From positions 2,418,001 to 2,482,000 of the forward strand of contig NZ_JACIBU010000001.1 in assembly GCF_014195485.1 (NCBI RefSeq): 64,000 bases of DNA, written 5' to 3'. The notes under the pieces were generated by a model. It did not search any database and had not been told where the DNA came from. It worked only from the letters and a program-made list of their open reading frames with translations. Shown here one piece after another: positions 1 through 64,000 of the stretch (the first letter of the stretch is position 1; each line of letters begins with the position of its first letter). This DNA is from Modestobacter versicolor. GTDB lineage: Bacteria; Actinomycetota; Actinomycetes; Mycobacteriales; Geodermatophilaceae. A program made the position numbers and the translations under genes.

Positions 1-2441
1 ACAAGGCTCACCCCGGCGTCCTTGAGCCGGTGCAGCTCGCGCAGCTGCCCCGGCGTCCGCTCCAGGTTCTCGGTGACCTCCAGCCGGAGGTGCCCGGCCG
101 GCACGCCGTGCCGGCGCATCGAGGCGACCACCCGGTCGACGAAGGCCGGGTCGTCGAGCTGGACCGCCGACAGGTTCACCGAGGCGCGCAGCTGCTCGGC
201 GTCGGGCAGCGCCCGCCAGGCCGCCAGCTCGCGGCAGGTCTCCTCGACCACCCAGTCCCCGATGGCCGCGATCACCCCGGTGTCCTCGGCCAGCGGCACG
301 AAGACGTCCGGCGGGACGTCGCCCAGGGTCGGGTGCCGCCAGCGCAGCAGCGCCTCGACACCCTCGATGCGGCCGCCGGCCAGGGCCACGATCGGCTGGA
401 ACTGCACCCGCAGCTCCTCCCGGGCCAGCGCGCCCTGCACCTCCTGGCGGAGCGCGAGGCGCTCGACCGACCGCTGCGCGGCGGCGGCGTCGAAGACCTG
501 CACCCGGCCGCGGCCGGCCCGCTTGGCCTCGTACATGGCCGCGTCGGCGTCCCGCAGCAGGTCGCTCACCGCGCCCTCGCCCACCCGGTCACCGAGTGCG
601 CCGCCGACGCTCGCGCCGATCCGCACCGGGTCGCGGCCGAGGTCGCCGCCCAGGCAGAAGGAGCGGCGCAGCGCGGCGAGCATCCGCTCGCCCACGGCGG
701 CCAGCACCTCGCGGTCGGCGTCGTCGGCCAGCACGACCACGAACTCGTCACCGCCGAGCCGGGCCAGCAGGTCACCCGGGCGGACGCACTCGCGCAGCCG
801 GTCGGCCACCTGGCGGAGCAGGTCGTCGCCGGCCTCGTGGCCGAGCCGGTCGTTGACCGCCTTGAACTCGTCGAGGTCGCAGAACAGGACGCCGACCGTG
901 CCCGGCGGCCGGGTCGCCAGCCGCTCCTCGAGCACCCGCCGCACCAGCGCGCGGTTGGCCAGGCCGGTGAGCGAGTCGTGGGTGGCCTGCACCCGCAGCT
1001 CGTCCTCCAGGCGCCGGCGCTCGCCGATGAACCGGGAGGAGAGCACGGTGCTGCCCTCCTCGCCGGACGACACCGACAGGCCGGTCTCCACCCACGCCCA
1101 CTCGCCGTCGTCCCCGCCGGTGCTGCCGGCCGCGCCCTGGCGGAGGCGGTGCTCGACCCGGCTGACCCGCGGCCAGGACCCCAGCGCCTGGCGCACCGCG
1201 GCCCGGTCGTCGGGGTGGACCCGCTCGACCCAGTCGCAGCCGACCAGCTCGTCGGTCGGCACCCCGAGCCCGCGGGTGTAGGATGGCGAGACCCAGCGCA
1301 CCGTGCCGCCGGCCTCGACCACGGCGACCATGTCGCTGATCGCGTCGGTGAGCACGCGCAACCGGGCCTCGCTGCCCGCCAGCGCGCGGTAGAGCCGGGC
1401 GTTGACCAGCGCGGCGGCGAGCGCCCCGCCCAGCAGCGCGGCAGCGTCGACCGCGGCGGTGGTGAACGCGCCCGGGCGCGGGTCGACGGCGTAGAGCAGC
1501 GCCACCGGCTCGCCCTCGACCAGCACCGGGATGCACATCATCGACCGTGCGGCGCCGCGCAGGTCCGTCCCCAGGCGCTCCGGGCCGTCGGCCAGGTCGT
1601 GCACCACGGTGGTCTCCCCGCGCAGCGCAGCGGGCCAGGACACCAGGTCGGTCACCGGCCGGGGCCAGCGGGCCTCGTCGTCGACCACCCAGTCGCCGGT
1701 GGTGGTGAGGTCGGCGATGCCGTCCTCGACGGTGACCACGCTGGTCCACGCGGCGTCGGAGATCTCGGTCAGCGCGCCGACCGCCTCCGCCAGCAGCGCC
1801 TGGGGCTCGAGGTGGCGGGCCAGCCGCGCCCCGGCGACGGCCAGCCGCTCGACGGTCTGCCGGCGTTCGGCGTCCTGCACCGCCGACTGCAGCCGCTCGG
1901 CGATCGAGCGGAGCATCAGCAGGTCGGTCGACTGCAGGCCGGTGCCCTCGGCGTACGTCAGCACGAGGGCGCTGCCGCCGGCCGGCTCGCTGTCGACGGG
2001 CACGTGGGCGACCCTCCGGACGGCGACCCCGGCCACGACCGGCGCGGGCGTGCCCGCCGGCGGTGACCAGGTGCCCGGCGACCGGGTGCCGAGGAAGCCG
2101 GACGCGAGCAGCTCCGGGGGCAGCGTGGCCGGGTGCCCGTCGCCGAACCCGCAGGACGCGACGACCTCCATGCCGGTGGCCGCGGTGCGGCCCCAGAGGA
2201 CGAGGTCGGCCGAGAAGATCTCCGACAGCGCCTCGACCGCCCGCTCGGCGAGCTGCTCGGGGGTGCCGCCGCGGCCGATCAGGTCGAGCATCCGGACCAG
2301 CCCGGCCGACCGCCGGTAGGCCTCCTGGGCGGCTGCCTGCGCCTGCAGCAGCAGGACCCCCTGGGGGTCGCCGGCGGAGCCCGGCCCCGAGGGGGCACCG
2401 GGCGCCCACGGGCGCGGGGGCGGGACGACGGCCGCGGTCAT
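1..2441 (-). CDS. GGDEF/EAL cyclic-di-GMP enzyme with GAF and PAS sensor regions (3' end outside window)
   Basis: The first 813 residues are visible; the C-terminus lies beyond base 1. In order I read GAF-like regions (about residues 35-350), a PAS-like region (about 355-470), a GGDEF domain with an intact GGDEF motif at residues 563-567 (bases 741-755), and the start of an EAL domain with the EALLRW signature at about 696-701. An RPGD inhibitory-site motif (RxxD) sits exactly five residues before GGDEF, so the cyclase domain looks catalytically competent and open to product inhibition. An EAL domain would hydrolyse c-di-GMP, so the protein may be bifunctional; the later catalytic EAL residues cannot be checked here. 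The ATG at 2441-2439 overlaps the TGA of the FIST gene (ATGA), so the two are translationally coupled and the FIST protein is its likely signalling partner. No membrane segment is evident, so it is probably cytosolic. Confidence 0.9.
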   Translation of the reverse strand, partial: MTAAVVPPPRPWAPGAPSGPGSAGDPQGVLLLQAQAAAQEAYRRSAGLVRMLDLIGRGGTPEQLAERAVEALSEIFSADLVLWGRTAATGMEVVASCGFGDGHPATLPPELLASGFLGTRSPGTWSPPAGTPAPVVAGVAVRRVAHVPVDSEPAGGSALVLTYAEGTGLQSTDLLMLRSIAERLQSAVQDAERRQTVERLAVAGARLARHLEPQALLAEAVGALTEISDAAWTSVVTVEDGIADLTTTGDWVVDDEARWPRPVTDLVSWPAALRGETTVVHDLADGPERLGTDLRGAARSMMCIPVLVEGEPVALLYAVDPRPGAFTTAAVDAAALLGGALAAALVNARLYRALAGSEARLRVLTDAISDMVAVVEAGGTVRWVSPSYTRGLGVPTDELVGCDWVERVHPDDRAAVRQALGSWPRVSRVEHRLRQGAAGSTGGDDGEWAWVETGLSVSSGEEGSTVLSSRFIGERRRLEDELRVQATHDSLTGLANRALVRRVLEERLATRPPGTVGVLFCDLDEFKAVNDRLGHEAGDDLLRQVADRLRECVRPGDLLARLGGDEFVVVLADDADREVLAAVGERMLAALRRSFCLGGDLGRDPVRIGASVGGALGDRVGEGAVSDLLRDADAAMYEAKRAGRGRVQVFDAAAAQRSVERLALRQEVQGALAREELRVQFQPIVALAGGRIEGVEALLRWRHPTLGDVPPDVFVPLAEDTGVIAAIGDWVVEETCRELAAWRALPDAEQLRASVNLSAVQLDDPAFVDRVVASMRRHGVPAGHLRLEVTENLERTPGQLRELHRLKDAGVSL

Positions 2442-3601
2442 CAGAGCGCGAGGGCGGTCAGGGTGGCGTTGTGGACACCACCGGCGCCCCGGGAGCGGGA
2501 GAACTCGCCGTAGGTGTACAGGCCGAAGACGGTCGCCTGCCCGGCCTGCTGCTGCAGCCGCTCGATCTCGGCGCCGACCTGCTCGGCCAGCAGCGTCTGG
2601 CGGGCCGCGCAGTCGAAGGTCAGCAGGACCCGCTCGTTGCCGGTGACCAGCGACTGGGCGGCGATGTCGTCGACGACGGCCAGCAGGGTGGGCCGGTCGG
2701 CGCTCATCACCTGGACGGCGGCGAAGGTGGGCACCGGCTCGAACGTGTTCAGCTCGCCGGACGGCGCGGTGTAGACCGCGCGGACCAGGTGGGAGCCGTC
2801 GGGCTGGATCAGCCCGAGGGCGTAGGAGCTCTCGACCACGGAGCCGGCGACGCCCTGCTGCCGCGCGTCGTCGAGCCCGGTGGCCGCGGCGAAGACCTCG
2901 GCGGCCGGGTGCCCGCCGAGCTCGTGGACGACGAGGTCCTCGGCCCGGGTGACCAGCAGCGGCGGGCCGACCGCCGTCCAGCCGTGCGCGGTGGCGACCC
3001 GCAGCGGGTGCGGGGAGGCGATCCAGACGCCGATCGCGGCGTCGGTGAGGGCGGTGTCGCCCAGCAGGACGCTGGTCGAGGAGAGCTGCCAGTCGTCGGC
3101 GGCCACGCCACCGACGATCGGGACACCGGCGCCCGCCGCCCGGTGGGCACCGGCGACGACGGCCTGCTGGCCGCCCACCAGCCCGTCGGTCAGCAGGAGC
3201 AGCGCGGCGTGCGGCAGGTCGTGCTCGCCGGTCGCGGCCCGGGCCTGGCGCACGAGCTCGGCGCCGACCTCGGTCGGCCGTGAGCTCATCCCGCGCGCGG
3301 AGCCGACGCCGAACCGGTACTCCCCGCCGGACAGCGCCAGCACGGCGACGCCCCGGCCGGGACCGGTGACGGTGGAGCCGACGAAGTGCCCGACGCTCGT
3401 CGACCCGACCAGGGGCGCGTCGCCGGTCACCGACCGGATGCCGGCCAGCAGCTCGGGGAGGTCGTACCGGACGGAGGTGAACACCAGCACCAGGTCCGGG
3501 GTGCCGGGCAGCCCGGCCACCGCGGCGGTCGCGGCAGCCCGGCCGGCGGCCAGGGCGGACGGGTCCTCGCTGGCGCCGGTGCCGTGCAGGAGTGTGCTCA
3601 C
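2441..3601 (-). CDS. FIST domain sensory protein
   Basis: This 386-residue protein covers both FIST_N (about residues 30-215) and FIST_C (about 220-370). Recognisable family stretches are VLVFTSVRYD near the N-terminus, LVGSTSVGHF, PIVGGVAADDW and the C-terminal VFGLYTYGEF. FIST proteins are known as small-ligand sensors found next to diguanylate cyclases, histidine kinases and chemotaxis proteins; amino acids have been suggested as ligands. It has no signal peptide or membrane segment. The start is GTG. Its stop overlaps the ATG of the downstream GGDEF/EAL gene, so ligand sensing by FIST feeding into c-di-GMP turnover is the natural reading. The ligand is unknown. Confidence 0.9.
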   Translation of the reverse strand: MSTLLHGTGASEDPSALAAGRAAATAAVAGLPGTPDLVLVFTSVRYDLPELLAGIRSVTGDAPLVGSTSVGHFVGSTVTGPGRGVAVLALSGGEYRFGVGSARGMSSRPTEVGAELVRQARAATGEHDLPHAALLLLTDGLVGGQQAVVAGAHRAAGAGVPIVGGVAADDWQLSSTSVLLGDTALTDAAIGVWIASPHPLRVATAHGWTAVGPPLLVTRAEDLVVHELGGHPAAEVFAAATGLDDARQQGVAGSVVESSYALGLIQPDGSHLVRAVYTAPSGELNTFEPVPTFAAVQVMSADRPTLLAVVDDIAAQSLVTGNERVLLTFDCAARQTLLAEQVGAEIERLQQQAGQATVFGLYTYGEFSRSRGAGGVHNATLTALAL

Positions 3602-3665
3602 CCCTCAGGAGTCGACAGTTCCCGAACTCGGCTTGACGGAGGTCATCCGCTGGGGGGAGGCCCGC

Positions 3666-4115
3666 TCACCCCAGCGTGCCGGCCAGCCGCTCGAGCAGCG
3701 CACCGTGGATGCGGGCCAGGCCGCGGGGTGCGAACGTGCGCTCGAAGAAGCCACCGATGCCGGTCGCGCCGGTCCAGGTCGTGCGCGCGCGGACGGTGCT
3801 CGCGCCGCCGTCGGCCGGGTGCACGCTCCAGGTGGTGACCATGCTGGAGTTCGCGTCGCTCTCCACCAGCGTGCCGTCGGCCCCCTGGGTGACGACGACG
3901 TCCTGCTCGCGCACCCGCTTGGAGGTGGCCTGCAGCCGCCAGTGCACGCGGGTGCCCGAGCCCTGACCGCCCGCCTCGACGCGGTACTCGCTGTACTGCT
4001 CGGGAAGCACCGCGGGGCGGGTGGTGGTGTAGTCGGCGAGCGCGGCGCGGACGACGTCCGGCGGTGCCTGCACGACCCGTTCAGCTGTGGCGACGACCTG
4101 ACCCATGCCGCCCAT
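3666..4115 (-). CDS. SRPBCC (START-like) family protein
   Basis: A 149-residue single-domain protein. It begins with the family pattern of a short strand followed by APPDVVRAALADY and ends in the long C-terminal helix (GFFERTFAPRGLARIHGALL). The SRPBCC fold makes a deep hydrophobic pocket and binds lipids or small hydrophobic molecules; no catalytic function can be assigned from sequence. It starts only 9 bases after the stop of the small membrane protein, so the two are probably cotranscribed. An internal ATG three codons downstream (4106) is an equally plausible start. No signal peptide. Confidence 0.8.
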   Translation of the reverse strand: MGGMGQVVATAERVVQAPPDVVRAALADYTTTRPAVLPEQYSEYRVEAGGQGSGTRVHWRLQATSKRVREQDVVVTQGADGTLVESDANSSMVTTWSVHPADGGASTVRARTTWTGATGIGGFFERTFAPRGLARIHGALLERLAGTLG

Positions 4116-4124
4116 CCTGCCCGG

Positions 4125-4490
4125 TCACCCCGGGTGGCCCTCCTCGGCGTTGAGGTACCGGCAGCGGAACCGGGCGTTCGACATCGCCTCGGTGAACCGC
4201 GCCTCCCAGAGCGGGTCCTTGGCCGGGAAGGTCTCGAAGACCCGTTCCTCCAGCACCTCGGGGAGTCCGTCGGGGCCCACGCAGCTGCGGCGGAGCAGGA
4301 CCCGGGTGGTGCCCTCGACCTCGTCGTGCGCGGTGGTCCAGCGGGCGGCCTCGAGGGCGCGGGCCCGGCGGGCGCGGTCCCGGGCCGGCAGCCCGGCGGC
4401 GCCCGGCGGCTGCTGCTGCAGCGTCCACGCCCAGCGGACGAGCAGGACGACGACGGCGATCAGCACCAGCGCGGCGAGGACGGCGCCCAT
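4125..4490 (-). CDS. Small single-span membrane protein of unknown function
   Basis: 121 residues from ATG at 4490. Residues 1-20 form one hydrophobic helix (GAVLAALVLIAVVVLLV), followed by a charged cytosolic-type domain rich in arginine and glutamate. I chose this start over longer in-frame ones because upstream sequence is low-complexity Pro/Ala/Ser and because the transmembrane helix begins right at this methionine. I do not recognise the soluble part; it has three cysteine or aromatic-rich patches (RRSCVGPDGLPEV, FRCRYLNAEEG). It lies between the LuxR-type regulator and the SRPBCC gene on the same strand. Confidence 0.7.
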   Translation of the reverse strand: MGAVLAALVLIAVVVLLVRWAWTLQQQPPGAAGLPARDRARRARALEAARWTTAHDEVEGTTRVLLRRSCVGPDGLPEVLEERVFETFPAKDPLWEARFTEAMSNARFRCRYLNAEEGHPG

Positions 4491-4503
4491 GCCGGGAACG
4501 GTA

Positions 4504-4535
4504 GTGCTCCGGACCGCCTGGGCAGCCCGGAGCAC
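4504..4535 (-). terminator. Hairpin downstream of the LuxR-type gene
   Basis: A 9-bp perfect inverted repeat (arms 4504-4512 and 4527-4535, GTGCTCCGG/CCGGAGCAC) with a 14-base loop lies between the regulator stop and the next same-strand gene. There is no U-tract, which is common for actinobacterial terminators, so partial read-through into the membrane protein gene is possible. Confidence 0.5.
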
Positions 4536-4572
4536 CACTGCTCTCCTGGGGTCAGATGCCGGTCTCCCGGGA

Positions 4573-5283
4573 CTAGATGTCGGCGGGGGCCTCGGTGAGG
4601 CTGTGCGCGCCGCAGGTGCAGGTGCCGCCGTTGCGGGCGGAGAGGACCAGGGAGACCGCGTGCGCCCGGTCACGGGCACCCAGCTTGCGCAGGATCGCCT
4701 TCACGTGGGACTTCACCGTGTCCTCGGAGATGAACAGGTTCTTCCCGATCTGCCGGTTCGACTGCCCCTGCAGCAGCTCGTCGAGCACATCGGACTCCCG
4801 ACGGGTCAACGGCACCTCCGGGGTCAGCTCGCGGGCCACCGGCACCTCACCGGCCTCCCCACGACGGATCTGCGGGTCCACCACGGTGCGCCCGGCGCGA
4901 GCCGCCAGCACCGCCCAGCCCAGCAACGTCGGCGAGGTGTTCATCAGCAGGTAGCCACGCACCCCAGCAGCCAGCGCCTCGTTGACCACAGCCGGGTCCT
5001 CCGAGGTCGCCAGCGCCACGATCGCCAGCGTCGGGAACCGCCGCCGCAGGTCCCGGCACGCGTTCAGCGTCGCACCACGACCGGCACCCAGCTCCACGAC
5101 CACCGCGTCCGGACGGGCGGTCTCGGCCAGCGTCAGCGCCCGCCGCGGCTCACCGGGAGTACCCACCGCCTGCAGACCGGCGGTCTCGTTGACCATGCCG
5201 ATCAGCCCACGGCGCAGCACCGGCGCGTCGGCCAGGATCAGGACGCGGGTGACGCCGCGGGAAGCGGCCAGAGGGGTGGACAC
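4573..5283 (-). CDS. LuxR/NarL-type transcriptional regulator with degenerate receiver domain
   Basis: 236 residues: receiver-like domain (about 11-125), linker, and a LuxR helix-turn-helix (about 160-225) with the usual LTRRESDVLDELLQGQSNRQIG and TVKSHVKAIL patterns. The receiver has lost its phosphorylation chemistry: the acidic pair reads A18-D19, the phospho-acceptor aspartate position is E64 (VVVEL), and the conserved lysine position is M114 (YLLMN). It therefore probably works without phosphorylation, with E64 perhaps mimicking the phosphorylated state, or responds to another signal. The C-terminus carries a CTCGAH cluster that could bind metal. I chose GTG at 5283 because GGAG lies 8 bases upstream; a second GTG at 5301 lacks a ribosome binding site. 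It heads a minus-strand run toward the FIST/GGDEF genes. Confidence 0.9.
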   Translation of the reverse strand: MSTPLAASRGVTRVLILADAPVLRRGLIGMVNETAGLQAVGTPGEPRRALTLAETARPDAVVVELGAGRGATLNACRDLRRRFPTLAIVALATSEDPAVVNEALAAGVRGYLLMNTSPTLLGWAVLAARAGRTVVDPQIRRGEAGEVPVARELTPEVPLTRRESDVLDELLQGQSNRQIGKNLFISEDTVKSHVKAILRKLGARDRAHAVSLVLSARNGGTCTCGAHSLTEAPADI

Positions 5284-5396
5284 GGTAGGGGCTCCGCTCA
5301 CGTTCGGTGACTTGCTGACGAGCAGTAGATCGACCGGGTGAACGGACTCCTTGAGGAACTTCTCCGCGCCGGTCCCGGAGCGTGACCGGCCGACGC

Positions 5397-5693
5397 TCAG
5401 GGGCGCGGGTCGGTCCGCGTCCAGCCGCGCTCGTCCCGACGGGCGCCGAGGCCGGCCGCGCAGCGCCGGCAGACCTCCTGCACCTCCTCCGCGTGCCGGC
5501 CGGACTCCGGCTGCACGTCGGCCCAGCTGACGTGCGGGAAGCGGAGCAGCCGCGACCTGCTCAGCGACAGCCCGCAGACGGTCTCGTTGCGGCCCTGCTG
5601 CCAGCCGTGCACCTCGCCGGCGGGGTAGCGGATGCCGTCGTCGGGGTCGGTCCACTGGTCGGCGGCGGCGACCGCCGCGGTGCGCGTGCCCAT
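5397..5693 (-). CDS. Hypothetical protein with CxxC motif
   Basis: 98 residues, ATG start. I do not recognise the family. It is hydrophilic, has no signal peptide or membrane helix, and contains one isolated cysteine (ETVCGLSL) and a C-terminal CRRC pair followed by a tryptophan-containing tail. The histidine- and cysteine-bearing layout suggests a small metal-binding protein, but that is only inference. Codon bias at third positions matches the neighbouring genes, which supports it being real. It sits alone between the regulator and the SMR exporter, with about 100 bases free downstream. Confidence 0.62.
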   Translation of the reverse strand: MGTRTAAVAAADQWTDPDDGIRYPAGEVHGWQQGRNETVCGLSLSRSRLLRFPHVSWADVQPESGRHAEEVQEVCRRCAAGLGARRDERGWTRTDPRP

Positions 5694-5722
5694 CTCCCGC
5701 CGTTACCCCGCCGGCCGGGCGC

Positions 5723-6037
5723 TCAGTGGGCCAGTTTCAGCCCGACGACGCAGCCGACGATCCCGGCGAGCAGGAGCACCCGGACGACGGAGACCGGCTC
5801 CTGCCCGGAGGCCATCGCGTACCCGGCGGTGAGGGCGGCGCCGATGCCCACCCAGACGGCGTAGGCGGTGCCGACCGGCAGGCCGCGCATCGCGTAGGCG
5901 AGGCCGGCCATGCTGGCGGTGAGCGCGACGGCGAAGACGACGGTCGGCACCCAGCGGGTGAACCCCTGGGTGCGGTCGAGCGCGGTGGCCCAGACGGCCT
6001 CGAGGACGCCGGACAGGACGAGGACGAGCCAGTACAC
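5723..6037 (-). CDS. gdx: SMR-family guanidinium exporter (Gdx type)
   Basis: 104 residues with four transmembrane helices, the normal SMR length. The essential substrate- and proton-binding glutamate is E13 in GVLEAVWA, and the third-helix signature PVGTAYAVWVGIGA is intact. SMR proteins work as dual-topology dimers exchanging protons for a cation. The upstream guanidine-III riboswitch points to the Gdx subtype, which exports guanidinium, rather than the Qac multidrug subtype. The start is GTG at 6037, preceded by AGGAG with a 6-base spacer; longer in-frame starts would run through the riboswitch and are rejected. It is a single-gene unit, although many SMR exporters of other types act as pairs. 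Confidence 0.9.
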   Translation of the reverse strand: MYWLVLVLSGVLEAVWATALDRTQGFTRWVPTVVFAVALTASMAGLAYAMRGLPVGTAYAVWVGIGAALTAGYAMASGQEPVSVVRVLLLAGIVGCVVGLKLAH

Positions 6038-6043
6038 GGGGTT

Positions 6044-6092
6044 CTCCTGGAACGCCGTCTTGTCGCTGTCCGGGTACGGCGTACTCGTCCGG
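6044..6092 (-). promoter_or_regulatory. Guanidine-III (ykkC-III) riboswitch plus ribosome binding site
   Basis: On the minus strand the leader reads CCGGACGAG, then TACGCCGT, ACCCGG, ACAGCGACAAG and ACGGCG, ending right before the AGGAG box (6044-6048). This matches the compact pseudoknot of the guanidine-III class as I recall it from the Thermobifida fusca aptamer: P1 pairs the two CCGG blocks, P2 pairs CGCCGT with ACGGCG, and the ACAAG strand forms the binding core. The 3' strand of P2 abuts the ribosome binding site, so guanidinium binding probably controls translation start of the exporter. Aptamer bases are about 6051-6092. Confidence 0.88.
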
Positions 6093-6152
6093 GGGTCCGG
6101 TTCCAGACCCGCCGTCCAGGGTGTCACGTCCCGGACGGCGGCGCTGGTCTGC

Positions 6153-6566
6153 TCAGCGGCGGTAGCGGGCCGGCCGCCGGACGGTGTCCTCCCGCGCCCA
6201 GGCGGTGCTCCCCCAGGTCACCTGCTCCGGCGCGGGCACCGGCAGCGGGTCGCCGTAGGAGGTGATGTCCAGCCGGCTCAGCCGCCCGCCCTCCACGAAG
6301 AGCAGCACGCCGCCGGCCGGGCGGCCGTCCGCGCCCGCGACGGTGCCCTCGACCGGGGCGGCCCCCGCGGCAGGGGCGCCCGGTGCGTCGTCCGGGACGT
6401 GCAGGTCGAGGGTCCCGCAGCCGCAGGTGCAGCCCGAGGTCGCCGTCGTCCGGTCGAGCTGCGCCCGCAGCTCAGCGGCGCCGGGGAAGTCGTGGGAGAG
6501 CAGGGCGTCGAGGAGTCCGCGCTCGGTCGTGGTCAGCGGCCGGGGAGCCGGGTGCGCAGCAGCCAT
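6153..6566 (-). CDS. Conserved hypothetical protein with CxCxC cluster
   Basis: 137 residues, ATG start, soluble. The N-terminal third is helical (TTTERGLLDALLSHDFPGAA, then AELRAQL), followed by a GCTCGCGTLDLHV segment with three closely spaced cysteines, and a C-terminal strand-rich part (GVLLFVEGGRLSRLDITSYGD). I do not assign a family. The regular helix-then-strand pattern and the LLFVEGGRLSxLDI motif resemble small actinobacterial proteins of unknown function. The cysteine cluster recalls the CTC motif at the end of the LuxR-type regulator, which may be coincidence. It is upstream of the riboswitch-exporter unit on the same strand. Confidence 0.7.
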   Translation of the reverse strand: MAAAHPAPRPLTTTERGLLDALLSHDFPGAAELRAQLDRTTATSGCTCGCGTLDLHVPDDAPGAPAAGAAPVEGTVAGADGRPAGGVLLFVEGGRLSRLDITSYGDPLPVPAPEQVTWGSTAWAREDTVRRPARYRR

Positions 6567-6590
6567 GACCGCCAGTCTCGCCGACGGAGG

Positions 6591-7187
6591 TCAGCGGCGA
6601 GCCAGGGCCCGGCCGTCGGGCAGCGTGCGGGCGCTGAGCAGTGCGACCAGGGAGCCGCTGTCGGCGCGCACGACCTCGCCGCTCCCCCAGGCCCACCCGG
6701 TGTCGGTGGCCTCGAGGCGGACGCCGGTCAGGTCGACGCCGAACCAGGCGCCGTCAGCGGCGACGAGCTGGTCGAGCAGCGCGGTCAGCGCCTCGGCCGG
6801 GGCGACCGCGGGCCGGTCGAGCGCGACGGTGACGTCGAGGGAGTGGATGGCGGCGTGGCTGAGGGCGCCCACCGCCCCGCCGCCCGGCGGCTGCCAGGCG
6901 TGCAGCACCGGGGAGCGCAGCGCGGCCAGCAGGTCGGCGTGCGGCAGCGCGCCGTCGCGCGCGGCCACGGTGTCCGAGAGCACGCCGAAGTCGCCGCGCG
7001 CCGCCGCCATCTCGGCGCCGAACTGCTCGGGCGTCAGCCGGGCCGCCATCGTCACGTGCGCGACCACGTTGCGCACCTGCCACCCCGCGCACAGCGACGG
7101 GGCGTCCCAGGTCTCGTCGGGCGCAGCGTCGAGCAGGTCGGCGAGGCCCTCGCAGGTCGGGGCCACCCAGGTCTGCAGATCGGTCAC
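6591..7187 (-). CDS. Maleylpyruvate isomerase family (MDMPI/DinB-like) protein
   Basis: 198 residues. The N-terminal four-helix DinB_2-type bundle has the family's SLCAGWQVRNVVAHVT motif (about 31-46); the two later metal-ligand histidines fall in LSHAAIHSLDVT (about 110-121). Members of this family use mycothiol as a cofactor in the one characterised enzyme, maleylpyruvate isomerase, but most paralogues have no known substrate. A C-terminal SCP2-like region follows. The gene stands between the CxCxC protein and tRNA-Arg. A second family member is at 14729. Confidence 0.85.
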   Translation of the reverse strand: MTDLQTWVAPTCEGLADLLDAAPDETWDAPSLCAGWQVRNVVAHVTMAARLTPEQFGAEMAAARGDFGVLSDTVAARDGALPHADLLAALRSPVLHAWQPPGGGAVGALSHAAIHSLDVTVALDRPAVAPAEALTALLDQLVAADGAWFGVDLTGVRLEATDTGWAWGSGEVVRADSGSLVALLSARTLPDGRALARR

Positions 7188-7234
7188 GAGGACACCTCTC
7201 GACGCACGTGCGGGGCTGCCGGACCGACGGCCGC

Positions 7235-7310
7235 TGGTGCCCCCGGCAGGATTCGAACCTGCGGCACACGGTTTAGGAAACCGATGCTCTATCCCCTGAG
7301 CTACGGGGGC
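7235..7310 (-). tRNA. tRNA-Arg, anticodon CCT
   Basis: 76 bases on the minus strand with complete cloverleaf: acceptor stem GCCCCCG/CGGGGGC, D arm GCTC/GAGC, anticodon loop TTCCTAA with CCT at positions 34-36, T arm containing GGTTCGAATCC, discriminator A, and an encoded CCA end (7235-7237). It decodes AGG. tRNA genes of this type are common integration sites, but no integrase or duplicated attachment site is visible beside it. Confidence 0.95.
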
Positions 7311-7509
7311 TCGTCGGGGCGCGAGCAGCGCCGCCGACCGGGGTGTGCGGCAACGAGGCTAGCTGGCCGTCACCGGCAGCCGCGGGAACATCCCCGTGGG
7401 TGAACTCGTGGGAAGAGATGCGGGCGACGACGTGTCGCAACCGTTACCTTGTCCGAGCACGCACGAGCCCCTGGCAACGGCGCCGGAGGCGCGGGAGGTG
7501 GAGAACGGC

Positions 7510-7830
7510 ATGGAGATCACGGTGGTCGACGTCCCCGAGCGCGGGCGCTTCGAGATCCGCGACGGCGAGCAGGTCGTCGGGCTGGCCAGCTACCACGTCG
7601 AGGGCGACGTCATGACGCTCCCGCACACCGAGGTCGACCCCGCCCGGGGCGGCCGCGGCCTGGGCACGCAGCTGGTCGCCGGCGTCCTCACCGCCGCCCG
7701 CGAGCGGCACCTGCACGTGCTGCCCTACTGCTCCTTCGTCCGCAAGTACCTGCTCGACCACCCCGAGGAGCTCGACCTCGTCGCCGAGGCCGACCGCCCC
7801 ACGTTCGGGCTGGCCACCGCCAACAGCTGA
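7510..7830 (+). CDS. GNAT-family N-acetyltransferase (YidJ-like, short form)
   Basis: 106 residues, the size of the compact GNAT group (GCN5-related, PF14542 type). Family marks are the substrate strand FEIRDGEQVVGLASYHV, the acetyl-CoA loop DPARGGRGLGTQLV (RGxGxG-like, about 46-55), and the C-terminal PYCSFVRKYLLDHPE stretch typical of this subgroup. Substrate unknown. I chose the ATG at 7510, which follows a GGAGGTGGAG ribosome binding site; the longer reading frame upstream has no supporting signal. It stands just before the photolyase gene. Confidence 0.85.
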   Translation: MEITVVDVPERGRFEIRDGEQVVGLASYHVEGDVMTLPHTEVDPARGGRGLGTQLVAGVLTAARERHLHVLPYCSFVRKYLLDHPEELDLVAEADRPTFGLATANS

Positions 7831-7867
7831 CCTGCGGTGCGCAACCGGGTTGCCTAGGCTCGGTGAG

Positions 7868-9238
7868 GTGCCCACCGCGCTGATCTGGTTCCGCCGCGAC
7901 CTCCGGCTGGGCGACCACCCGGCCCTGCTGGCCGCGATCGAGGCGGCCGGACCCGACGGCACCGTCGTCCCGGTCTTCGTCTTCGACGACCGGCTCTACG
8001 GCCCCTCGGGCGACCCACGCCGGGCCTTCCTGCTCGACTGCCTGGCTGACCTGCACGAGCAGACCGGCGGGGCGCTGGTGATCCGCACCGGCGACCCGGC
8101 GCAGGTGCTCCCCCGGGTGGTCGAGGAGCTGGGGGCCGGATCGGTGCACGTCACCGCCGACGCCGGCCCCTACGGCCGGCAGCGCGACGCAGCCGTCGAG
8201 CGAGCGCTGGGCGAGGTCCCGTTCGTGCGCACCGGGTCCCCGTACCTGGTCGCCCCCGGCCGGGTCGTCAAGCGCGACGGCACCCCGTTCCAGGTGTTCT
8301 CGCCGTTCTCCCGGGCCTGGCGCGAGCACGGCTGGCACGCTCCCGCGCCGCGGCCCGACGACGTCCCGTGGGCGACCGGCGTGCGCTCCGACGACCCGCC
8401 GCCGCGACCCGACCTGGACGGCGTCCGGTTGCCCCCGGCCGGTGAGGCCGCCGGGCTCGAGGCCTGGGCGCGCTTCCGCGACGAGCGGCTGCTCGGGTAC
8501 GCCGCGGGCCGCAACACGCCGGGCACCAACGGCACCAGCCGGCTCTCGGCCTACCTGAAGTACGGCTGCGTGCACCCGCGCACGCTGCTCGCCGACCTGG
8601 CCGCGCGCGACGACGGCGGGGAGTCGGTGCGCCGCTACACCGACGAGCTGGCCTGGCGGGACTTCTACGCCGACGTCCTCTGGCACCGCCCCGACTCCGC
8701 CCGGGCCTACCTCAAGCCCGAGCTGCAGTCGATGGCCTACGACTCCGGCCCGCACGCCGACGAGCTGCTGGAGGCGTGGCGGACCGGCCGCACCGGCTTC
8801 CCGATCGTCGACGCCGGGATGCGGCAGATGCTCGGGGAGGCCTACGTGCACAACCGGGTGCGGATGATCGTCGCGTCGTTCCTGGTGAAGGACCTGCACC
8901 AGGAGTGGACGGTGGGCGCCAAGGTCTTCATGGAGCACCTGGTCGACGGCGACCTGGCCAGCAACCAGCACGGCTGGCAGTGGGTGGCCGGCTCCGGCAC
9001 CGACGCCTCGCCCTACTACCGGGTGTTCAACCCGATCACCCAGGGCAAGAAGTTCGACCCCGACGGCACCTACGTCAAGCAGTGGGTGCCCGAGCTGCGC
9101 GACCTGGACCCGAAGTACGTGCACGAGCCGTGGACGGCGCCCGGCGGCGTCCCGGCCGGCTACCCGGAGCCGATCGTCGACCACGCCCACGAGCGCCAGG
9201 TCAGCCTCGACCGCTACGCCGCCGTCCGCGCCCGCTGA
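7868..9238 (+). CDS. phr: Deoxyribodipyrimidine photolyase (class I, CPD)
   Basis: 456 residues. It repairs UV-induced pyrimidine dimers using FADH- and light. The N-terminal Rossmann antenna domain begins with ALIWFRRDLRLGDHPALL; the C-terminal FAD domain has TDELAWRDFYADVLWHRP, GFPIVDAGMRQM, HNRVRMIVASFLVKDLH and the NQHGWQWVAGSGTDASPYYR signature that carries part of the tryptophan electron-transfer chain. Length is normal for the class. I use GTG at 7868 (GGTGAG just upstream); an upstream TTG at 7850 is less likely. The stop is followed directly by a GC-rich hairpin element, and the last 25 bases overlap the converging EamA gene. Confidence 0.95.
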   Translation: MPTALIWFRRDLRLGDHPALLAAIEAAGPDGTVVPVFVFDDRLYGPSGDPRRAFLLDCLADLHEQTGGALVIRTGDPAQVLPRVVEELGAGSVHVTADAGPYGRQRDAAVERALGEVPFVRTGSPYLVAPGRVVKRDGTPFQVFSPFSRAWREHGWHAPAPRPDDVPWATGVRSDDPPPRPDLDGVRLPPAGEAAGLEAWARFRDERLLGYAAGRNTPGTNGTSRLSAYLKYGCVHPRTLLADLAARDDGGESVRRYTDELAWRDFYADVLWHRPDSARAYLKPELQSMAYDSGPHADELLEAWRTGRTGFPIVDAGMRQMLGEAYVHNRVRMIVASFLVKDLHQEWTVGAKVFMEHLVDGDLASNQHGWQWVAGSGTDASPYYRVFNPITQGKKFDPDGTYVKQWVPELRDLDPKYVHEPWTAPGGVPAGYPEPIVDHAHERQVSLDRYAAVRAR

Positions 9239-10152
9239 CGGAGGACCCCCCTGCCCTCCACTGCGCGCGAGCTCGCAGCGGGCCCCCGCAGGGGGGCCGA
9301 AGCGTTGCGGATCGTCACCCCGCCGGCCACCGCGACCAGCACGATGCCGGCGGCGGTGGGCAGCCGGAGCGTCTCGTCCAGCAGGCCGACCCCGATCACG
9401 GCGGCCAGCAGCGGGTCGAGCGCGAAGAGCACCGCCACGGTCGGCGCCCCGATCAGCGAGACCGCCGTGACGTCGGCGCTGAACGCGATCGCCACGCCCA
9501 GCAGACCCGAGACGGCGAGCACGCCGAGGTCCGGCCAGGTCAGCTGCGGCACCACCGGTACCGACACCGGGAGCAGCAGGACGGCGGCGACGGCCACCGA
9601 CAGGGCGAGCCCGCCCATCCCGCGGCCCGCGCCGCCCATCCGGCCGGCGAGCACCGTGTACAGCCCGAAGCCGGCCGCGCTGCACAGCGCGAAGGCGACG
9701 CCGACGGCGTCCACCTGCCCGCCGGGGCCCGCGATCAGCCCGATCCCCACCAGGCCGACGACCGGCCAGACGACCGCGCGCGCCCGCCGGATTCCGGCGA
9801 CCGCGACGACGAACGGACCGAGGAAGTCGATCGTCACGACCAGCCCCAGCGGCAGCCGCTCCAGCGCCAGGTAGAGGCAGACGTTCATCACCGCGAGCAC
9901 CGTGCCGAAGGCGACGATGGCGAGCTGGTCCTCCCGGCTGCGGCCCCGCAGCCGCGGTCGGGTGACCAGCAGCAGGACGACGGCGGCGATCGCGAACCGC
10001 AGCCCGCTGACGCCCGGCGGCCCGAGCCGGGCGAAGAGCCCGTGCGCGGTCGTGGCCGACAGCTGGATGCCGAGCGAGGCGACGACGACGAGCCCGGCGG
10101 CGCACGCCGCCCGGGACCGCGGGCTCCGCGGCGCTGCTGGGACGGCGTGCAC
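9214..10152 (-). CDS. EamA/DMT-family transporter (RhtA-like)
   Basis: 312 residues with about ten transmembrane helices in two EamA repeats (about 15-135 and 145-280). The EamA motif is visible in the second repeat (LDPLLAAVIGVGLLDETL). This group includes threonine/homoserine exporters such as RhtA, but the substrate cannot be read from sequence. I chose GTG at 10152, with GGGAGG seven to ten bases upstream; longer frames add only a low-complexity leader. The reading frame does not stop at the end of the last helix: it runs on through the hairpin element after the photolyase gene and overlaps the photolyase coding end, adding a roughly 30-residue polar tail. Confidence 0.85.
   Translation of the reverse strand: MHAVPAAPRSPRSRAACAAGLVVVASLGIQLSATTAHGLFARLGPPGVSGLRFAIAAVVLLLVTRPRLRGRSREDQLAIVAFGTVLAVMNVCLYLALERLPLGLVVTIDFLGPFVVAVAGIRRARAVVWPVVGLVGIGLIAGPGGQVDAVGVAFALCSAAGFGLYTVLAGRMGGAGRGMGGLALSVAVAAVLLLPVSVPVVPQLTWPDLGVLAVSGLLGVAIAFSADVTAVSLIGAPTVAVLFALDPLLAAVIGVGLLDETLRLPTAAGIVLVAVAGGVTIRNASAPLRGPAASSRAVEGRGVLRQRARTAA
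9243..9299. repeat. Dispersed GC-rich hairpin element, copy A
   Basis: Begins five bases after the photolyase stop with GGACCCCCCTGCCC and ends GCAGGGGGGCCG, so the outer arms pair over at least nine bases (CCCCCCTGC/GCAGGGGGG), with an imperfect inner palindrome around GCGAGCTCGC. The same outline follows other plus-strand stops at 29376, 51359, 52031 and 60506. Probably a transcription terminator that spreads or is maintained as a family. Confidence 0.75.
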
Positions 10153-10172
10153 GGGCCCACCTCCCTGACGAC

Positions 10173-10203
10173 GGGTGCGATCGGACGCACCGCCGTCGCA
10201 CCC
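10173..10203. other. Nested inverted repeats in the 242-base divergent promoter region
   Basis: Between the EamA and Nei1-like genes, GGGTGCGA (10173-10180) pairs with TCGCACCC (10196-10203), while the inner GGTGCG...CGCACC (10174-10191) could form an alternative shorter hairpin. This sits in the EamA leader about 20 bases upstream of its ribosome binding site, so it could be an operator or an attenuator. I see no convincing -35/-10 pair and no other gene in the 242 bases. Confidence 0.35.
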
Positions 10204-10394
10204 GGGGAGAGGGCTCCGGACGACCGGCACGTACCTGCCGGCTGGGTCGCCGTCGCACCGCCGCGCGCCGCCCCCGGCGCGTCGTGCTGCGATGCCGGTG
10301 GGTCACCGGCCGGGTGTCGCCGCGGTCACGCGTCCTGTCGTGGCGGACGGCGTCGGCGCAGGTGAAGCTGGGGTCATGTCGCTGCGAGCCGCCC

Positions 10395-11204
10395 GTGCCT
10401 GAGGGCCACACCCTGTTCCGGCTGGCCCGCGAGCAGCAGGCCGCGTTCGCCGGCCGCGAGGTGCACGTGACCAGCCCGCAGGGCCGCTTCGCCGGGCAGG
10501 CCGAGCTGCTCGACGGCCGGGTGCTCGACGAGGTCACGTCCTACGGCAAGCACCTGTTCGCGTTCTTCGGCCCGGACGTCGTCCACGTGCACCTGGGCCT
10601 GTACGGGAAGTTCACCTCCGGTACGGGGCTGCCGCCCGTCCCCCGGGGCGCCCTCCGGATGCGCTGGGAGGGCCCGGGCGAGGACGGCGAGGGCGTGTGG
10701 ACCGACCTGCGCGGCGCCACCGCCTGCGACCTGATCACCGACGGCGAGGTGCAGCTGATCCTCGACCGGCTGGGCCCCGACCCGCTGCGCAAGCGCTCGG
10801 ACCCGGCCAGGGCGTTCGCCCGGATCTCCCGCAGCAGGGTCGCGATCGGCGCGCTGCTCATGGACCAGGCCGTGCTCGCCGGGGTCGGCAACGTCTACCG
10901 GGCGGAGGTCCTGTTCCGGCAGCGGATGAGCCCGTTCCGCCCCGGCCGGGGGGTCGACGCGGCCAGCTGGGAGGCGATGTGGGCCGACCTCGTCGTCCTG
11001 ATGCGCGCCGGGGTCAAGGCGGGCCGGATCGTGACCACCGAGCGCGCCGACCGGGACCGCAGGCGTGGCCCGGCGCTCCGGGAGGACGCCCACTACGTCT
11101 ACCGGCGCACCGGGCTGCCGTGCCGGATCTGCGGCACGGAGGTGCGCACCGAGGTCATGGTCGGCCGCAACCTCTTCTGGTGCCCGACCTGCCAGGCGGT
11201 GTGA
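10395..11204 (+). CDS. Endonuclease VIII-like DNA glycosylase/AP lyase (Nei1 type)
   Basis: 269 residues. It removes oxidised pyrimidines by base excision. The protein begins PEGHTLFRLA: after Met removal the N-terminal proline is the catalytic nucleophile and the next residue the catalytic glutamate, which fixes the GTG at 10395 as the start. PEGHT is the pattern I know from mycobacterial Nei1. The helix-two-turn-helix is around GALLMDQAVLAGVGNVYRAE (about 155-175), and the C-terminal zinc finger has C-x2-C...C-x2-C (CRIC and CPTC). No frame remains upstream. It is one of three repair enzymes in the window, with photolyase and UdgX. Confidence 0.92.
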   Translation: MPEGHTLFRLAREQQAAFAGREVHVTSPQGRFAGQAELLDGRVLDEVTSYGKHLFAFFGPDVVHVHLGLYGKFTSGTGLPPVPRGALRMRWEGPGEDGEGVWTDLRGATACDLITDGEVQLILDRLGPDPLRKRSDPARAFARISRSRVAIGALLMDQAVLAGVGNVYRAEVLFRQRMSPFRPGRGVDAASWEAMWADLVVLMRAGVKAGRIVTTERADRDRRRGPALREDAHYVYRRTGLPCRICGTEVRTEVMVGRNLFWCPTCQAV

Positions 11205-11241
11205 CCGGCCCGCCGGTCGGGCACCGGCGGGCCACCACCGG

Positions 11242-11550
11242 CTAGAGGGCGCCCTTGGTGGAGTCGCCGGCCGGCAGGGCGGTGAGCATCCGGACGCCGA
11301 TCGGCTCGGTCAGGTCCTCCTTGATCCCCTCGGCGAGCTGGTTGAACGTCTCGCCGGCACCGTGCGCCTTGACGTCGTCCTGGCTCGCCCAGCGCTCGAT
11401 CATCACGAACCCGTAGCCGTCCTCGTGCAGCGCGTACAGCTCGCAGCCGGCCTCCTCGTGCACCTTCGGGATGGCCGCGGTGATCGCCTCACGGACGGCG
11501 TCGGCCCGGCCAGGCTTGGGCGAGATGGTGGCGACGATCAGGATGGACAC
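11242..11550 (-). CDS. Antibiotic biosynthesis monooxygenase (ABM) domain protein
   Basis: 102 residues, a single ferredoxin-like ABM domain: starting strand ILIVATISPKPGRADAVREAI, then CELYALHEDGYGFVMIERWAS and the helix QDDVKAHGAGETFNQLA. Relatives include quinol monooxygenase YgiN and haem-degrading IsdG, but the IsdG catalytic Asn/Trp/His set is not obvious, so a YgiN-like role or an uncharacterised one is likelier. GTG start preceded by GAGGAG. It points toward the Nei1-like gene and lies divergent from FprA. Confidence 0.85.
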   Translation of the reverse strand: MSILIVATISPKPGRADAVREAITAAIPKVHEEAGCELYALHEDGYGFVMIERWASQDDVKAHGAGETFNQLAEGIKEDLTEPIGVRMLTALPAGDSTKGAL

Positions 11551-11630
11551 GAAGGCTCCTCAGCGGTGGTCGGGCACGGCTGCCCGGGTTCACCCTGGCG
11601 CCTACCCGTCCTGGGGACGACGATGCGGGC

Positions 11631-13019
11631 GTGGCCGAACCCGTGGTGCCCGCCCGCCGCCCGCTGCGGGTCGCCGTGGTCGGCGCAGGGCCGGCGGGCA
11701 TCTACGCCGCCGACGCCCTCGCGGGGCAGGACGACGTCCCGGTCGCCGTCGACCTGGTCGACCGGCTGCCCACCCCGTTCGGCCTGGTGCGGCACGGCAT
11801 CGCCCCGGACCACCTCAAGATGCGCGCGCTGCGCGAGACGCTGCACCACACCCTGGACCACGAGCGGGTGCGGTTCGTCGGCAACGTCGAGATCGGCACC
11901 GACCTGTCGCTCGAGGAGCTGCGCCGGCACGTCGATGCCGTCGTCTACACCTACGGCGCGGCCGGTGACCGCAAGCTCGGCATCCCCGGCGAGGAGCTGC
12001 CCGGCAGCCTGGCCGCCACCGACGTCGTCGCCTGGTACTGCGGGCACCCCGACGCCGACCGGGCACGGGTCGAGCAGGCCGTCGTCCGGGCCCGGGACGT
12101 CGTGGTCGTCGGCGTGGGCAACGTCGCGCTGGACGTCGCCCGGGTGCTGGCCCGCTCCCCCGCCGAGCTGCACCCCACCGAGATGCCGCAGCACGTGCTG
12201 GACACCCTCGCCGCCGCCCCGGTGGAACGGGTGACCGTGCTGGGCCGTCGCGGCCCCGCGCAGGCCAGCTTCACCACCCAGGAGCTGCGCGAGCTCGGCC
12301 ACCTCGCCGCGGCCACCGTGCTCGTCGACCCGGCCGACCTGGCACCGGACCCGGCCACCGACGCGCTGGCCGCCGAGGACCGGCACGTCGCCCGCAACCT
12401 CGCCGCGCTCGCCGACTACGCCGGGCACGAGGCAGCGCCGGGCACGGTGAGCCTGCGGCTGCGCTTCCGCGCCCGGCCGGTGCGGCTGCTCGGCACCGAC
12501 CGGGTCACCGGCGTCGAGGTGGAGCGCACGACCGTCGACCACGAGGGCCGGGCGGTCGGCACCGGCGAGCTCGACGTCGTCCCCGCCGACCTGGTGGTGC
12601 GCTCGGTCGGCTACCACGGGCACGCGCTGCCCGGGCTGCCGCTGGACGGCGGCACGGTGCCGCACCAGGCCGGCCGGGTGCTCCGGGACGGCGTCCCGAG
12701 CACCGGCGAGTACGTCGCCGGCTGGATCAAGCGCGGCCCGACCGGCGTCGTCGGCACCAACAAGCACGACGCCCGGGAGACCGTCGCGTCGCTGCTCGCC
12801 GACGTCGCGTCCGGGGTGCTCCGGCCCGGCGGGGACGACGACTGGGTCGACACCCTGCTGGCGCGCGGCGGTCACCCGGTGCTGCTGGCCGACTGGCGGG
12901 CCATCGACGCCGCGGAGATCGCGCTGGGCGCCGTGCACGGGCGGGCCCGCACGACGCTGCACGAGCGGGAGGCCCTGCTCGCGGCGGTGCGGGCCGCCGC
13001 TGCCGAGGTCGAGGGCTGA
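11631..13019 (+). CDS. fprA: Ferredoxin/adrenodoxin-type NADP+ reductase
   Basis: 462 residues. It passes electrons from NADPH through FAD to ferredoxins that feed P450s and other enzymes. The FAD-binding fold is seen at RVAVVGAGPAGIYAADAL (about 13-30), the family signature at DRLPTPFGLVRHGIAPDH, and the NADPH-binding fold at VVVVGVGNVALDVARVL (about 158-174). The C-terminus has the GWIKRGPTGVVGTNKHDA motif, which contacts both cofactors. Length and order fit FprA of mycobacteria and adrenodoxin reductase. GTG start. The following membrane protein begins 3 bases after its stop. Confidence 0.93.
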   Translation: MAEPVVPARRPLRVAVVGAGPAGIYAADALAGQDDVPVAVDLVDRLPTPFGLVRHGIAPDHLKMRALRETLHHTLDHERVRFVGNVEIGTDLSLEELRRHVDAVVYTYGAAGDRKLGIPGEELPGSLAATDVVAWYCGHPDADRARVEQAVVRARDVVVVGVGNVALDVARVLARSPAELHPTEMPQHVLDTLAAAPVERVTVLGRRGPAQASFTTQELRELGHLAAATVLVDPADLAPDPATDALAAEDRHVARNLAALADYAGHEAAPGTVSLRLRFRARPVRLLGTDRVTGVEVERTTVDHEGRAVGTGELDVVPADLVVRSVGYHGHALPGLPLDGGTVPHQAGRVLRDGVPSTGEYVAGWIKRGPTGVVGTNKHDARETVASLLADVASGVLRPGGDDDWVDTLLARGGHPVLLADWRAIDAAEIALGAVHGRARTTLHEREALLAAVRAAAAEVEG

Positions 13020-13021
13020 CG

Positions 13022-13531
13022 GTGCTGCCGCTCGTCGCGGCCGGCGCGCTGTACGTGCTGGTCTGCGCGGTGCTCGGCGGGTCACTGCCGGAGTCGGTGC
13101 CGGTGCTGTTCGACCGGGACCTGGTCGCCAGCCGGTTCGTCGGGCGCGAGGCCTTCCTGCTGCTGGCCACCGCGGTCGGCGCGGGGGTCGCCGTGCTGAC
13201 CGCCGCGGCCGTGGCCCTGGTCCGGTGGTACGCCCCGACGGCGACGGCCCGGCAGGCCGAGCTCCGCCGGCTCGTCGCGGCCGACCTGCTGCAGCTGGGC
13301 ACCGCCACCCTGGTCTTCCTCAGCCTGGAGCTGGCGCTGGCATACGGCCCGGGGGACGGGGGCGGCGACCAACCCGCCTCGATGGCCGTGACCGACGTCG
13401 TGCACCGGCTGCCGTCCGCCGCGGTCGTGGCGCTGGTGGCCCACCTGGTCTGGCTCCTGTGGTGGGCCGGCTGGCGGCTGCCCCGCCGCTACCGCCGACC
13501 CGCTGCCCGTACGGCAGACTCGGTCACGTGA
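13022..13531 (+). CDS. DUF1648-like membrane protein
   Basis: 169 residues with four predicted transmembrane helices. The stretch SLPESVPVLFDRDLVASRF (about 21-39) resembles the DUF1648 pattern LPDPVPVHF...D seen in SdpI-type proteins, though it lacks a clear SdpI C-terminal domain. Function unknown. It starts with GTG three bases after the fprA stop, and its own stop overlaps the aminotransferase start (GTGA), so all three genes are probably cotranscribed. Confidence 0.75.
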   Translation: MLPLVAAGALYVLVCAVLGGSLPESVPVLFDRDLVASRFVGREAFLLLATAVGAGVAVLTAAAVALVRWYAPTATARQAELRRLVAADLLQLGTATLVFLSLELALAYGPGDGGGDQPASMAVTDVVHRLPSAAVVALVAHLVWLLWWAGWRLPRRYRRPAARTADSVT

Positions 13532-14664
13532 GCGGCCCCGTGCAGACCTCCCCCGCTACCACGATGATCTCCTTCGCCCGTGGTGCCCCGTCCACCGACA
13601 TCGTCGACGTCGAGGGCCTCAAGCAGGCCGCCGTCACCGCGTTCGACACCGACCCCGCGGGGATGACCGGGTACGGGACGGCGGTCGGCTACGTGCCGCT
13701 GCGCAGGTGGATCGCCGAGAAGCACGGCGTGCCGGTCGAGCACGTGCTGGTCACCAACGGCTCGATGCAGGCCGACGCGTTCCTCTTCGACGAGCTGGCC
13801 ACCCCCGGCGCCGCCGTCATCACCGAGCGGCCCACCTACGACCGCACCCTGCTCGGCCTGCGCAACCGAGGCGCCGACGTGCACCTGGTGACGCTGGAGG
13901 AGGACGGGATCGCCGTCGAGGAGGTGGCCGCCCTGCTCGAGGGCGGGCTGCGCCCGACGCTGGCCCACGTCATCCCCAACTTCCAGAACCCGGCCGGCTA
14001 CACGCTCTCCCTCGCCAAGCGGGAGCGGCTGCTGGAGCTGGCTCGGGAGCACGGGTTCGTGCTGTTCGAGGACGACCCGTACGTCGACATCCGGTTCAGC
14101 GGGGAGCCGCTGCCGCGGATGCTGGAGCTCGACGGCGGGGCGGCCAGCGAGCACGTCGTCTACGCCTCGTCGTTCTCCAAGACCGTGTGCCCGGGCATCC
14201 GGGTCGGCTACCTGGTCGGCCCGCCCGCGCTGATCAAGAAGATCCAGGTGCGGGCCACCAACACCTACATCGCGCCGAACATGGTCGCCCAGGGCACCGT
14301 CTACGCCTACCTGCAGGGCGAGCGGTTCCCGGCGGCGCTGGAGCGGGTGAAGCAGGCGCTGGCCGAGCGGGTCGGGCTGCTCGACCAGGCGCTGCGCGCG
14401 CACCTGCCGCAGGCGACCTTCCGCCGTCCCGAGGGCGGCTACTTCCTGTGGGTGTCGCTGCCCGAGGGCGAGGGCCACGACGTCGCCCGGATCACCACCG
14501 AGGCCGCCGCCCGCGGGGTCGCCATCGTGCCGGGCACCGACTTCCTGCTGGAGGGCGGCGAGAACTCCTTCCGGCTCGCCTACTCCGCGGTGCAGCCCGG
14601 CGACGTCGACGAGGGCGTGCGCCGGCTGGCCGAGGCCATCGAGGCCGCGCGGGCCCAGGCCTGA
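13528..14664 (+). CDS. PLP-dependent aminotransferase, class I/II (2-aminoadipate/LysN-like)
   Basis: 378 residues. Fold-type I signatures are present: MTGYGTAVGYVPLRRWIAE, the cofactor-stacking segment around TERPTYDRTL, the NPAGYTLS substrate loop and the PLP lysine in YASSFSKTVCPGIRVGYL (lysine about residue 218). Overall it resembles stand-alone MocR-type aminotransferase domains such as LysN, which acts on 2-aminoadipate and aromatic amino acids, but it has no N-terminal GntR DNA-binding domain. The GTG at 13528 overlaps the preceding stop. Substrate is uncertain. Confidence 0.88.
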   Translation: MSGPVQTSPATTMISFARGAPSTDIVDVEGLKQAAVTAFDTDPAGMTGYGTAVGYVPLRRWIAEKHGVPVEHVLVTNGSMQADAFLFDELATPGAAVITERPTYDRTLLGLRNRGADVHLVTLEEDGIAVEEVAALLEGGLRPTLAHVIPNFQNPAGYTLSLAKRERLLELAREHGFVLFEDDPYVDIRFSGEPLPRMLELDGGAASEHVVYASSFSKTVCPGIRVGYLVGPPALIKKIQVRATNTYIAPNMVAQGTVYAYLQGERFPAALERVKQALAERVGLLDQALRAHLPQATFRRPEGGYFLWVSLPEGEGHDVARITTEAAARGVAIVPGTDFLLEGGENSFRLAYSAVQPGDVDEGVRRLAEAIEAARAQA

Positions 14665-14728
14665 TCCACCGCGGGCACAGGAACCGCACCAGCGAGGGAC
14701 GGACGGGTCTGCCTGCCACGATGCCCGC

Positions 14729-15355
14729 GTGGACACCTTCACGGAGATCGCCGACGAGCGCCGTCAGCTCGCTGCCCTGCTGTCGGGGCTGACCGGTGAG
14801 CAGCGGGCGACGCAGAGCCTGTGCAGCGCGTGGACCGTGCACGACGTGGTCGCGCACCTGGTGCTGCCCCTGGAGGTGAGCACCCCCAAGTTCGTCCTCG
14901 CCGTGCTGGCGTGCCGTGGCGACTTCGACCGGGCGAACGTCCGGCTGACCGGCGAGCAGGCGCGCCGCCCCTTCGACGACCTCGTCGAGGTGCTGCGCCG
15001 CAAGGCCGACTCGCGGTTCACCCCACCGGGGTCCGGTCCGGAGGCGCCCCTGACCGACCTGCTCGTGCACGGCCTGGACATCCGCTGGCCGCTGGGACTG
15101 GCGCGCGACGTCCCCCCGGAACGCCTGCGGACGTCGCTGACCCACCTGACCACCGCGCGGGTGAGCGGCGTGGTGCCCAAGGGCGCGCTGAGCGGGTTGC
15201 GCTTCGAGGCGGACGACGTCGACTGGGCTCGCGGCAGCGGTCCCACCGTGCGCGGCAGAGCCGAGGCCCTGCTGCTGGCGATGACCGGCCGCACCGCCGC
15301 GCTCGGTCACCTGAGCGGCGTCGGGGTGCCGGTCCTGCGTGGCCGGCTGGCCTGA
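14729..15355 (+). CDS. Maleylpyruvate isomerase family (MDMPI/DinB-like) protein
   Basis: 208 residues, GTG start. The N-terminal DinB-type bundle has SLCSAWTVHDVVAHLV with the first metal-ligand histidine, and a second histidine in TDLLVHGLDIRWPLG. It is a paralogue of the protein encoded at 6591 but with a different C-terminal part (RFEADDVDWARGSGPTVRG). Mycothiol dependence is known only for the founding enzyme; the substrate here cannot be assigned. It converges on ppc across a strong hairpin. Confidence 0.83.
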   Translation: MDTFTEIADERRQLAALLSGLTGEQRATQSLCSAWTVHDVVAHLVLPLEVSTPKFVLAVLACRGDFDRANVRLTGEQARRPFDDLVEVLRRKADSRFTPPGSGPEAPLTDLLVHGLDIRWPLGLARDVPPERLRTSLTHLTTARVSGVVPKGALSGLRFEADDVDWARGSGPTVRGRAEALLLAMTGRTAALGHLSGVGVPVLRGRLA

Positions 15356-15375
15356 CCCGGCCCCCACGCGCCGGA

Positions 15376-15414
15376 GCTTGTGCTCTGCTCCCCGGCGGGG
15401 AGCAGAGCACAAGC
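15376..15414. terminator. Bidirectional hairpin terminator between convergent genes
   Basis: A perfect 18-bp inverted repeat (arms 15376-15393 and 15397-15414; GCTTGTGCTCTGCTCCCC and its complement) with a 3-base GGC loop, placed in the 64-base gap between the stops of the MDMPI-family gene and ppc. It would terminate transcription from both sides. Confidence 0.85.
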
Positions 15415-15419
15415 CTCGC

Positions 15420-18218
15420 TCAGCCCGAGTTGCGCAGGGCGGTGGCGACGCCGTTCACCGACAGCTGGATGCAGCGGCGCACCAGCTCGTCGTCGTCCCC
15501 ACCCCGGCGGCGGCGCAGCATCTCCACCTGCAGGTGGTGCAACGGCTCCAGGTACGGGAACCGGTTGCGGATCGACCGGGCCAGCGACGGGTTGTCGGCC
15601 AGCAGGTGGTCGTCGCCGGTGATGGCGAGCAGCACCCGCACCGACCGCTCGTGCTCGGCGGTGATCTGGCTGAACACCCGCTCGCGCAGCTCCGGGTCGG
15701 GCACCAGCTCGGCGTAGCGGGCGGCCAGCTCCAGGTCGGTCTTGGCCAGCACCATCCCCATGTTCGACAGCACCGTGCGGAAGAACGGCCACCGCTGGTG
15801 CAGCCGCTGCAGGTGCGCCAGCCGCTCCGGCGACCCGGCCACCCACGAGTCGAGCGCCGACCCGGTGCCGTACCAGCCGGGCAGCATGATCCGGGCCTGC
15901 GACCAGCTGAACACCCACGGGATGGCCCGCAGGTCGCTGATGCTGTCGCCGGCCTTGCGCGACGGCGGCCGGCTGCCGATGTTCAGCTCGGCCAGCTCGC
16001 GCACCGGGGTCGCCGCGCGGAACCACTCGACGAAGCCGGGCGTCTCGTGCACCAGCGCGCTGTAGGCCCGCCGGGCGCGGGCGGCCAGGTCGTCGAAGAG
16101 CGCGTAGGTCTCCTCGGCGTCGTCCCCGAGGCCCTCGATGTCCAGCAGCGTCGACTCCAGGGTGGCCGCGACCAGGGCCTCCAGGTTGCGGCGGGCCAGC
16201 TGCGGGGAGGCGTACTTGGCGGCGATCACCTCGCCCTGCTCGGTGATCCGCAGCGAGCCGGCGACCGAGCCGGGCGGCTGGGCCCGGATCGCCTCGTAGC
16301 TGGGGCCACCACCGCGACCGACGGTGCCGCCGCGGCCGTGGAACAGCCGCAACCGCACGCCCTCGCGGCGGGCGACCTCGACCAGCGCCAGCTCGGCGCG
16401 GTACAGCGCCCAGTTGGCGGCGAGGTAGCCGCCGTCCTTGTTGCTGTCGGAGTAGCCGAGCATGACCTCCTGGGCGTCGCCGCGGTCGGCCACCAGCGCC
16501 CGGTAGAGCGGGTGGTCGAGCATCGCGGTGAGGGTCGCGCCGGCCCCCTGCAGGTCCTCGATCGTCTCGAACAGCGGCGAGATGCCCACGCTGCAGCGCG
16601 GGCCGCCCTCGGCGCCGGGGTCGAGCAGGCCGACCTCCTTGAGCAGGACGGCGACCTCCAGCACGTCGCTCACCGACTCGCACATGCTGATCACGTAGTT
16701 CGGGATCGACTCGGGCCCCAGCAGGGCGATCTGGTCGGCGGCGGCGACCAGCAGGTCCAGCTCGCCGCGGGCCAGCTCGGACAGCTCGGCGTCCCGGCGC
16801 ACCAGCGGGCGGCGCAGCTGCAGCTCACCGGTGAGCAGCTCGACCCGGGCCGCCTCGTCCAGGGTGGTGTAGTCCTCGCAGACGCCGGCCCAGGCCAGCA
16901 GCTCGCCGACGACCTCCTCGTGCACCGCGGAGTTCTGCCGCATGTCCAGCCCGCACAGGTGGAAGCCGAAGACCTCCACCGCCTCGCGCAGCCGGGCCAG
17001 CCGGTCGTCGGCCAGCGCGCCCGCGCCGTGCCCGCGCAGCGAGGTGTCGACCGTCTCCAGGTCGGCGATCAGCTCCTGCGGGCGGTCGTAGGGCGGCAGG
17101 ACGGCGTCCGGGGCCGGGCCGGGCACCTCGCCCAGCACCCGCAGCGCGGTGGCGGCCAGCCGCCGGTAGATGCCGCGCAACGCCCGGCGGTAGGGCTCGT
17201 CGCCGCGGAACGGTGAGTCGTCGCCGGAGGCCTCGGCCAGCGCGTACAGCTCGTCGGTGGGGCTGACCAGCCGGTCGGACATCGACAGCTCGTCGGCCAG
17301 GCAGACCAGCTCGGCGAGGTGGTGGCGCAGTGCGGTGCGGGCCTGCTGGGTGGTCGCCCGGCGGACGGCGTCGGCGGTGACGAACGGGTTGCCGTCGCGG
17401 TCGCCGCCGATCCACGAGCCCGGCCGCAGCATCGGGGTGGCCAGCAGGTCGGCGTCCGGCCAGCGCTCGCGCAGCGCCCGGCGCAGCTCGGCGTTGATCT
17501 CCGGCACGACCTCGAACAGCGACAGGTCGTAGTAGCGCAGCGCCTCGTCGATCTCGTCGGCCAGCCGCAGCCGGCTCAGCCGCAGCAGCGCGGTCTGCCA
17601 GAGGGTGAGCACCTCGCGCCACAGCTGCGCCGACCAGGCGCGGTCGTCGACGTCGGCGCCGTCGCGCTGCCGCAGCAGGTCGCTGACCTGCCGCTGCACC
17701 TGCGAGATCGTCTTGCGGCGCACCTCGGTGGGGTGCGCGGTGACCACCGGGACGACGAGCGCGCCGGCCAGCTCGCGGGCGACGACGGCGGGGTCCAGGG
17801 CGGCGGCGTCCAGCAGGTCGAGGCTGGCCGCCAGGCTGCCCTTCTGCGGCGGCGACCCGGCGCGGCGGTGGTGCCGGCGGCGGCGCTCGTGGTGCACGTC
17901 CTCGGCGATGTTGGCCAGCAGCGAGAAGTGGCTGAACGCCCGGATGACGTGGGTGGCCTCGCGCGGGTCGAGGCCGGCGAGCCGCTCGGCCAGCTCCCCG
18001 CGGTCGACCTCGGAGCGGCGGATGCGGAACGCCTCGACCCGGGTGGACTCGACCAGCTCGAGCACGTCGGCGCCGGCCTGCTCGCCGATCACCTCGCCCA
18101 GCACCCGGCCCAGCAGCCGGATGTCCTCCCGCAGCGGGGCCTCGGAGGCGCGGTCGTCAGGCTCGGGCGGACCCCCGGGGGCTCGCAGGTCGGCGACGTC
18201 GACGGTTGCTTCGGACAC
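15420..18218 (-). CDS. ppc: Phosphoenolpyruvate carboxylase
   Basis: 932 residues. It carboxylates PEP to oxaloacetate, refilling the TCA cycle. The catalytic histidine is H162 in [13 protein letters not shown]; the glycine-rich and substrate loops appear as [11 protein letters not shown] and [26 protein letters not shown] follows. The C-terminus ends RNSG, slightly different from the usual NTG. Length is typical of bacterial enzymes. I use GTG at 18218 (VSEATVD) because the frame upstream is a long non-coding extension over the divergent SMP-30 gene. No strong ribosome binding site is visible. The 69-base divergent gap holds the promoters. Confidence 0.95.
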
Positions 18219-18287
18219 GCGGGCAGTATCCGGTGCCGGTGTGACGCCCCGGTGTCGCGGGTTCAACCGCGACGGGAGGATGGCGGG

Positions 18288-19205
18288 GTGATCCGACTGC
18301 AGGCCGCCGCCGCCAGCCCCCGTCCCGCCGAGCACGGGGAGGGCCCGGTCTACGACGCCGCCGCCGACGAGCTGGTCTGGGTGGACATCACCGCGGGCCT
18401 GGTGCGGCGCGGGTCGGTCAGCGGCGACGACGTCCGGGACGTGGCCGAGCACCACGGCGGCGACACCGTGGGCTTCGTCGTCCCGGCTGCCACCGGCGGC
18501 TGGCTGCTCGGCGCCGGCGCGGGCATCACCCGGCTGAGCGCCGACGGCGACGCCACCGTGCTGCTCGAGCTGGCCGGCGAGGGCGGCTCGGAGGAGGCCG
18601 GGGGCACCCGGATGAACGACGGCGGCTGCGACCGGGCCGGCCGGTTCTTCGGCGGCACCATGGCCTTCGACGAGCGCCCCGGCGCCGGCAGCCTCTACCG
18701 GCTCGACCTCGACGGCACGGTCAGCACGGTGCTCGACGGGCTGACGGTCTCCAACGGCCTGGGCTGGTCGCCCGACGACCGCACCGTGTACCTGTCCGAC
18801 TCCGGCGCGAAGACGGTGTGGGCTCATCCGTACGACCCGGACGCCGGCACCTTCGGCGAGCGCCGGGTGCTGCTGGACTTCAGCGACGACCCGGACGGCG
18901 TCGCCGACGGCCTGACCGTCGACGACGAGGGCTGCCTCTGGACGGCGCTGTGGGGCGGCGGCCAGGTGCGGCGGTACTCCCCCGACGGCGAGCTGCTCGC
19001 GGTGGTCGAGGTGCCGGCGGAGAACACCACGAGCTGCGCGTTCGTCGGCGACCTGCTGGTGATCAGCACCTCGGTGCACGGGCTGGACGACGCGGCGCGC
19101 GCCGCCCAGCCGGGCGCCGGGAAGCTGTTCACGGTGCGCCCCGGCGTGAGCGGCCCGCCCGCGAACCCCTACCGCGGCCCGCTCGACGCCCTCACCCAGC
19201 ACTGA
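18288..19205 (+). CDS. SMP-30/gluconolactonase family lactonase
   Basis: 305 residues forming a six-bladed beta propeller. Metal-site residues are visible: E18 in [10 protein letters not shown], asparagine in [14 protein letters not shown], asparagine in [11 protein letters not shown], and aspartate in [15 protein letters not shown]. These proteins hydrolyse sugar lactones such as gluconolactone, or act as regucalcin-like lactonases; which one is not decidable here. GTG at 18288 is preceded by GGGAGGA. It is divergent from ppc. Confidence 0.9.
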
Positions 19206-19215
19206 CCAACCCGAG

Positions 19216-19258
19216 GATGGCCATGTTCGGGGTCATCGGGACCCCGGAGATGGCCATC
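19216..19258. terminator. Bidirectional hairpin with ATGGCCAT arms
   Basis: Arms 19216-19234 and 19240-19258 pair over 19 positions (17 Watson-Crick, one wobble, one mismatch) around a 5-base loop. The outer part contains the self-palindrome ATGGCCAT in each arm. It fills the 63-base gap between the convergent lactonase and LLM genes and is very likely their shared terminator. Confidence 0.8.
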
Positions 19259-19268
19259 TTCGGGGGCT

Positions 19269-20249
19269 TCAGTTGCCGAAGGCCTCGCGCCAGGCGGGCA
19301 TCAGGTCGCGCTGCGCCCACTCCAGGTAGGGCTGCTGCTGGTCGCCGCCGATCTGCACCAGGGCCAGGTGGGTGAACCCGGCGTCCGCGTAGGCCTTCGC
19401 CGCCTCGATGACCGCCTCGACGTCGTCGCCGCACGGGATCGAGCCCTCGACGTCCTCCTCGCGGACGAACTGGCTGGCCGCGTCGAACCCGGCCGTGCCG
19501 GGCAGGTCGGCGTTGACCTTCCAGCCCAGCCCGAACCAGCGGAACAGCTGGTGGGCGCGGGTGACGGCGGCGGCCCTGTCGGTGCCGTAGCTGATCGGCA
19601 TCTGCCCGACCCGGTCCTTGCCGGCACCACCGGCGGCCTCGAAGGTCTCGGTCAGCTCGGGCTTCGGCTCGGTGGCGATCAGCACGTCGGCGTACTCGGC
19701 GGCCAGCTGCACCGACTTCTCGCCCGACACCGCGATGCCGATCGGCACGCCGCCCTCGGGGAGGTCCCAGACCTTGCCGCCGTCCACGTCGTAGTACTGG
19801 CCGTGGAAGGTCGTGTAGCCGTCGCCGGCGAGCAGCTCCTTGATGATCTGCACGGCCTCGGCGAACATCTCGTGCCGGACGGCGACCGGCGGCCAGCCCT
19901 CGCCGATGACGTGCTCGTTGAGGTTCTCCCCGGCGCCCAGACCGAGGGTGAAGCGCCCGTCGGAGAGCAGCTGCAGGGTGGCCGCCTGCTGGGCGACGAC
20001 GGCCGGGCGGTACCGCAGGATCGGGCAGGTCACGTAGGTCATCAGCGGGATCCGGCTGGTGGCCTGCGCCGCCGCACCCAGGGTGACCCAGGCGTTCGGC
20101 GCGTGGCCCATCTCGTCCAGCCACGGGAAGTAGTGGTCGCTGCTGACGGCGAAGTCGAACCCGGCCGCCTCGGCGCCGACCACGTGCGCGACCAGGTCCT
20201 TGGGCCCGGCCTGCTCGGTCATCATCGTGTAGCCCAGCTGCATGCTCAT
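19269..20249 (-). CDS. F420-dependent LLM-class oxidoreductase (Fgd-like)
   Basis: 326 residues, a luciferase-like TIM barrel. The pattern QLGYTMMTEQAGPKDLV, then FAVSSDHYFPWL, LMTYVTCPILRYRPAVVAQ and LGLGAGENLNEHVIG matches the glucose-6-phosphate dehydrogenase-related F420 subfamily (TIGR03557 type). F420 binding is known for the group; the substrate is not necessarily glucose-6-phosphate. ATG at 20249, with a second in-frame ATG two codons later that is equally possible. No signal peptide. Confidence 0.9.
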   Translation of the reverse strand: MSMQLGYTMMTEQAGPKDLVAHVVGAEAAGFDFAVSSDHYFPWLDEMGHAPNAWVTLGAAAQATSRIPLMTYVTCPILRYRPAVVAQQAATLQLLSDGRFTLGLGAGENLNEHVIGEGWPPVAVRHEMFAEAVQIIKELLAGDGYTTFHGQYYDVDGGKVWDLPEGGVPIGIAVSGEKSVQLAAEYADVLIATEPKPELTETFEAAGGAGKDRVGQMPISYGTDRAAAVTRAHQLFRWFGLGWKVNADLPGTAGFDAASQFVREEDVEGSIPCGDDVEAVIEAAKAYADAGFTHLALVQIGGDQQQPYLEWAQRDLMPAWREAFGN

Positions 20250-20306
20250 GGGCTGCCGCCTACCCCGCCGCCGGACCGGGCGAACCGGCCGGCGGCGGGG
20301 CAGGGA

Positions 20307-21524
20307 TCAGCGCTCGCCCTGCAGCGCCTCGCGCAGCTTCACCTTGCCGCCGGTGCGCAGCAGCGCCCCGGAGTAGATCCGGCCACCGACCCGGACGATC
20401 ACCGCGATGGTGACCAGCATGAGGACGACGGCGACCACGACCTCCCACCACTCCGCTCCGCCCGCGGCCTGCCGCACCGGCATGACCAGCGGCGACAGCC
20501 CGGGGACGAACGAGGTGACCGTGGCCAGCGTGCCGGTCGGGTCCTGCGCGGCCTGGATGGAGATGACGAAGCCGACGACCAGCAGCAGCGACGCCGGGGT
20601 GATCACGCTGCCCAGGTCCTCCTGCCGGCTGACCAGCGACGCCGCGGCGGCGAACACCGAGGCGTAGAAGGCGTAGCCCAGGACGAACCAGGCGACCACG
20701 GTGAGCACCGTGCCGATGAGCCGGCCGGGCAGCTCGACGACGTCGAAGGCCAGCGCCCCGGCCACGCCGACGACCGCGATGACCAGCATCTGCGCCAGGC
20801 CCAGCACGCCGAGCCCGAGGATCTTGCCGGCCAGCAGCTGCCAGGGCCGCATGGTGGCCAGCAGCAGCTCGACCACCCGGCTGGACTTCTCCTCCACGAC
20901 GCCCTGGGCGACGAACTGGCCGAACAGGATGAGCAGGCTGTAGAGCACGACCACGCCGACCAGTGCCACGACGGCGGCCTCGAGGTCGGCGTCCGCGTCG
21001 GGGTCCAGCGCGACGACCTGGACCAGCGGGGGGCTCTCCAGCCGCACCCCGGACTCGGCCAGCTGCTGGTCGACGGACAGGCCCTGCAGCGCGCCCTGGA
21101 CGAGCGACTCGACCTGCCCGCCGTCGTTCTCGACGAGCAGTTCCGGCCGCTCCCCCGTCGGGTCGACCAGGGCGGCGTCGATGTCGCCGTCCTCGACCGC
21201 GGTGCGGGCGGCACCCTCGTCGTCGTACGCGACGACCTCGACCTCGGTGTCCAGCGCCCCGCCCTGGGTCTCCAGCGCGGTGGAGACGTCGGAGCTGCCC
21301 CCGACCACGCCGACCCGGGTGGTGTCGGAGCCGCTGCTGATGGCCACCTGGAACACCAGCATGCCGAGGATCAGCACGATCAGGACGGCGGAGCCGATGA
21401 GGAAGCCCTTGTCCCGGACCCGGGTGGAGACCTCGCGGCCGGCGACCAGCCGGACCAGCTGGGCCGGGGTGTGCGGCGTGACGTCGGGGCGCTCGGTGGT
21501 CTCGGGGTGCACCGGGGCGGTCAT
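20307..21524 (-). CDS. ABC-2 type permease (NatB-like)
   Basis: 405 residues. A first transmembrane helix (about 43-63) is followed by a large extracytoplasmic domain (about 65-215) and then five or six helices, the NatB/ABC2_membrane_3 layout. The conserved EEKSSRVVELLLATMRPWQLLAGK segment marks the family. It probably exports a small molecule or sodium with the ATPase encoded just upstream, whose stop overlaps this ATG (ATGA). Confidence 0.88.
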   Translation of the reverse strand: MTAPVHPETTERPDVTPHTPAQLVRLVAGREVSTRVRDKGFLIGSAVLIVLILGMLVFQVAISSGSDTTRVGVVGGSSDVSTALETQGGALDTEVEVVAYDDEGAARTAVEDGDIDAALVDPTGERPELLVENDGGQVESLVQGALQGLSVDQQLAESGVRLESPPLVQVVALDPDADADLEAAVVALVGVVVLYSLLILFGQFVAQGVVEEKSSRVVELLLATMRPWQLLAGKILGLGVLGLAQMLVIAVVGVAGALAFDVVELPGRLIGTVLTVVAWFVLGYAFYASVFAAAASLVSRQEDLGSVITPASLLLVVGFVISIQAAQDPTGTLATVTSFVPGLSPLVMPVRQAAGGAEWWEVVVAVVLMLVTIAVIVRVGGRIYSGALLRTGGKVKLREALQGER

Positions 21525-22429
21525 GCCGCCACCTCCCGGGTGTCGGTGACGGCGTCGCGGAACAGCTCGACGAGGGTGGGCTGGCGCCAGGCGAAGTGGG
21601 TGACCCGGCCGGTGGCCAGCGCCGCGGCCAGCACCTGCTGGTCGTCGCCGCCGGGGCCCAGCTCGAGGACGACGTCCCCGCGCTGCTCGGAGACGACCCG
21701 GACCCCCGGTACCGCCGCCGCCCACCCCGGTGGTGCGTCCGGGGCGACCACCCGCAGCTGGCGGCCGACGGCGGAGGAGCGCAGCTCCTCGACGGTGCCG
21801 CTGGCGACGATCTTCCCGCGGGCGAGGATGCCGACGGCGTCGCAGAGCCGCTCGACGAGGTCCAGCTGGTGGCTGGAGAAGACGACCGGGACGCCGCGCC
21901 GGCACTGCTCGAGCAGCGCCTCGGCGAGGGAGTCGACGCCGACCGGGTCGAGGCCGGAGAACGGCTCGTCCAGGATCAGCACGTCGGGCTCGCTGACCAG
22001 CGCGGCGGCGAGCTGGACGCGCTGCTGGTTGCCGAGCGACAGCTTCTCCACCCGGTCACCGCGCCGCTCGCCCAGGCCGAGCCGCTCGGCCCAGGCCTCG
22101 GCGGCGCGGGCGGCCGGTGCAGCGGCCAGGCCGTGCAGCCGGGCGAAGTAGGTGAGCTGCTCGCCGACCTTCATCTTCGGGTAGAGGCCGCGCTCCTCGG
22201 GCATGTAGCCGATCCGGCGGCGGACGGCCTCGTCGACCGGCCGGCCGGCCCAGCGCACCTCCCCGGCGTCGGCGCGGGCCAGGCCCATCGCGATCCGCAT
22301 CGTGGTGGTCTTGCCGGCGCCGTTGGAGCCGCAGAAGCCGAACATCTGCCCGGGGGCGACGCTGAAGCCGACTCCTTCCAGCACCTGGTTGCTGCCGTAG
22401 GCCTTGTACAGGCCGTCGAACTCGAGCAC
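21521..22429 (-). CDS. ABC transporter ATPase (NatA-like)
   Basis: 302 residues. Walker A GSNGAGKTTT (about 38-47), signature LSLGNQQRVQLAAAL, Walker B VLILDEPFSGLDP and the switch histidine in VVFSSHQLD are all intact. A C-terminal domain (DUF4162-like) follows. I chose GTG at 22429 because GGAGGAG lies directly upstream; an ATG at 22474 would place the start inside the operator region. It drives the NatB-like permease encoded by the overlapping next gene. Confidence 0.92.
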   Translation of the reverse strand: MLEFDGLYKAYGSNQVLEGVGFSVAPGQMFGFCGSNGAGKTTTMRIAMGLARADAGEVRWAGRPVDEAVRRRIGYMPEERGLYPKMKVGEQLTYFARLHGLAAAPAARAAEAWAERLGLGERRGDRVEKLSLGNQQRVQLAAALVSEPDVLILDEPFSGLDPVGVDSLAEALLEQCRRGVPVVFSSHQLDLVERLCDAVGILARGKIVASGTVEELRSSAVGRQLRVVAPDAPPGWAAAVPGVRVVSEQRGDVVLELGPGGDDQQVLAAALATGRVTHFAWRQPTLVELFRDAVTDTREVAA

Positions 22430-22466
22430 AGCTCCTCCGGGGGTCGACCGCTGGCGAGCGCCGTCA

Positions 22467-22512
22467 CTTTCCATGTCGGAAAGACTGGCGCATCACTTTC
22501 CACATCGTCAAG
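22467..22512 (-). promoter_or_regulatory. Putative promoter with two CTTTCC-type operator sites
   Basis: CTTTCC-ATGTC-GGAAAG (22467-22483) is a perfect 6-5-6 inverted repeat. A second site 29 bases on, CTTTCC then ACATCGTCAAG (22496-22512), keeps one half and degenerates in the other. On the minus strand a TTGACG box (22506-22511) followed about 18 bases later by CAGTCT could be the promoter of the ABC pair, so a repressor bound here would block it. No candidate regulator gene lies nearby. Confidence 0.55.
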
Positions 22513-22600
22513 TGGGTGTTCCGGTGTGTCGTCGTTCCGCGTGCCGACCGTATCGACGTCCCGCGCTGCGACACAGCTCCCGATCGGGTGTCATCAGGTC

Positions 22601-23293
22601 ATGAGCACCGACGCCCACCCCGCGCAGCCACCCACCGGCGTCGGCCTCGCGGGCCTGCGCGAGGCTGCCGCCGGCTGCCGCGCCTGCGAGCTCTGGGAGC
22701 CGGCCACCCAGACGGTCTTCGGCGAGGGGCCGGAGACGGCCCGGGTCGTGTTCGTCGGGGAGCAGCCCGGCGACCAGGAGGACCGGGCGGGCGAGCCGTT
22801 CGTCGGTCCCGCCGGCCGGCTGCTGGACAAGGCGCTCGCCGACGCGGCCATCGACCGGCGCGACGCGTACATCACCAACGCGGTCAAGCACTTCCGGTTC
22901 ACGCCCACGCCGAAGCGCCGGATCCACCAGTCGCCGGGCGCGGAGCACCTGATGGCCTGCCGCCCGTGGCTGGAGGCGGAGTTCGCCGTCCTGCAGCCGG
23001 AGGTGGTGGTGTGCCTGGGCGCGGTCGCGGCCAAGGCGCTGATCTCACCGTCGTTCCGGATCACCAAGGAGCGCGGGCAGCTGATGCCCTGGACGCCGCC
23101 CGGGCTGCGCGCTGCCGAGCTCGCCGAGCCCGGCGCCGACGGCGACGAGCCCGAGGAGGAGGTGCCCGCGCAGACCTGGATGCTGGCGACCGCCCACCCC
23201 TCGGCCGTGCTCCGGACGCCGGACGACGCCCGCGCCGCCGCCTACGACGCGCTGGTCGCCGACCTCAGGGTGGTGGCCGGCGCCCTCGCCTGA
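22601..23293 (+). CDS. udgX: UdgX-type uracil-DNA glycosylase
   Basis: 230 residues of the family 4/5-like uracil-DNA glycosylase superfamily. The Fe-S ligating cysteine pair CRAC (26-29), VVFVGEQPGDQED motif and EPFVGPAGRLLDKAL are present. The UdgX hallmark is the KRRIH insertion at residues 105-109, whose histidine (H109, the same number as in the Mycobacterium smegmatis enzyme) becomes covalently joined to the sugar after uracil removal. The downstream motif AHPSAVLR is intact. ATG at 22601. It is divergent from the NatAB-like genes across 171 bases. Confidence 0.92.
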   Translation: MSTDAHPAQPPTGVGLAGLREAAAGCRACELWEPATQTVFGEGPETARVVFVGEQPGDQEDRAGEPFVGPAGRLLDKALADAAIDRRDAYITNAVKHFRFTPTPKRRIHQSPGAEHLMACRPWLEAEFAVLQPEVVVCLGAVAAKALISPSFRITKERGQLMPWTPPGLRAAELAEPGADGDEPEEEVPAQTWMLATAHPSAVLRTPDDARAAAYDALVADLRVVAGALA

Positions 23294-23308
23294 CCCGGAC
23301 GGCCGGCG

Positions 23309-23926
23309 TCAGACCAGGTCGGGCCAGCGCCCGAGCACGGTGCCGTCGTGCTCGGTGCTCGGCTCGTCGGCGTGCCCGCTGCAGCGGAACACCCGGCGTC
23401 CCTGGCCGGCGAAGGCCACGTCCGCGGGCGCCTCGCACGGCCGGTACCAGTTCCGGCCGCCGACGTTGCGCGAGCACGGGGGGCGGTGGGCCCGCTCCTC
23501 CTCGAGGACGCGGCGGGCCGCGGGCAGCGCGTGGTCCCGCAGCGCGGCGAGCACGTCGGCCGCGAGCGGGGCCGGCTCGTCGTCGGGCGTCACGCTCCAC
23601 CAGTGGTCACCGGAGGAGCCCGGCAGCAGCGCGCCGACCCGCTCGAACCAGCCGAGCCCGTAGTCGGCGGTCGCGGCCGGCCGGGCCGGGCACCGCCCCG
23701 CCGGCACGTCCTCCGCCGCCCACAGCGCCTTGGACAGCACCCGCAGGTCGGCGGTGAAGGTCACCCGGTCCGCGGTCGACGTCTGCGACGCGTGGAAGCC
23801 GACGGTCACCCAGTGGGTGTCCGACGGCAGGGTCCACACCGACCCGGAGCCGGTCAGCCCCTCGGCGCGCAGCCCCGGCCCGACGTGGCCGGTCAGCAGC
23901 TCCCGGTACGCGTCCTGGGCCGTCAC
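23309..23926 (-). CDS. DUF4304-like hypothetical protein
   Basis: 205 residues, GTG start. The N-terminal half follows the pattern AYRELLTGHVGPGLRAEGLTGSG, a tryptophan, then alternating strands (HWVTVGFHAS, RVTFTADLRVLS), which resembles DUF4304 proteins. The C-terminal portion adds three separate cysteines (PPCSRNVGG, YRPCEAP, FRCSGH) and may bind metal or be structural. Function unknown. It converges on udgX with only 15 bases between stops. Confidence 0.65.
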   Translation of the reverse strand: MTAQDAYRELLTGHVGPGLRAEGLTGSGSVWTLPSDTHWVTVGFHASQTSTADRVTFTADLRVLSKALWAAEDVPAGRCPARPAATADYGLGWFERVGALLPGSSGDHWWSVTPDDEPAPLAADVLAALRDHALPAARRVLEEERAHRPPCSRNVGGRNWYRPCEAPADVAFAGQGRRVFRCSGHADEPSTEHDGTVLGRWPDLV

Positions 23927-23976
23927 CGGGGCAACGGTAGGAGCCCGCCCCCCGGCGCCGCGCGCCGCCCCCGCGG

Positions 23977-25158
23977 TCAGCTGCGCTCGGGCTCGGGGAG
24001 CCGCCCGCCGGCGGGCACCTCACCGCCGTCGGGGACCGTGGACTCCCGGCCGACGAGGGTGATGTCGCCGTCGCCACCGACCGTGGCCCGCTCCCCCACC
24101 ACCACGTTGTCGTCCAGCACGGCGCGGGTGACGGTCGCGCCCGCCCGCACGTGGACGCCGGGGAGCAGCACCGAGTCGACGACGGTGGCGCCCTCCTCGA
24201 CGATCACGCCGGGCGAGAGCACCGAGCCGCGGACGGTGCCGGCCACCCGGGTGCCGCCGGAGACCAGGCTCCCGTCGACGTTCCCGCCGGCGAGCACCCG
24301 GGCCGCGCTGTGCCGGCCCCCGCGGGTGTGCACCGGCCAGCTCCGCTCGTCCAGGTCGATCGGCGGCTCGGCCGAGAGGAAGTCCTGGTGCGCCTGCCAG
24401 TACGACTCCACGGTGCCGACGTCGCGCCAGTAGCCCTGCAGCGGGTACGCGCGGGCCAGCCCGTCCTTCGTCTGCGCGGGCAGCAGGTGGTTGCCGAGGT
24501 CCTCGAGCCCGTCCTCGCCGACCGTGTCGTTGAGCGCCTCGAGCCGGTCCAGCGTCTCGGCCGGCGAGAAGACGAAGACCTCGTTGGTGGCCGTTGTGGT
24601 GGCCGGCTCGTCGGGCTTGTAGGCGTAGTCGGTGACCCGGCCGTCGTCGTCGACCTGGACGATCCCGTAGCGCGCGGCGTCGTCCGGCTCGACCTCGGTG
24701 GTCACCATGGTGACCTCGGCGCCGGACGCCAGGTGGGCGTCGACGACCTCGCGGTAGTCGAGCTTGTAGACCGCGTCGGAGCTGACCACCACGAGCGCGT
24801 CCGGGGCGAACTGCCGGATCAGCTCGGCCTGCCGCCACAGCCCGTCGGCGGTGCCCTCGGTGAACCCGCCGCGCTCGCTGCCCTGGAACGGCGGCAGCAT
24901 CATCAGCCCACCGGTGGTGCGGTCCAGGTCCCACGGCCGGCCGTTGGCCAGGTGCTCCGACAGCGACTGCGGCTGGTACTGCACCGACACCCAGACGTCG
25001 GCGATCCCGGAGTGCTCGCAGTTGGAGAGCGGGAAGTCGACGAGCCGGTACACCCCCGCGAACGGGACGGCGGGCTTGGCCCGGGTCTCGGTGAGCAGCT
25101 CCAGCCGGCTGCCCTTGCCACCGGCGAGCACGAGCACGAGGACCTTCGGGAGCGCCAT
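23977..25158 (-). CDS. Glucose-1-phosphate adenylyltransferase-like nucleotidyltransferase
   Basis: 393 residues. N-terminal nucleotidyltransferase fold with VLVLVLAGGKGSRLELLTETRAKP (glycine-rich loop, about 6-29) and FAGVYRLVDFPLSNC; C-terminal left-handed beta helix from about residue 295 (GTRVAGTVRGSVLSPGVIV). This is the GlgC layout: ATP plus glucose-1-phosphate gives ADP-glucose for glycogen or trehalose synthesis. The Asp in SSDAVYKLDY, where GlgC has a GDHIY-type motif, is unusual (SSDAVY), so it may be a paralogue with altered regulation or substrate. ATG start. Confidence 0.85.
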   Translation of the reverse strand: MALPKVLVLVLAGGKGSRLELLTETRAKPAVPFAGVYRLVDFPLSNCEHSGIADVWVSVQYQPQSLSEHLANGRPWDLDRTTGGLMMLPPFQGSERGGFTEGTADGLWRQAELIRQFAPDALVVVSSDAVYKLDYREVVDAHLASGAEVTMVTTEVEPDDAARYGIVQVDDDGRVTDYAYKPDEPATTTATNEVFVFSPAETLDRLEALNDTVGEDGLEDLGNHLLPAQTKDGLARAYPLQGYWRDVGTVESYWQAHQDFLSAEPPIDLDERSWPVHTRGGRHSAARVLAGGNVDGSLVSGGTRVAGTVRGSVLSPGVIVEEGATVVDSVLLPGVHVRAGATVTRAVLDDNVVVGERATVGGDGDITLVGRESTVPDGGEVPAGGRLPEPERS

Positions 25159-25190
25159 GGTGACCTGCTACCCGGGAGCCCCGGGTGCAG

Positions 25191-25994
25191 TCACCAACGA
25201 CCCTCCCCCGCCCGGGACCCCGGCCCGGCGATCCAGTCGACGACGAGCTCGGGCACCAGCCCGGCGTCGTCACCGGTCGACCGGTCCGGGAAGTCGAAGA
25301 CGGCGATCATCATCTGCACCGGGTACCAGGGCGGTCGCGCGGCGCGGCGCACGACGGTGCCGTCGACCAGGAAGTCCGCGCGCTCCGGCGTCCAGTCGAC
25401 CGCGTAGGTGTGGAACTCCGCCACGTCGAGCGGGAGCCGGACGGCGGTGAAGTCCTCCGCCACCTGCGGGTCGCGGAACGGGTGCAGGCCCATGCCCACC
25501 GCGGCCGACTCGCCGGGCACCACGGCGTCCCCGAAGACCTCGGCCACGCAGATCTCCGCCGAGCGCTCGGGCCGGTCCTCCAGCCCGACCATCCACCAGG
25601 CGGCCATCGACCGCGGTGACAGCACGGCCCGGGCGCGCATCTCCAGCCGGCCACCGAGCGGCGTCCAGCCCCACCGGGGCGGCTGCTCCTCACGGACGAC
25701 GAGCCCCTCCCGGTAGGGCTGCTGCCCCAGCGTGCTGCCCACCGGCCCGGACGCGTTGCCGGACTGGACGGCGGAGACGCGCATCGCCGGCCGGTGGTCG
25801 CCGGCGCACCACAGGCCCTGGCCCGGCGGGATCGACAGGTGCAGGCAGGAGTCCCGCAGCTCGACGGTGGCGGCGGACTCCGCCCGGGAGCTCCACGCCG
25901 GCAGGTAGTGCGGCACCCAGACGTCGGTGTCCAGGGCCGCGCCGTCGAAGTCGTCGGCGAAGCCCCACCGTGGGGCGTCCGGTGGCAGGGGCAC
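25191..25994 (-). CDS. GH16-like concanavalin-fold protein with altered catalytic motif
   Basis: 267 residues forming one GH16-like beta sandwich: WGFADDFDGAALDTDVW at the start, GRLEMRARAVLSPRSMAAWWMVGLE in the core and FHTYAVDWTPERADFLVDG near the end are typical of the family. The catalytic signature ExDxxE reads E147-I-C-V-A-E152: nucleophile and acid/base glutamates are kept, the assisting aspartate is Cys149. No signal peptide is evident, which is unusual for an extracellular glucanase. It may act on an intracellular glycan or be a binding protein. It lies next to the GlgC-like gene. Confidence 0.75.
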   Translation of the reverse strand: MPLPPDAPRWGFADDFDGAALDTDVWVPHYLPAWSSRAESAATVELRDSCLHLSIPPGQGLWCAGDHRPAMRVSAVQSGNASGPVGSTLGQQPYREGLVVREEQPPRWGWTPLGGRLEMRARAVLSPRSMAAWWMVGLEDRPERSAEICVAEVFGDAVVPGESAAVGMGLHPFRDPQVAEDFTAVRLPLDVAEFHTYAVDWTPERADFLVDGTVVRRAARPPWYPVQMMIAVFDFPDRSTGDDAGLVPELVVDWIAGPGSRAGEGRW

Positions 25995-26098
25995 CCCGGC
26001 AGGCTAGGACCGCGCCGCCCCGGGCGGGAGACGCGTTCGTGCGTCGATCGTCGTGTCGGCGCGCGCGATGCAGCGCTCAGCGCACACTCGCGGGAGGG

Positions 26099-27445
26099 TC
26101 AGTCCTCGCTCATCCGCCGGCGCGCGGCGTCCGCCAGCTCGTCGGCCCGCGAGGCCCGGAACAGCCAGAAGGACGGCACCAGGACGGCGACCAGCACCAT
26201 CGCGACCACGATCACCACGCCACCGGAGACCATCGCCAGGCTGACGCCGAACGAGCTGGCCAGCACCCCGGCGCGCAGGTCGCCCAGCCGTGGGCCGCCG
26301 GCGACGACCACGATGAACACGCCCTGCATCCGGCCGCGCATCTCGTCCGGCGCCGCGGTCTGCAGCATCGAGGAGCGCAGCACCGCGCTGACCATGTCGC
26401 CGGCCCCGGCGACGGCCAGGCAGAAGACCGCCAGCCACAGCGTCGAGGCGAGCCCGAACCCGATGATCGCCACGCCCCACACCGCGATGGCGACCAGGAC
26501 GACGGCGCCCTGCCGGTCGACCCGGCTCACCCAGCCCGAGGTCAGCCCCATCAGCAGCGAGCCGATCGAGACCCCGGCGAACAGCCAGCCCAGGCTGTTG
26601 GCGTCCATGGCGTAGGTGGTCTCGGAGAGCTCCGGGAAGACCGCCTGCGGCCAGGCGAAGAGCATCGCGATGACGTCGACGACGAACGTCATCAGCAGCA
26701 CCGGCTGGGTGCGGAGGAACGCGAACCCCTCGCCCACCCCACGCACCGCAGAACCGAGCCGCAGCGGGCCGGACACCCCCTCCGGCGGCAGCGGCGGCAG
26801 CCCGCGCAGCAGCAGCACCGCGGCGACGAAGCCGATCGCGTCGATCGTGTAGAGGATCGACAGGTCGCCCAGCGCGATCAGCAGGCCGGCCAGCAGCGGG
26901 CCGACGATCACCCCGGCCTGCCGCACCGTCATCGCCAGCGCGTTCGCCGCCGCGACGCCGTCCGGGCCGACGATCGCCGGGATCACGGCGCTGCGGGCCG
27001 GCTGGTTGACCGCGGCGAACCCCGACACCGCCGCGGTGAGCACCCACAGCACCGCGAGGTTGCCCTCGCCGGGCAGCAGCGCCTGCACGGCGAGCAGCGC
27101 GCTGGTCACCGCCGCGCCGACCGAGGTGACCACCATCAGCGTGCGGCGGTCCATCGCGTCGGCGATCGCCCCGCCGAGCAGGCCGAAGACCACCAGCGGC
27201 ACCAGGGCGACGATCGACGTCAGGCCGACCATCAGCGACGAGCCGGTGAGCTGGTAGACCTGGTACGGGACGGCGACCAACGTCATCTGCTGGCCGAGCA
27301 TGGTGACCGCGACGCCGCCGAACACCCGCCGGTAGGCCCGGTTGCGCAGCGGCGTGGTGTCGATGGCCCAGCTCCGGCGTCGGGGCGCCGGCTGCGGCTC
27401 CTCGACCGGCCCGCCGCCCTCGACCGGGTCGACCGGGGTCGTCAT
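26099..27445 (-). CDS. MFS transporter (enterobactin-exporter EntS-like)
   Basis: 448 residues with about twelve transmembrane helices. The pattern RNRAYRRVFGGVAVTMLGQQMTLVAVPYQVYQLTGSS, GAIADAMDRR and NQPARSAVIP is the DHA3/EntS-like subgroup, generally drug or siderophore exporters. Substrate is unknown. The ATG at 27445 overlaps the stop of pdxH (ATGA), so it is cotranscribed with a vitamin B6 enzyme; a functional link is not obvious. Confidence 0.87.
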   Translation of the reverse strand: MTTPVDPVEGGGPVEEPQPAPRRRSWAIDTTPLRNRAYRRVFGGVAVTMLGQQMTLVAVPYQVYQLTGSSLMVGLTSIVALVPLVVFGLLGGAIADAMDRRTLMVVTSVGAAVTSALLAVQALLPGEGNLAVLWVLTAAVSGFAAVNQPARSAVIPAIVGPDGVAAANALAMTVRQAGVIVGPLLAGLLIALGDLSILYTIDAIGFVAAVLLLRGLPPLPPEGVSGPLRLGSAVRGVGEGFAFLRTQPVLLMTFVVDVIAMLFAWPQAVFPELSETTYAMDANSLGWLFAGVSIGSLLMGLTSGWVSRVDRQGAVVLVAIAVWGVAIIGFGLASTLWLAVFCLAVAGAGDMVSAVLRSSMLQTAAPDEMRGRMQGVFIVVVAGGPRLGDLRAGVLASSFGVSLAMVSGGVVIVVAMVLVAVLVPSFWLFRASRADELADAARRRMSED

Positions 27446-28089
27446 GGAGCGAGGCGCTGCACGACCCAGCCGCCGCCTTCCTCGTCGTCGCGCACGAACA
27501 CCAGCCGGTCGTGCAGGCGGTCGTGACCGCCCTGCCAGAACTCCACCCGCTCGGGCACCACCCGGTAGCCGCCCCAGTTGTCCGGCCGGGGCAGCGGGCC
27601 GGGCGGGGTGACGGCGTCCAGCTCCTCGACCCGGGTGCGCAGCAGCTCGCGGGACTCCACCACCGTCGACTGGATCGAGGCGGCCGCGGCCAGCTGCGAG
27701 CCGCGCGGGCGGGGGTCCCACAGCAGGTCCGAGGCGGCGTCGCCGGCCCGCCCGACCGCACCGGTCACCCGCACCTGGCGCTGCAGGGCGTGCCACGGGA
27801 AGACCAGCGCGGCCCGCGGGTTCACGGCCAGCTGCGCGCCCTTGGCCGAGGCGTAGTTGGTGCCGAACACGAACCCGGTGGCGTCGTAGCCCTTCATCAG
27901 CACGACGCGGGCGTCCGGGGCGCCGTCGGCGTCGGCCGTGGCCACCACCATCGCGTTGGGCTCGGGCAGCTCGGCGGCCACCGCGTCGGCGAACCAGCGG
28001 TCGAACTGCTCGACCCAGGTGGGCGCCAGGCCGGCCTCGCCGAAGGCCCCGTCGTCGTAGTCCCTGCGCATGCGGATCAGGTCGGCCAC
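27442..28089 (-). CDS. pdxH: Pyridoxine/pyridoxamine 5'-phosphate oxidase
   Basis: 215 residues, GTG start. Oxidises PNP and PMP to pyridoxal 5'-phosphate with FMN. FMN-binding segments DARVVLMKGYDATGFVFGTN (about 60-79) and RAALVFPWHALQRQVRV are clear, as is the C-terminal WGGYRVVPERVEFWQGG...DRLHDR...VVQRLAP, where the final RLAP is diagnostic. Length is normal. It supplies PLP used by the aminotransferases in the window. Divergent from citA across about 150 bases. Confidence 0.95.
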   Translation of the reverse strand: MADLIRMRRDYDDGAFGEAGLAPTWVEQFDRWFADAVAAELPEPNAMVVATADADGAPDARVVLMKGYDATGFVFGTNYASAKGAQLAVNPRAALVFPWHALQRQVRVTGAVGRAGDAASDLLWDPRPRGSQLAAAASIQSTVVESRELLRTRVEELDAVTPPGPLPRPDNWGGYRVVPERVEFWQGGHDRLHDRLVFVRDDEEGGGWVVQRLAP

Positions 28090-28243
28090 CGCCTCATGCT
28101 GTCACCGTTGCCTTCTGCACCGCCGCGTGACCGTCGACACCGCGCCGCCCGGGCGCGACCACCCGCGGTGAGACGCCTAAGTTGTGCCTCGTCGTGCGCT
28201 GATCCGGCGTCCGTCCCCACCCGCGCGCAGAGGAGCATGCGAG

Positions 28244-29374
28244 ATGGCTGACGACTTCGTACCGGGCCTCGAGGGCGTCATCGCCTTCGAGACCACCATC
28301 GCGGAGCCGGACAAGGACGGCGGCGCGCTGCGCTACCGCGGCGTCGACATCGAGGACCTGGTCGGCACGGTCACCTTCGGCAACGTCTGGGCGCTGCTGG
28401 TCGACGGCAAGTTCGGGCCGGGCCTCCCGCCGGCCGAGCCGTTCCCCATCCCGGTGCACACCGGTGACGTGCGGGTCGACGTCCAGGCCGCGCTGGCGAT
28501 GCTCACCCCGATCTGGGGCTACCGGCCGCTGCTGGACATCTCCGCCGAGGAGGCCCGCGACGAGCTGGCCCGCGCCGCGGTCATGGCGCTGTCCTACGTC
28601 GCGCAGTCCGCCCGCGGCATCGGCATCCCCGCCGTGCCGCAGAAGCGGATCGACGAGGCGTCCACCATCGTCGAGCGGTTCATGGTGCGCTGGCGCGGCG
28701 AGCCCGACCCGCGGCACGTCGCCGCCGTCGACGCGTACTGGACCTCGGCCGCCGAGCACGGCATGAACGCCTCCACGTTCACCGCGCGGGTCATCGCCTC
28801 CACCGGCGCCGACGTCGCCGCCTCGCTGTCCGGGGCGATCGGCGCGATGTCCGGTCCGCTGCACGGCGGTGCGCCCTCCCGGGTGCTGCACATGCTCGAC
28901 GGCGTCGAGTCCTCCGGCGACGCGGAGAGCTACGTCAAGGGCCTGCTGGACAAGGGCGACCGGCTGATGGGCTTCGGGCACCGGGTCTACCGCGCCGAGG
29001 ACCCCCGCGCCCGGGTGCTCCGCCGCGCCGCCGAGGAGCTGGGCGCCCCGCGCTTCGAGGCCGCCCTCGCCCTGGAGAAGGCCGCGCTGAAGGAGCTGCG
29101 CGAGCGGCGCCCGGACCGGCCGATCGAGACCAACGTCGAGTTCTGGGCCGCGATCGTGCTGGACTTCGCCGAGGTGCCCAGCCACATGTTCACCTCGATG
29201 TTCACCTGCGCCCGCACCGCCGGCTGGTGCGCGCACATCCTGGAGCAGAAGACGACGGGGCGGCTGGTGCGCCCGTCGGCCCGCTACATCGGCCCCGACC
29301 CCCGCAAGCCCGAGGAGGTCGAGGGCTGGGACACCATCCAGACCACGGCGATCTCCGAGCACGCCCCCGCCTGA
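28244..29374 (+). CDS. citA: Citrate synthase 2
   Basis: 376 residues. Condenses oxaloacetate and acetyl-CoA. The active-site motif GFGHRVYRAEDPRARVL (about 246-262) holds the histidine and arginine, and the other catalytic histidine is in SGPLHGGAPSRVL. The C-terminal catalytic aspartate region is NVEFWAAIVLDFAEVP. Shorter than type II GltA and matching the mycobacterial CitA group. ATG at 28244 follows AGAGGAG by 8 bases. A hairpin element (copy B) follows the stop. Confidence 0.93.
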   Translation: MADDFVPGLEGVIAFETTIAEPDKDGGALRYRGVDIEDLVGTVTFGNVWALLVDGKFGPGLPPAEPFPIPVHTGDVRVDVQAALAMLTPIWGYRPLLDISAEEARDELARAAVMALSYVAQSARGIGIPAVPQKRIDEASTIVERFMVRWRGEPDPRHVAAVDAYWTSAAEHGMNASTFTARVIASTGADVAASLSGAIGAMSGPLHGGAPSRVLHMLDGVESSGDAESYVKGLLDKGDRLMGFGHRVYRAEDPRARVLRRAAEELGAPRFEAALALEKAALKELRERRPDRPIETNVEFWAAIVLDFAEVPSHMFTSMFTCARTAGWCAHILEQKTTGRLVRPSARYIGPDPRKPEEVEGWDTIQTTAISEHAPA

Positions 29375-30568
<1,194 letters not shown>

Positions 30569-30584
30569 GCATCGCTTGACGGAT

Positions 30585-30626
30585 CAACCGGATTGCGCAC
30601 CATCTTCTGGTCGCGCGATCCGGTTG
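30585..30626 (+). terminator. Hairpin terminator after serC
   Basis: CAACCGGATTGCGC (30585-30598) pairs with GCGCGATCCGGTTG (30613-30626) over 14 bp including one G-T wobble, enclosing a 14-base loop. It is followed by TTCGTGTG rather than a U-tract. It separates serC from the inositol-phosphate synthase operon; a TTGACG box at 30576-30581 could be part of that operon's promoter but has no clear -10. Confidence 0.75.
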
Positions 30627-30688
30627 TTCGTGTGAGGGTCGACGCAGGCCCGGGGAGCAGACCCGGGCACTGAGCTCGAGGAGCACCC

Positions 30689-31939
30689 GTGTCGCAGTCC
30701 TCACGCCGCGTCGGAACCGCCATCGTCGGGCTCGGCGGTGCCGTCGCGACCACCGCCGTGGCCGGGCTGGAGCTGCTGCGGCTGGGCGCCGTCGCCGCCG
30801 ACGGCCTCCCCCTCGCCGGCCTGACCATCGGTGACCGGACCGTCGAGGAGGCCACCGGCCTCGCCGCCTACGACGACATCGTCGTCGGCGGCTGGGACCT
30901 CGACGGGTCCGACCTCTACAAGGCCGCCGAGCAGCACGGCGTGCTCGACGCCCGCCAGCTCCAGCAGGCCGAGCCGCGGCTGTCGACCATCACCCCCTGG
31001 CCCGCCGCCGGCGACGCCGACTTCTGCCGCAACGTGACCGGCGGCAACGTGGTGCTGGCCGAGGGGCGCCGGGCGCAGGTGGACGCCGTCCGCGCCGACC
31101 TCCGCCGGTTCCGCGAGGAGCAGCAGCTCGACGGGCTGGTGCTGCTCAACCTCGCCTCCACCGAGCGCTGGCCCGACCCCGCGGCGGCCTGCCTGCAGAC
31201 GCCGGAGGCCTTCGAGGCCGGGCTGGACGCCGATGACCGGTCGATCACCCCGGCCATGGTCTACGCCTACGCCGCCATCGTCGAAGGCGTCGGCTACGCC
31301 AACTTCACGCCCTCGCTGTCGGCCGACGTACCGGCGCTGGTCCAGCTGGCCGAGCAGCGCGGCGTCCCGATCGCGGGCAAGGACGGCAAGACCGGCCAGA
31401 CGATGATGAAGACGGTGCTCGCGCCGGCCTTCCGCAGCCGCGCGCTGAGGGTCGAGGGCTGGTACTCCACCAACATCCTGGGCAACCGCGACGGCCTGGC
31501 CCTCGACGACCCGGCGTCGCTGGAGAGCAAGCTGCAGACCAAGGGCAAGGTGCTCGACTCGATCCTCGGCTACACCGTCGAGGACCACGTCGTCCGGATC
31601 GACTACTACCGGCCCCGCGGTGACGAGAAGGAGGCCTGGGACGCCATCGACCTGGTCGGCTTCCTCGGCCAGCGGATGCAGATCAAGGTCGACTTCCAGT
31701 GCCGTGACTCGATCCTCGCCGCCCCGCTGGCGGTGGAGATCGTCCGGCTGACCGACCTGGCGCAGCAGCGCGGCGAGGGCGGCATCCAGCGGCACCTCGG
31801 CTGGTTCTTCAAGGCCCCCATCACCGCCGACGGCAGCACCCCCGAGCACGCGCTGCACCGGCAGGAGCAGGTGCTGCTGGACTGGCTGGGCAGCGGGGCA
31901 GCGCAGGCAGGGAGCGACGCCGTCCCGAGCTCCCGGTGA
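30689..31939 (+). CDS. Inositol-3-phosphate synthase-like protein (first gene of YcaO operon)
   Basis: 416 residues. The NAD-binding motif is VGTAIVGLGGAVATTAVAG (8-26), and the family core around residues 220-290 (AGKDGKTGQTMMKTVLAPAF, WYSTNILGNRDGLAL, SKLQTKGKVL) keeps the catalytic lysines and the LGNxDGxxL motif. The established reaction is glucose-6-phosphate to myo-inositol phosphate. It is longer than the mycobacterial Ino1 used for mycothiol and phosphatidylinositol, so it is probably a pathway-specific paralogue. GTG start with GAGGAG upstream. Its stop overlaps the next GTG. It would supply a cyclitol phosphate to the ten-gene operon. Confidence 0.88.
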   Translation: MSQSSRRVGTAIVGLGGAVATTAVAGLELLRLGAVAADGLPLAGLTIGDRTVEEATGLAAYDDIVVGGWDLDGSDLYKAAEQHGVLDARQLQQAEPRLSTITPWPAAGDADFCRNVTGGNVVLAEGRRAQVDAVRADLRRFREEQQLDGLVLLNLASTERWPDPAAACLQTPEAFEAGLDADDRSITPAMVYAYAAIVEGVGYANFTPSLSADVPALVQLAEQRGVPIAGKDGKTGQTMMKTVLAPAFRSRALRVEGWYSTNILGNRDGLALDDPASLESKLQTKGKVLDSILGYTVEDHVVRIDYYRPRGDEKEAWDAIDLVGFLGQRMQIKVDFQCRDSILAAPLAVEIVRLTDLAQQRGEGGIQRHLGWFFKAPITADGSTPEHALHRQEQVLLDWLGSGAAQAGSDAVPSSR

Positions 31940-32844
31940 CGGCGACGACGACCGGGCTGGCCACCCTCGGGGAGCTGCGGCCGCTGCTCGCCGAGATCGG
32001 CGACGCCAAGCGGGTGCGCACCGCCGGCCGGCCCGGCTCGCTCGCCGAGCAGGCCTTCGGCCGGGCGTGGGCGCGGCTGCTCGAGGGTGAGGACGCCGCG
32101 CCGGTCGCGCTGTCGGAGACCGCGGCCGCCGTGGCGCGGGCCCGGCTCGCCGGCATCGACGCCGAGTTGCTGCACACGGCCGGGCTGTCCGCCGACGAGG
32201 CGCAGGCGGTGCTGCGCCGCGCCTTCGACGAGGTCGCCGGGGCGGTCGACGGCGAGCTCGCGGCCCGCCTGCGGGCGGCGCTGCCCGCGCTGCGCCCGGC
32301 CGCACCCCCACCGGCTCTCGCGGTGGCCCTCAACGCCCAACCGCGGGCCGGGGCCACCAGCCCCGGGAAGCCCCGGGCCGTCGTCGAGCCCCCGGAGAGC
32401 CACGGCGACCACTGCCTCACCGTCGCCGTCTACGGCTGCCTGCTCGCGCCGCTGGTCGGTGCGGACCCGGTGGTCCCGTTCCTGGTCGGGTTGGCCCACC
32501 ACCTGCACAACGTGGTGCTCCCCGACGCCGGGTTCGCCGGGGAGGTGCTGCTCGGCGGTGCGCTGGACCGGGTGATCGGCACGCTGGAGGCGCGCGAGCT
32601 GGCCGGGCTGCCCCCGGCGCTGGCCGGCCGGCTGCGGGAGGTGCTGCTGCTGCGCGCCGACGCGGTCGCGCCGGAGTCGCAGGCCTTCCACGCGGCCGAC
32701 GTGCTCGACCGGGTGCTCCAGGTGCACCACCACGCCCGGGCCGCCGCGTTCACCGCGAGCCAGGCGCTCGACGAGCTGGAGCTGGTGCACGCCGGGCCGG
32801 TGCAGGCCTTCCACCTCGACGTCCTCGCCGCGGCCGGGCTGTGA
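31936..32844 (+). CDS. HD-like domain protein with HH in place of HD
   Basis: 302 residues. The N-terminal 120 residues are alanine-rich helices I do not recognise. The C-terminal part looks like an HD-superfamily helical domain: H156/H159 in ESHGDHCLTVA, H188-H189 in GLAHHLHN where the HD doublet is expected, and D255/D258 in FHAADVLDR. HD proteins are usually phosphohydrolases; a role in removing phosphate from the inositol-phosphate product is inference. With H189 instead of aspartate the metal site would be unusual. GTG at 31936 overlaps the upstream stop. Confidence 0.7.
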   Translation: MTATTTGLATLGELRPLLAEIGDAKRVRTAGRPGSLAEQAFGRAWARLLEGEDAAPVALSETAAAVARARLAGIDAELLHTAGLSADEAQAVLRRAFDEVAGAVDGELAARLRAALPALRPAAPPPALAVALNAQPRAGATSPGKPRAVVEPPESHGDHCLTVAVYGCLLAPLVGADPVVPFLVGLAHHLHNVVLPDAGFAGEVLLGGALDRVIGTLEARELAGLPPALAGRLREVLLLRADAVAPESQAFHAADVLDRVLQVHHHARAAAFTASQALDELELVHAGPVQAFHLDVLAAAGL

Positions 32845-32856
32845 GTGGACAGGCAG

Positions 32857-32922
32857 GTGAGCATCGCAGCGAGGGACGAGCGAGGAGCGGAGCCTGCCGC
32901 GGGAACGAACGGTGATGCTGTG
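32857..32922 (+). repeat. Intergenic coupling linker L1
   Basis: Starts GTGAGCATCGCAGCGAG, contains GAGCGAGGAGCGGAG, and ends at the GTGAGC start of the methyltransferase. It shares its opening 13 bases and general composition with linker L2 (42573-42493, minus strand). Here the linker is in frame with the methyltransferase, so initiation at 32845 or 32857 would add a short basic leader peptide. Confidence 0.6.
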
Positions 32923-33954
32923 AGCGCGTCGACGGTCACGACGGCCGGCGTGCCGGTCGTCGACGGCATCCCGTTCGCCCGCGCCGGGCGGGAGGAGCTC
33001 CGGGACCGGGTCGCCGGGCTGGTGGCCGACGGCGAGGTCGACCGGGCCCGGGTGGCGCTGCTCGCCGACTCCGACGACTGGTGGACCGAGCCGCCGCCCC
33101 CGGACGAGCAGCTCGCCCGGGTGCCGGCCGCGACGACCCTGCGCGAGGCGATGGCCCTGCTGGGCATGGGCCGGGTCGGCGACTACTTCGCCCACCGCTG
33201 GTCCGACCCCACGCACCTGGCCGTGCTGGCCCTGGTCGGGCAGCACTGGCCCGGCGACCGGCCGGTGGTCGACGTTGCCTGCGGCATCGGCACCCAGCTG
33301 CGCGAGCTCTCCCGCCGCGGGGTGCGCGACCTGCTCGGCCTGGACGTCGTGTGGTCCAAGCTCTGGCTCGCCCAGCGCTTCGTCTGCCCCGGGGCGCGGT
33401 ACGTCTGCGCCGACCTGACCGCCGCACCGGACCTGCACGTGCCGCAGCCGGCGTACGTCACCTGCCACGACGCCTTCTACTTCCTCCGCGACAAGCCGGC
33501 CGCCGCGGCCGCGATGCACGCGCTGGCCGGCCCCGGCGGCACGGTCGTCGTCGGCCACGCGCACGTCGCCGACCCGCACGGCGCGCCGCTGCCGCCCGAC
33601 GAGTACGCCCGGCTGCTGGGGGCCACCGTGCTCTACGACGACGCGGAGCTCACCCGCTCGCTCCTGGAGCGCCGCGCGCCCCGCCCGGCGCCGGCCGAGG
33701 AACTGGCCGGCAGCGAGGCGATCGGCCTGGTCGCCGGCGACCTCCGCGGGCCGGCACCGGCCGACCTGGGCGAGCCGCTCGGGCCGCTGCGCCCCAACCC
33801 GCTCTACGTCGACGGCGGGCTGCGCTGGCCCAGCGAGCGGTACGCCGCCGAGTACGGCCCGCGGTCGGGGCACCTGCCGGCGCGCTGGCCGGAGCCGCTG
33901 CCGGCCGACGCCGCCCGCCGCCGGCTGCTGGTCGACCTGCCGGAGCAGTGGTGA
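32920..33954 (+). CDS. SAM-dependent methyltransferase (class I)
   Basis: 344 residues from GTG at 32920. The Rossmann SAM-binding motif is VVDVACGIGTQLREL (about 116-130), with the acidic motif II in GLDVVWSKLWLA and motif IV near VTCHDAFYFLRDKP. Upstream in-frame GTGs at 32845 and 32857 would add the linker-encoded leader; I prefer 32920 because the domain begins soon after, though its ribosome binding site is weak. Acceptor unknown; in this operon the target is probably a sugar or cyclitol hydroxyl or amine. Its stop overlaps the next GTG. Confidence 0.83.
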   Translation: MSASTVTTAGVPVVDGIPFARAGREELRDRVAGLVADGEVDRARVALLADSDDWWTEPPPPDEQLARVPAATTLREAMALLGMGRVGDYFAHRWSDPTHLAVLALVGQHWPGDRPVVDVACGIGTQLRELSRRGVRDLLGLDVVWSKLWLAQRFVCPGARYVCADLTAAPDLHVPQPAYVTCHDAFYFLRDKPAAAAAMHALAGPGGTVVVGHAHVADPHGAPLPPDEYARLLGATVLYDDAELTRSLLERRAPRPAPAEELAGSEAIGLVAGDLRGPAPADLGEPLGPLRPNPLYVDGGLRWPSERYAAEYGPRSGHLPARWPEPLPADAARRRLLVDLPEQW

Positions 33955-34955
33955 CCGGCGTCGGGTGGGGCGTCGCCGGCTGCGGCTGGGTCGCCCGCGA
34001 CCACGCGCTGCCCGCGCTGCTGCAGGCGCCCGGCGCCCACCTGGTCGCGCTGCACGACCGCGACCCGGCCGCGATGGCCCGGATGCCGGTCGAGGCGCAG
34101 CGCACCACCGACCTGGCCGCGTTCCTGACCACCCCCGGGCTGGACGCGGTCTACGTCGCCGTGCCCAACTCCGCCCACCGGCAGGTCGTCGAGGCGGCGG
34201 CCGCCGCTGGGCTCGCGGTGCTCTGCGAGAAGCCGCTGGCCGCCGACGTCGCCGACGCGGAGGCCGCCGTCGCCGCGGCCGACCGGGCCGGCGTCCTGCT
34301 GGGCACCGCCTACGACCAGCGCTGGCACCCCGCGCACGTCCGGCTGCGCGAGCTGGTGCCCGAGCTGGGCACGGTCACCGCCGTCCGGGTCGTCTACTGC
34401 TGCTGGCTGCCGGCCGACTGGTCACCCGACGGCGGCCCGCACGACAACTGGCGGGTCGACCCCGCCCGGGCCGGCGGCGGCGCGGCGATCGACCTGGCAC
34501 CGCACGGCCTGGACCTGGCCGGCGTGCTGCTCGGCGAGGACGTCGTCGAGCTCTCCGCGCTGCTGCAGAACCGGGTGCAGGCCTACGGCGTCGACGACGG
34601 CGCGCTGCTGGCCGGCCGCACCGCGAACGGCGTGCTGGTCGACCTGCACGTCGCCTACAACTGCCCCGACGCCCTCCCCCGCCGCCGGCTCGAGGTGGTC
34701 GGCACCCGCGGCATGGCCGTCGCCGTCGACACGATGGGCCAGACCGCCGGTGGGTCGCTCACGCTGCTCCGCCCCGAGCCGGTCGACGTCCCGTTCGCCG
34801 GAACCGACCCGTTCACCGCCCAGTTCGCCGCGTTCAGCGCCGCGGTCGGGGGGACGGCGCCCTGGCCGTACCCGGCCGCCCGCGACCTCGCCCTGCACCG
34901 CCTGCTCGTGCAGGCCCTCGACACCGCCACCGACCGCACCGGAGTCGCCCCGTGA
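33951..34955 (+). CDS. Gfo/Idh/MocA-family NAD(P)-dependent oxidoreductase
   Basis: 334 residues. Dinucleotide-binding motif GVAGCGWVARDH (about 6-17), the family signature AVLCEKPLAADVADAE with catalytic lysine (about residue 94), and a C-terminal alpha/beta domain with YDQRWHPAHVRLRELV and GGGAAIDLAPHGLDLAGVLL. Members oxidise hydroxyls of sugars and inositols, so oxidation of a cyclitol to an inosose is a reasonable hypothesis here. GTG overlaps the methyltransferase stop; its own stop overlaps the next GTG. Confidence 0.9.
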   Translation: MTGVGWGVAGCGWVARDHALPALLQAPGAHLVALHDRDPAAMARMPVEAQRTTDLAAFLTTPGLDAVYVAVPNSAHRQVVEAAAAAGLAVLCEKPLAADVADAEAAVAAADRAGVLLGTAYDQRWHPAHVRLRELVPELGTVTAVRVVYCCWLPADWSPDGGPHDNWRVDPARAGGGAAIDLAPHGLDLAGVLLGEDVVELSALLQNRVQAYGVDDGALLAGRTANGVLVDLHVAYNCPDALPRRRLEVVGTRGMAVAVDTMGQTAGGSLTLLRPEPVDVPFAGTDPFTAQFAAFSAAVGGTAPWPYPAARDLALHRLLVQALDTATDRTGVAP

Positions 34956-35836
34956 GCACTGCCGACACCAACCCCTACCGCGGCCTGCTGCCGGACCTGC
35001 CCGCCTTCGCCTGCACCAACTGCGGGCACTGGCAGCGCTGGCCGGCACCGGGCCCGCAGGTCTGCCCGGTCTGCGCCGACGTGCGCAACGCGCTGCCCGA
35101 GCACGGCTTCGAGTTCGTCACGCCGAAGCAGGCCGACGAGCTGGTGACCGGCTTCTGGCGGCCCACCGCGGTCGCCGGGATCACCGAGTTCGGCACCGAG
35201 CCCCGGTTCGGGCTGGACAGCCGCGGCTGGGTGATCGAGACCGACGCCGGGCTGGTCGGCTTCGAGTGCGCCCCCTGGTACACGCCGGAGATGCTGGCCG
35301 AGCTGCGCCGGATGTCCGCGGCGAAGGGCGGGTTCGACGTGCTGGCCGCCAGCCACGTGCACGGCTACGGCGCGCTGTGGCAGCTGCAGCTCGAGCTGGA
35401 GCCGGCGACGGTCTGCGTCGGGGTGCGCGACCTGGAGTGGACCAAGGCCTTCCGGGTGACCTGGCCGGCCGACGACGTCCTCGAGCTCGCCCCCGACCTC
35501 ACCCTGCACCGCACCGGCGGCCACTTCGCCGGCCACTCGGTGCTGCACGACAGCCGGCGCGGCGTGCTGTTCTGCGGCGACTCGCTCAAGGTCGACCTGG
35601 ACGCCGACGGCAACCCGGTCGGCCTCTCCGCGCACAAGGCCTTCCACGCCCAGATCCCGCTGTCCCACGGCGAGCTGCGCGAGTACCTGGCGGTCGTCGC
35701 CGAGCTGGACTTCGAGGCCGTGGCCACGCCGTTCGAGCTGGTCCGGGGCGTGACCACCGACCACGTCGTCCACCTGGTGCAGCGGCTGCTGTCCGGCCGG
35801 CCGGACGCCGCCCCGATCGCGCTGGCCGAGCTGTGA
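34952..35836 (+). CDS. Zn-ribbon plus metallo-beta-lactamase-fold protein
   Basis: 294 residues. An N-terminal rubredoxin-like knuckle C21-x2-C24...C38-x2-C41 is followed by an MBL-like domain. The first metal motif reads H135-V-H137-G-Y-G, so the D and H that normally complete HxHxDH are missing, while H191, H195 (GGHFAGHS) and D210 (FCGDSL) keep the look of the remaining sites. It may bind a single metal or act non-hydrolytically, for example in sulfur or oxygen chemistry. It is encoded directly before YcaO with GTGA overlaps on both sides, suggesting it works with it. Confidence 0.8.
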   Translation: MSTADTNPYRGLLPDLPAFACTNCGHWQRWPAPGPQVCPVCADVRNALPEHGFEFVTPKQADELVTGFWRPTAVAGITEFGTEPRFGLDSRGWVIETDAGLVGFECAPWYTPEMLAELRRMSAAKGGFDVLAASHVHGYGALWQLQLELEPATVCVGVRDLEWTKAFRVTWPADDVLELAPDLTLHRTGGHFAGHSVLHDSRRGVLFCGDSLKVDLDADGNPVGLSAHKAFHAQIPLSHGELREYLAVVAELDFEAVATPFELVRGVTTDHVVHLVQRLLSGRPDAAPIALAEL

Positions 35837-37278
35837 GCACCTCGCAGCGCTACCTGGACTCCTTCCCGGCGGGCGTGCAGGAGTTCGCGATCGAGGGGCT
35901 CGACGTCCTCGACGTGCCGCTGCACAGCGCCTTCCTCCCCTCCTCGCCGGCGCACCCCGGCGGCAGCGGGCTGGGCTACGGCGCGACCCGCGAGGAGGCC
36001 CGCACCGGCGCGCTCGGCGAGATGGCGGAGATGGCGCTGTCCATCCGCGCCCACGAGGGCCTCGACCGGGTGCACGGCTCGTACCGCGAGCTCGCCCGCA
36101 CCGAGGGCCGCGACCGGGTGGCCGACCCGCGCACGCTCTGCCTGGAGGCCGGCAGCGCCTACGACGACGACCGGCCGCTGCAGTGGCTGCCGATGACCCG
36201 CACCCGGGACGGCGAGCAGGTGCTGGTCCCGGCCGAGCTGGTGGTCTCCGGGCCCGAGGAGCTGCCCGGCGACCCACCGCCCGGCGGCTGGCTCACCACG
36301 GTCCTCACCAACGGGCAGGGCGCGGCCTTCGACGCCGACCGGGCGGTCACCCACGCGCTGCTGGAGCTGCTGCAGCGCGACGGCAACGCCACCACCTTCC
36401 GGGCGATGGACCAGGGCGTGGTCGTCGACCTGGCCGGGCTGCACGACCCGGACGCGCTGGCGCTGCTCGACCGGCTCGACGCCGCGGGCATCGACGTCCT
36501 GGTCAAGCTGGCGAGCACCGAGCACGGGGTGGTCGACGTGTACGCCGTCGGCTGCTCGCGGGACAGCTCGGAGCCCGCCCCGATGATGGTCACCGCCTGC
36601 GGGGAGGCGGCCTCGCCCGACCGGGACGCCGCCGTCCGCAAGGCGCTGTTCGAGTTCGCCGCCGCCCGCAGCCGCAAGGCGTTCATGCACGGCCCGCTGG
36701 ACGCCGTCGCCGCCGCCACCCCGCCGGGCTACCTGGACCAGTGGCTGCAGGGGCACCCGCCCGAGCGGATGGTCGAGGAGGACCGTGCGCTGCAGGCGAT
36801 GCTCGGCTGGACCCGGCTGGGCACCGACCGGCTGACCGAGCTGCTGCGCGGCTCGGTGCTCTCGCACCGCCGCACGGTCGCCTTCACCGAGCTGCCCACC
36901 GGTGGCGGTGACCCGGCCGGGGTGCTGGCCGCCGAGGGCCTGGACGTGCTGGTCGACCTGCAGCTCTCGCTGGGCGAGGCGGTCGCGGCCAAGGTGGTCG
37001 TGCCCGGGCTGGAGGCCGAGACGATGTCCTACGGCCGGATCGGTGAGCACGGCGTGCGGCGGCTGCTGGAGCGCGGCGACGCCCCGGGCGGCGGGCTCGC
37101 CGCCGTGGGCGCCGACCCGGGTGGCTGGGCGCGGGTGCACCTCACGGCGGAGGCCGAGGAGCGGCTGGGCGGGCCGGCCTGGTTCGACCGGGCGGGTGCC
37201 GACCGCGTGGTCGGCGAGCTGTACGCGCTGTACCGCGAACCCGGCCGGCACGTCGCGGCGCTGGCGGTGGCGTCATGA
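35833..37278 (+). CDS. YcaO-domain ATP-dependent backbone-activating enzyme
   Basis: 481 residues, with one YcaO domain making up most of the protein. The ATP/Mg-binding helices follow the family pattern: E63/E66 in GALGEMAEMALS, E178/R182/D183 in ALLELLQRDG, and E274/R279 in RKALFEFAAARSR. YcaO enzymes phosphorylate an amide oxygen to allow azoline, thioamide or amidine formation. No E1-like or ocin-ThiF protein, no TfuA, no TOMM dehydrogenase and no precursor peptide are encoded in the operon, and no C-terminal proline-rich motif is present. Substrate is therefore probably not a classical RiPP. GTG overlaps the MBL-protein stop; its stop overlaps the next ATG. Confidence 0.9.
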   Translation: MSTSQRYLDSFPAGVQEFAIEGLDVLDVPLHSAFLPSSPAHPGGSGLGYGATREEARTGALGEMAEMALSIRAHEGLDRVHGSYRELARTEGRDRVADPRTLCLEAGSAYDDDRPLQWLPMTRTRDGEQVLVPAELVVSGPEELPGDPPPGGWLTTVLTNGQGAAFDADRAVTHALLELLQRDGNATTFRAMDQGVVVDLAGLHDPDALALLDRLDAAGIDVLVKLASTEHGVVDVYAVGCSRDSSEPAPMMVTACGEAASPDRDAAVRKALFEFAAARSRKAFMHGPLDAVAAATPPGYLDQWLQGHPPERMVEEDRALQAMLGWTRLGTDRLTELLRGSVLSHRRTVAFTELPTGGGDPAGVLAAEGLDVLVDLQLSLGEAVAAKVVVPGLEAETMSYGRIGEHGVRRLLERGDAPGGGLAAVGADPGGWARVHLTAEAEERLGGPAWFDRAGADRVVGELYALYREPGRHVAALAVAS

Positions 37279-38105
37279 GCCTGCGCTACGCCTACAACAC
37301 CAACGGGCTGACGTCGCACCGGCTGGACGACGCGCTGTCGTTCCTGGCCGACACCGGCTACGCGGGCGTGGCGCTGACCCTGGACGTGCACCACCTCGAC
37401 CCGTTCGCGGAGGACGCGTTCGCCCAGGCCGAGCGGGTGCGCGCCCGCTGCGACGCCCTCGGCCTGGGTGTCGTCGTGGAGACCGGCGCGCGCTTCCTGC
37501 TCGACCCGCGGGTCAAGCACGAGCCCACCCTGGTCAACCCGACCCCGGAGGGCCGGGACCGCCGGCTGGCCTACCTGCGGCTGGCCTGCGACCTGGCCGA
37601 GGTGCTGCAGGCCGAGGCGGTCAGCTTCTGGGCCGGCGTGCCGCAGCCCGGCGTCGACCGCGACCAGGCCCGGGGGTGGCTGGTCGACGGTGTCCGGGCG
37701 CTGGTCGACAGCCACGGCGGCCGGTCCTACGCGCTGGCCGTCGAGCCCGAGCCGGGGATGCTCGTCGAGGACGCCGACGACTGGGCGGCGCTCGCCGCCG
37801 AGGTGCCGGGCCTGACCCTGGCGCTGGACACCGGGCACTGCGTGGTGAGCGGCCGGTACGCCCCCGAGGAGGCGGTCACCGCCTTCGCCGCGCAGCTGGG
37901 CACGGTCGCCGTCGAGGGGATGCGCCGCGGCGTGCACGACCACCTGCCCCTCGACGAGGGCGACGTCGACCTGCCCGCGGTGCTCGCCGCGCTGCGCGGC
38001 ACCGGCTACGACCGGCTGGTGACGCTCGAGCTGTCCCGCGACGGCCACCGGGCGCACCAGATGGTGCCCCGCTCGATCGAACTGCTCAGGAAGGCCGAGG
38101 GATGA
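37275..38105 (+). CDS. Sugar phosphate isomerase/epimerase-like TIM barrel
   Basis: 276 residues, AP-endonuclease-2/xylose-isomerase fold. Metal-ligand candidates occur on successive strands: VSFWAG, AVEPEPGMLVE (glutamate), LALDTGHC (Asp and His), VHDHLPLDEGDVDL and TLELSRDGHR (glutamate). Relatives include IolE and IolI, which dehydrate or epimerise inososes, fitting the inositol synthase and Gfo/Idh genes of the operon. ATG overlaps the YcaO stop and its stop overlaps the GT4 start. Substrate unproven. Confidence 0.85.
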   Translation: MSLRYAYNTNGLTSHRLDDALSFLADTGYAGVALTLDVHHLDPFAEDAFAQAERVRARCDALGLGVVVETGARFLLDPRVKHEPTLVNPTPEGRDRRLAYLRLACDLAEVLQAEAVSFWAGVPQPGVDRDQARGWLVDGVRALVDSHGGRSYALAVEPEPGMLVEDADDWAALAAEVPGLTLALDTGHCVVSGRYAPEEAVTAFAAQLGTVAVEGMRRGVHDHLPLDEGDVDLPAVLAALRGTGYDRLVTLELSRDGHRAHQMVPRSIELLRKAEG

Positions 38106-39310
38106 GGATCTGCTTCGTCAGCCGCCGCTACTGGCCGGCGGTCAGCGGCATGAGCGTCTACGCCGAGAACCTGCTCCGCGAGCTGGTCGCCCTGGGCCAC
38201 GAGGTGGTGCTGGTCAGCCAGTACCGCGACGACGAGGCGGGCACCCGGGTCTACGGCGGTGGCCCGCCGCCCGCCGACCGGGTGCCGGCCGGGGTCGAGG
38301 TGCACGCGCTGCCCAGCCGCGGCGAGACCGTCGTCCCGGCCGACTGGGAGGGCGACATCGAGGAGATCGTGCGCACCGTCGTCGGCCTGCACGCCGAGCG
38401 GCCCTTCGACGTGCTGCACGCCCAGTACGGCTACCCGCCGGGCCTGGCGGTGCTCGAGGCGTCGCGGCGGACCGGGGTGCCGAACCTGGTGAGCATCCAG
38501 GGCGGCGACGGCCACTGGGTCGGCACCTGCTGCGGCACGCACGCCGAGGCCATGCGCACGGTGCTCGACCACGCCGGCGCGGCGCTGATCGGCAGCGCCA
38601 GCTTCCGCGACGAGGTGGTGGGCAACCTCGGCACCGACCCGGCCCGCTTCACGATCGTGCCGGGCGCGACCGACACCGGCCGGTTCACCCCGGGCGACCG
38701 CCCGCTGGGCAGCCTCGGCGACCCGCCGGTGCTGCTCTTCCACGGCCGGGTCGACCGGCGCAAGGGCGTGCTCGACCTGCTCGAGGCGCTGCCGGACGGC
38801 GTCCGGCTCGTCGTCTCCGGCATCGGCCCGGACCTGGACGAGGCGAGGGCGCGCGCCGACGGCCGCACCACCTTCCTCGGCTACGTGCCGCCCGACGAGG
38901 CGCCGGCGGTGTACCGCACGGCCGACGTGTTCGTCAGCCCCACCTACAGCGAGGGGTTCAGCAACACCCTGCTGGAGGCGATGGCCAGCGGGCTGCCCAC
39001 GGTGAGCACCGACAGCGTCGGCGTCGTCGACTGCCTGCGGCACGAGGAGAACGGGCTGCTGCACGAACCCGGCGACGTCGCCGGGCTGCGCAAGGAGCTG
39101 GACCGGCTGCTGTCCGACGCCGAGCTGCGCAGCCGGCTGGCCACCACCGCGCTGGAGGAGGTCCGCCGGCTCTACTCGTGGCCGGTGCTGGCCCGCAGCA
39201 TCGACGAGGTCTGCACCGGGCTGGCCGGCACCGCCCCGGACCTGGACTGGGAGCTGCCCGCGACGGCCGACCCGACGTGCCGGTTCCGGGCCGCGGCGCA
39301 CCTGCTCTGA
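38102..39310 (+). CDS. GT4 family glycosyltransferase (MshA/PimB-like)
   Basis: 402 residues, GT-B fold. N-terminal RRYWPAVSGMSVYAENLLREL with the glycine-rich acceptor loop, then LLFHGRVDRRKGVLDLLEAL and the donor-binding EGFSNTLLEAMASGLPTVSTD (ExxGxxxxEA type, about 287-295). GT4 members include MshA, which joins GlcNAc to inositol phosphate in mycothiol synthesis. Followed directly by a PIG-L deacetylase as in MshA/MshB logic, it may glycosylate the cyclitol product. An unusual GTCCGTHAE pair of cysteines lies near residue 142. ATGA overlap with the upstream gene. Confidence 0.88.
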   Translation: MRICFVSRRYWPAVSGMSVYAENLLRELVALGHEVVLVSQYRDDEAGTRVYGGGPPPADRVPAGVEVHALPSRGETVVPADWEGDIEEIVRTVVGLHAERPFDVLHAQYGYPPGLAVLEASRRTGVPNLVSIQGGDGHWVGTCCGTHAEAMRTVLDHAGAALIGSASFRDEVVGNLGTDPARFTIVPGATDTGRFTPGDRPLGSLGDPPVLLFHGRVDRRKGVLDLLEALPDGVRLVVSGIGPDLDEARARADGRTTFLGYVPPDEAPAVYRTADVFVSPTYSEGFSNTLLEAMASGLPTVSTDSVGVVDCLRHEENGLLHEPGDVAGLRKELDRLLSDAELRSRLATTALEEVRRLYSWPVLARSIDEVCTGLAGTAPDLDWELPATADPTCRFRAAAHLL

Positions 39311-40029
39311 TGCGCGTGCTCGCGGTCAGCCCGCACCTGGACGACGCCGCGTTCTCCGCCGGCGCGACCCTCGCCGCGCTGGCCGGCGCGGGGCACGAGG
39401 TCACCGTGGTCACCTGCTTCACCCGCAGCGTGCCCGACCCCACCGGGTTCGCGCTGGCCTGCCAGCTGGACAAGGGCCTGCCCGCCGACGCCGACTACAT
39501 GGCGCTGCGCCGGGCGGAGAACACCGCGGCGACGGCGGTGCTCGGCGTCGCCGCGGTCGACCTCGACCTGCCCGAGGCGCCGCACCGCGGCTACACCAGC
39601 GCCCCCGACCTCTTCGCCGGCGTCCACCCCGGCGACGACGTGTGGCGCGAGGTCGCCGACCGGCTGGCCGGGCTCACCGCGGACCTCTGGCTGGCGCCGC
39701 AGGCCCTGGGCGGCCACGTCGACCACGTCCAGGTGCTGCGCGCGGTCGCCGCGCTGGACCGCCCGACGCTGTGGTGGCGGGACAGCCCCTACGTGCTCCG
39801 CGAGCCCGACGCGGCGCCCGGGGCCGACCTGCCCGGCGGGCTGTCCCCGGTCGAGCTGCCGCAGGACGCCGGGCGGCGGGCGGCCGCCTGCGCCTGCTAC
39901 GCCACCCAGCTGGGCTTCCAGTTCGGCGGGGAGGCGGGGATGCGCGCGGCGCTGGCCGGGTCGCCGGAGCCGCTGCTGGCCGGTCCTGCCGCGCTCGCCG
40001 TGCTGGCCGGCGCGGAGGCCGGGGCATGA
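39310..40029 (+). CDS. PIG-L/LmbE-family (MshB-like) deacetylase
   Basis: 239 residues. Zn-site motif VSPHLDDAAFSAG (H9, D11, D12, where AHPDDE is the usual form) at the N-terminus and GGHVDHVQ (H136, D138, H139) near the middle are both intact. PIG-L enzymes remove acetyl from GlcNAc groups in glycosylphosphatidylinositol and mycothiol pathways, exposing an amine. Its start overlaps the GT4 stop (TGATG), so the pair is strongly coupled. The exposed amine would be a good site for methylation or amide formation by other operon enzymes. Confidence 0.9.
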   Translation: MRVLAVSPHLDDAAFSAGATLAALAGAGHEVTVVTCFTRSVPDPTGFALACQLDKGLPADADYMALRRAENTAATAVLGVAAVDLDLPEAPHRGYTSAPDLFAGVHPGDDVWREVADRLAGLTADLWLAPQALGGHVDHVQVLRAVAALDRPTLWWRDSPYVLREPDAAPGADLPGGLSPVELPQDAGRRAAACACYATQLGFQFGGEAGMRAALAGSPEPLLAGPAALAVLAGAEAGA

Positions 40030-41009
40030 CCTGGCTGGTCACCGGCGGTGCCGGCTACATCGGGGCGCACGTCGTGCACGCGATGGTGGCGGCCGGGGAG
40101 CGGGTGGTCGTGCTCGACGACCTCTCCACCGGGGACGCCGGCCGGCTCGACGGCCTGCCCGCGGTGCCGCTGGTCGTCGGTTCGGTCCGCGACCGGGGGC
40201 TGGTCCGCCGGGTGCTGCGCGAGCACGGGGTCCGGGGCGTGGTGCACGTCGCGGGCAAGAAGCAGGTCGCCGAGTCCGTCGCCGACCCGCTCACCTACTA
40301 CGCCGAGAACGTGGCGGGCCTGGTCGCCCTGCTGGAGGGCTGCCGGGCGAAGGGCGTCACCCGGTTCGTGTTCTCCAGCAGCGCCGCCGTCTACGGCACG
40401 CCCGACGTCGACCCGGTGCCCGAGGACGCGCCGTGCCGGCCGCTGTCGCCCTACGGGCGCACCAAGCTGGCCGGCGAGTGGCTGCTGCGCGACTGCGCCG
40501 CCGCGTGGGGGCTGGCCGCCACCTCGCTGCGGTACTTCAACGTCGCCGGCGCCGCGCACCCCCGGCTCGGCGACACCGGCGCCGCCAACCTCGTGCCGCT
40601 GGTCTTCGCCGCCCTGGACGCCGGCCACCCGCCGGTGGTCCTCGGCGACGACCACGCCACGCCGGACGGCACCGGCGTGCGGGACTACGTGCACGTCGCC
40701 GACGTCGCGGCCGCCCACCTCGCCGCGGCCCGGGCGCTGACCGCCGGCTCCCCCGGGGGCACCTACAACGTCGGCCGTGGGGTCGGCTGCAGCGTGCGCG
40801 ACGTGCTGCGGGTGGTCGCCGAGGTGACCGGTGCGGACACCACGCCCACGGTGGCCGGCCGCCGGCCCGGCGACCCGGCGAGCGTGGTCGCCGCGGTCGG
40901 CCACGCCCGGCGCGAGCTCGGCTTCACCGCCCGGCGCGACCTGCACGACATGGTCGGCAGCGCCTGGACCGCCTGGCGCCGGCTGTCGGCCGACGCCGTC
41001 CGGGGCTAG
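40026..41009 (+). CDS. UDP-glucose/NDP-sugar 4-epimerase family protein
   Basis: 327 residues, extended SDR. NAD motif WLVTGGAGYIGAHV (about 3-16), catalytic serine in FSSSAAVYG and tyrosine/lysine in SPYGRTKLAGEWL, then LRYFNVAGA and YNVGRGVGCSVRDVLR. GalE homologues interconvert UDP-glucose/UDP-galactose or the GlcNAc forms. As last gene of the operon it probably prepares the sugar donor for the GT4 enzyme. Its TAG stop shares the palindrome CTAG (41006-41009) with the converging ATP-grasp gene, leaving no space for a separate terminator. Confidence 0.88.
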   Translation: MTWLVTGGAGYIGAHVVHAMVAAGERVVVLDDLSTGDAGRLDGLPAVPLVVGSVRDRGLVRRVLREHGVRGVVHVAGKKQVAESVADPLTYYAENVAGLVALLEGCRAKGVTRFVFSSSAAVYGTPDVDPVPEDAPCRPLSPYGRTKLAGEWLLRDCAAAWGLAATSLRYFNVAGAAHPRLGDTGAANLVPLVFAALDAGHPPVVLGDDHATPDGTGVRDYVHVADVAAAHLAAARALTAGSPGGTYNVGRGVGCSVRDVLRVVAEVTGADTTPTVAGRRPGDPASVVAAVGHARRELGFTARRDLHDMVGSAWTAWRRLSADAVRG

Positions 41010-42496
41010 GCCGGGGGCAGCACCCAGGTGTCCTTGCTGCCGCCGCCCTGGCTGGAGTTGACCAGCAGCGACCCCTCGGCGAGCGCCACCCGGGTCAGCA
41101 GCGCCGGCAGCGCCTGGGTCGTCGACCCGGCCACGGCGAACACCCGCAGGTCGGCCCGCCGCGGCACGACCAGGCCGTCGACGACGGTGGGCACCGTGGA
41201 GAAGTCGACCGGTTCCTGGGCGACGAACCGGTGCGGGGTCGCGAGCACCTCGGCCTGCAGCTCGGCCAGCTCGGCGGCCGAGCAGAGCGGCCCGAACACC
41301 ACCCCCTGGCCGCCGTACCCGTCGACCGGCTTGACGACCAGCTCGTGCAGCCGGTCGCGCGCCGCGGCCAGGTCGTCGTCGTCGGCCAGCAGCCAGGTGG
41401 GCACGGTGGCCAGCACCGGCTCCTCGCCGAGGTAGAAGCGGATCATCTCCGGCACGTAGCGGTAGGTGGCCTTGTCGTCGGCCACCCCGTTGCCCGGCAC
41501 GTTGGCCAGCGCCAGCTTCCCGGCGCGCACCGCCTCGCCGAGCAGCACGTCGACCGGGGTGCCGCTGGGGGTCAGGTGGGACCCCAGGTCGGCCTCGTCG
41601 AACCGCCGGTACAGGACATCGACCGGCACCCGCTCGCCGTCGACCTGCACCGCCACCCCGCCGGCCGGCGTCGGCCACAGCGTGTCCGGGGTGACGACCG
41701 GGATGCCCAGCGCCTCGGCGAGCAGCTGGTGCTCGAACCAGGCCGAGTTGTGCGGGCCGTCGGTGAGCAGCCCGAGCTGCGGCACCCCGGGGCAGCCGGG
41801 CGGGGCCGCGTCGGCGAGCGCGGCCCGGAGCAGGGCGATCGACTCCCCCGGGTCGACCAGCCCGGCGGCCTCGGCGTCGGCGTAGAGCTGCGGCAGCGCG
41901 GCCCGGCCGCTGTCCCGGTTGGTGAGCGCGTACCCGATCCCCGACGGCACCCGCAGGTTGTCCTCGAGCACCACCCAGCCGTCGGGCCCGTGCAGCAGGT
42001 CCAGCCCCGAGACGGTGATCCGCGGCTGACCGGGTGCGGCCAGGCCGACGGCGCCCGGCCGGAGCCCGGGGCTGGCGGCCACGATCCACGGCGGCACGAT
42101 CCCGGCGCGGACCACCTCCGGGTGCTGGTCGGGGTCGGTGCGCCGCCGGCCGGCCGGCCGGTAGACGTCGGCGAGGAAGGCGTTGAGCGCCCGGGTGCGC
42201 TGCTCGACGCCGGCGGACAGGTGCGCCCAGTCGGCGGCCGACAGCACCCGCGGCACTGGGCAGAGCGGGAACGGGCGCTCGACCAGCCGGCCGTCGACGA
42301 AGGCCCCGAAGACGACGCCGCGCATCCGGCGCTCCTGGGCGATCGCGCCGACGACGGCGGCGACCCCCACCCCGCCGAGACCGTCGAGCACCTGCGCGAC
42401 GGGCCCGTAGGCCTCGCGCACCGAGCCGTCCGGGCCCACCGCCTCGTCCCCGGCGGAACCGGGGTACCGGGCGAAGACGCCGGCGCTCCCGGTCAT
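41006..42496 (-). CDS. Circularly permuted type 2 ATP-grasp protein
   Basis: 496 residues of the DUF404/DUF407 group. Markers are RALNAFLADVYRPA, WVVLEDNLRVPSGIGYAL, LANVPGNGVADDKATYRYVPEMIRFYLGEE and VVKPVDGYGGQGVVFGP, ending LLVNSSQGGGSKDTWVL. ATP-grasp enzymes join carboxylates to amines; members of this group have been predicted to make small peptides, often beside alpha-E (DUF403) and transglutaminase-like genes, neither of which is here. ATG at 42496 overlaps the stop of the L2 mini reading frame. It is the last gene of the three-gene minus-strand set. Confidence 0.9.
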   Translation of the reverse strand: MTGSAGVFARYPGSAGDEAVGPDGSVREAYGPVAQVLDGLGGVGVAAVVGAIAQERRMRGVVFGAFVDGRLVERPFPLCPVPRVLSAADWAHLSAGVEQRTRALNAFLADVYRPAGRRRTDPDQHPEVVRAGIVPPWIVAASPGLRPGAVGLAAPGQPRITVSGLDLLHGPDGWVVLEDNLRVPSGIGYALTNRDSGRAALPQLYADAEAAGLVDPGESIALLRAALADAAPPGCPGVPQLGLLTDGPHNSAWFEHQLLAEALGIPVVTPDTLWPTPAGGVAVQVDGERVPVDVLYRRFDEADLGSHLTPSGTPVDVLLGEAVRAGKLALANVPGNGVADDKATYRYVPEMIRFYLGEEPVLATVPTWLLADDDDLAAARDRLHELVVKPVDGYGGQGVVFGPLCSAAELAELQAEVLATPHRFVAQEPVDFSTVPTVVDGLVVPRRADLRVFAVAGSTTQALPALLTRVALAEGSLLVNSSQGGGSKDTWVLPPA

Positions 42497-42573
42497 CGCT
42501 TGGTCACAGCCTCGATGGTTCGGCTCCGGGGTCGCTCCGCGCCTCGGTCGCTGGCGCTCCCTGCGATGCTCAC
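42493..42573 (-). repeat. Intergenic coupling linker L2 with 26-codon mini reading frame
   Basis: Between the S9 peptidase stop and the ATP-grasp ATG, a GTG at 42573 opens a frame beginning VSIAGSASDRGAE and ending at a TGA that overlaps the ATP-grasp ATG (CGATGA). The DNA starts GTGAGCATCGCAGGGAG, matching L1 over its first 13 bases. Translation of the short peptide would carry ribosomes to the next gene. Confidence 0.6.
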
Positions 42574-42586
42574 TCGCCCGTCGCCT

Positions 42587-44446
42587 TCACAGCCATCGAT
42601 CGAACCACTCGGCCACCCGCTCCGACAGGTGCAGCAGGTTGTCCCGTCCCACGATCGTGTGACCCTCGCCCCTGAGCAGCAGCAGCTCCGCGGGCGCCCC
42701 GAGCGCGGTGAGCTCCTGGTGCGCCTGGATCGACTCCAGCACCGGGACGTTGGTGTCCCGGTCGCCGTGGCACAGCAGCACCGGGGCGGTGAGCCGGTCG
42801 AGCGCCGTCATCGGGCTGATCGACGCGAGCATGTCCCGGTCGGTGACCGGGTCCCCGTACTCGGTGACCGAGGCGGCCGCCATCCACGGCTCGGTGCCGG
42901 CGAAGAAGGTGCGCAGGTCGCTCATCCCGGCCAGCGTGGCGCCGGCGGCGAACAGCTCCGGCCAGCGGGTGAGCGCCACCAGCGCCAGGTAGCCGCCGTA
43001 GGACCAGCCGTGCGCGCCGATCTGACCGGGCAGCGCGATGCCGGCCTGCACCAGGTGCTCGACGGTGGCCGGGACGTCGTCGAAGGAGGCCTCCCGGGCG
43101 CCGAGGTCGTCGGCGGCCATGAACGCCGCCCCGTGACCGCCGGAGCCGCGGACGTTCGGCGCGAAGACGGTCAGCCCGGCGGCGACGAGCGACTGGGCGA
43201 CCGGGTGGTAGCCCGCCCGCTCCTGCCCCTCCGGGCCGCCGTGGAAGCTGACCACGGTGCGGTTCGGCCCGTGCACCCCCGGCGGGACGTAGAGCCAGCC
43301 GTCGAGCTCGGTGCCGTCGTGCGCCAGGTACCGGCAGTGCTCCGGGGTCACCAGCAGGTGCGGGTCGGGCCGGCGCGGCGTCGAGGGCAGCGGCTGCGGC
43401 TCCGCGGCGCCGTCCAGGGAGACCAGCCACAGCGAGCGCGGCGCGAGCGGGCCGGTGAGCTCGGCCAGCAGGGTGCGGCCGTCGCCGGACAGCGACCAGC
43501 CCGGCATCACCGGCTGCGGCAGCGGGACGGCGCGCACCAGGCCGCCGTCGGCGAGGTCGCGGAGCTCCAGCTCGGTGCTGCCGTCGGCGTTCCAGACGCA
43601 GACGACCGTGCCGTCGGCGCGCACCGCGTAGGCGTCGAGGTCGGCGTCCGGCCGGGACACCAGCACCTCCGCCGGGCCCGGCACGCGCTCCGGGCTCAGC
43701 GGCACCCGGACCAGCCCGGTGCGGTCGCTGCGGGGAAGTCCCGGACGGCCCGGCAGGCCGGCGCGCAGGTAGACCGCGCCCAGGTCGGGGGCGAACCGGC
43801 CGTCCTCGGACGCCGCCCCACCGGGCGAGCCCAGCGGGATGACGCGCCGCTGCTCGCCGCTGGCGACGTCGACGAGCACGACGTGCCGGTGCCCGCGCGG
43901 CCCGCGGCGGGCCAGCACGGTGCGCTCGTCGGCGGAGACAGCGGTGACCGAGAGGAAGCCGCCGGAGGCCAGCGTGCGCCGGGCACCGCTGACCACGTCG
44001 ACCAGGACGACGTCGGCGCCGGGGCCGTCGCCGGGCGCGATCGAGCAGACGTAGTGGCCGGAGCCGGCGGTCCAGCCCCCGGCGAAGACCGTGGACCGGG
44101 GGTCGTCACCGGCGACCAGGTGCCGGTCGGTGCCGTCGGGGCGGACCGCCCACAGCTGGGCGCAGATCGAGCCGCCGGGGCTGACCAGGTAGGCCAGCCA
44201 CTCGCCGTCCGGCGACCAGGCGACCGAGACGACCTCCTCCTCCGCACCGGACAGCACCGCCGGCGGCGTCTGCTGGTCCAGGGTGGCGACCTCCAGGCGC
44301 GGCAGGCCGGAGCGGTCGCTCACGTACGCCACCCGGTCGCCGGTCGGCGCGAGCGCGGGGCACCAGGCGCCGGAGGCGCCGGCGATCTCGGCGAGGGCCA
44401 GGCGGACGCCGGTGGGCAGGCCCGTGGTGCGCAGTGCGTCGGTCAT
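42587..44446 (-). CDS. S9 family prolyl oligopeptidase-type serine peptidase
   Basis: 619 residues: N-terminal beta-propeller region (about 30-370, with TolB-like repeats such as VAWSPDGEWLAYLVSPGG) and a C-terminal alpha/beta hydrolase. Catalytic serine S482 in GWSYGGYLAL, the aspartate in HGDRDTNVP and H596 in GEGHTIVG complete the triad. No signal peptide, so it is probably intracellular and acts on small peptides. ATG at 44446 has a strong GAGGAGGTGAC ribosome binding site; upstream in-frame ATG at 44509 lacks one. It may trim or recycle the peptide made by the flanking amidotransferase and ligase. Confidence 0.9.
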   Translation of the reverse strand: MTDALRTTGLPTGVRLALAEIAGASGAWCPALAPTGDRVAYVSDRSGLPRLEVATLDQQTPPAVLSGAEEEVVSVAWSPDGEWLAYLVSPGGSICAQLWAVRPDGTDRHLVAGDDPRSTVFAGGWTAGSGHYVCSIAPGDGPGADVVLVDVVSGARRTLASGGFLSVTAVSADERTVLARRGPRGHRHVVLVDVASGEQRRVIPLGSPGGAASEDGRFAPDLGAVYLRAGLPGRPGLPRSDRTGLVRVPLSPERVPGPAEVLVSRPDADLDAYAVRADGTVVCVWNADGSTELELRDLADGGLVRAVPLPQPVMPGWSLSGDGRTLLAELTGPLAPRSLWLVSLDGAAEPQPLPSTPRRPDPHLLVTPEHCRYLAHDGTELDGWLYVPPGVHGPNRTVVSFHGGPEGQERAGYHPVAQSLVAAGLTVFAPNVRGSGGHGAAFMAADDLGAREASFDDVPATVEHLVQAGIALPGQIGAHGWSYGGYLALVALTRWPELFAAGATLAGMSDLRTFFAGTEPWMAAASVTEYGDPVTDRDMLASISPMTALDRLTAPVLLCHGDRDTNVPVLESIQAHQELTALGAPAELLLLRGEGHTIVGRDNLLHLSERVAEWFDRWL

Positions 44447-44557
44447 GTCACCTCCTCGGCAGGTCACGGCGGTGCGGGGCACCCGGTGGACGACGTCGTC
44501 CCCCGGCATCGGCAGTGTGGTCCCGACCCCTGACGCGACGGTGCGCCCGGGGTGGCG

Positions 44558-46342
44558 TCAGCGGATCCCGTGCCGCTGCAGCCAGAGCTCGAGCAGGCCG
44601 ACCTGCCACAGCTGGTTGGACCCCAGCGTGGTGCGGTGGGCGTTGGGCGCGGCCAGCAACCGGTCGACGTACTCGGTCCGGAACAGCCCGCGCTCGCGCG
44701 CCTCGGGTGCGTGCAGCGCCGCGCGCACCGTCTCCAGGTACTCGCCGTGCAGGTCGATGATCGCCGGCACCGGGAAGTAGCCCTTGGGCCGGTCGATCAC
44801 GTCGGCCGGGATGACCTTGCGGGCGGCGTCCTTGAGCACGCCCTTGCCGCCGTGCAGCAGCTTGAGCTCCGGCGGGACGGCGGCGGCCAGCTCGACGAAC
44901 TCGTGGTCCAGGAACGGCACCCGGGCCTCCAGGCCCCACGCCATCGTCATGTTGTCCACCCGCTTGACCGGGTCGTCGACCAGCATGATCGTCGAGTCCA
45001 GCCGCAGCGCCCGGTCCAGCGTCGTCTCCGCGCCCGGGCGGGCGAAGTGGTCGGCGACGAACTGGCGGCTGACGTCCTCGGTGGTCAGCCAGCGCTCGGC
45101 CAGGACGGCGGCGAGCTCGCTGTGCGGCCGGTCGACGAAGACGCTGGCGTAGGCGTCGACGGCGTCACCGACCGGGACGCCGTCCAGCGGCGGGTACCAG
45201 TCGTACCCGGCCATCACCTCGTCGGCGCCCTGCCCGCTCTGCACCACCTTGACGTGCTGGCTGACCTGCTGGGACAGCAGGTAGAAGGCGACCGCGTCGT
45301 GGCTGGTCTGCGGCTCGCTCATCGCCCCGATCGCGCCGTCCAGCCCGGCGTGCACCTCGGCGGTGGGCACCAGGAGCCGGTGGTGGTCGGTCGCGAAGGT
45401 CTCGGCGACCACGTCGGAGTAGGCGAACTCGTCGCCGGACCGCTCGCCGACCGCCTCGAACCCGATGGAGAACGTCGCCAGGCCCTTCTGCCCCTCCTCG
45501 GCCAGCAGCCCGACGATCAGGCTGGAGTCCAGGCCGCCGGAGAGCAGCACCCCGACCGGGACGTCGGAGACCATCCGACGGCGGACGGCGACGCGCAGCT
45601 GCTCCAGCACCCGCTCCTGCCACTCCACCGGGTGCAGGTCGGCGAACTCGGCCCGGCGCTCGTGCACCGGCCGCCAGTACTCCCAGTCGGACTCGCGGCC
45701 GTCGGGCTCGTAGGTGCGCACCGTGGCCGGGGGCAGCTTGCCGACCCCGGCCAGGATCGTGCGCGGTGCGGGGACCACCGCGTGGAAGGACATGTAGTGG
45801 TGCAGCGCGACCGGGTCGATGCTGGTGTCGACCCCGCCGGCGCGGACCAGCGCCGGCAGCGACGACGCGAACCGCACCCGGCCCGGCCCGCGGGACAGGT
45901 AGAGCGGCTTGATGCCCAGCCGGTCGCGGGCCATGACCACCCGGCCGGACTCCCGCTCGACCACGGCGAAGGCGAACATCCCGAAGAAGCGCTCGACGCA
46001 GGCCGCGCCCCAGCGGTGGTAGGCCTTGAGCACCACCTCGGTGTCGGAGGTGGAGAAGAAGCGGTACCCGGCGCCCTGCAGCTCGGCGCGCAGCTCCCGG
46101 TAGTTGTAGATGATCCCGTTGAAGACCATGGTCAGCCCGAGCTCGGCGTCGACCATCGGCTGCGCGCCCGCGTCGGTCAGGTCGATGATCTTCAGCCGCC
46201 GGTGGCCGAGCGCGACCGGGCCGGACTGCCAGCCACCGGAGCCGTCGGGGCCGCGCCGCTGCAGCTGGTCGCACATCGCGCTGACCGCCGCCATGTCGGC
46301 GACCCCGCCGTCGAACCGGACCTCACCCGAGATGCCGCACAC
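44558..46342 (-). CDS. Asparagine synthase-family amidotransferase (N-acetylglutaminylglutamine-amide type)
   Basis: 594 residues. The class II glutaminase domain starts with C2 (CGISGEVRFDGG) and keeps RGPDGSGGW and VFNGIIYNYRELR. The synthetase domain has the PP-loop VLLSGGLDSSLIVGLL and the trio-amidotransferase stretch AMSEPQTSHDAVAFYLLSQ. The whole matches TIGR03104, the enzyme that amidates N-acetylglutaminylglutamine to the osmolyte NAGGN. GTG at 46342 follows GGGAGGGG. The usual partners, a GNAT/ATP-grasp synthetase and an M42 peptidase, are not beside it; instead an S9 peptidase and a permuted ATP-grasp follow. Confidence 0.9.
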   Translation of the reverse strand: MCGISGEVRFDGGVADMAAVSAMCDQLQRRGPDGSGGWQSGPVALGHRRLKIIDLTDAGAQPMVDAELGLTMVFNGIIYNYRELRAELQGAGYRFFSTSDTEVVLKAYHRWGAACVERFFGMFAFAVVERESGRVVMARDRLGIKPLYLSRGPGRVRFASSLPALVRAGGVDTSIDPVALHHYMSFHAVVPAPRTILAGVGKLPPATVRTYEPDGRESDWEYWRPVHERRAEFADLHPVEWQERVLEQLRVAVRRRMVSDVPVGVLLSGGLDSSLIVGLLAEEGQKGLATFSIGFEAVGERSGDEFAYSDVVAETFATDHHRLLVPTAEVHAGLDGAIGAMSEPQTSHDAVAFYLLSQQVSQHVKVVQSGQGADEVMAGYDWYPPLDGVPVGDAVDAYASVFVDRPHSELAAVLAERWLTTEDVSRQFVADHFARPGAETTLDRALRLDSTIMLVDDPVKRVDNMTMAWGLEARVPFLDHEFVELAAAVPPELKLLHGGKGVLKDAARKVIPADVIDRPKGYFPVPAIIDLHGEYLETVRAALHAPEARERGLFRTEYVDRLLAAPNAHRTTLGSNQLWQVGLLELWLQRHGIR

Positions 46343-46632
46343 GTGCGCCCCTCCCTGAGCAGTGGTTGCGCCGGACGGCTCCCCACGATGCCCCCGCACT
46401 GTTTCCAGCAGGTGACCGCGGGGCCGCCCGGGGCACCGAAGGGGTCATTGTCGTGGCTCGCGTCACCGCCTGCGACCGCACGCGCACCGTCGCCGAGGAC
46501 GCCGCGGGGCCCGCTGTCGAGCCGACGCGCCGGACAGGGCGTGTCGGCCGCACGGCTCCCGGGACGCGCGGATAGCGTTGGAGCGGTCCGCTCCCCCGGA
46601 CCCGTACCGAACCCCTGCTGGAGGTCGTCCCC

Positions 46633-47595
46633 ATGCGCTCCTTGCGCCTCGTGGCGCTCTCCGAGGACGGCGAGCACCTGGTGCTCGTCGCGGACGCGCC
46701 CGACTCGACGGACGACGGCGAGCGCTTCGAGCTGCCGGTCGACGACCGGCTGCGCGCCCTGCTGCGCGGCGACGCCCCCCAGCAGCCGGCCGCCCCCGCC
46801 GACGACCTGCCCCCGCGGGTCATCCAGGCGCGGATCCGGGCCGGGGAGAGCCCGGAGCAGGTCGCGCACTCCTCCGGCACCAAGGTCGAGCGGATCATGC
46901 GCTTCGCCCACCCGGTGCTGCAGGAGCGCGCCCGCGTGGCCGAGCAGGCCCGGGACGCGCGCGTCCGGCTCTCCGAGGGCACCCCGAGCGTGCCGCTGGA
47001 GCAGTTCATGTCCGAGCGGCTCCGGCTGCTCGGCGCCGACCTGGACGCCGTCCGCTGGGACGCCCACCGCAGCGAGGACGGCACCTGGCAGGTGCGCGCC
47101 GCCTGGCGGGCCGGCCACAAGTCCGGCACGACCCGCTGGAGCTACGACATCCCGGCCCGCACCGTCACCCCGGTCGACGCCACCACGATGGACTTCGCCG
47201 AGGGCACCCGGCTGGTCCGCGTCGTGCCCGACGTGCCGGTCGGCCTGCCCGCGGCGCCGATCTCCCGCCGCTCGGTCTCGGTGCTGCACGACGCCGACGA
47301 GCTCACCGACGCCGAGGAGCTGGACCCCGAGGACCGGCCGGCGGACGAGGACGACGCCGAGGTGCGCAACGTCGTCCCGGCCGACGGCAACCCGGTCGAC
47401 GTGCTGCTCTCCGGCGACGACGGCCCGGACGCGGCCCCGCGCCCGGCCTACGCCAGCCCGTACGACGACGAGATCGACCCGGACACCCAGGACACCGTCG
47501 TCCTCGGCCGGCTGGCCGACGGCGAGACCGAGGACCCGCGGGCCCGCATCCCGGCCTGGGAGGACATCGTCTTCGGGGTCCGCCGCCACCGCTGA
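46633..47595 (+). CDS. sepH: Septation protein SepH
   Basis: 320 residues. SepH is an actinobacterial division protein that binds FtsZ and promotes Z-ring assembly. N-terminal DUF3071 domain (RSLRLVALSEDGEHLVLV, then PRVIQARIRAGESPEQVAHSSGTKVERIMRFAHPVL with a helix-turn-helix-like core) and an acidic, disordered C-terminal half (ADELTDAEELDPEDRP). ATG at 46633 follows CTGGAGG by nine bases. The 290-base upstream gap, shared with the divergent amidotransferase gene, contains a possible -10 (TAGCGT near 46573) but no other gene. Confidence 0.93.
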   Translation: MRSLRLVALSEDGEHLVLVADAPDSTDDGERFELPVDDRLRALLRGDAPQQPAAPADDLPPRVIQARIRAGESPEQVAHSSGTKVERIMRFAHPVLQERARVAEQARDARVRLSEGTPSVPLEQFMSERLRLLGADLDAVRWDAHRSEDGTWQVRAAWRAGHKSGTTRWSYDIPARTVTPVDATTMDFAEGTRLVRVVPDVPVGLPAAPISRRSVSVLHDADELTDAEELDPEDRPADEDDAEVRNVVPADGNPVDVLLSGDDGPDAAPRPAYASPYDDEIDPDTQDTVVLGRLADGETEDPRARIPAWEDIVFGVRRHR

Positions 47596-47649
47596 TCGGC
47601 GGTAATGCGTTCGGAGACCGTCCGGGTCCCGGCATAGCCTGCTGGGGTC

Positions 47650-49464
47650 ATGACCGAGACCCCCGCCGCCCCCGACGACCGGGGGCGGCTCTCGTCGCTG
47701 GCCCGGCTCTGGCCCTTCGCCCGCCCCTACCGCGGGCTGGTCGCGCTCACCTTCGTCGGTGCCCTGCTCGCCACCCTGACCCAGCTGGCGATCCCGCTGA
47801 TCACCCAGGACGTCGTCGACGGCCCGATCGCCGACGGCGACCGGGCCGGGCTGGTCCCCCTGCTGGCGCTGGCGCTCGCCTTCGGCATCGCCGAGGCCGC
47901 GCTGTTCTTCCTCCGCCGCTGGGCGATGAACATCAGCAGCCTGCAGATCGAGCGCGACCTGCGCGACACCCTCTACCAGCGGCTGCAGCGGCTCCCGGTC
48001 GCCTTCCACGAGGGCTGGTCGTCGGGGCAGCTGCTGTCCCGGGCCACCTCCGACGTCTCCACCATCCGGCGGTTCGTCGGCTTCGGCGCGGTCTTCCTGG
48101 TGGTCAACCTGATCACCTGCGCCGTCGTCGGTGTCCTGCTGCTGGTCACCTACTGGCCGCTGGGCGTCGCGGTGCTGGTCACCACCCTGCCGCTGACCTG
48201 GTACGGGCTGCGCTGGGAGAAGCGCTACAACACCCAGTCCCGGCTGGTGCAGGACGAGCAGGGCGAGCTGGCCACCGACGTCGAGGAGGCCGTGCAGGGC
48301 ATCCGGGTGGTCAAGTCCCTGGGCCGCAGCGGCCTGGTCTTCGGTCGCTACGACCGCAAGGCGCAGCGGCTGCGCGACCTGCAGTTGGACAAGGTGCGCA
48401 CCCTCGCGCTGATCTGGTGCCTGTTCGAGTTCCACCCGCAGATCACCCTGGCGGTCATCCTGGTCGGCGGGTCGCTGGCGGTCGGCAGTGGTGCGCTCAC
48501 CGTCGGCGGGCTGGTCGGCTTCGTCACGCTGTTCACCGTGCTGCTCTGGCCGATCCTGAGCCTGGGTTTCCTGCTCGCCCAGGCGCAGGAGACCGCCAGC
48601 GCCTGCGACCGGATCGGCGAGCTGCTCGACGCCCCGCTCACCGTCACCGATGCCCCCGGGGTCCGCCCGCAGGCGGTCGGCACGCCGGCCCGGCTGCGCT
48701 TCGAGCACGTCGGCTTCCGGTTCCCCGGCGCCGGCGACCCGGTGCTCGCCGACGTCGACCTCGACGTCGCGCCCGGTGAGACGGTCGCGCTGGTCGGGGC
48801 CACCGGCTCGGGCAAGACGACGATGACCGCCCTGGTCGCCCGGCTCTTCGACGTCACCGCCGGCCGGGTCACCCTCGACGGCCACGACGTCCGCGACCTG
48901 CCGCTGGTCCAGCTGCGCACCGTGGTGGCGACCGCCTTCGAGGAGGCGACGCTGTTCTCGATGAGCGTCCGGGAGAACGTGGCGCTGGGCCGGCCCGACG
49001 CCACGGACGACGAGGTCGCCGAGGCGCTGCGGGTGGCCCAGGCCGACTTCGTGCACGACCTGCCGTGGGGGCTGGACACCCGGATCGGCGAGCAGGGGCT
49101 GTCGCTGTCCGGCGGGCAGCGGCAGCGGCTCGCGCTGGCCCGGGCGGTGCTGGGCCGCCCGTCGGTGCTGGTGCTCGACGACCCCCTCTCCGCCCTCGAC
49201 GTGCACACCGAGGCGCTCGTCGAGCGGGCGCTGCGCGAGGTGCTGGCCGAGACCACCGCGCTGGTCGTCGCCCACCGGGCGTCCACGGTCATGCTCGCCG
49301 ACCGGGTGGCGCTGCTCGAGCACGGCCGGATCACCGCGGTGGGCCGGCACTCCGACCTGCTCGCCGAGGTGCCCGCCTACCGGGCGCTGCTGTCCTCGGA
49401 GTCCGAGCTGGCCGGGCTGACCGGCCTCGCCGGGCCGGAGCTGAGCGAGGCGGGCAGCCGATGA
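47650..49464 (+). CDS. ABC exporter half-transporter with degenerate ATPase site
   Basis: 604 residues: six-helix membrane domain (about 20-320) and ATPase domain. Walker A GATGSGKTTM and signature LSGGQRQRLALARA are normal, but Walker B reads VLVLDDPLSALD, with aspartate in place of the catalytic glutamate. In heterodimeric exporters such as TM287/288 or BmrCD one half has exactly this change. Its stop overlaps the ATG of the second half (ATGA), so the two form a heterodimer. Probably drug or lipid export. ATG at 47650. Confidence 0.92.
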   Translation: MTETPAAPDDRGRLSSLARLWPFARPYRGLVALTFVGALLATLTQLAIPLITQDVVDGPIADGDRAGLVPLLALALAFGIAEAALFFLRRWAMNISSLQIERDLRDTLYQRLQRLPVAFHEGWSSGQLLSRATSDVSTIRRFVGFGAVFLVVNLITCAVVGVLLLVTYWPLGVAVLVTTLPLTWYGLRWEKRYNTQSRLVQDEQGELATDVEEAVQGIRVVKSLGRSGLVFGRYDRKAQRLRDLQLDKVRTLALIWCLFEFHPQITLAVILVGGSLAVGSGALTVGGLVGFVTLFTVLLWPILSLGFLLAQAQETASACDRIGELLDAPLTVTDAPGVRPQAVGTPARLRFEHVGFRFPGAGDPVLADVDLDVAPGETVALVGATGSGKTTMTALVARLFDVTAGRVTLDGHDVRDLPLVQLRTVVATAFEEATLFSMSVRENVALGRPDATDDEVAEALRVAQADFVHDLPWGLDTRIGEQGLSLSGGQRQRLALARAVLGRPSVLVLDDPLSALDVHTEALVERALREVLAETTALVVAHRASTVMLADRVALLEHGRITAVGRHSDLLAEVPAYRALLSSESELAGLTGLAGPELSEAGSR

Positions 49465-51353
49465 CCACCCCCGGCACGGGGGCCGCTGCCGCCACCGGGT
49501 CCGGCGCGCCCGCCGACGCGCACGGCACGACCACCCCGGACCAGCACGCCGACTGGCGCGGCGTCGCCGGCGAGGACACCGACGAGCTCACCGCCTCGGC
49601 GAGCTCCTTCCTGCGCGGCCGCTCCCGCCGGCTGCTCGGCCAGCTGCTCCGCCCGCACCGCCGGGCGCTGTGGCTGCTGCTGGGCACGATCACCGTGCAG
49701 AACCTCGCCTGGCTGGCCGGGCCGTTCCTGGTCGGTGTCGGCATCGACCACGCCGTCCCGGCGCTGCTGGAGGACGACCCGTGGCCGCTGGTCTGGACGA
49801 CCCTGGCCATGGTCACCGCCGCCGCGGTCGACACCGTGCTCCGCTACCGGTTCCTGATCGGCTCGGGGCGGGTCGGGCAGGCGGTGCTGCTCACCCTGCG
49901 CCGGCGGGTGCTCGGCCACGTGCAGCAGCTGCCGCTGGCCTTCCACGAGCGCTACACCTCCGGCAAGACGATCAGCCGGCTGACCAGCGACGTCGAGGCG
50001 CTCGCCGACCTCTTCGACGAGGGGCTCGACGGCCTGCTCACCGCGCTGTTCAGCGTGCTCACCATCGGCGTCGTGCTCGTCGTCCTCGACTGGCCGCTGG
50101 GCCTGATCGCGCTGCTGGGCTTCCCGCTGCTGTACCTGCTCGCCCGCTGGTTCCAGCGCAACTCGACGATCGCCTACCGGCGCACCCGGCAGACGATCGC
50201 CGCGCTCATCGTCCAGTTCACCGAGACCTTCGGTGGCATCCGCGCGGTGCAGGCGTTCCGCCGGGAGGGCCGCAACGACGAGCTGCACGCCCAGCTCAAC
50301 GAGGACAACCGGCAGGCCCAGCACCGCGCCTTCTGGCTGATCGCCGTGTTCATCCCGGCGGTCACGATGATCGGGAACCTGATCACCGTCGCCGTGCTGG
50401 GCTACGGCGCGCTGCGGGTGATGGACGGCGACCTGGCGGTCGGCGTGCTGGTGTCCTTCCTGCTCTACCTGCGCCGGTTCTTCGACCCGTTGCAGGACAT
50501 CGCGATGTTCTACAACAGCTACCAGTCGGCCAGCGCGGCGCTGGAGAAGCTCTCCGGGGTGCTCGAGGAGCGCTCCGGCGTGCCCGAGCCGGCCGACCCG
50601 CACCCGCTGCCGCACCCGACGGCCGGCGAGGTGGTGTTCGACGGTGTCCGGTTCGGCTACGGAGGCGCCACCGTGCTGCCGCACCTGGACCTCGTCATCC
50701 CGGCCGGGCAGACCGTGGCGCTCGTCGGCGCGACCGGCGCCGGCAAGTCCACGCTGGCCCGGCTGGCGGCCCGGTTCTACGACCCGGTCGAGGGCGAGGT
50801 CCGGCTCGACGGCGTCCCGCTGGCCCGGCTCGCCGACGCCGACCTGCGCCGGGCCGTGGTGATGGTGACCCAGGAGAGCTTCCTGTTCAGCGGCTCGATC
50901 GCCGACAACATCCTGTTCGGCAAGCCCGAGGCCACCCGCGCCGAGGTGGAGGAGGCGGCCCGGGCCATCGGCGCGGACACCTTCATCCGCGCGCTGCCGG
51001 AGGGCTACGACACCGACGTCCGCAAGCGCGGTGGCCGGCTGTCCGCCGGGCAGCGCCAGCTGGTCAGCTTCGCGCGCGCCTTCCTGGCCGACCCGGCGGT
51101 GCTGGTGCTCGACGAGGCCACCAGCTCCCTCGACGTCCCCAGCGAGCGGCTGGTCCAGCGGGCGCTGCAGACGCTGCTCGCCGACCGGACGGCGCTGATC
51201 ATCGCCCACCGGTTGTCGACCGTGGAGTTCGCCGACCGGGTGCTGGTGATGGAGGCCGGCGAGGTGGTCGAGGACGGGTCCCCCGCCGACCTGGTCGCCG
51301 GCACCGGCCGGTTCGCCGACCTGCACCGCGCCTGGGCCGACAGCCTGGTCTAG
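49461..51353 (+). CDS. ABC exporter half-transporter with canonical ATPase site
   Basis: 630 residues. A 60-residue low-complexity N-terminal extension precedes the six-helix domain (about 70-370) and the ATPase domain. Walker A GATGAGKSTL, Walker B VLVLDEATSSLD with catalytic glutamate and switch histidine in IIAHRLST are intact; the signature is LSAGQRQLVSFARA, LSAGQ rather than LSGGQ. Together with the overlapping upstream gene this gives one consensus and one degenerate ATP site. Followed by hairpin element C. Confidence 0.92.
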   Translation: MTTPGTGAAAATGSGAPADAHGTTTPDQHADWRGVAGEDTDELTASASSFLRGRSRRLLGQLLRPHRRALWLLLGTITVQNLAWLAGPFLVGVGIDHAVPALLEDDPWPLVWTTLAMVTAAAVDTVLRYRFLIGSGRVGQAVLLTLRRRVLGHVQQLPLAFHERYTSGKTISRLTSDVEALADLFDEGLDGLLTALFSVLTIGVVLVVLDWPLGLIALLGFPLLYLLARWFQRNSTIAYRRTRQTIAALIVQFTETFGGIRAVQAFRREGRNDELHAQLNEDNRQAQHRAFWLIAVFIPAVTMIGNLITVAVLGYGALRVMDGDLAVGVLVSFLLYLRRFFDPLQDIAMFYNSYQSASAALEKLSGVLEERSGVPEPADPHPLPHPTAGEVVFDGVRFGYGGATVLPHLDLVIPAGQTVALVGATGAGKSTLARLAARFYDPVEGEVRLDGVPLARLADADLRRAVVMVTQESFLFSGSIADNILFGKPEATRAEVEEAARAIGADTFIRALPEGYDTDVRKRGGRLSAGQRQLVSFARAFLADPAVLVLDEATSSLDVPSERLVQRALQTLLADRTALIIAHRLSTVEFADRVLVMEAGEVVEDGSPADLVAGTGRFADLHRAWADSLV

Positions 51354-51358
51354 AAGAA

Positions 51359-51420
51359 GGACCCCCTCGCCCCCCGACCCTCGCTCCGCTCGGGCCGGGC
51401 CCCTGCGAGGGAGCCGTTCC
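51359..51420. repeat. Dispersed GC-rich hairpin element, copy C
   Basis: Follows the ABC exporter stop by five bases: GGACCCCCTCGCCCCCCGAC, then CTCGCTCCGCTCGGG and GGGCCCCTGCGAGGGAGCCG. Outer arms CCCTCGC/GCGAGGG pair. It is the longest copy and most similar to copies A and B in outline. Confidence 0.75.
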
Positions 51421-51442
51421 AGCACGTCACCAGGGGAACAGG

Positions 51443-51468
51443 GTGTCCAGGAAGATCGTTTCGGGTAG
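51443..51468 (+). promoter_or_regulatory. SigB-like stress promoter upstream of the general stress protein gene
   Basis: GTGT (51443-51446), a 16-base spacer, then GGGTAG (51463-51468) fits the GNNT-N14-16-GGGTAY pattern reported for actinobacterial SigB-type sigma factors except for the last base. It lies about 85 bases upstream of the stress-protein GTG. The functional match between promoter class and gene product supports it. Confidence 0.5.
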
Positions 51469-51552
51469 TGGGCCGGTCGTCGTCCTGGTGACACGAGTGG
51501 CAGCCGGATCGTCCGGCCGCCACCAGCAGGCCGGTCCGGAACGGAGACAGAC

Positions 51553-52026
51553 GTGTCAGCATCGGTGTCCATGCCCCTCGGCGGCGTGCAGGTCGGGTCC
51601 TTCGACAACTACCAGCAGGCCCAGCGGGCGGTCGACTTCCTCTCCGACGAGAAGTTCCCCGTCGAGAACGTGACGATCATCGGCAGCGACCTCCGCCAGG
51701 TCGAGCGGGTCACCGGCCGGCTCAGCTGGGGCCGCGCGATCGGCGCCGGTGCCGCCAGCGGTGCCTGGTTCGGCCTCTTCGTCGGCCTGCTGCTCGGCAT
51801 CTTCGCCACCGACGGTGCCGACTGGATCGGCTCGGTCGTGTCCGGCCTGCTGATCGGCCTGGTGTTCGGCGCCGTGTTCGGCGCCGTCGGGTACGCGGCC
51901 TCCCAGGGCAAGCGCGACTTCACCAGCACCAGCCAGATCGTGGCCGGCCGCTACGACGTGCTCTGCGCCCCCCAGGTGGCCGAGCAGGCCCGCGCGGAGC
52001 TCGCCAAGCTCTCGCTCCGCGGCTGA
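51553..52026 (+). CDS. General stress protein (YflT/GspM-like) with glycine-zipper membrane region
   Basis: 157 residues, GTG start. The N-terminal domain (VQVGSFDNYQQAQRAVDFLSDEKFP, VENVTIIGSDL) is the general stress protein 17M-like fold. The middle (about 60-120) is two glycine- and phenylalanine-rich hydrophobic helices, and the C-terminus returns to a soluble strand (GRYDVLCAPQVAEQARAEL). Function of the family is unclear; induction in general stress is known from Bacillus relatives. A SigB-like promoter lies upstream. Confidence 0.85.
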   Translation: MSASVSMPLGGVQVGSFDNYQQAQRAVDFLSDEKFPVENVTIIGSDLRQVERVTGRLSWGRAIGAGAASGAWFGLFVGLLLGIFATDGADWIGSVVSGLLIGLVFGAVFGAVGYAASQGKRDFTSTSQIVAGRYDVLCAPQVAEQARAELAKLSLRG

Positions 52027-52030
52027 ACGA

Positions 52031-52061
52031 CGGCCCCCGCGCCCTCCGGGCACGGGGGCCG
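52031..52061. terminator. Bidirectional hairpin (short repeat copy E)
   Basis: CGGCCCCCG (52031-52039) pairs perfectly with CGGGGGCCG (52053-52061) around a 13-base loop, in the gap between the stops of the stress-protein gene and the converging methyltransferase gene. Its core is nearly the same as copy D at 60506. Confidence 0.8.
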
Positions 52062-52062
52062 C

Positions 52063-52881
52063 TCAGCGCAGCGTGGCGAAGGCGACGGCGGCCGCGGCGG
52101 CCACCCCGAGCGAGTCCACGCCGCTGCGCATCGGGATCCGGGCGCGCACCTGGGCCGCCTGCTGGGCCTCCCGGGTGAGCCCCGGCCCCTCGGCCCCCAG
52201 CAGCACCGCCGTGCGCGGGTGCGCCCGCGGGTCGACGTCGGTGAGGTCCACGGCGTCCTCGGCCGGGGTGAGCGCCACCGTCCGGTAGCCCGCGTCGTGC
52301 AGCCGGTCCAGGCCACCGGGCCAGTCGCCGAGCACCGCGATCGGCAGCGTCAGCACGTGGCCCATGGACACCCGCACGCAGCGCCGGTACAGCGGGTCGG
52401 CGCAGTGCGGGTCGAGCAGCAGCGCGTCGATGCCGAGCGCCACCGCCGACCGCGCGATCGACCCGATGTTCTCGTGGTCGTTGAGGCCCTCCAGCACGGC
52501 CAGCCGGCGCGGTGCCGCCGGGTCGGGCCCGCTGATCAGCGCGTCCAGGTCCGGCGCGGGCAGCCGGTCGGCCGAGGCCAGCACGCCCCGGGTCAGCCGG
52601 AAGCCGATCACCTCGGAGAGCACCCACTTGTCCGCCTCGTAGGCGGCCACCCCGGGGGGCAGGTCCAGGGCGGAGACCCGGCCGGGGATGCCGAAGACGG
52701 CGCGCACCGGGTACGGCGAGGCGAGCAGCCGCTCCACCGCCGGCACGCCCTCCACGATGACCGGCCCGGTGCCGCGCGCGGTGCCCGCGGGCCGGTCGCC
52801 GGCGTGCAGGTCGCGGAAGTCGGCGACCCGCTCGTCGCCCGGGTCGGTGATCAGCTCGGGCGCAGGCACGGCGACGATCAT
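52063..52881 (-). CDS. TrmH/SpoU-family RNA 2'-O-methyltransferase
   Basis: 272 residues. N-terminal substrate-binding domain (GPVIVEGVPAVERLLAS) and C-terminal SPOUT knot with the three motifs: GLNDHENIGSIARSAVALG (motif 1), AVLLGAEGPGLTREA (motif 2) and RIPMRSGVDSLGVAAAAAV (motif 3). It methylates ribose in rRNA or tRNA; the target is not identifiable. ATG at 52881. It converges on the stress-protein gene across a hairpin and is divergent from the oxidase gene. Confidence 0.92.
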   Translation of the reverse strand: MIVAVPAPELITDPGDERVADFRDLHAGDRPAGTARGTGPVIVEGVPAVERLLASPYPVRAVFGIPGRVSALDLPPGVAAYEADKWVLSEVIGFRLTRGVLASADRLPAPDLDALISGPDPAAPRRLAVLEGLNDHENIGSIARSAVALGIDALLLDPHCADPLYRRCVRVSMGHVLTLPIAVLGDWPGGLDRLHDAGYRTVALTPAEDAVDLTDVDPRAHPRTAVLLGAEGPGLTREAQQAAQVRARIPMRSGVDSLGVAAAAAVAFATLR

Positions 52882-52981
52882 CCCCGCCGCTCCCCCGGCC
52901 GCGGCCGGGCACCCCGCGAGACGTCAGACCCCGGGGCGCCTCGCCGCGCGCCATCCCGTCGTGCCCCGCAGGATCGGCGAC

Positions 52982-53932
52982 GTGGACAACGAGGGCACGA
53001 CGATCGTCGTGGGCGGCGGGATCTCCGGCGTGGCCTGCGCCCGGGCACTGGCCGGTGCGGGCCGGCCGGTGCGGCTGGTCGACCGGGGGCGCCGGCTCGG
53101 CGGGCGGATGGGCGGGCGCACCCTGCACGGCCGGGTGGTCGACCTCGGCGCGTCCTACCTGACCGCCGGCGAGGGGTCGCCCTTCGCCCCGGTCGTGGCC
53201 GGCTGGGTCGAGCGCGGCCTGGCCCGGCCGTGGACCGACACCTTCGCCGTCGCCGGTCCCGGCGGCATCGAGCGGACGACGACCGGGCCGGTGCGGTACG
53301 GCACGGCCGGTGGGCTGCGCAGCCTGGTGGTCGACCTGGCCACCGGCCTCGACGTGCAGCTCGAGCGCACGGTCCAGGCCGTGACCCCGGGCCCCCGGGT
53401 CGACGGCGAGCCGGCGGCGGCCGTCGTGCTGGCGATGCCCGACCCGCAGGCCGATCGCCTGGTGGGCACGCCGGAGGGGGCCGCCGACGCCGGCTGGCAG
53501 CCCTCGCTGTCCGTGGCCCTGGGCTGGCCCGACCGCCGCTGGCCGGCGGACCTGCACGGCGTCTTCGTGCACGACTCCCCGGTGCTGGAGTGGCTGGCCG
53601 ACGACGGCGACCGGCGCGGCGACGGCGCCCCGGTCCTGGTCGCGCACACCACCCCGGCCCTCGCCGCCGAGCACCTCGACGACCCCGACGGCGCGGCCCC
53701 CGCGGTGGTGGCGGCGGTCCGGGCCCTGCTCGGCATCGACGCCGACCCGCAGTGGACGCACGTGCACCGCTGGACGTTCGCCAAGCCGGCCGAGCCGCGG
53801 TCGGCGCCCTTCGGCCTCGACGCCGGGATCGGCCGCTGCGGCGACGGCTGGTCGGCCCCGTCGAAGGTGGAGAGCGCCTGGCGGTCCGGTGACGCGCTCG
53901 GCCGGGAGCTGGCCGGGCAGCTGCCGGGCTGA
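52982..53932 (+). CDS. FAD-dependent amine oxidase/renalase-like protein
   Basis: 316 residues. FAD-binding motif TIVVGGGISGVACARALAGAG (about 7-27), followed by GRRLGGRMGGRTLHGRVVDLGASYLT, the renalase/amine-oxidase second motif. The C-terminal KVESAWRSGDALGREL closes the FAD fold. Shorter than classical amine oxidases and close to renalase-type proteins, which oxidise isomeric forms of NAD(P)H; that activity is only suggested. GTG at 52982. Confidence 0.87.
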   Translation: MDNEGTTIVVGGGISGVACARALAGAGRPVRLVDRGRRLGGRMGGRTLHGRVVDLGASYLTAGEGSPFAPVVAGWVERGLARPWTDTFAVAGPGGIERTTTGPVRYGTAGGLRSLVVDLATGLDVQLERTVQAVTPGPRVDGEPAAAVVLAMPDPQADRLVGTPEGAADAGWQPSLSVALGWPDRRWPADLHGVFVHDSPVLEWLADDGDRRGDGAPVLVAHTTPALAAEHLDDPDGAAPAVVAAVRALLGIDADPQWTHVHRWTFAKPAEPRSAPFGLDAGIGRCGDGWSAPSKVESAWRSGDALGRELAGQLPG

Positions 53933-53998
53933 CCCGACCGGCGAGCACCACCCGGCTCTGACGCGCACCGCGCAGCCGGGCGTCTTGCGCTGCCTCAG

Positions 53999-54036
53999 CA
54001 ACTCATCTAGCGTTGAGTTCATCACCCGTTGAGTTG
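53999..54036. promoter_or_regulatory. Putative TetR operator upstream of the ABC-2 operon
   Basis: AACTCA (54000-54005) and TGAGTT (54014-54019) form an inverted repeat with 8-base spacer; a further TGAGTTG (54030-54036) extends the array. On the minus strand AACTCAACG occurs twice, 16 bases apart. The array ends 13 bases before the ATG of the operon that also encodes a TetR regulator, as expected for autorepression. Confidence 0.65.
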
Positions 54037-54049
54037 CTGGGAGGCCGTC

Positions 54050-54772
54050 ATGGACGCCGCTGTCACCGTCACCGACCTGGTCGTGCACCGCGGTGCGCGC
54101 CGGGTCCTGCACGAGGTGGGCTGCACCGTCCCGGCGGGCCGGGTCACCGGCCTGCTGGGTCCGAGCGGCAGCGGGAAGAGCACGCTGATGCGCGCGGTCG
54201 TCGGCGTGCAGCAGGTGCAGTCCGGCGAGGTCACCGTGCTCGGCCGGCCGGCCGGCGCCGCCGACCTGCGCTCCAGGGTCGGCTACGTCACCCAGGCGCC
54301 CAGCGTCTACGCCGACCTGACCGTGCGGGAGAACGCCCGCTACTTCGCCGCCCTGTACGGGCGGGGCACCGCGGCGGCCGACGCCGCGGTCGCCGACGTC
54401 GGGCTGTCCGAGGCGGCCGGCCAGCTGGTCGAGGACCTCTCCGGCGGCCAGCGGGGGCGGGCGTCGCTGGCCTGCGCGCTGGTCGCCGAGCCCGAGCTGC
54501 TGGTGCTCGACGAGCCGACCGTCGGCCTGGACCCGGTGCTGCGGGTGGAGCTGTGGAGCCGGTTCCACGCCCTCGCGGCGGCCGGGACGACGCTGGTCGT
54601 GTCCAGCCACGTGATGGACGAGGCCGCCCGCTGCGACCGGTTGCTGCTGCTGCGCGAGGGCCGGCTGCTCAGCGACTCCACGCCCGCGGAGCTGCGCGCC
54701 CGCACCGGCACCGACGACCTGGAAGAGGCGTTCCTGGCGCTCGTCCGGGAGACGCAGGAGGTGGCGGCGTGA
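54050..54772 (+). CDS. ABC transporter ATPase (DrrA-like)
   Basis: 240 residues. Walker A GPSGSGKSTL (about 36-45), signature LSGGQRGRASLACAL, Walker B LLVLDEPTVGLDP and switch histidine in VVSSHVMDEA. The DrrA/CcmA type of ATPase, used by two-component drug or lipid exporters. ATG at 54050 with GGGAGG seven bases upstream; this start follows the operator array. Stop overlaps the permease GTG. Confidence 0.92.
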   Translation: MDAAVTVTDLVVHRGARRVLHEVGCTVPAGRVTGLLGPSGSGKSTLMRAVVGVQQVQSGEVTVLGRPAGAADLRSRVGYVTQAPSVYADLTVRENARYFAALYGRGTAAADAAVADVGLSEAAGQLVEDLSGGQRGRASLACALVAEPELLVLDEPTVGLDPVLRVELWSRFHALAAAGTTLVVSSHVMDEAARCDRLLLLREGRLLSDSTPAELRARTGTDDLEEAFLALVRETQEVAA

Positions 54773-55536
54773 CCACCGCGCTGAGCCCCGCGCTGACCAC
54801 CGCCACGGCCGGCCGGGTGCTGCGCCAGCTGCGGCACGACCACCGCACCGTGGCGATGATGCTGGTGCTGCCCAGCGCCCTGCTCGGGCTGCTGTACCTG
54901 GTCTGGGCCGACGTGCCGACCCCGCCCGAGGCGCCCGAGGTGTTCGACCGGATCGGTCTCACCATGCTCGGGGTCTTCCCGTTCGTGGTGATGTTCCTGG
55001 TCACCAGCATCGCGATGCTGCGCGAGCGCACCTCGGGCACCCTCGAGCGGCTGCTCACCACGCCGCTGTCCCGGCCCGACCTGCTGCTCGGCTACGGCGC
55101 CGCCTTCGGGCTCGCCGCGACGGTGCAGGCGCTGGTCACGGTGACGGTCGCGACCACGGTGTACGACCTGGACGTCGCCGGCCCGCTGGCCCTCGTCGTG
55201 CTGATCGCGGTGGTCGACGCCGTGCTCGGGGTGGCCCTGGGCCTGCTCGCCAGCGCCTTCGCCCGCAGCGAGTTCCAGGCCGTGCAGTTCATGCCGGTGG
55301 TCGTGCTGCCGCAGTTCTTCCTGTGCGGGCTGCTGGTGCCGCGCGAGCAGCTGGCCGGCTGGCTGCAGGCGGTCAGCGACGCCCTCCCGCTGACCTACGC
55401 CGTCGAGGCCCTGCAGGAGGTCGGCCGCTCCCCCGAGGCGACGGGCACCATGTGGGTCGACGTCGGCGTCGTCGCCGGCGCCGCGCTGCTGGCCCTCGGG
55501 CTGGCGGCGGCCACCCTGCGGAGGAGGACCAGCTGA
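54769..55536 (+). CDS. ABC-2 type permease (DrrB-like)
   Basis: 255 residues with six transmembrane helices and the ABC-2 signature in FLCGLLVPREQLAGWLQAVSDALPLTYAVEAL. ERTSGTLERLLTTPLSRPDLLLGY is the conserved cytoplasmic loop. Exports the substrate recognised by the downstream TetR regulator, probably a lipophilic toxin. GTG overlaps the ATPase stop; its own stop overlaps the CTG start of the TetR gene. Confidence 0.9.
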   Translation: MTTALSPALTTATAGRVLRQLRHDHRTVAMMLVLPSALLGLLYLVWADVPTPPEAPEVFDRIGLTMLGVFPFVVMFLVTSIAMLRERTSGTLERLLTTPLSRPDLLLGYGAAFGLAATVQALVTVTVATTVYDLDVAGPLALVVLIAVVDAVLGVALGLLASAFARSEFQAVQFMPVVVLPQFFLCGLLVPREQLAGWLQAVSDALPLTYAVEALQEVGRSPEATGTMWVDVGVVAGAALLALGLAAATLRRRTS

Positions 55537-56171
55537 GCCAGCCCGCACGCCGCGCCCGGCCCACCGGGCGCCGGCCCGGCAACCCCGACACCCGGGAGGC
55601 GGTGCTCGCCGCGGCGCGCACCGCCTTCGCCGAGAAGGGGTTCGACGGCGCCTCCATCCGGGTCATCGCCACCGCGGCCGGCGTCGACCCGGCGCTGGTG
55701 CACCACTACTTCGGCAGCAAGGACAAGCTCTTCCTGGCCGCGATCGAGGCTCCCGCCGACCCGGCGGACCTGCTGCCCGAGCTGCTGGCCGGCGGGACGG
55801 CGGACCTCGGCGCCAACGTCGTCCGGCTGCTGCTGCGGGTCTGGGACGGCCCCGCGCGCGCCGCCGGGCTCGCGCTGGTGCGCTCGGCGGTCAGCAACGA
55901 GTGGGCCGCCCGGCTGCTCCGCGAGTTCCTGGTGTCCCAGGTCCTGCGGCGGGTGGTCGGCACGCTGGGCCTCTCCCCGGCCGAGGCCCAGGCACGCGGC
56001 TCCCTGGTGGCCTCCCAGCTGATCGGGGTGGTGATGGGCCGCTACGTGCTGCAGGTGGAACCGCTCGCCTCCGCCTCCGCCGACGAGCTGGCCGCGGCCG
56101 TCGGGCCCACCGTCCAGCGATACCTGACCGGCGACGTCGACCTGCGCGGGATGGTGCCGGGCACCCCTTAG
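55533..56171 (+). CDS. TetR-family transcriptional regulator (apparent CTG start)
   Basis: 212 residues. HTH at about 20-65 (REAVLAAARTAFAEKGFDGASI, then HHYFGSKDKLFLAAI), C-terminal ligand domain of the TetR_C_17-like kind (ARLLREFLVSQVLRRVVG, then GVVMGRYVLQVEPLA). No ATG, GTG or TTG lies between the upstream gene's end and the HTH except one inside the HTH region; CTG at 55533, overlapping the permease TGA (CTGA) and six bases after GGAGGA, is the best start. It probably represses its own operon through the TGAGTT array. Confidence 0.88.
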   Translation: MSQPARRARPTGRRPGNPDTREAVLAAARTAFAEKGFDGASIRVIATAAGVDPALVHHYFGSKDKLFLAAIEAPADPADLLPELLAGGTADLGANVVRLLLRVWDGPARAAGLALVRSAVSNEWAARLLREFLVSQVLRRVVGTLGLSPAEAQARGSLVASQLIGVVMGRYVLQVEPLASASADELAAAVGPTVQRYLTGDVDLRGMVPGTP

Positions 56172-56183
56172 GCTCTCGCCTCG

Positions 56184-56927
56184 ATGAGCGGTCCGGAGGC
56201 ATTCGAGTTCGCCGCCGACCCGTTGGCCGACCCGGTCTTCGGCGCCGCCTCCGCGGAGCAGCCGGCGGCGGTCTGCCGCGGCGTCGGCAAGACCTACCGG
56301 ACGGCGAGCGAGTCGGTGCCGGCGCTGGTCGACGTCTCGCTGTCGATCCCGCGCGCCCGGGTCACCGTCGTCGTCGGGCCGTCCGGGTCGGGGAAGTCCT
56401 CGCTGCTGCGGTTGCTGGCCTGCATCGACTCCCCCGACACCGGCGAGGTGCTCGTCGCCGGGCAGCGCGTCGACCGGCTGCGGCCGCGGGCCCGCCGACG
56501 GTTGCGGCAGCGCCAGGTCGCCTACCTGTTCCAGCGCCCCGGCGAGAACCTGCTCCCCTACCTCGACGCGGTCGCCCAGGTCCGGCTGGCCGCCTCGCTG
56601 CGCGGCGCCCCGGTCACCGAGAGCGCGGCGCTGGACCTGCTCGACCGGCTCGGGCTCCGCGAGCGCGCCGACCACCTGCCCGGGCAGCTCTCCGGCGGGG
56701 AGCAGCAGCGGCTGGCCGTGGCCTGCGGCGTCGTCGGCGACCCGGCCCTGGTGGTCGCCGACGAGCCCACCGCGGAGCTCGACACCGCCGCGGCCGAGCG
56801 GGTGCTGACGGCGATGGAGGACCTCGCCCAGGCCGGCGTCGGCTTCGTCCTCTCCTCCCACGACCCCCGGGTGATGGCGATCGCCGACGGCTTCGTCCGG
56901 CTCGACCACGGCCGGCTGGTCCCGTGA
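56184..56927 (+). CDS. ABC transporter ATPase 1 of FtsX-type system
   Basis: 247 residues. A 35-residue N-terminal extension (EAFEFAADPLADPVF) precedes the ATPase: Walker A GPSGSGKSSL, signature LSGGEQQRLAVACGV, Walker B LVVADEPTAELD and switch histidine in LSSHDPR. MacB/LolD-type. ATG at 56184. Its stop overlaps the second ATPase gene (GTGA), and both precede one FtsX-type permease. Confidence 0.9.
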   Translation: MSGPEAFEFAADPLADPVFGAASAEQPAAVCRGVGKTYRTASESVPALVDVSLSIPRARVTVVVGPSGSGKSSLLRLLACIDSPDTGEVLVAGQRVDRLRPRARRRLRQRQVAYLFQRPGENLLPYLDAVAQVRLAASLRGAPVTESAALDLLDRLGLRERADHLPGQLSGGEQQRLAVACGVVGDPALVVADEPTAELDTAAAERVLTAMEDLAQAGVGFVLSSHDPRVMAIADGFVRLDHGRLVP

Positions 56928-57610
56928 CCGGGCGGCGGCAGCCGGCCGGCGGCCTGGCCGGGGTCGGCCTGGTCAAGCGCTTCGCCCGCGGCTCGGAGAC
57001 CGTCACCGCGCTGGCGGGGGTCGACCTGCGGGTGGACGCCGGGGAGTTCGTCGCGCTCGTCGGCCCGTCCGGCTCGGGCAAGAGCACCCTGCTGGCGCTG
57101 CTCTGCGGCTGGGAGACCCCCGACGAGGGCGAGCTGTCCTACCTCGGCCCGCTCGCCGACCGCCGTCCGGAGACGCTCGGCTGGCGCAACCTCGCGCTGG
57201 TGCCGCAGGCGCTGGGGCTGGTCACCGACCTCAGCCTGGCCGACAACGTGCTGCTGCCGGCCCGGCTGCGCCGGACGCACGCGGCCGCCCGGTCGCGGGC
57301 CGACGCGCTGCTGGCCGACTTCGGGCTCACCCACCTGGCCGACCGCTACCCGCACCAGGCCTCGCTCGGCGAGCAGCAGCGGGCCGCCGTGGCCCGGGCG
57401 CTGCTGCTGCGCCCCGCGGTGCTGCTGGCCGACGAGCCCACCGCCCACCAGGACCGCGGGCACGCCGACCGGCTGCTGGACGCCGTGGTCGACGCCGCCC
57501 GCGAGGGATCGGCGGTGCTGATCGCCACCCACGACGAGCTGGCCTGGTCCCGCGCCGACCGGGTGCTGTCGATGCGCGACGGCGTGATCACCGAGGGGCG
57601 GCCCCGGTGA
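56924..57610 (+). CDS. ABC transporter ATPase 2 of FtsX-type system
   Basis: 228 residues. Walker A GPSGSGKSTLL, Walker B VLLADEPTAHQD and switch histidine in IATHDE are present, but the signature motif reads ASLGEQQRAAV where LSGGEQQR is expected, and the D-loop is AHQD instead of AxLD. Such changes suggest the second, weaker site of a heterodimer with ATPase 1. GTG overlaps the ATPase 1 stop. The stop leads into the triplicated linker. Confidence 0.9.
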   Translation: MTGRRQPAGGLAGVGLVKRFARGSETVTALAGVDLRVDAGEFVALVGPSGSGKSTLLALLCGWETPDEGELSYLGPLADRRPETLGWRNLALVPQALGLVTDLSLADNVLLPARLRRTHAAARSRADALLADFGLTHLADRYPHQASLGEQQRAAVARALLLRPAVLLADEPTAHQDRGHADRLLDAVVDAAREGSAVLIATHDELAWSRADRVLSMRDGVITEGRPR

Positions 57611-57832
57611 GCGAGCTCACCCATGAGCTCAGCAGCCCGGCTCACCGTCCCGACGAGCGCCAGCGAGGAGGCACGGTGAGCGAGCTCGCGAGCTCACCCA
57701 TGAGCTCAGCAGCCCGGCTCGCCGTCCCGACGAGCGCCAGCGAGGAGGCCCGGTGAGCGAGCTCGCGAGCTCACCCATGAGCTCAGCAGCCCGGCTCGCC
57801 GTCCCGACGAGCGCCAGCGAGGAGGCACGGTG
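57607..57832 (+). repeat. Triplicated intergenic linker (L3) with mini reading frames
   Basis: Three direct tandem copies start at 57607, 57676 and 57753 (unit lengths 69, 77 and 77). Each runs from a GTGAGCGAGCTC start through GCCAGCGAGGAGG to the next GTGA. Copies 2 and 3 differ by a single base or so; copy 1 lacks 8 bases near its start. Unit 3 encodes a 25-residue peptide (VSELASSPMSSAARL, then AVPTSASEEAR) whose TGA overlaps the permease GTG; unit 1 reads in frame into unit 2. Each unit carries GAGGAGG before the next start. Confidence 0.85.
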
Positions 57833-60502
57833 AGCAGGCCGCCGCTGTGGCGGCTGGCGCCGTGGACCCGGGCGCCGCTGCTCGGGCTCCGCCAGCCGGC
57901 CGCCGTCCTGGCGGTGCTGGTGACCAGCGCGATCCTGGCCTGCGCGGTCGCCTCCGCACCCTTGTTCCTGTCCTCCGCCCGCTCGGCGGCCCTGCAGCAG
58001 CAGCTCGGCGACGCCTGCGCCGAGGTGGGCTGGGGCCAGATCGGCGCCGGCGTCCAGCTGAGGGACCAGAACGGGGTCTCCCGCGGCACCCGCTTCGACG
58101 CCGCCGAGACCGACGCCGCGCTGGCGGACGCCTGGTCCGGGGCCGGTCGCCCCGGCAGCCGGCTGGTGCTGGCCACCGGGATCATCGGCACCACCGACAA
58201 CGGCCCGGACGCGGCCCTGGTGCGCGACCGGGCGGGCGTGCCGCTGCAGATCCCCGGCTCGCTCTTCTACCGCCCCGACGCCCTCGCGCACGTCGACCGG
58301 GTCGAGGGCGGGGACGCCGACGGCGTGTGGCTGCCGGTGGGCTACGCCCGCGGCGGCGGCGTGCAGGTGGGCGACCTGATCGAGGTCGGCGGCACCCCGG
58401 TGACCGTGGCCGGGCTCTACACCGACCTGTGGGCCACCACGCCCGACTCCTCGTGGTGCGACTACCGGGTGCTCTACGCCAACGACACCAACGCCAACAC
58501 CCCGCCGCCGGCGCTGCTGCTCGCCACCGACGTGGCCACCTTCGACGCGCTGGCCGGCGGCTTCTCGGTCGTCACGGCACTGCGCCAGGTACCGGTGACG
58601 GCGGCCGACCAGTCGGTGTCCGACGCCCGCGCGCTGCTGGCCGAGCAGGACAGCGCGCAGCAGCGGGTCGCCCTGCCGCCCTACGAACCGCTCCCCAACG
58701 TCCGGCTGCCCGCCGCCGTGGCACGGGCCGAGCTGGTCGAGTCCGGGCTGCGCGGGCCGGTCGTGCCGGTCGCCGTCGCCGGCGCGCTGCTCGCCCTGGT
58801 CCTGGTCGCCGCGGCCGGCAGCTTCTGGGCCGACCGGCGGGCGACCGAGGTGCGGCTGCTGGCCGCCCGCGGGGTCGGACCGGTGCCGCTGGCCGGCAAG
58901 GCGGCGCTCGAGCTGGGGCTGCCCGCGCTGGCCGGCGCCGCGGTCGGCTGGGCCGCGGCGCGGCTGCTGACCGCCGGGATCGGCCCGGCCGACGACCTCG
59001 ACCCGGGCGCCACCACCGCCGCCCTCGTCTCCGCCGTCGCCGCCTTCGTGGTCGGCCTCGGGGCGGCGGCTGCCGTCGCCGGGCTGCGCGCCCGGGGCAC
59101 CGCGGAACGCCCGCTCGGGGCCGCGCCGCGCTGGCCGGCGCGGGTGCCCTGGGAGCTCGCGCTGCTGCTGGGCGCCGGCTGGTGCTGGCTGCTGCTGCAG
59201 ACCCGCGACGCCGTGGTCAGCGAGGGCGGGGTCGCCCAGGTCAACGGGCTGCTGGTGGCGTTCCCGCTGCTCGCGATCGCCGGGGCCGCGGTGCTGCTGG
59301 GCCGGCTGGTGACCGGCCTGCTGCCCCGGCTGCGGCGGTGGGCCGGGCGCCGCTCCCCCGCCGTGTTCCTCGCCGTCAACCGGCTCACCGCCGCCCGGCT
59401 GGCCACCGCGACGCTGCTGGTCGCCGTGACGCTGCCGGTGGCCGTGCTCGGCTACACGGCGACCCTGACCGCCAGCGCGCAGCAGACGCTGGAAGCCAAG
59501 GTCGGGGTGCAGATCGGGGCCACCCGGGCGGTGCAGACGCTCTCCCGGTTCGACCCCACCCCGGCCATCGACGCCGCCGGCACCTTCGTCGTCCGCTACG
59601 AGGGCAGCGCCGCCGCGCCCGACGGCGAGGGCGACAGCGCGGGCCGGGTCGACGTCCAGGTGCTCGCCGTCGACCCCGACGACTTCGCCGGCACCGCCTT
59701 CTGGGACGGCTCGTTCGCCGACCAACCGCTGCCCGAGCTGCTGGCCGCGCTGGACGGGCCGGACGTCGACGGCCGGCTGCCGGTCGTCGCGGCCGGGCTG
59801 CCCGCCGGCGACCCGGACCTGCGGCTGGGCCGCACGGAGGTGCCGGCCGAGGTCGTGGCGACCGCCCGGGTGCTGCCCGGTCGCCGCACCGACGCCCCGG
59901 TCGTGCTCGTCGCGGCCGACCGGCTGCCCGAGATCACCCGCAACGCGGGCGCCGCCCGCGCCGCGGAGATCTGGACCAACGGCGAGCTGGCACCGGCTGT
60001 CGAGGCGCTCACCGAGGCCGGGGGCGTGCGCTCCCGCGTGCTGGAGCCCGCCGGGGTGCAGCAGGCGGCGAACTTCCTCGGCATCACCTGGACCTTCGGC
60101 TACCTCTCGGCACTGGCGGTCTTCGTCGGCGTCATCGCCGTGGGCGGCCTGCTGCTGTACCTGGAGGCGAGGTCCCGCAGCCGGGTGTCGGGCTACGTGA
60201 TGGCCCGGCGGCTGGGGCTCACCCGGGCCGCGCACCTGCGGTCGCTGCTCGTCGAGCTCGGCGGGGTCGCGGTGGCCGGCATCCTGCTCGGCGGCGCGCT
60301 CGCCGCCGGTGCCGTCGCCCTGGTCTACCGCCGGCTGGACGTCGACCGGGTGCGCCCGCCCACCCCGCTGCTGGACGTGCCCGCCCCGGCGCTGGCGCTC
60401 AGCGCCGTGGTCGTGGTCGTCGTCGCGGGGCTGGCCGCGCTGTACGCCCAGCGGGCCGCCGACCGGGCCGACCCGGCGACGGTGCTGCGCCAGGACGCCT
60501 GA
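57830..60502 (+). CDS. FtsX-like permease of MacB/LolE type
   Basis: 890 residues. An N-terminal helix (about 22-44) is followed by an extracytoplasmic domain (about 45-300), then a first FtsX helix bundle (about 310-420), further helices to about 560, a second extracytoplasmic domain (about 560-735) and a final FtsX bundle (about 745-885). This ten-helix double arrangement matches large actinobacterial permeases that work alone with their ATPases. GTG at 57830 follows GAGGAGG in linker unit 3. Substrate unknown. Confidence 0.88.
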   Translation: MSRPPLWRLAPWTRAPLLGLRQPAAVLAVLVTSAILACAVASAPLFLSSARSAALQQQLGDACAEVGWGQIGAGVQLRDQNGVSRGTRFDAAETDAALADAWSGAGRPGSRLVLATGIIGTTDNGPDAALVRDRAGVPLQIPGSLFYRPDALAHVDRVEGGDADGVWLPVGYARGGGVQVGDLIEVGGTPVTVAGLYTDLWATTPDSSWCDYRVLYANDTNANTPPPALLLATDVATFDALAGGFSVVTALRQVPVTAADQSVSDARALLAEQDSAQQRVALPPYEPLPNVRLPAAVARAELVESGLRGPVVPVAVAGALLALVLVAAAGSFWADRRATEVRLLAARGVGPVPLAGKAALELGLPALAGAAVGWAAARLLTAGIGPADDLDPGATTAALVSAVAAFVVGLGAAAAVAGLRARGTAERPLGAAPRWPARVPWELALLLGAGWCWLLLQTRDAVVSEGGVAQVNGLLVAFPLLAIAGAAVLLGRLVTGLLPRLRRWAGRRSPAVFLAVNRLTAARLATATLLVAVTLPVAVLGYTATLTASAQQTLEAKVGVQIGATRAVQTLSRFDPTPAIDAAGTFVVRYEGSAAAPDGEGDSAGRVDVQVLAVDPDDFAGTAFWDGSFADQPLPELLAALDGPDVDGRLPVVAAGLPAGDPDLRLGRTEVPAEVVATARVLPGRRTDAPVVLVAADRLPEITRNAGAARAAEIWTNGELAPAVEALTEAGGVRSRVLEPAGVQQAANFLGITWTFGYLSALAVFVGVIAVGGLLLYLEARSRSRVSGYVMARRLGLTRAAHLRSLLVELGGVAVAGILLGGALAAGAVALVYRRLDVDRVRPPTPLLDVPAPALALSAVVVVVVAGLAALYAQRAADRADPATVLRQDA

Positions 60503-60505
60503 CGG

Positions 60506-60536
60506 AGGACCCCCGCGCCCCGGCACGGGGGCCGTT
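60506..60536. repeat. Dispersed GC-rich hairpin element, short copy D
   Basis: GAGGACCCCCGCGCCCCGGCACGGGGGCCG begins three bases after the FtsX stop; arms CCCCCG (60510-60515) and CGGGGG (60526-60531). It is the short form of copies A-C and shares its core with copy E. It terminates against the converging thioesterase gene. Confidence 0.75.
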
Positions 60537-60539
60537 CCC

Positions 60540-61370
60540 TCACCTGCGGGGTGAGCGGGCGAGCTGGCGGCTCTGCGCGACCAGCCGGCCGGTGGAGTCC
60601 CAGATCCGGTAGTCCTCGTCGACCCAGCCCCCGGCGATCTCGCTGGACCGCGCCTCGACCAGGCACCAGCCCGGCGCCGGCAGCGCCCGGACGAGCACCT
60701 GCAGCTGCACCGTCGGCGCCCAGCCGAGGTCGCCCATCGCGAAGCTGGTCGGCGGCAGCGCGTCGGCGAAGGTCAGCAGCGCCAGCGGGTCGGGCTCGCG
60801 GCCGTCGGCGAACCGCATCCAGGCCCGCAGGTGCGGCTCGCCCGAGGGCTGCCCGAACGCCCAGCCGGCGGTGGCCGGGTCCAGCCGGGTGTCGACCTGC
60901 AGCGACAGCCCCGGCACCTGCACCCCGGGCGGCGCGAGGTGCCGGTGCTCGGCCACGGAGAAGCACTCCTCGACCGACGGGGCGTCCGGGACCGGGTGGG
61001 AGTACTCGGGCTCGGCGGTGCCGAGGGTCGCGGTGGTGACGTTCGCGGTGAGCGCCGGGCCGCCGGCGTCGGCGAGGGTGACCACCGAGTGGGCGAGGGT
61101 GCGGCCGGCCGGACCCGGGACGACGGTGAGCGTGGCCGGGCCGGGGGACGGCGCCCGCAGGTAGCTCGCCGAGACCGCGACCGGGTGCGGGTGCGGGCTG
61201 TCCAGCAGCGCGGCCCGGGCGACCACCGACAGCAGGTAGCCGCCGTTGAGGATGCCGCCGCCGACGTCCCAGCCCGGGTCCAGCTCGGCGACCAGCGCGC
61301 CGCCCTCGGCGCGGGAGACGGCGGTGGCGGTGTCGAAGGCGGACGGCGTCGTCGGATCGTTCTGCGGCAC
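60540..61370 (-). CDS. Thioesterase family protein (TesB-like, double hotdog)
   Basis: 276 residues: two hotdog repeats (about 25-115 and 150-265). GGGILNGGYLLSVVARAAL in the first and LTFADALPPTSFAMGD plus YRIWDSTGRLVAQSRQLA in the second follow the TesB-like acyl-CoA thioesterase pattern. It probably hydrolyses acyl-CoA esters. GTG at 61370. It starts 19 bases after the ThpR stop, so they are probably cotranscribed. Confidence 0.87.
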   Translation of the reverse strand: MPQNDPTTPSAFDTATAVSRAEGGALVAELDPGWDVGGGILNGGYLLSVVARAALLDSPHPHPVAVSASYLRAPSPGPATLTVVPGPAGRTLAHSVVTLADAGGPALTANVTTATLGTAEPEYSHPVPDAPSVEECFSVAEHRHLAPPGVQVPGLSLQVDTRLDPATAGWAFGQPSGEPHLRAWMRFADGREPDPLALLTFADALPPTSFAMGDLGWAPTVQLQVLVRALPAPGWCLVEARSSEIAGGWVDEDYRIWDSTGRLVAQSRQLARSPRR

Positions 61371-61389
61371 GTCGGACAGGGTGCCAGGC

Positions 61390-61953
61390 TCAGCCGACCG
61401 GCCAGGCGGTCACCCGCTCGTAGGTCGGCTCGGACCCCAGGTGGCTGCGCCAGAGCACCACCTCGGTGACCGGCCAGACCGGCCCGCGGTGCCCGGCGAG
61501 GCGATCGGGCAGGTCGCCGTCGGCGTCCCGGCCGGCCCGCCACCGGCCCAGGGTGAGGTGCGCCCGGAACGGCCGGTCCTCGACCGGCAGGCCCACCGCG
61601 CGGGCGGCGGTGGCGAGCCGGAGGGCCAGCGCGGTCAGCTCGGCGACGTCACCGGACAGCCCCGCCCAGCAGACCGTCGGACGGCGCCGCGACCCGAACC
61701 GCCCGGCACCGGCCAGCTGCAGCGACATGGGCGGGGTGGCGGCCACCGCGGGGGCCACGGCGTCGGTGAAGGGGCCGAGGGCGGTGGCCGGGACGTCGCC
61801 GAGGAAGAGCAGGGTGAGGTGCCACCGGGACGGCGGCGTCCAGCGGGGCGCGCCCGGTGCGGCCCGCAGCGGTTGCAGGGCGGAGTCCAGCTCGGCCACC
61901 GCGTCCGGCGGTGGGTCGACGGCCAGGAACAGCCGGCCGGCCGACTCGCTCAG
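61390..61953 (-). CDS. thpR: RNA 2',3'-cyclic phosphodiesterase (2H family, apparent CTG start)
   Basis: 187 residues from CTG at 61953. Both HxTx motifs of the 2H phosphoesterase family are present: RWHLTLLFLGDV and FRAHLTLGRW. The first strand, RLFLAVDPPPDAVAEL, is needed for the fold, and no ATG, GTG or TTG lies before it, so the start must be at or before the CTG that overlaps the upstream TGA (CTGA). A GTG at 61899 would remove that strand. ThpR opens cyclic 2',3'-phosphates or links RNA ends. Confidence 0.87.
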   Translation of the reverse strand: MSESAGRLFLAVDPPPDAVAELDSALQPLRAAPGAPRWTPPSRWHLTLLFLGDVPATALGPFTDAVAPAVAATPPMSLQLAGAGRFGSRRRPTVCWAGLSGDVAELTALALRLATAARAVGLPVEDRPFRAHLTLGRWRAGRDADGDLPDRLAGHRGPVWPVTEVVLWRSHLGSEPTYERVTAWPVG

Positions 61954-62465
61954 TCGGTCACCACGAGCCCGGCGGCCTCCAGCATGGCCAGCAGCCGCAT
62001 CCGCTCCAGCTCCCGGGTCGCCGGTGGTTCGGTGGTCAGCTGGTGCGGGACGTCGAGCAGCTCGGCCGCCTCGACAAGCACGTCGTCGTAGGCGGCGAGC
62101 AGGCCGCGGCGGCGGGCCATCGGCATCCCGCCGGGCACCATCGACAGCTCGCGGGTGAGCCGGCGCAGGTCGGTGGCGACCTGCTCGAGCGGGCGGCGGG
62201 GGCGCACGACGGCCGGCCGGGCGGGCTGGGCCCCGGGGACGCGCCGGCCGGCCGGGTGGTGCCCGGCGGCCGGACGACGGCGGGCCGGGGGGCGCAGCGG
62301 TGCGGGCTGCGGCGGCGCAGGGGGCAGGGACTGCTCGGCGGGCCGGCGGCGGGCCGGCCGGAGCCCGCCGGTGAACCAGCGGAAGAACAGCAGGGCTGCG
62401 GTCACCAGGGCGGCAGACATCACGACGACGGCGGCGATGCGCAGCAGCGACGTCCCGACTTCCAC
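61950..62465 (-). CDS. Membrane-anchored hypothetical protein
   Basis: 171 residues from GTG at 62465. One transmembrane helix (about 10-30, IAAVVVMSAALVTAALLFF) is followed by a long proline/arginine-rich linker (about 38-90) and a helical C-terminal domain (RPLEQVATDLRRLTRELS, then ARRRGLLAAYDDVLVEAAELLDVPHQL). I do not recognise the domain. Its stop overlaps the CTG start of thpR. Start chosen where the hydrophobic helix begins; the longer frame adds only a short polar leader. Confidence 0.7.
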   Translation of the reverse strand: MEVGTSLLRIAAVVVMSAALVTAALLFFRWFTGGLRPARRRPAEQSLPPAPPQPAPLRPPARRRPAAGHHPAGRRVPGAQPARPAVVRPRRPLEQVATDLRRLTRELSMVPGGMPMARRRGLLAAYDDVLVEAAELLDVPHQLTTEPPATRELERMRLLAMLEAAGLVVTD

Positions 62466-62548
62466 GGAGACCGACCCTCCCGAGGGCACGTGACTGACGT
62501 TACGTCTGTCGACCCCTGGTGACAACGTGAGCGCTCACAGCGACCGGC

Positions 62549-63931
62549 TCAACGGGCCCGGTCGCGCGCCACCTGCTCGCCTGGTACCTCGCCGTCGGCC
62601 TGCTCGGCGAGCCCGGCCGCCCGCTCCGGCGGCTGGGCCGGAGCCACGTGCAGGTGCGCGCTGGGCGGGGAGACGTGCAGCTCCAGCCGCACCCGCCGGC
62701 CGCGGGCGAGCAGCGCACCGGCGACGACGGCGGCCGCCACGCACACCAGCCCACCGGCGATGAAGCCCCAGCGGGCGCCCAGGTGCTCGGACACCCAGCC
62801 GATCAGCGGCGCGCCCACCGGCGTCCCGCCCATGAAGCACATGAAGTAGAGCGCGAGGATCCGGCCGCGCACCTGCGGGTCGACGCCGAGCTGGACGAAG
62901 CTGTTGCAGGCCACGCTGAACACCAGCGCGGCGGCACCCGTCGGCACCAGCAGCACGGCGAACGACGTCTCGGTCGGCATCAGCCCCGCCACCACCAGCA
63001 GCGCGCCGAAGACGCCGGAGGAGACGACCAGGAACCGCTGCAGCGGCCGGGTGCTGCGCCGGGTGGACAGCAGCGCCCCGGACAGCGACCCGACGGCGTA
63101 GCAGGTGGAGAGGAAGCCGAAGGCGGTCGCGCCCAGCCCGTACTCCTCGCGGGCCATCAGGGCGATGGTGATCTGGGTGTTGAAGCCGAAGGTGCCCGCC
63201 ACGAACGCCAGCCCCATGGCCAGCATCAGGTCGGGGTGCCGGCGGGTGTAGCCCAGCGCCTCGCGGAGCTGCCCGCGGGACCGGGCCGCGGGTGGGCTCC
63301 GGCGCAGCTCGCTGCCCCGCATCGCCAGCAGCGCGGTGATGGTGACCGCGAAGCTCGCCGCGTTGACCAGGAAGGCCGGCGCGGTGTCGCCGCCGGAGAC
63401 GCCGATGAGCGAGCCGGCCAGCGCCGGCCCGACCAGCCGGGCGCCGTTGAAGACCGTGGAGTTCAGGCTGACCGCGTTGGCCAGCCGGTCGGGGCCGACC
63501 ATCTCCGAGACGAACGACTGGCGCACCGGCATGTCCAGCGAGGACGCCACCCCGAGCGCGGCGGCGAGCAGGTAGACGTGCCAGAGCGCGATGGCGTCGC
63601 TGGCCACCAGCAGGCCGAGCCCCAGCGCCAGCGCACCCATGACCGCCTGGGTGATCGTCAGCACCCGGCGCTTGTCGTAGCGGTCGGCGAGCACCCCGCC
63701 GTAGAAGCTGAACAGCAGCGTGGGGGCGAACTGCAGCGCGGTCGTGATGCCGAGCGCGACGCCGCTGCCGCCGGACAGCTGCAGGACCAGCCAGTCCTGG
63801 CCGATCCGCTGCATCCACGTGCCGGTCAGGCTGACCAGGTTCGCCGAGGCGTACAGCCGGAAGTTGCGGACCCGCAGGGCCGCGAACATCCCCGCCCGTC
63901 CCGGTGCGGCTGCCTCAGGCGTGGAGGTCAC
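62549..63931 (-). CDS. MFS transporter
   Basis: 460 residues with about twelve transmembrane helices and the DHA3-like pattern: FRLYASANLVSLTGTWMQRIGQDWLVLQLSGGSG, GGVLADRYDKRRVL and LDMPVRQSFVSEMVG. The C-terminal 55 residues after the last helix are polar. Likely drug exporter. GTG at 63931 overlaps the stop of the upstream MarR-type gene (GTGA), so that regulator probably controls it. Confidence 0.88.
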   Translation of the reverse strand: MTSTPEAAAPGRAGMFAALRVRNFRLYASANLVSLTGTWMQRIGQDWLVLQLSGGSGVALGITTALQFAPTLLFSFYGGVLADRYDKRRVLTITQAVMGALALGLGLLVASDAIALWHVYLLAAALGVASSLDMPVRQSFVSEMVGPDRLANAVSLNSTVFNGARLVGPALAGSLIGVSGGDTAPAFLVNAASFAVTITALLAMRGSELRRSPPAARSRGQLREALGYTRRHPDLMLAMGLAFVAGTFGFNTQITIALMAREEYGLGATAFGFLSTCYAVGSLSGALLSTRRSTRPLQRFLVVSSGVFGALLVVAGLMPTETSFAVLLVPTGAAALVFSVACNSFVQLGVDPQVRGRILALYFMCFMGGTPVGAPLIGWVSEHLGARWGFIAGGLVCVAAAVVAGALLARGRRVRLELHVSPPSAHLHVAPAQPPERAAGLAEQADGEVPGEQVARDRAR

Positions 63932-64000
63932 CCACTGGCGAGCTTGTCCATGATCACCGCGGCCTCGCGCAGCACCGCGCGCTCCTCGGCGGTCAGCTCC
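63928..64000 (-). CDS. MarR-family regulator, C-terminal end only (5' part outside window)
   Basis: Only the last 23 codons are visible: LTAEERAVLREAAVIMDKLASG before TGA. The LT-x-EER-x-VLREA-x-x-I-M-D pattern matches the last helices of MarR regulators. The stop overlaps the MFS start, an arrangement typical of a MarR repressor with its exporter. The family call rests on a short stretch. Confidence 0.6.
   Translation of the reverse strand, partial: ELTAEERAVLREAAVIMDKLASG

What the first reader, a model, noticed from the sequence alone, without database searches (positions are those of the whole stretch)
30689..41009. Ten-gene YcaO operon combining inositol-phosphate synthesis, glycosyl transfer and deacetylation
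Ten plus-strand genes, all but one junction with overlapping stop/start codons, encode inositol-phosphate synthase-like, HD-like, methyltransferase, Gfo/Idh, Zn-ribbon/MBL, YcaO, IolE/IolI-like TIM barrel, GT4, PIG-L and GalE-like proteins. Order and families suggest a pathway: make a cyclitol phosphate, dephosphorylate and oxidise it, rearrange it, glycosylate it, deacetylate to a free amine, then methylate and use YcaO to activate an amide or carboxylate-derived group. The GT4/PIG-L pair copies MshA/MshB logic. I know of no described pathway with this set. Seen: the genes and overlaps. Known: family chemistry. Inferred: pathway and product.
Basis: partly seen in the sequence, partly recalled or inferred. 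Interest (0 to 1): 0.95.

Follow-up and report, generated by a model that had tools for sequence, protein, structure and literature searches.

The report
Nine-gene YcaO cyclitol-glycoside pathway
Nine tightly packed genes, found in the same order in bacteria of three phyla (sometimes with one gene missing), are predicted to build an unknown small molecule from inositol and an amino sugar, with a YcaO enzyme that would act on that molecule instead of on a peptide, its usual kind of target.

Summary
Ten same-strand genes lie at 30689-41009 and 8 of 9 junctions overlap. The conserved unit, however, is the first NINE genes (INO1, HD, methyltransferase, Gfo/Idh, Zn-ribbon/MBL, YcaO, TIM barrel, GT4, PIG-L). 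GalE is a neighbour: in two Modestobacter genomes without the cluster it sits alone at the same site. All nine genes occur in order in 33 of 44 relative loci, in Actinomycetota and on a Roseomonas plasmid; eight-gene versions lie on Methylobacterium and Hymenobacter plasmids. HD, GT4 and YcaO searches of 72,556 plasmids each hit the same four. One homologue fuses MBL to YcaO. No precursor peptide fits inside the operon. The genome's mycothiol INO1 and MshA lie elsewhere. In 7 of 16 loci outside Geodermatophilaceae, unrelated DNA-lesion-repair genes are neighbours, a post-hoc lead. Best reading: a dedicated small-molecule pathway, its product likely an inositol-derived amino-sugar glycoside modified by YcaO; the chemistry is inferred. 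Boldest reading: an inositol-based, mycosporine-like UV screen. Ten searches of an open-access paper library showed no description in the listings seen.

The parts
30689..31939 (+). g1, inositol-3-phosphate synthase (INO1) family; dedicated copy
   Evidence: PF07994 217.1 bits and PF01658 120.6 bits; best solved relative 7nwr, E 2.7e-85; lysine/aspartate-rich core (G233-K234-T235-G236, K281, K285, D312, K314, D321, K333, D340) invariant in 15 aligned sequences. Scores 49.1 against the 638 cut-off of the mycothiol INO1 model.
31936..32844 (+). g2, HD-superfamily phosphohydrolase fold (YfbR/HDDC2-like) with an extra N-terminal helical part; predicted cyclitol phosphatase
32845..33954 (+). g3, class-I SAM methyltransferase with N-terminal extension; optional (absent in Hymenobacter and in one Rubrobacteraceae locus). 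Start may be 32950.
   Evidence: PF13649 30.4 bits, cut-off 27; absent in L109 and L126.
33951..34955 (+). g4, Gfo/Idh/MocA oxidoreductase; predicted cyclitol or sugar dehydrogenase
   Evidence: PF01408 and PF22725; E94-K95-P96, D182 and H186 invariant in 17. Best solved relatives are 1,5-anhydrofructose reductases; inositol dehydrogenases rank lower.
34952..35836 (+). g5, zinc-ribbon-like N-terminus (C21, C24, C38, C41) plus metallo-beta-lactamase fold with altered HxHxxG motif; partner of YcaO
35833..37278 (+). g6, YcaO ATP-dependent carbonyl-activating enzyme
   Evidence: PF02624 166.9 bits, cut-off 25.7. E63, E66, E178, Q181-R182-D183, K270, E274 and R281 invariant in 17. Best solved relative: archaeal YcaO MJ1094.
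37275..38105 (+). g7, xylose-isomerase-like TIM barrel (IolE/IolI/CbiR type)
   Evidence: PF01261 112.2 bits. Only solved relative at E<=1e-3 is IolE. Candidate metal ligands E157, D185, H188, H221 and E252 invariant in 17.
38102..39310 (+). g8, GT4-family glycosyltransferase
   Evidence: PF00534 107 bits. E284, E292, R216 and K221 invariant in 16. MshA model 60.9 against cut-off 462.5.
39310..40029 (+). g9, PIG-L family de-N-acetylase
   Evidence: PF02585 58.3 bits. H9, D11, D12, H136, D138 and H139 invariant in 15. Best solved relatives are glycopeptide deacetylases Dbv21 and Orf2; MshB follows at E 0.007.
40026..41009 (+). g10, GalE: co-directional neighbour, not part of the conserved unit
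   Evidence: TIGR01179 327.6 bits, over the 262.3 cut-off. Present alone at the same chromosomal site in two genomes lacking the cluster.

Best explanation
The nine genes at 30689-40029 are one conserved operon that is likely a dedicated pathway for an inositol-derived, amino-sugar-bearing small molecule, in which YcaO would spend ATP to activate a carbonyl of that molecule rather than of a peptide. SHOWN: gene content, order, conserved active-site residues, spread over three phyla, the MBL-YcaO fusion, and the separate mycothiol INO1 and MshA. INFERRED, in order: INO1 makes inositol 3-phosphate from glucose 6-phosphate; the HD protein removes the phosphate; the Gfo/Idh enzyme oxidises the ring to an inosose; the IolE/IolI-like TIM barrel dehydrates or isomerises the keto-ring; GT4 attaches an N-acetylhexosamine (donor likely UDP-GlcNAc); PIG-L frees the amine; the methyltransferase caps a hydroxyl (optional); and YcaO, usually with the MBL partner, phosphorylates an amide-like or vinylogous carbonyl so that an amine (likely the freed one) or sulfur can replace the oxygen. 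As I saw no exporter, resistance gene or regulator conserved across the bacterial families compared, the product is likely kept in the cell as a protectant.
For: All nine genes in order on one strand in 33 of 44 relative loci; the other 11 are contig ends, single-gene losses or the YcaO displacement in G149. HD gene: 20 of 298 genomes of the order, one of them weak (G215); all 19 strong ones are among the 31 of 298 YcaO-positive genomes, and all 19 carry eight or nine of the genes (ten of them read through public contigs matched by length). HD gene in 7 of 396 genomes of the phylum: the window plus six of one family, three of them named through as Rubrobacter, all six with the cluster. Same four of 72,556 plasmids for HD (E 1e-5), GT4 (E 1e-40) and YcaO (E 1e-20). 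Fusion of g5 to g6 in P0196, whose MBL part is 40% identical to g5. Active-site motifs invariant. Goekera lacks the cluster INO1 but keeps the mycothiol-type INO1, as expected if both make the same inositol phosphate. Own genome has separate mycothiol INO1 and MshA. Genes overlap or abut, leaving no room for a precursor peptide inside.
Against: No product, substrate or reaction was observed. The Gfo/Idh enzyme is nearest to anhydrofructose reductases, not inositol dehydrogenases, among solved structures. GT4 and PIG-L are too general to fix donor or acceptor. I know of no YcaO shown to act on a carbohydrate (recalled). The HD motif is altered (HH) and the MBL motif has lost the DH pair, so either may have changed chemistry. 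YcaO is freely exchanged: the Pseudonocardia MAG carries a Geodermatophilus-like one, and in G089 and G149 it is 18-22 and 13-17 points more divergent from Geodermatophilaceae than the other genes, with G149 holding it 7 kb from g1. Twelve of 31 YcaO-positive genomes in the order lack the HD gene, and these YcaOs nest inside the cluster YcaO tree. Six Geodermatophilus/Blastococcus loci share a divergent neighbour block with an ABC-transporter ATPase, so export is not excluded there. A peptide substrate encoded elsewhere is not excluded.
Confidence: 0.45

Rival explanations
1. YcaO acts on a peptide or protein encoded elsewhere, making a thioamide or azoline, and the other genes add a sugar or cyclitol to it.
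For: All characterised YcaOs I recall act on peptides or proteins. The best solved relative is the archaeal YcaO MJ1094; the best NCBIfam model is the SagD peptide cyclodehydratase and the second the McrA thioamidation enzyme, both below cut-off.
Against: No PqqD/RRE, ThiF or TfuA domain among the ten proteins; no precursor gene can hide inside overlapping genes; eight co-inherited cyclitol, sugar and small-molecule enzymes have no role in known peptide pathways (recalled). McrA is absent from such aerobic bacteria (recalled).
Confidence: 0.15
2. A sulfur compound: a mycothiol-like pseudodisaccharide in which the MBL protein delivers sulfide and YcaO installs a thioamide or thiol, serving as a redox or radiation protectant.
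For: INO1 + GT4 + PIG-L is the mycothiol gene logic (recalled). YcaO's best solved relative is MJ1094, of the McrA thioamidation type (the link between the two is recalled). MBL is fused to YcaO, a place comparable to TfuA's in thioamide systems (PMC13063428, passages seen). Hymenobacter has bshB1 next to the cluster.
Against: MBL is absent from both Methylobacterium plasmids. No cysteine ligase or sulfurtransferase in the operon. Mycothiol-family models score far below cut-off.
Confidence: 0.2
3. An aminocyclitol antibiotic of the kasugamycin kind, with amidine formation by YcaO.
For: Inositol plus an amino sugar plus a glycine imine is kasugamycin's make-up (PMC8869731, abstract and passages).
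Against: No aminotransferase, UDP-GlcNAc 2-epimerase, resistance gene or exporter among the nine. Distribution over three phyla without self-resistance fits a protectant better.
Confidence: 0.1
4. An envelope glycolipid or polysaccharide building block rather than a soluble metabolite.
For: GT4 and PIG-L families also build GPI-like and envelope glycans (recalled). Roseomonas has an MdoH-type glucosyltransferase overlapping the PIG-L gene, and both Methylobacterium plasmids have an LPG-synthase-type membrane protein near by.
Against: No membrane anchor, flippase, polymerase or lipid-linked family among the nine.
Confidence: 0.1

Closest known systems
Mycothiol biosynthesis (INO1, MshA, MshB)
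   Same: Same three families: inositol-phosphate synthase, GT4, PIG-L deacetylase.
   Different: All three score far below the mycothiol models. The genome has its own mycothiol INO1 and MshA elsewhere. YcaO, MBL, TIM barrel, Gfo/Idh and HD have no mycothiol counterpart (recalled).
Kasugamycin biosynthesis
   Same: Product logic: inositol joined to an amino sugar that carries an amidine-like group (PMC8869731, abstract and passages).
   Different: The Kas cluster has KasQ epimerase and KasN glycine oxidase, and no deacetylase was found in it (PMC8869731, passages). 'YcaO' occurs 0 times in that paper.
Mycosporine-like amino acid / gadusol pathways
   Same: Ring plus oxidoreductase plus methyltransferase plus ATP-driven amination of a vinylogous acid (recalled). 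Would be functionally analogous.
   Different: No dehydroquinate-synthase-like cyclase and no ATP-grasp above cut-off among the ten. The ring would come from inositol.
YcaO-TfuA thioamidation and TOMM/RiPP clusters
   Same: YcaO enzyme, here with an adjacent and once fused hydrolase-like partner.
   Different: No TfuA, RRE or ThiF among the ten; no room for a precursor inside the operon.
Inositol catabolism (IolG, IolE, IolI)
   Same: Gfo/Idh plus IolE/IolI-type TIM barrel pair.
   Different: Neither passes the iol equivalog cut-offs. Combined with synthesis and glycosylation genes, not with IolD/IolC.

Membership tests
YcaO superfamily | YcaO domain with ATP/Mg ligands | tested here: met
   PF02624 166.9 bits, cut-off 25.7; acidic and QRD motifs invariant in 17; that these bind ATP/Mg is recalled.
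YcaO RiPP / thioamidation cluster | RRE, ThiF or TfuA partner next to YcaO | tested here: not met
   No such Pfam family among the ten proteins.
YcaO RiPP / thioamidation cluster | precursor peptide gene in or beside the operon | tested here: inconclusive
   No room inside (junctions of 0 or overlapping). Very short flanking frames and distant loci were not scanned.
Mycothiol biosynthesis | INO1, MshA, MshB equivalogs | tested here: not met
   49.1 vs 638, 60.9 vs 462.5, 19.8 vs 224.35 bits; true INO1 and MshA elsewhere.
Mycothiol biosynthesis | MshC-type cysteine ligase in the pathway unit | tested here: not met
   No such domain in the ten proteins. Mycothiol genes need not be clustered (recalled).
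Kasugamycin-type aminoglycoside | UDP-GlcNAc 2-epimerase and PLP aminotransferase in the cluster | tested here: not met
   Neither family among the ten proteins. That these define the kind is recalled in part; KasQ from PMC8869731.
Mycosporine-like amino acid pathway | DHQS-like cyclase and ATP-grasp ligase | tested here: not met
   None above cut-off in the ten proteins. The adjacent circularly permuted ATP-grasp gene is on the other strand and also present where the cluster is absent.
Mycosporine-like amino acid pathway | UV-absorbing product | not testable with these tools
   No metabolite data.
Bacterial INO1 family | both INO1 Pfam domains and conserved lysines | tested here: met
HD phosphohydrolase | HD fold | tested here: met
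HD phosphohydrolase | canonical H...HD...D motif | tested here: not met
   HH in place of HD in all 19 aligned.
Dinuclear metallo-beta-lactamase hydrolase | HxHxDH motif | tested here: not met
   HxHxxG in the 14 aligned.

The most novel reading that the evidence does not exclude
The operon makes an inositol-based, glycosylated, mycosporine-like UV screen. Inositol is oxidised and dehydrated to a cyclohexenone like a hydroxymethyl-free gadusol, optionally O-methylated, and YcaO, doing on a vinylogous amide the amide-activation chemistry known on peptides, aminates it with the freed amino sugar. It would be the missing genetic basis of the UVA-absorbing compounds of phyllosphere Methylobacterium, and a shared sunscreen of Geodermatophilaceae, Rubrobacter, Hymenobacter and Roseomonas.
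Probability: 0.2. Interest if true: 0.95.

Novelty: categorically new. Interest (0 to 1): 0.82.

Why it matters
If the reading is right, YcaO chemistry leaves the peptide world and enters carbohydrate/cyclitol metabolism, and a metabolite shared by bacteria known for radiation, desiccation and sunlight tolerance (recalled ecology) has gone unseen. The operon is compact, is on plasmids in two Methylobacterium, and has a single diagnostic gene (YcaO), so the question is directly testable. It also gives genome annotators a nine-gene signature for proteins now called hypothetical, 'YfbR', or 'ribosomal protein S12 methylthiotransferase accessory factor' (names seen).

Tried and rejected
Ten-gene operon including GalE: rejected by the empty-site comparison. 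GalE-like genes are still near some clusters, so a supporting role in sugar-nucleotide supply is not excluded.

Mycothiol operon: rejected. Anti-phage defence: only one weak methyltransferase hit, 33.5 bits. Virus-borne: one scan of IMG/VR confirmed no relative among 25 pattern matches.

UV/repair link. For: spore photoproduct lyase (SPL) genes and uvsE near the Roseomonas cluster; an SPL-type gene 2.5 kb from g1 in Rubrobacter marinus; a UDG-family gene next to PIG-L in M. aquaticum and M. bullatum; an Fpg-type glycosylase next to PIG-L in R. radiotolerans and R. indicoceani; an AlkZ-like glycosylase 1.2 kb from g1 in L070. That is 7 of the 16 loci outside Geodermatophilaceae. Against: an SPL-type gene is near the cluster in only 1 of the 10 genomes that have one (in five others it is about 55 kb to 1.6 Mb away, in four on another contig), and 5 of 15 have none. 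None of the 28 Geodermatophilaceae loci matched the six query proteins; neither did 16 control loci. The window itself has a relative of the Fpg-type gene, but 19 kb from g1 (10395-11201). The queries were chosen after seeing the loci, only some flanking genes were scanned for domains, the two Rubrobacter and the two Methylobacterium cases are not independent, and no background rate was measured. Treated as suggestive only.

Papers: YcaO + inositol + PIG-L gave 0 papers; YcaO + mycosporine 0. In the other eight searches no listed title or abstract start describes this gene set; two searches listed 15 of 288 and 20 of 23 papers. I looked inside four papers only, by term passages. The library is open-access only. 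Yoshida et al. 2017 on UVA-absorbing compounds of Methylobacterium is not held; I saw it only as a reference and as a sentence and reference in a review (PMC12573535).

Distribution in Methylobacterium: of the 120 best relatives of its HD protein (of 1386), every row that names an organism says Methylobacterium or Methylorubrum, except one Beijerinckiaceae MAG. The cluster was read only in two plasmids (L125, L127).
Full report

THE UNIT IS NINE GENES. Of 44 relative loci of 7 kb or more that hold at least three of the genes, 33 have all nine in the same order on one strand. The other eleven are: contig ends (L035, L047, L055, L059); a short contig that also lacks the methyltransferase between its neighbours (L109); two overlapping contigs of one genome with YcaO displaced (L112, L113); and single losses, namely INO1 in Goekera (L054), MBL in two Methylobacterium plasmids (L125, L127) and the methyltransferase in Hymenobacter (L126). 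GalE is a neighbour: in Modestobacter genomes without the cluster it sits alone between serC and a circularly permuted ATP-grasp gene (G225, G182), or is missing so that those two genes are adjacent (G039, G048). In Modestobacter the nine genes therefore behave as a clean insertion or deletion, present in 3 of the 11 genomes of the genus in the sample.

SPREAD. In a 298-genome sample of the order, the HD gene is found in 20, one of them weak and with no other clear cluster gene near by (G215). The 19 strong ones are all among the 31 YcaO-positive genomes, and all 19 carry eight or nine of the genes; ten of these were read through public contigs matched by length. In a 396-genome sample of the phylum the HD gene is found in 7: the window and six members of one family. 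All six carry the cluster (one on a 7.6-kb contig). On plasmids, the HD (E 1e-5), GT4 (E 1e-40) and YcaO (E 1e-20) searches each hit 4 of 72,556 records, and these are the same four: Methylobacterium aquaticum MA-22A, M. bullatum, Roseomonas haemaphysalidis and Hymenobacter volaticus (regions). That is three phyla. A quick tree of six concatenated proteins puts Hymenobacter with Rubrobacter, and Alphaproteobacteria with the Geodermatophilaceae side by a very short branch. With the plasmid location this points to horizontal transfer; the tree is rooted at its midpoint for drawing only.

YcaO AND ITS PARTNER. YcaO is a canonical YcaO, closest among solved structures to the archaeal YcaO MJ1094. 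It is exchanged more than its neighbours: in the Pseudonocardia MAG it is 73-77% identical to Geodermatophilaceae while its neighbouring genes are 53-67% identical to the window's; in G089 and G149 it is 18-22 and 13-17 points more divergent from Geodermatophilaceae than the other genes; in G149 it has left the operon for a place 7 kb from g1. Twelve YcaO-positive genomes of the order lack the HD gene; their YcaOs nest inside the cluster YcaO tree and sit by other genes, in ten of the twelve loci with an ABC-transporter gene set in the same 20 kb. The MBL protein has four invariant N-terminal cysteines and an altered metal motif, HxHxxG, in all 14 aligned. One public homologue is a single 790-residue MBL-YcaO protein, 40% identical to g5 over its first part, and it groups with the Hymenobacter YcaO. 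MBL is nonetheless missing from both whole Methylobacterium plasmids (their chromosomes were not searched), so it looks like a helper, not a strict requirement.

WHAT IT LIKELY DOES. Shown: families, motifs, order. Inferred: INO1 and HD give inositol; Gfo/Idh and the IolE/IolI-like barrel oxidise and dehydrate or isomerise it; GT4 and PIG-L add and deacetylate an N-acetylhexosamine; the methyltransferase is optional tailoring; YcaO activates a carbonyl of the resulting molecule. Three facts support a small-molecule substrate. No peptide gene fits in the operon. No RRE, ThiF or TfuA is present. The co-inherited genes are mostly sugar- and cyclitol-type enzymes. The loss of the cluster INO1 in Goekera, which keeps the mycothiol-type INO1, is what one expects if both enzymes supply the same inositol phosphate. 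Weak points: Gfo/Idh is nearer to anhydrofructose reductases, GT4 and PIG-L do not define donor or acceptor, the HD motif is HH, and six Geodermatophilus/Blastococcus loci share a divergent block with an ABC-transporter ATPase upstream, so export is not excluded there.

A UV OR DNA-DAMAGE CONNECTION? In 7 of the 16 loci outside Geodermatophilaceae, unrelated lesion-repair genes lie near the cluster: two spore-photoproduct-lyase genes and uvsE (Roseomonas), an SPL-type gene (R. marinus), UDG-family genes directly after PIG-L (both Methylobacterium), Fpg-type glycosylases directly after PIG-L (R. radiotolerans, R. indicoceani), and an AlkZ-like glycosylase (L070). None of 16 control loci and none of 28 Geodermatophilaceae loci matched these six queries. 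The queries were picked after the fact, and SPL-type genes are near the cluster in only 1 of the 10 genomes that have one, so this is a lead. Methylobacterium is reported to contain polar UVA-absorbing compounds (Yoshida et al. 2017, not held; seen only as a reference and a review sentence; 'polar' is recalled from its abstract). Relatives of the cluster's HD protein are widespread in that genus. From enzyme logic (recalled: oxidised, methylated, ATP-aminated cyclohexenones are the core of mycosporines), I propose as the boldest reading an inositol-based mycosporine-like screen with YcaO in the role of the ATP-grasp ligases.

NOVELTY. It fails defining features of mycothiol, kasugamycin, MAA and YcaO-TfuA/RiPP pathways, and ten paper searches showed no description in the listings seen. 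I rate it categorically new as a pathway, with product unknown.

Noticed in passing
L126 (Hymenobacter volaticus plasmid), 11951-12999 and 16220-17451; L105 (Rubrobacter marinus), 10951-11951: Gfo/Idh (both) and GT4 (Hymenobacter only) are split into two frames, so these copies may be decaying or carry sequencing errors.
   Followed up: no
L060, L062-L069, L071-L073: A free-standing YcaO, 44-50% identical to g6, lies without the other eight genes in 12 genomes of the order; in ten of these loci a solute-binding protein and two ABC permeases lie in the same 20 kb (domains checked in L068 only).
   Followed up: partly
L112 and L113 (genome G149): YcaO is missing between MBL and the TIM barrel; a YcaO lies 7 kb from g1 between GT61- and GT2-type glycosyltransferase genes. 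The two contigs overlap at g2-g4 and may be strain variants.
   Followed up: partly
L128 19042-20604: In Roseomonas an MdoH-type glucosyltransferase overlaps the PIG-L gene and extends the operon, followed by two spore-photoproduct-lyase-family genes.
   Followed up: no
L126 18386-19120: bshB1 (bacillithiol deacetylase) stands convergently next to the cluster's PIG-L gene on the Hymenobacter plasmid.
   Followed up: no
P0196: A 790-residue MBL-YcaO fusion protein from an unnamed ENA contig of 35.6 kb; its gene neighbourhood could not be read.
   Followed up: partly
L038, L039, L044, L048, L049, L053, upstream of g1: A divergent block with an ABC-transporter ATPase is shared by these six Geodermatophilus/Blastococcus loci; it may be chromosomal context or an exporter.
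   Followed up: partly
window 41009-42496, 42590-44509, 44561-46342 (- strand): Circularly permuted ATP-grasp, prolyl-oligopeptidase-like and asparagine-synthase-like genes downstream; the first two also flank the empty site in cluster-free Modestobacter, so they are chromosomal context.
   Followed up: yes
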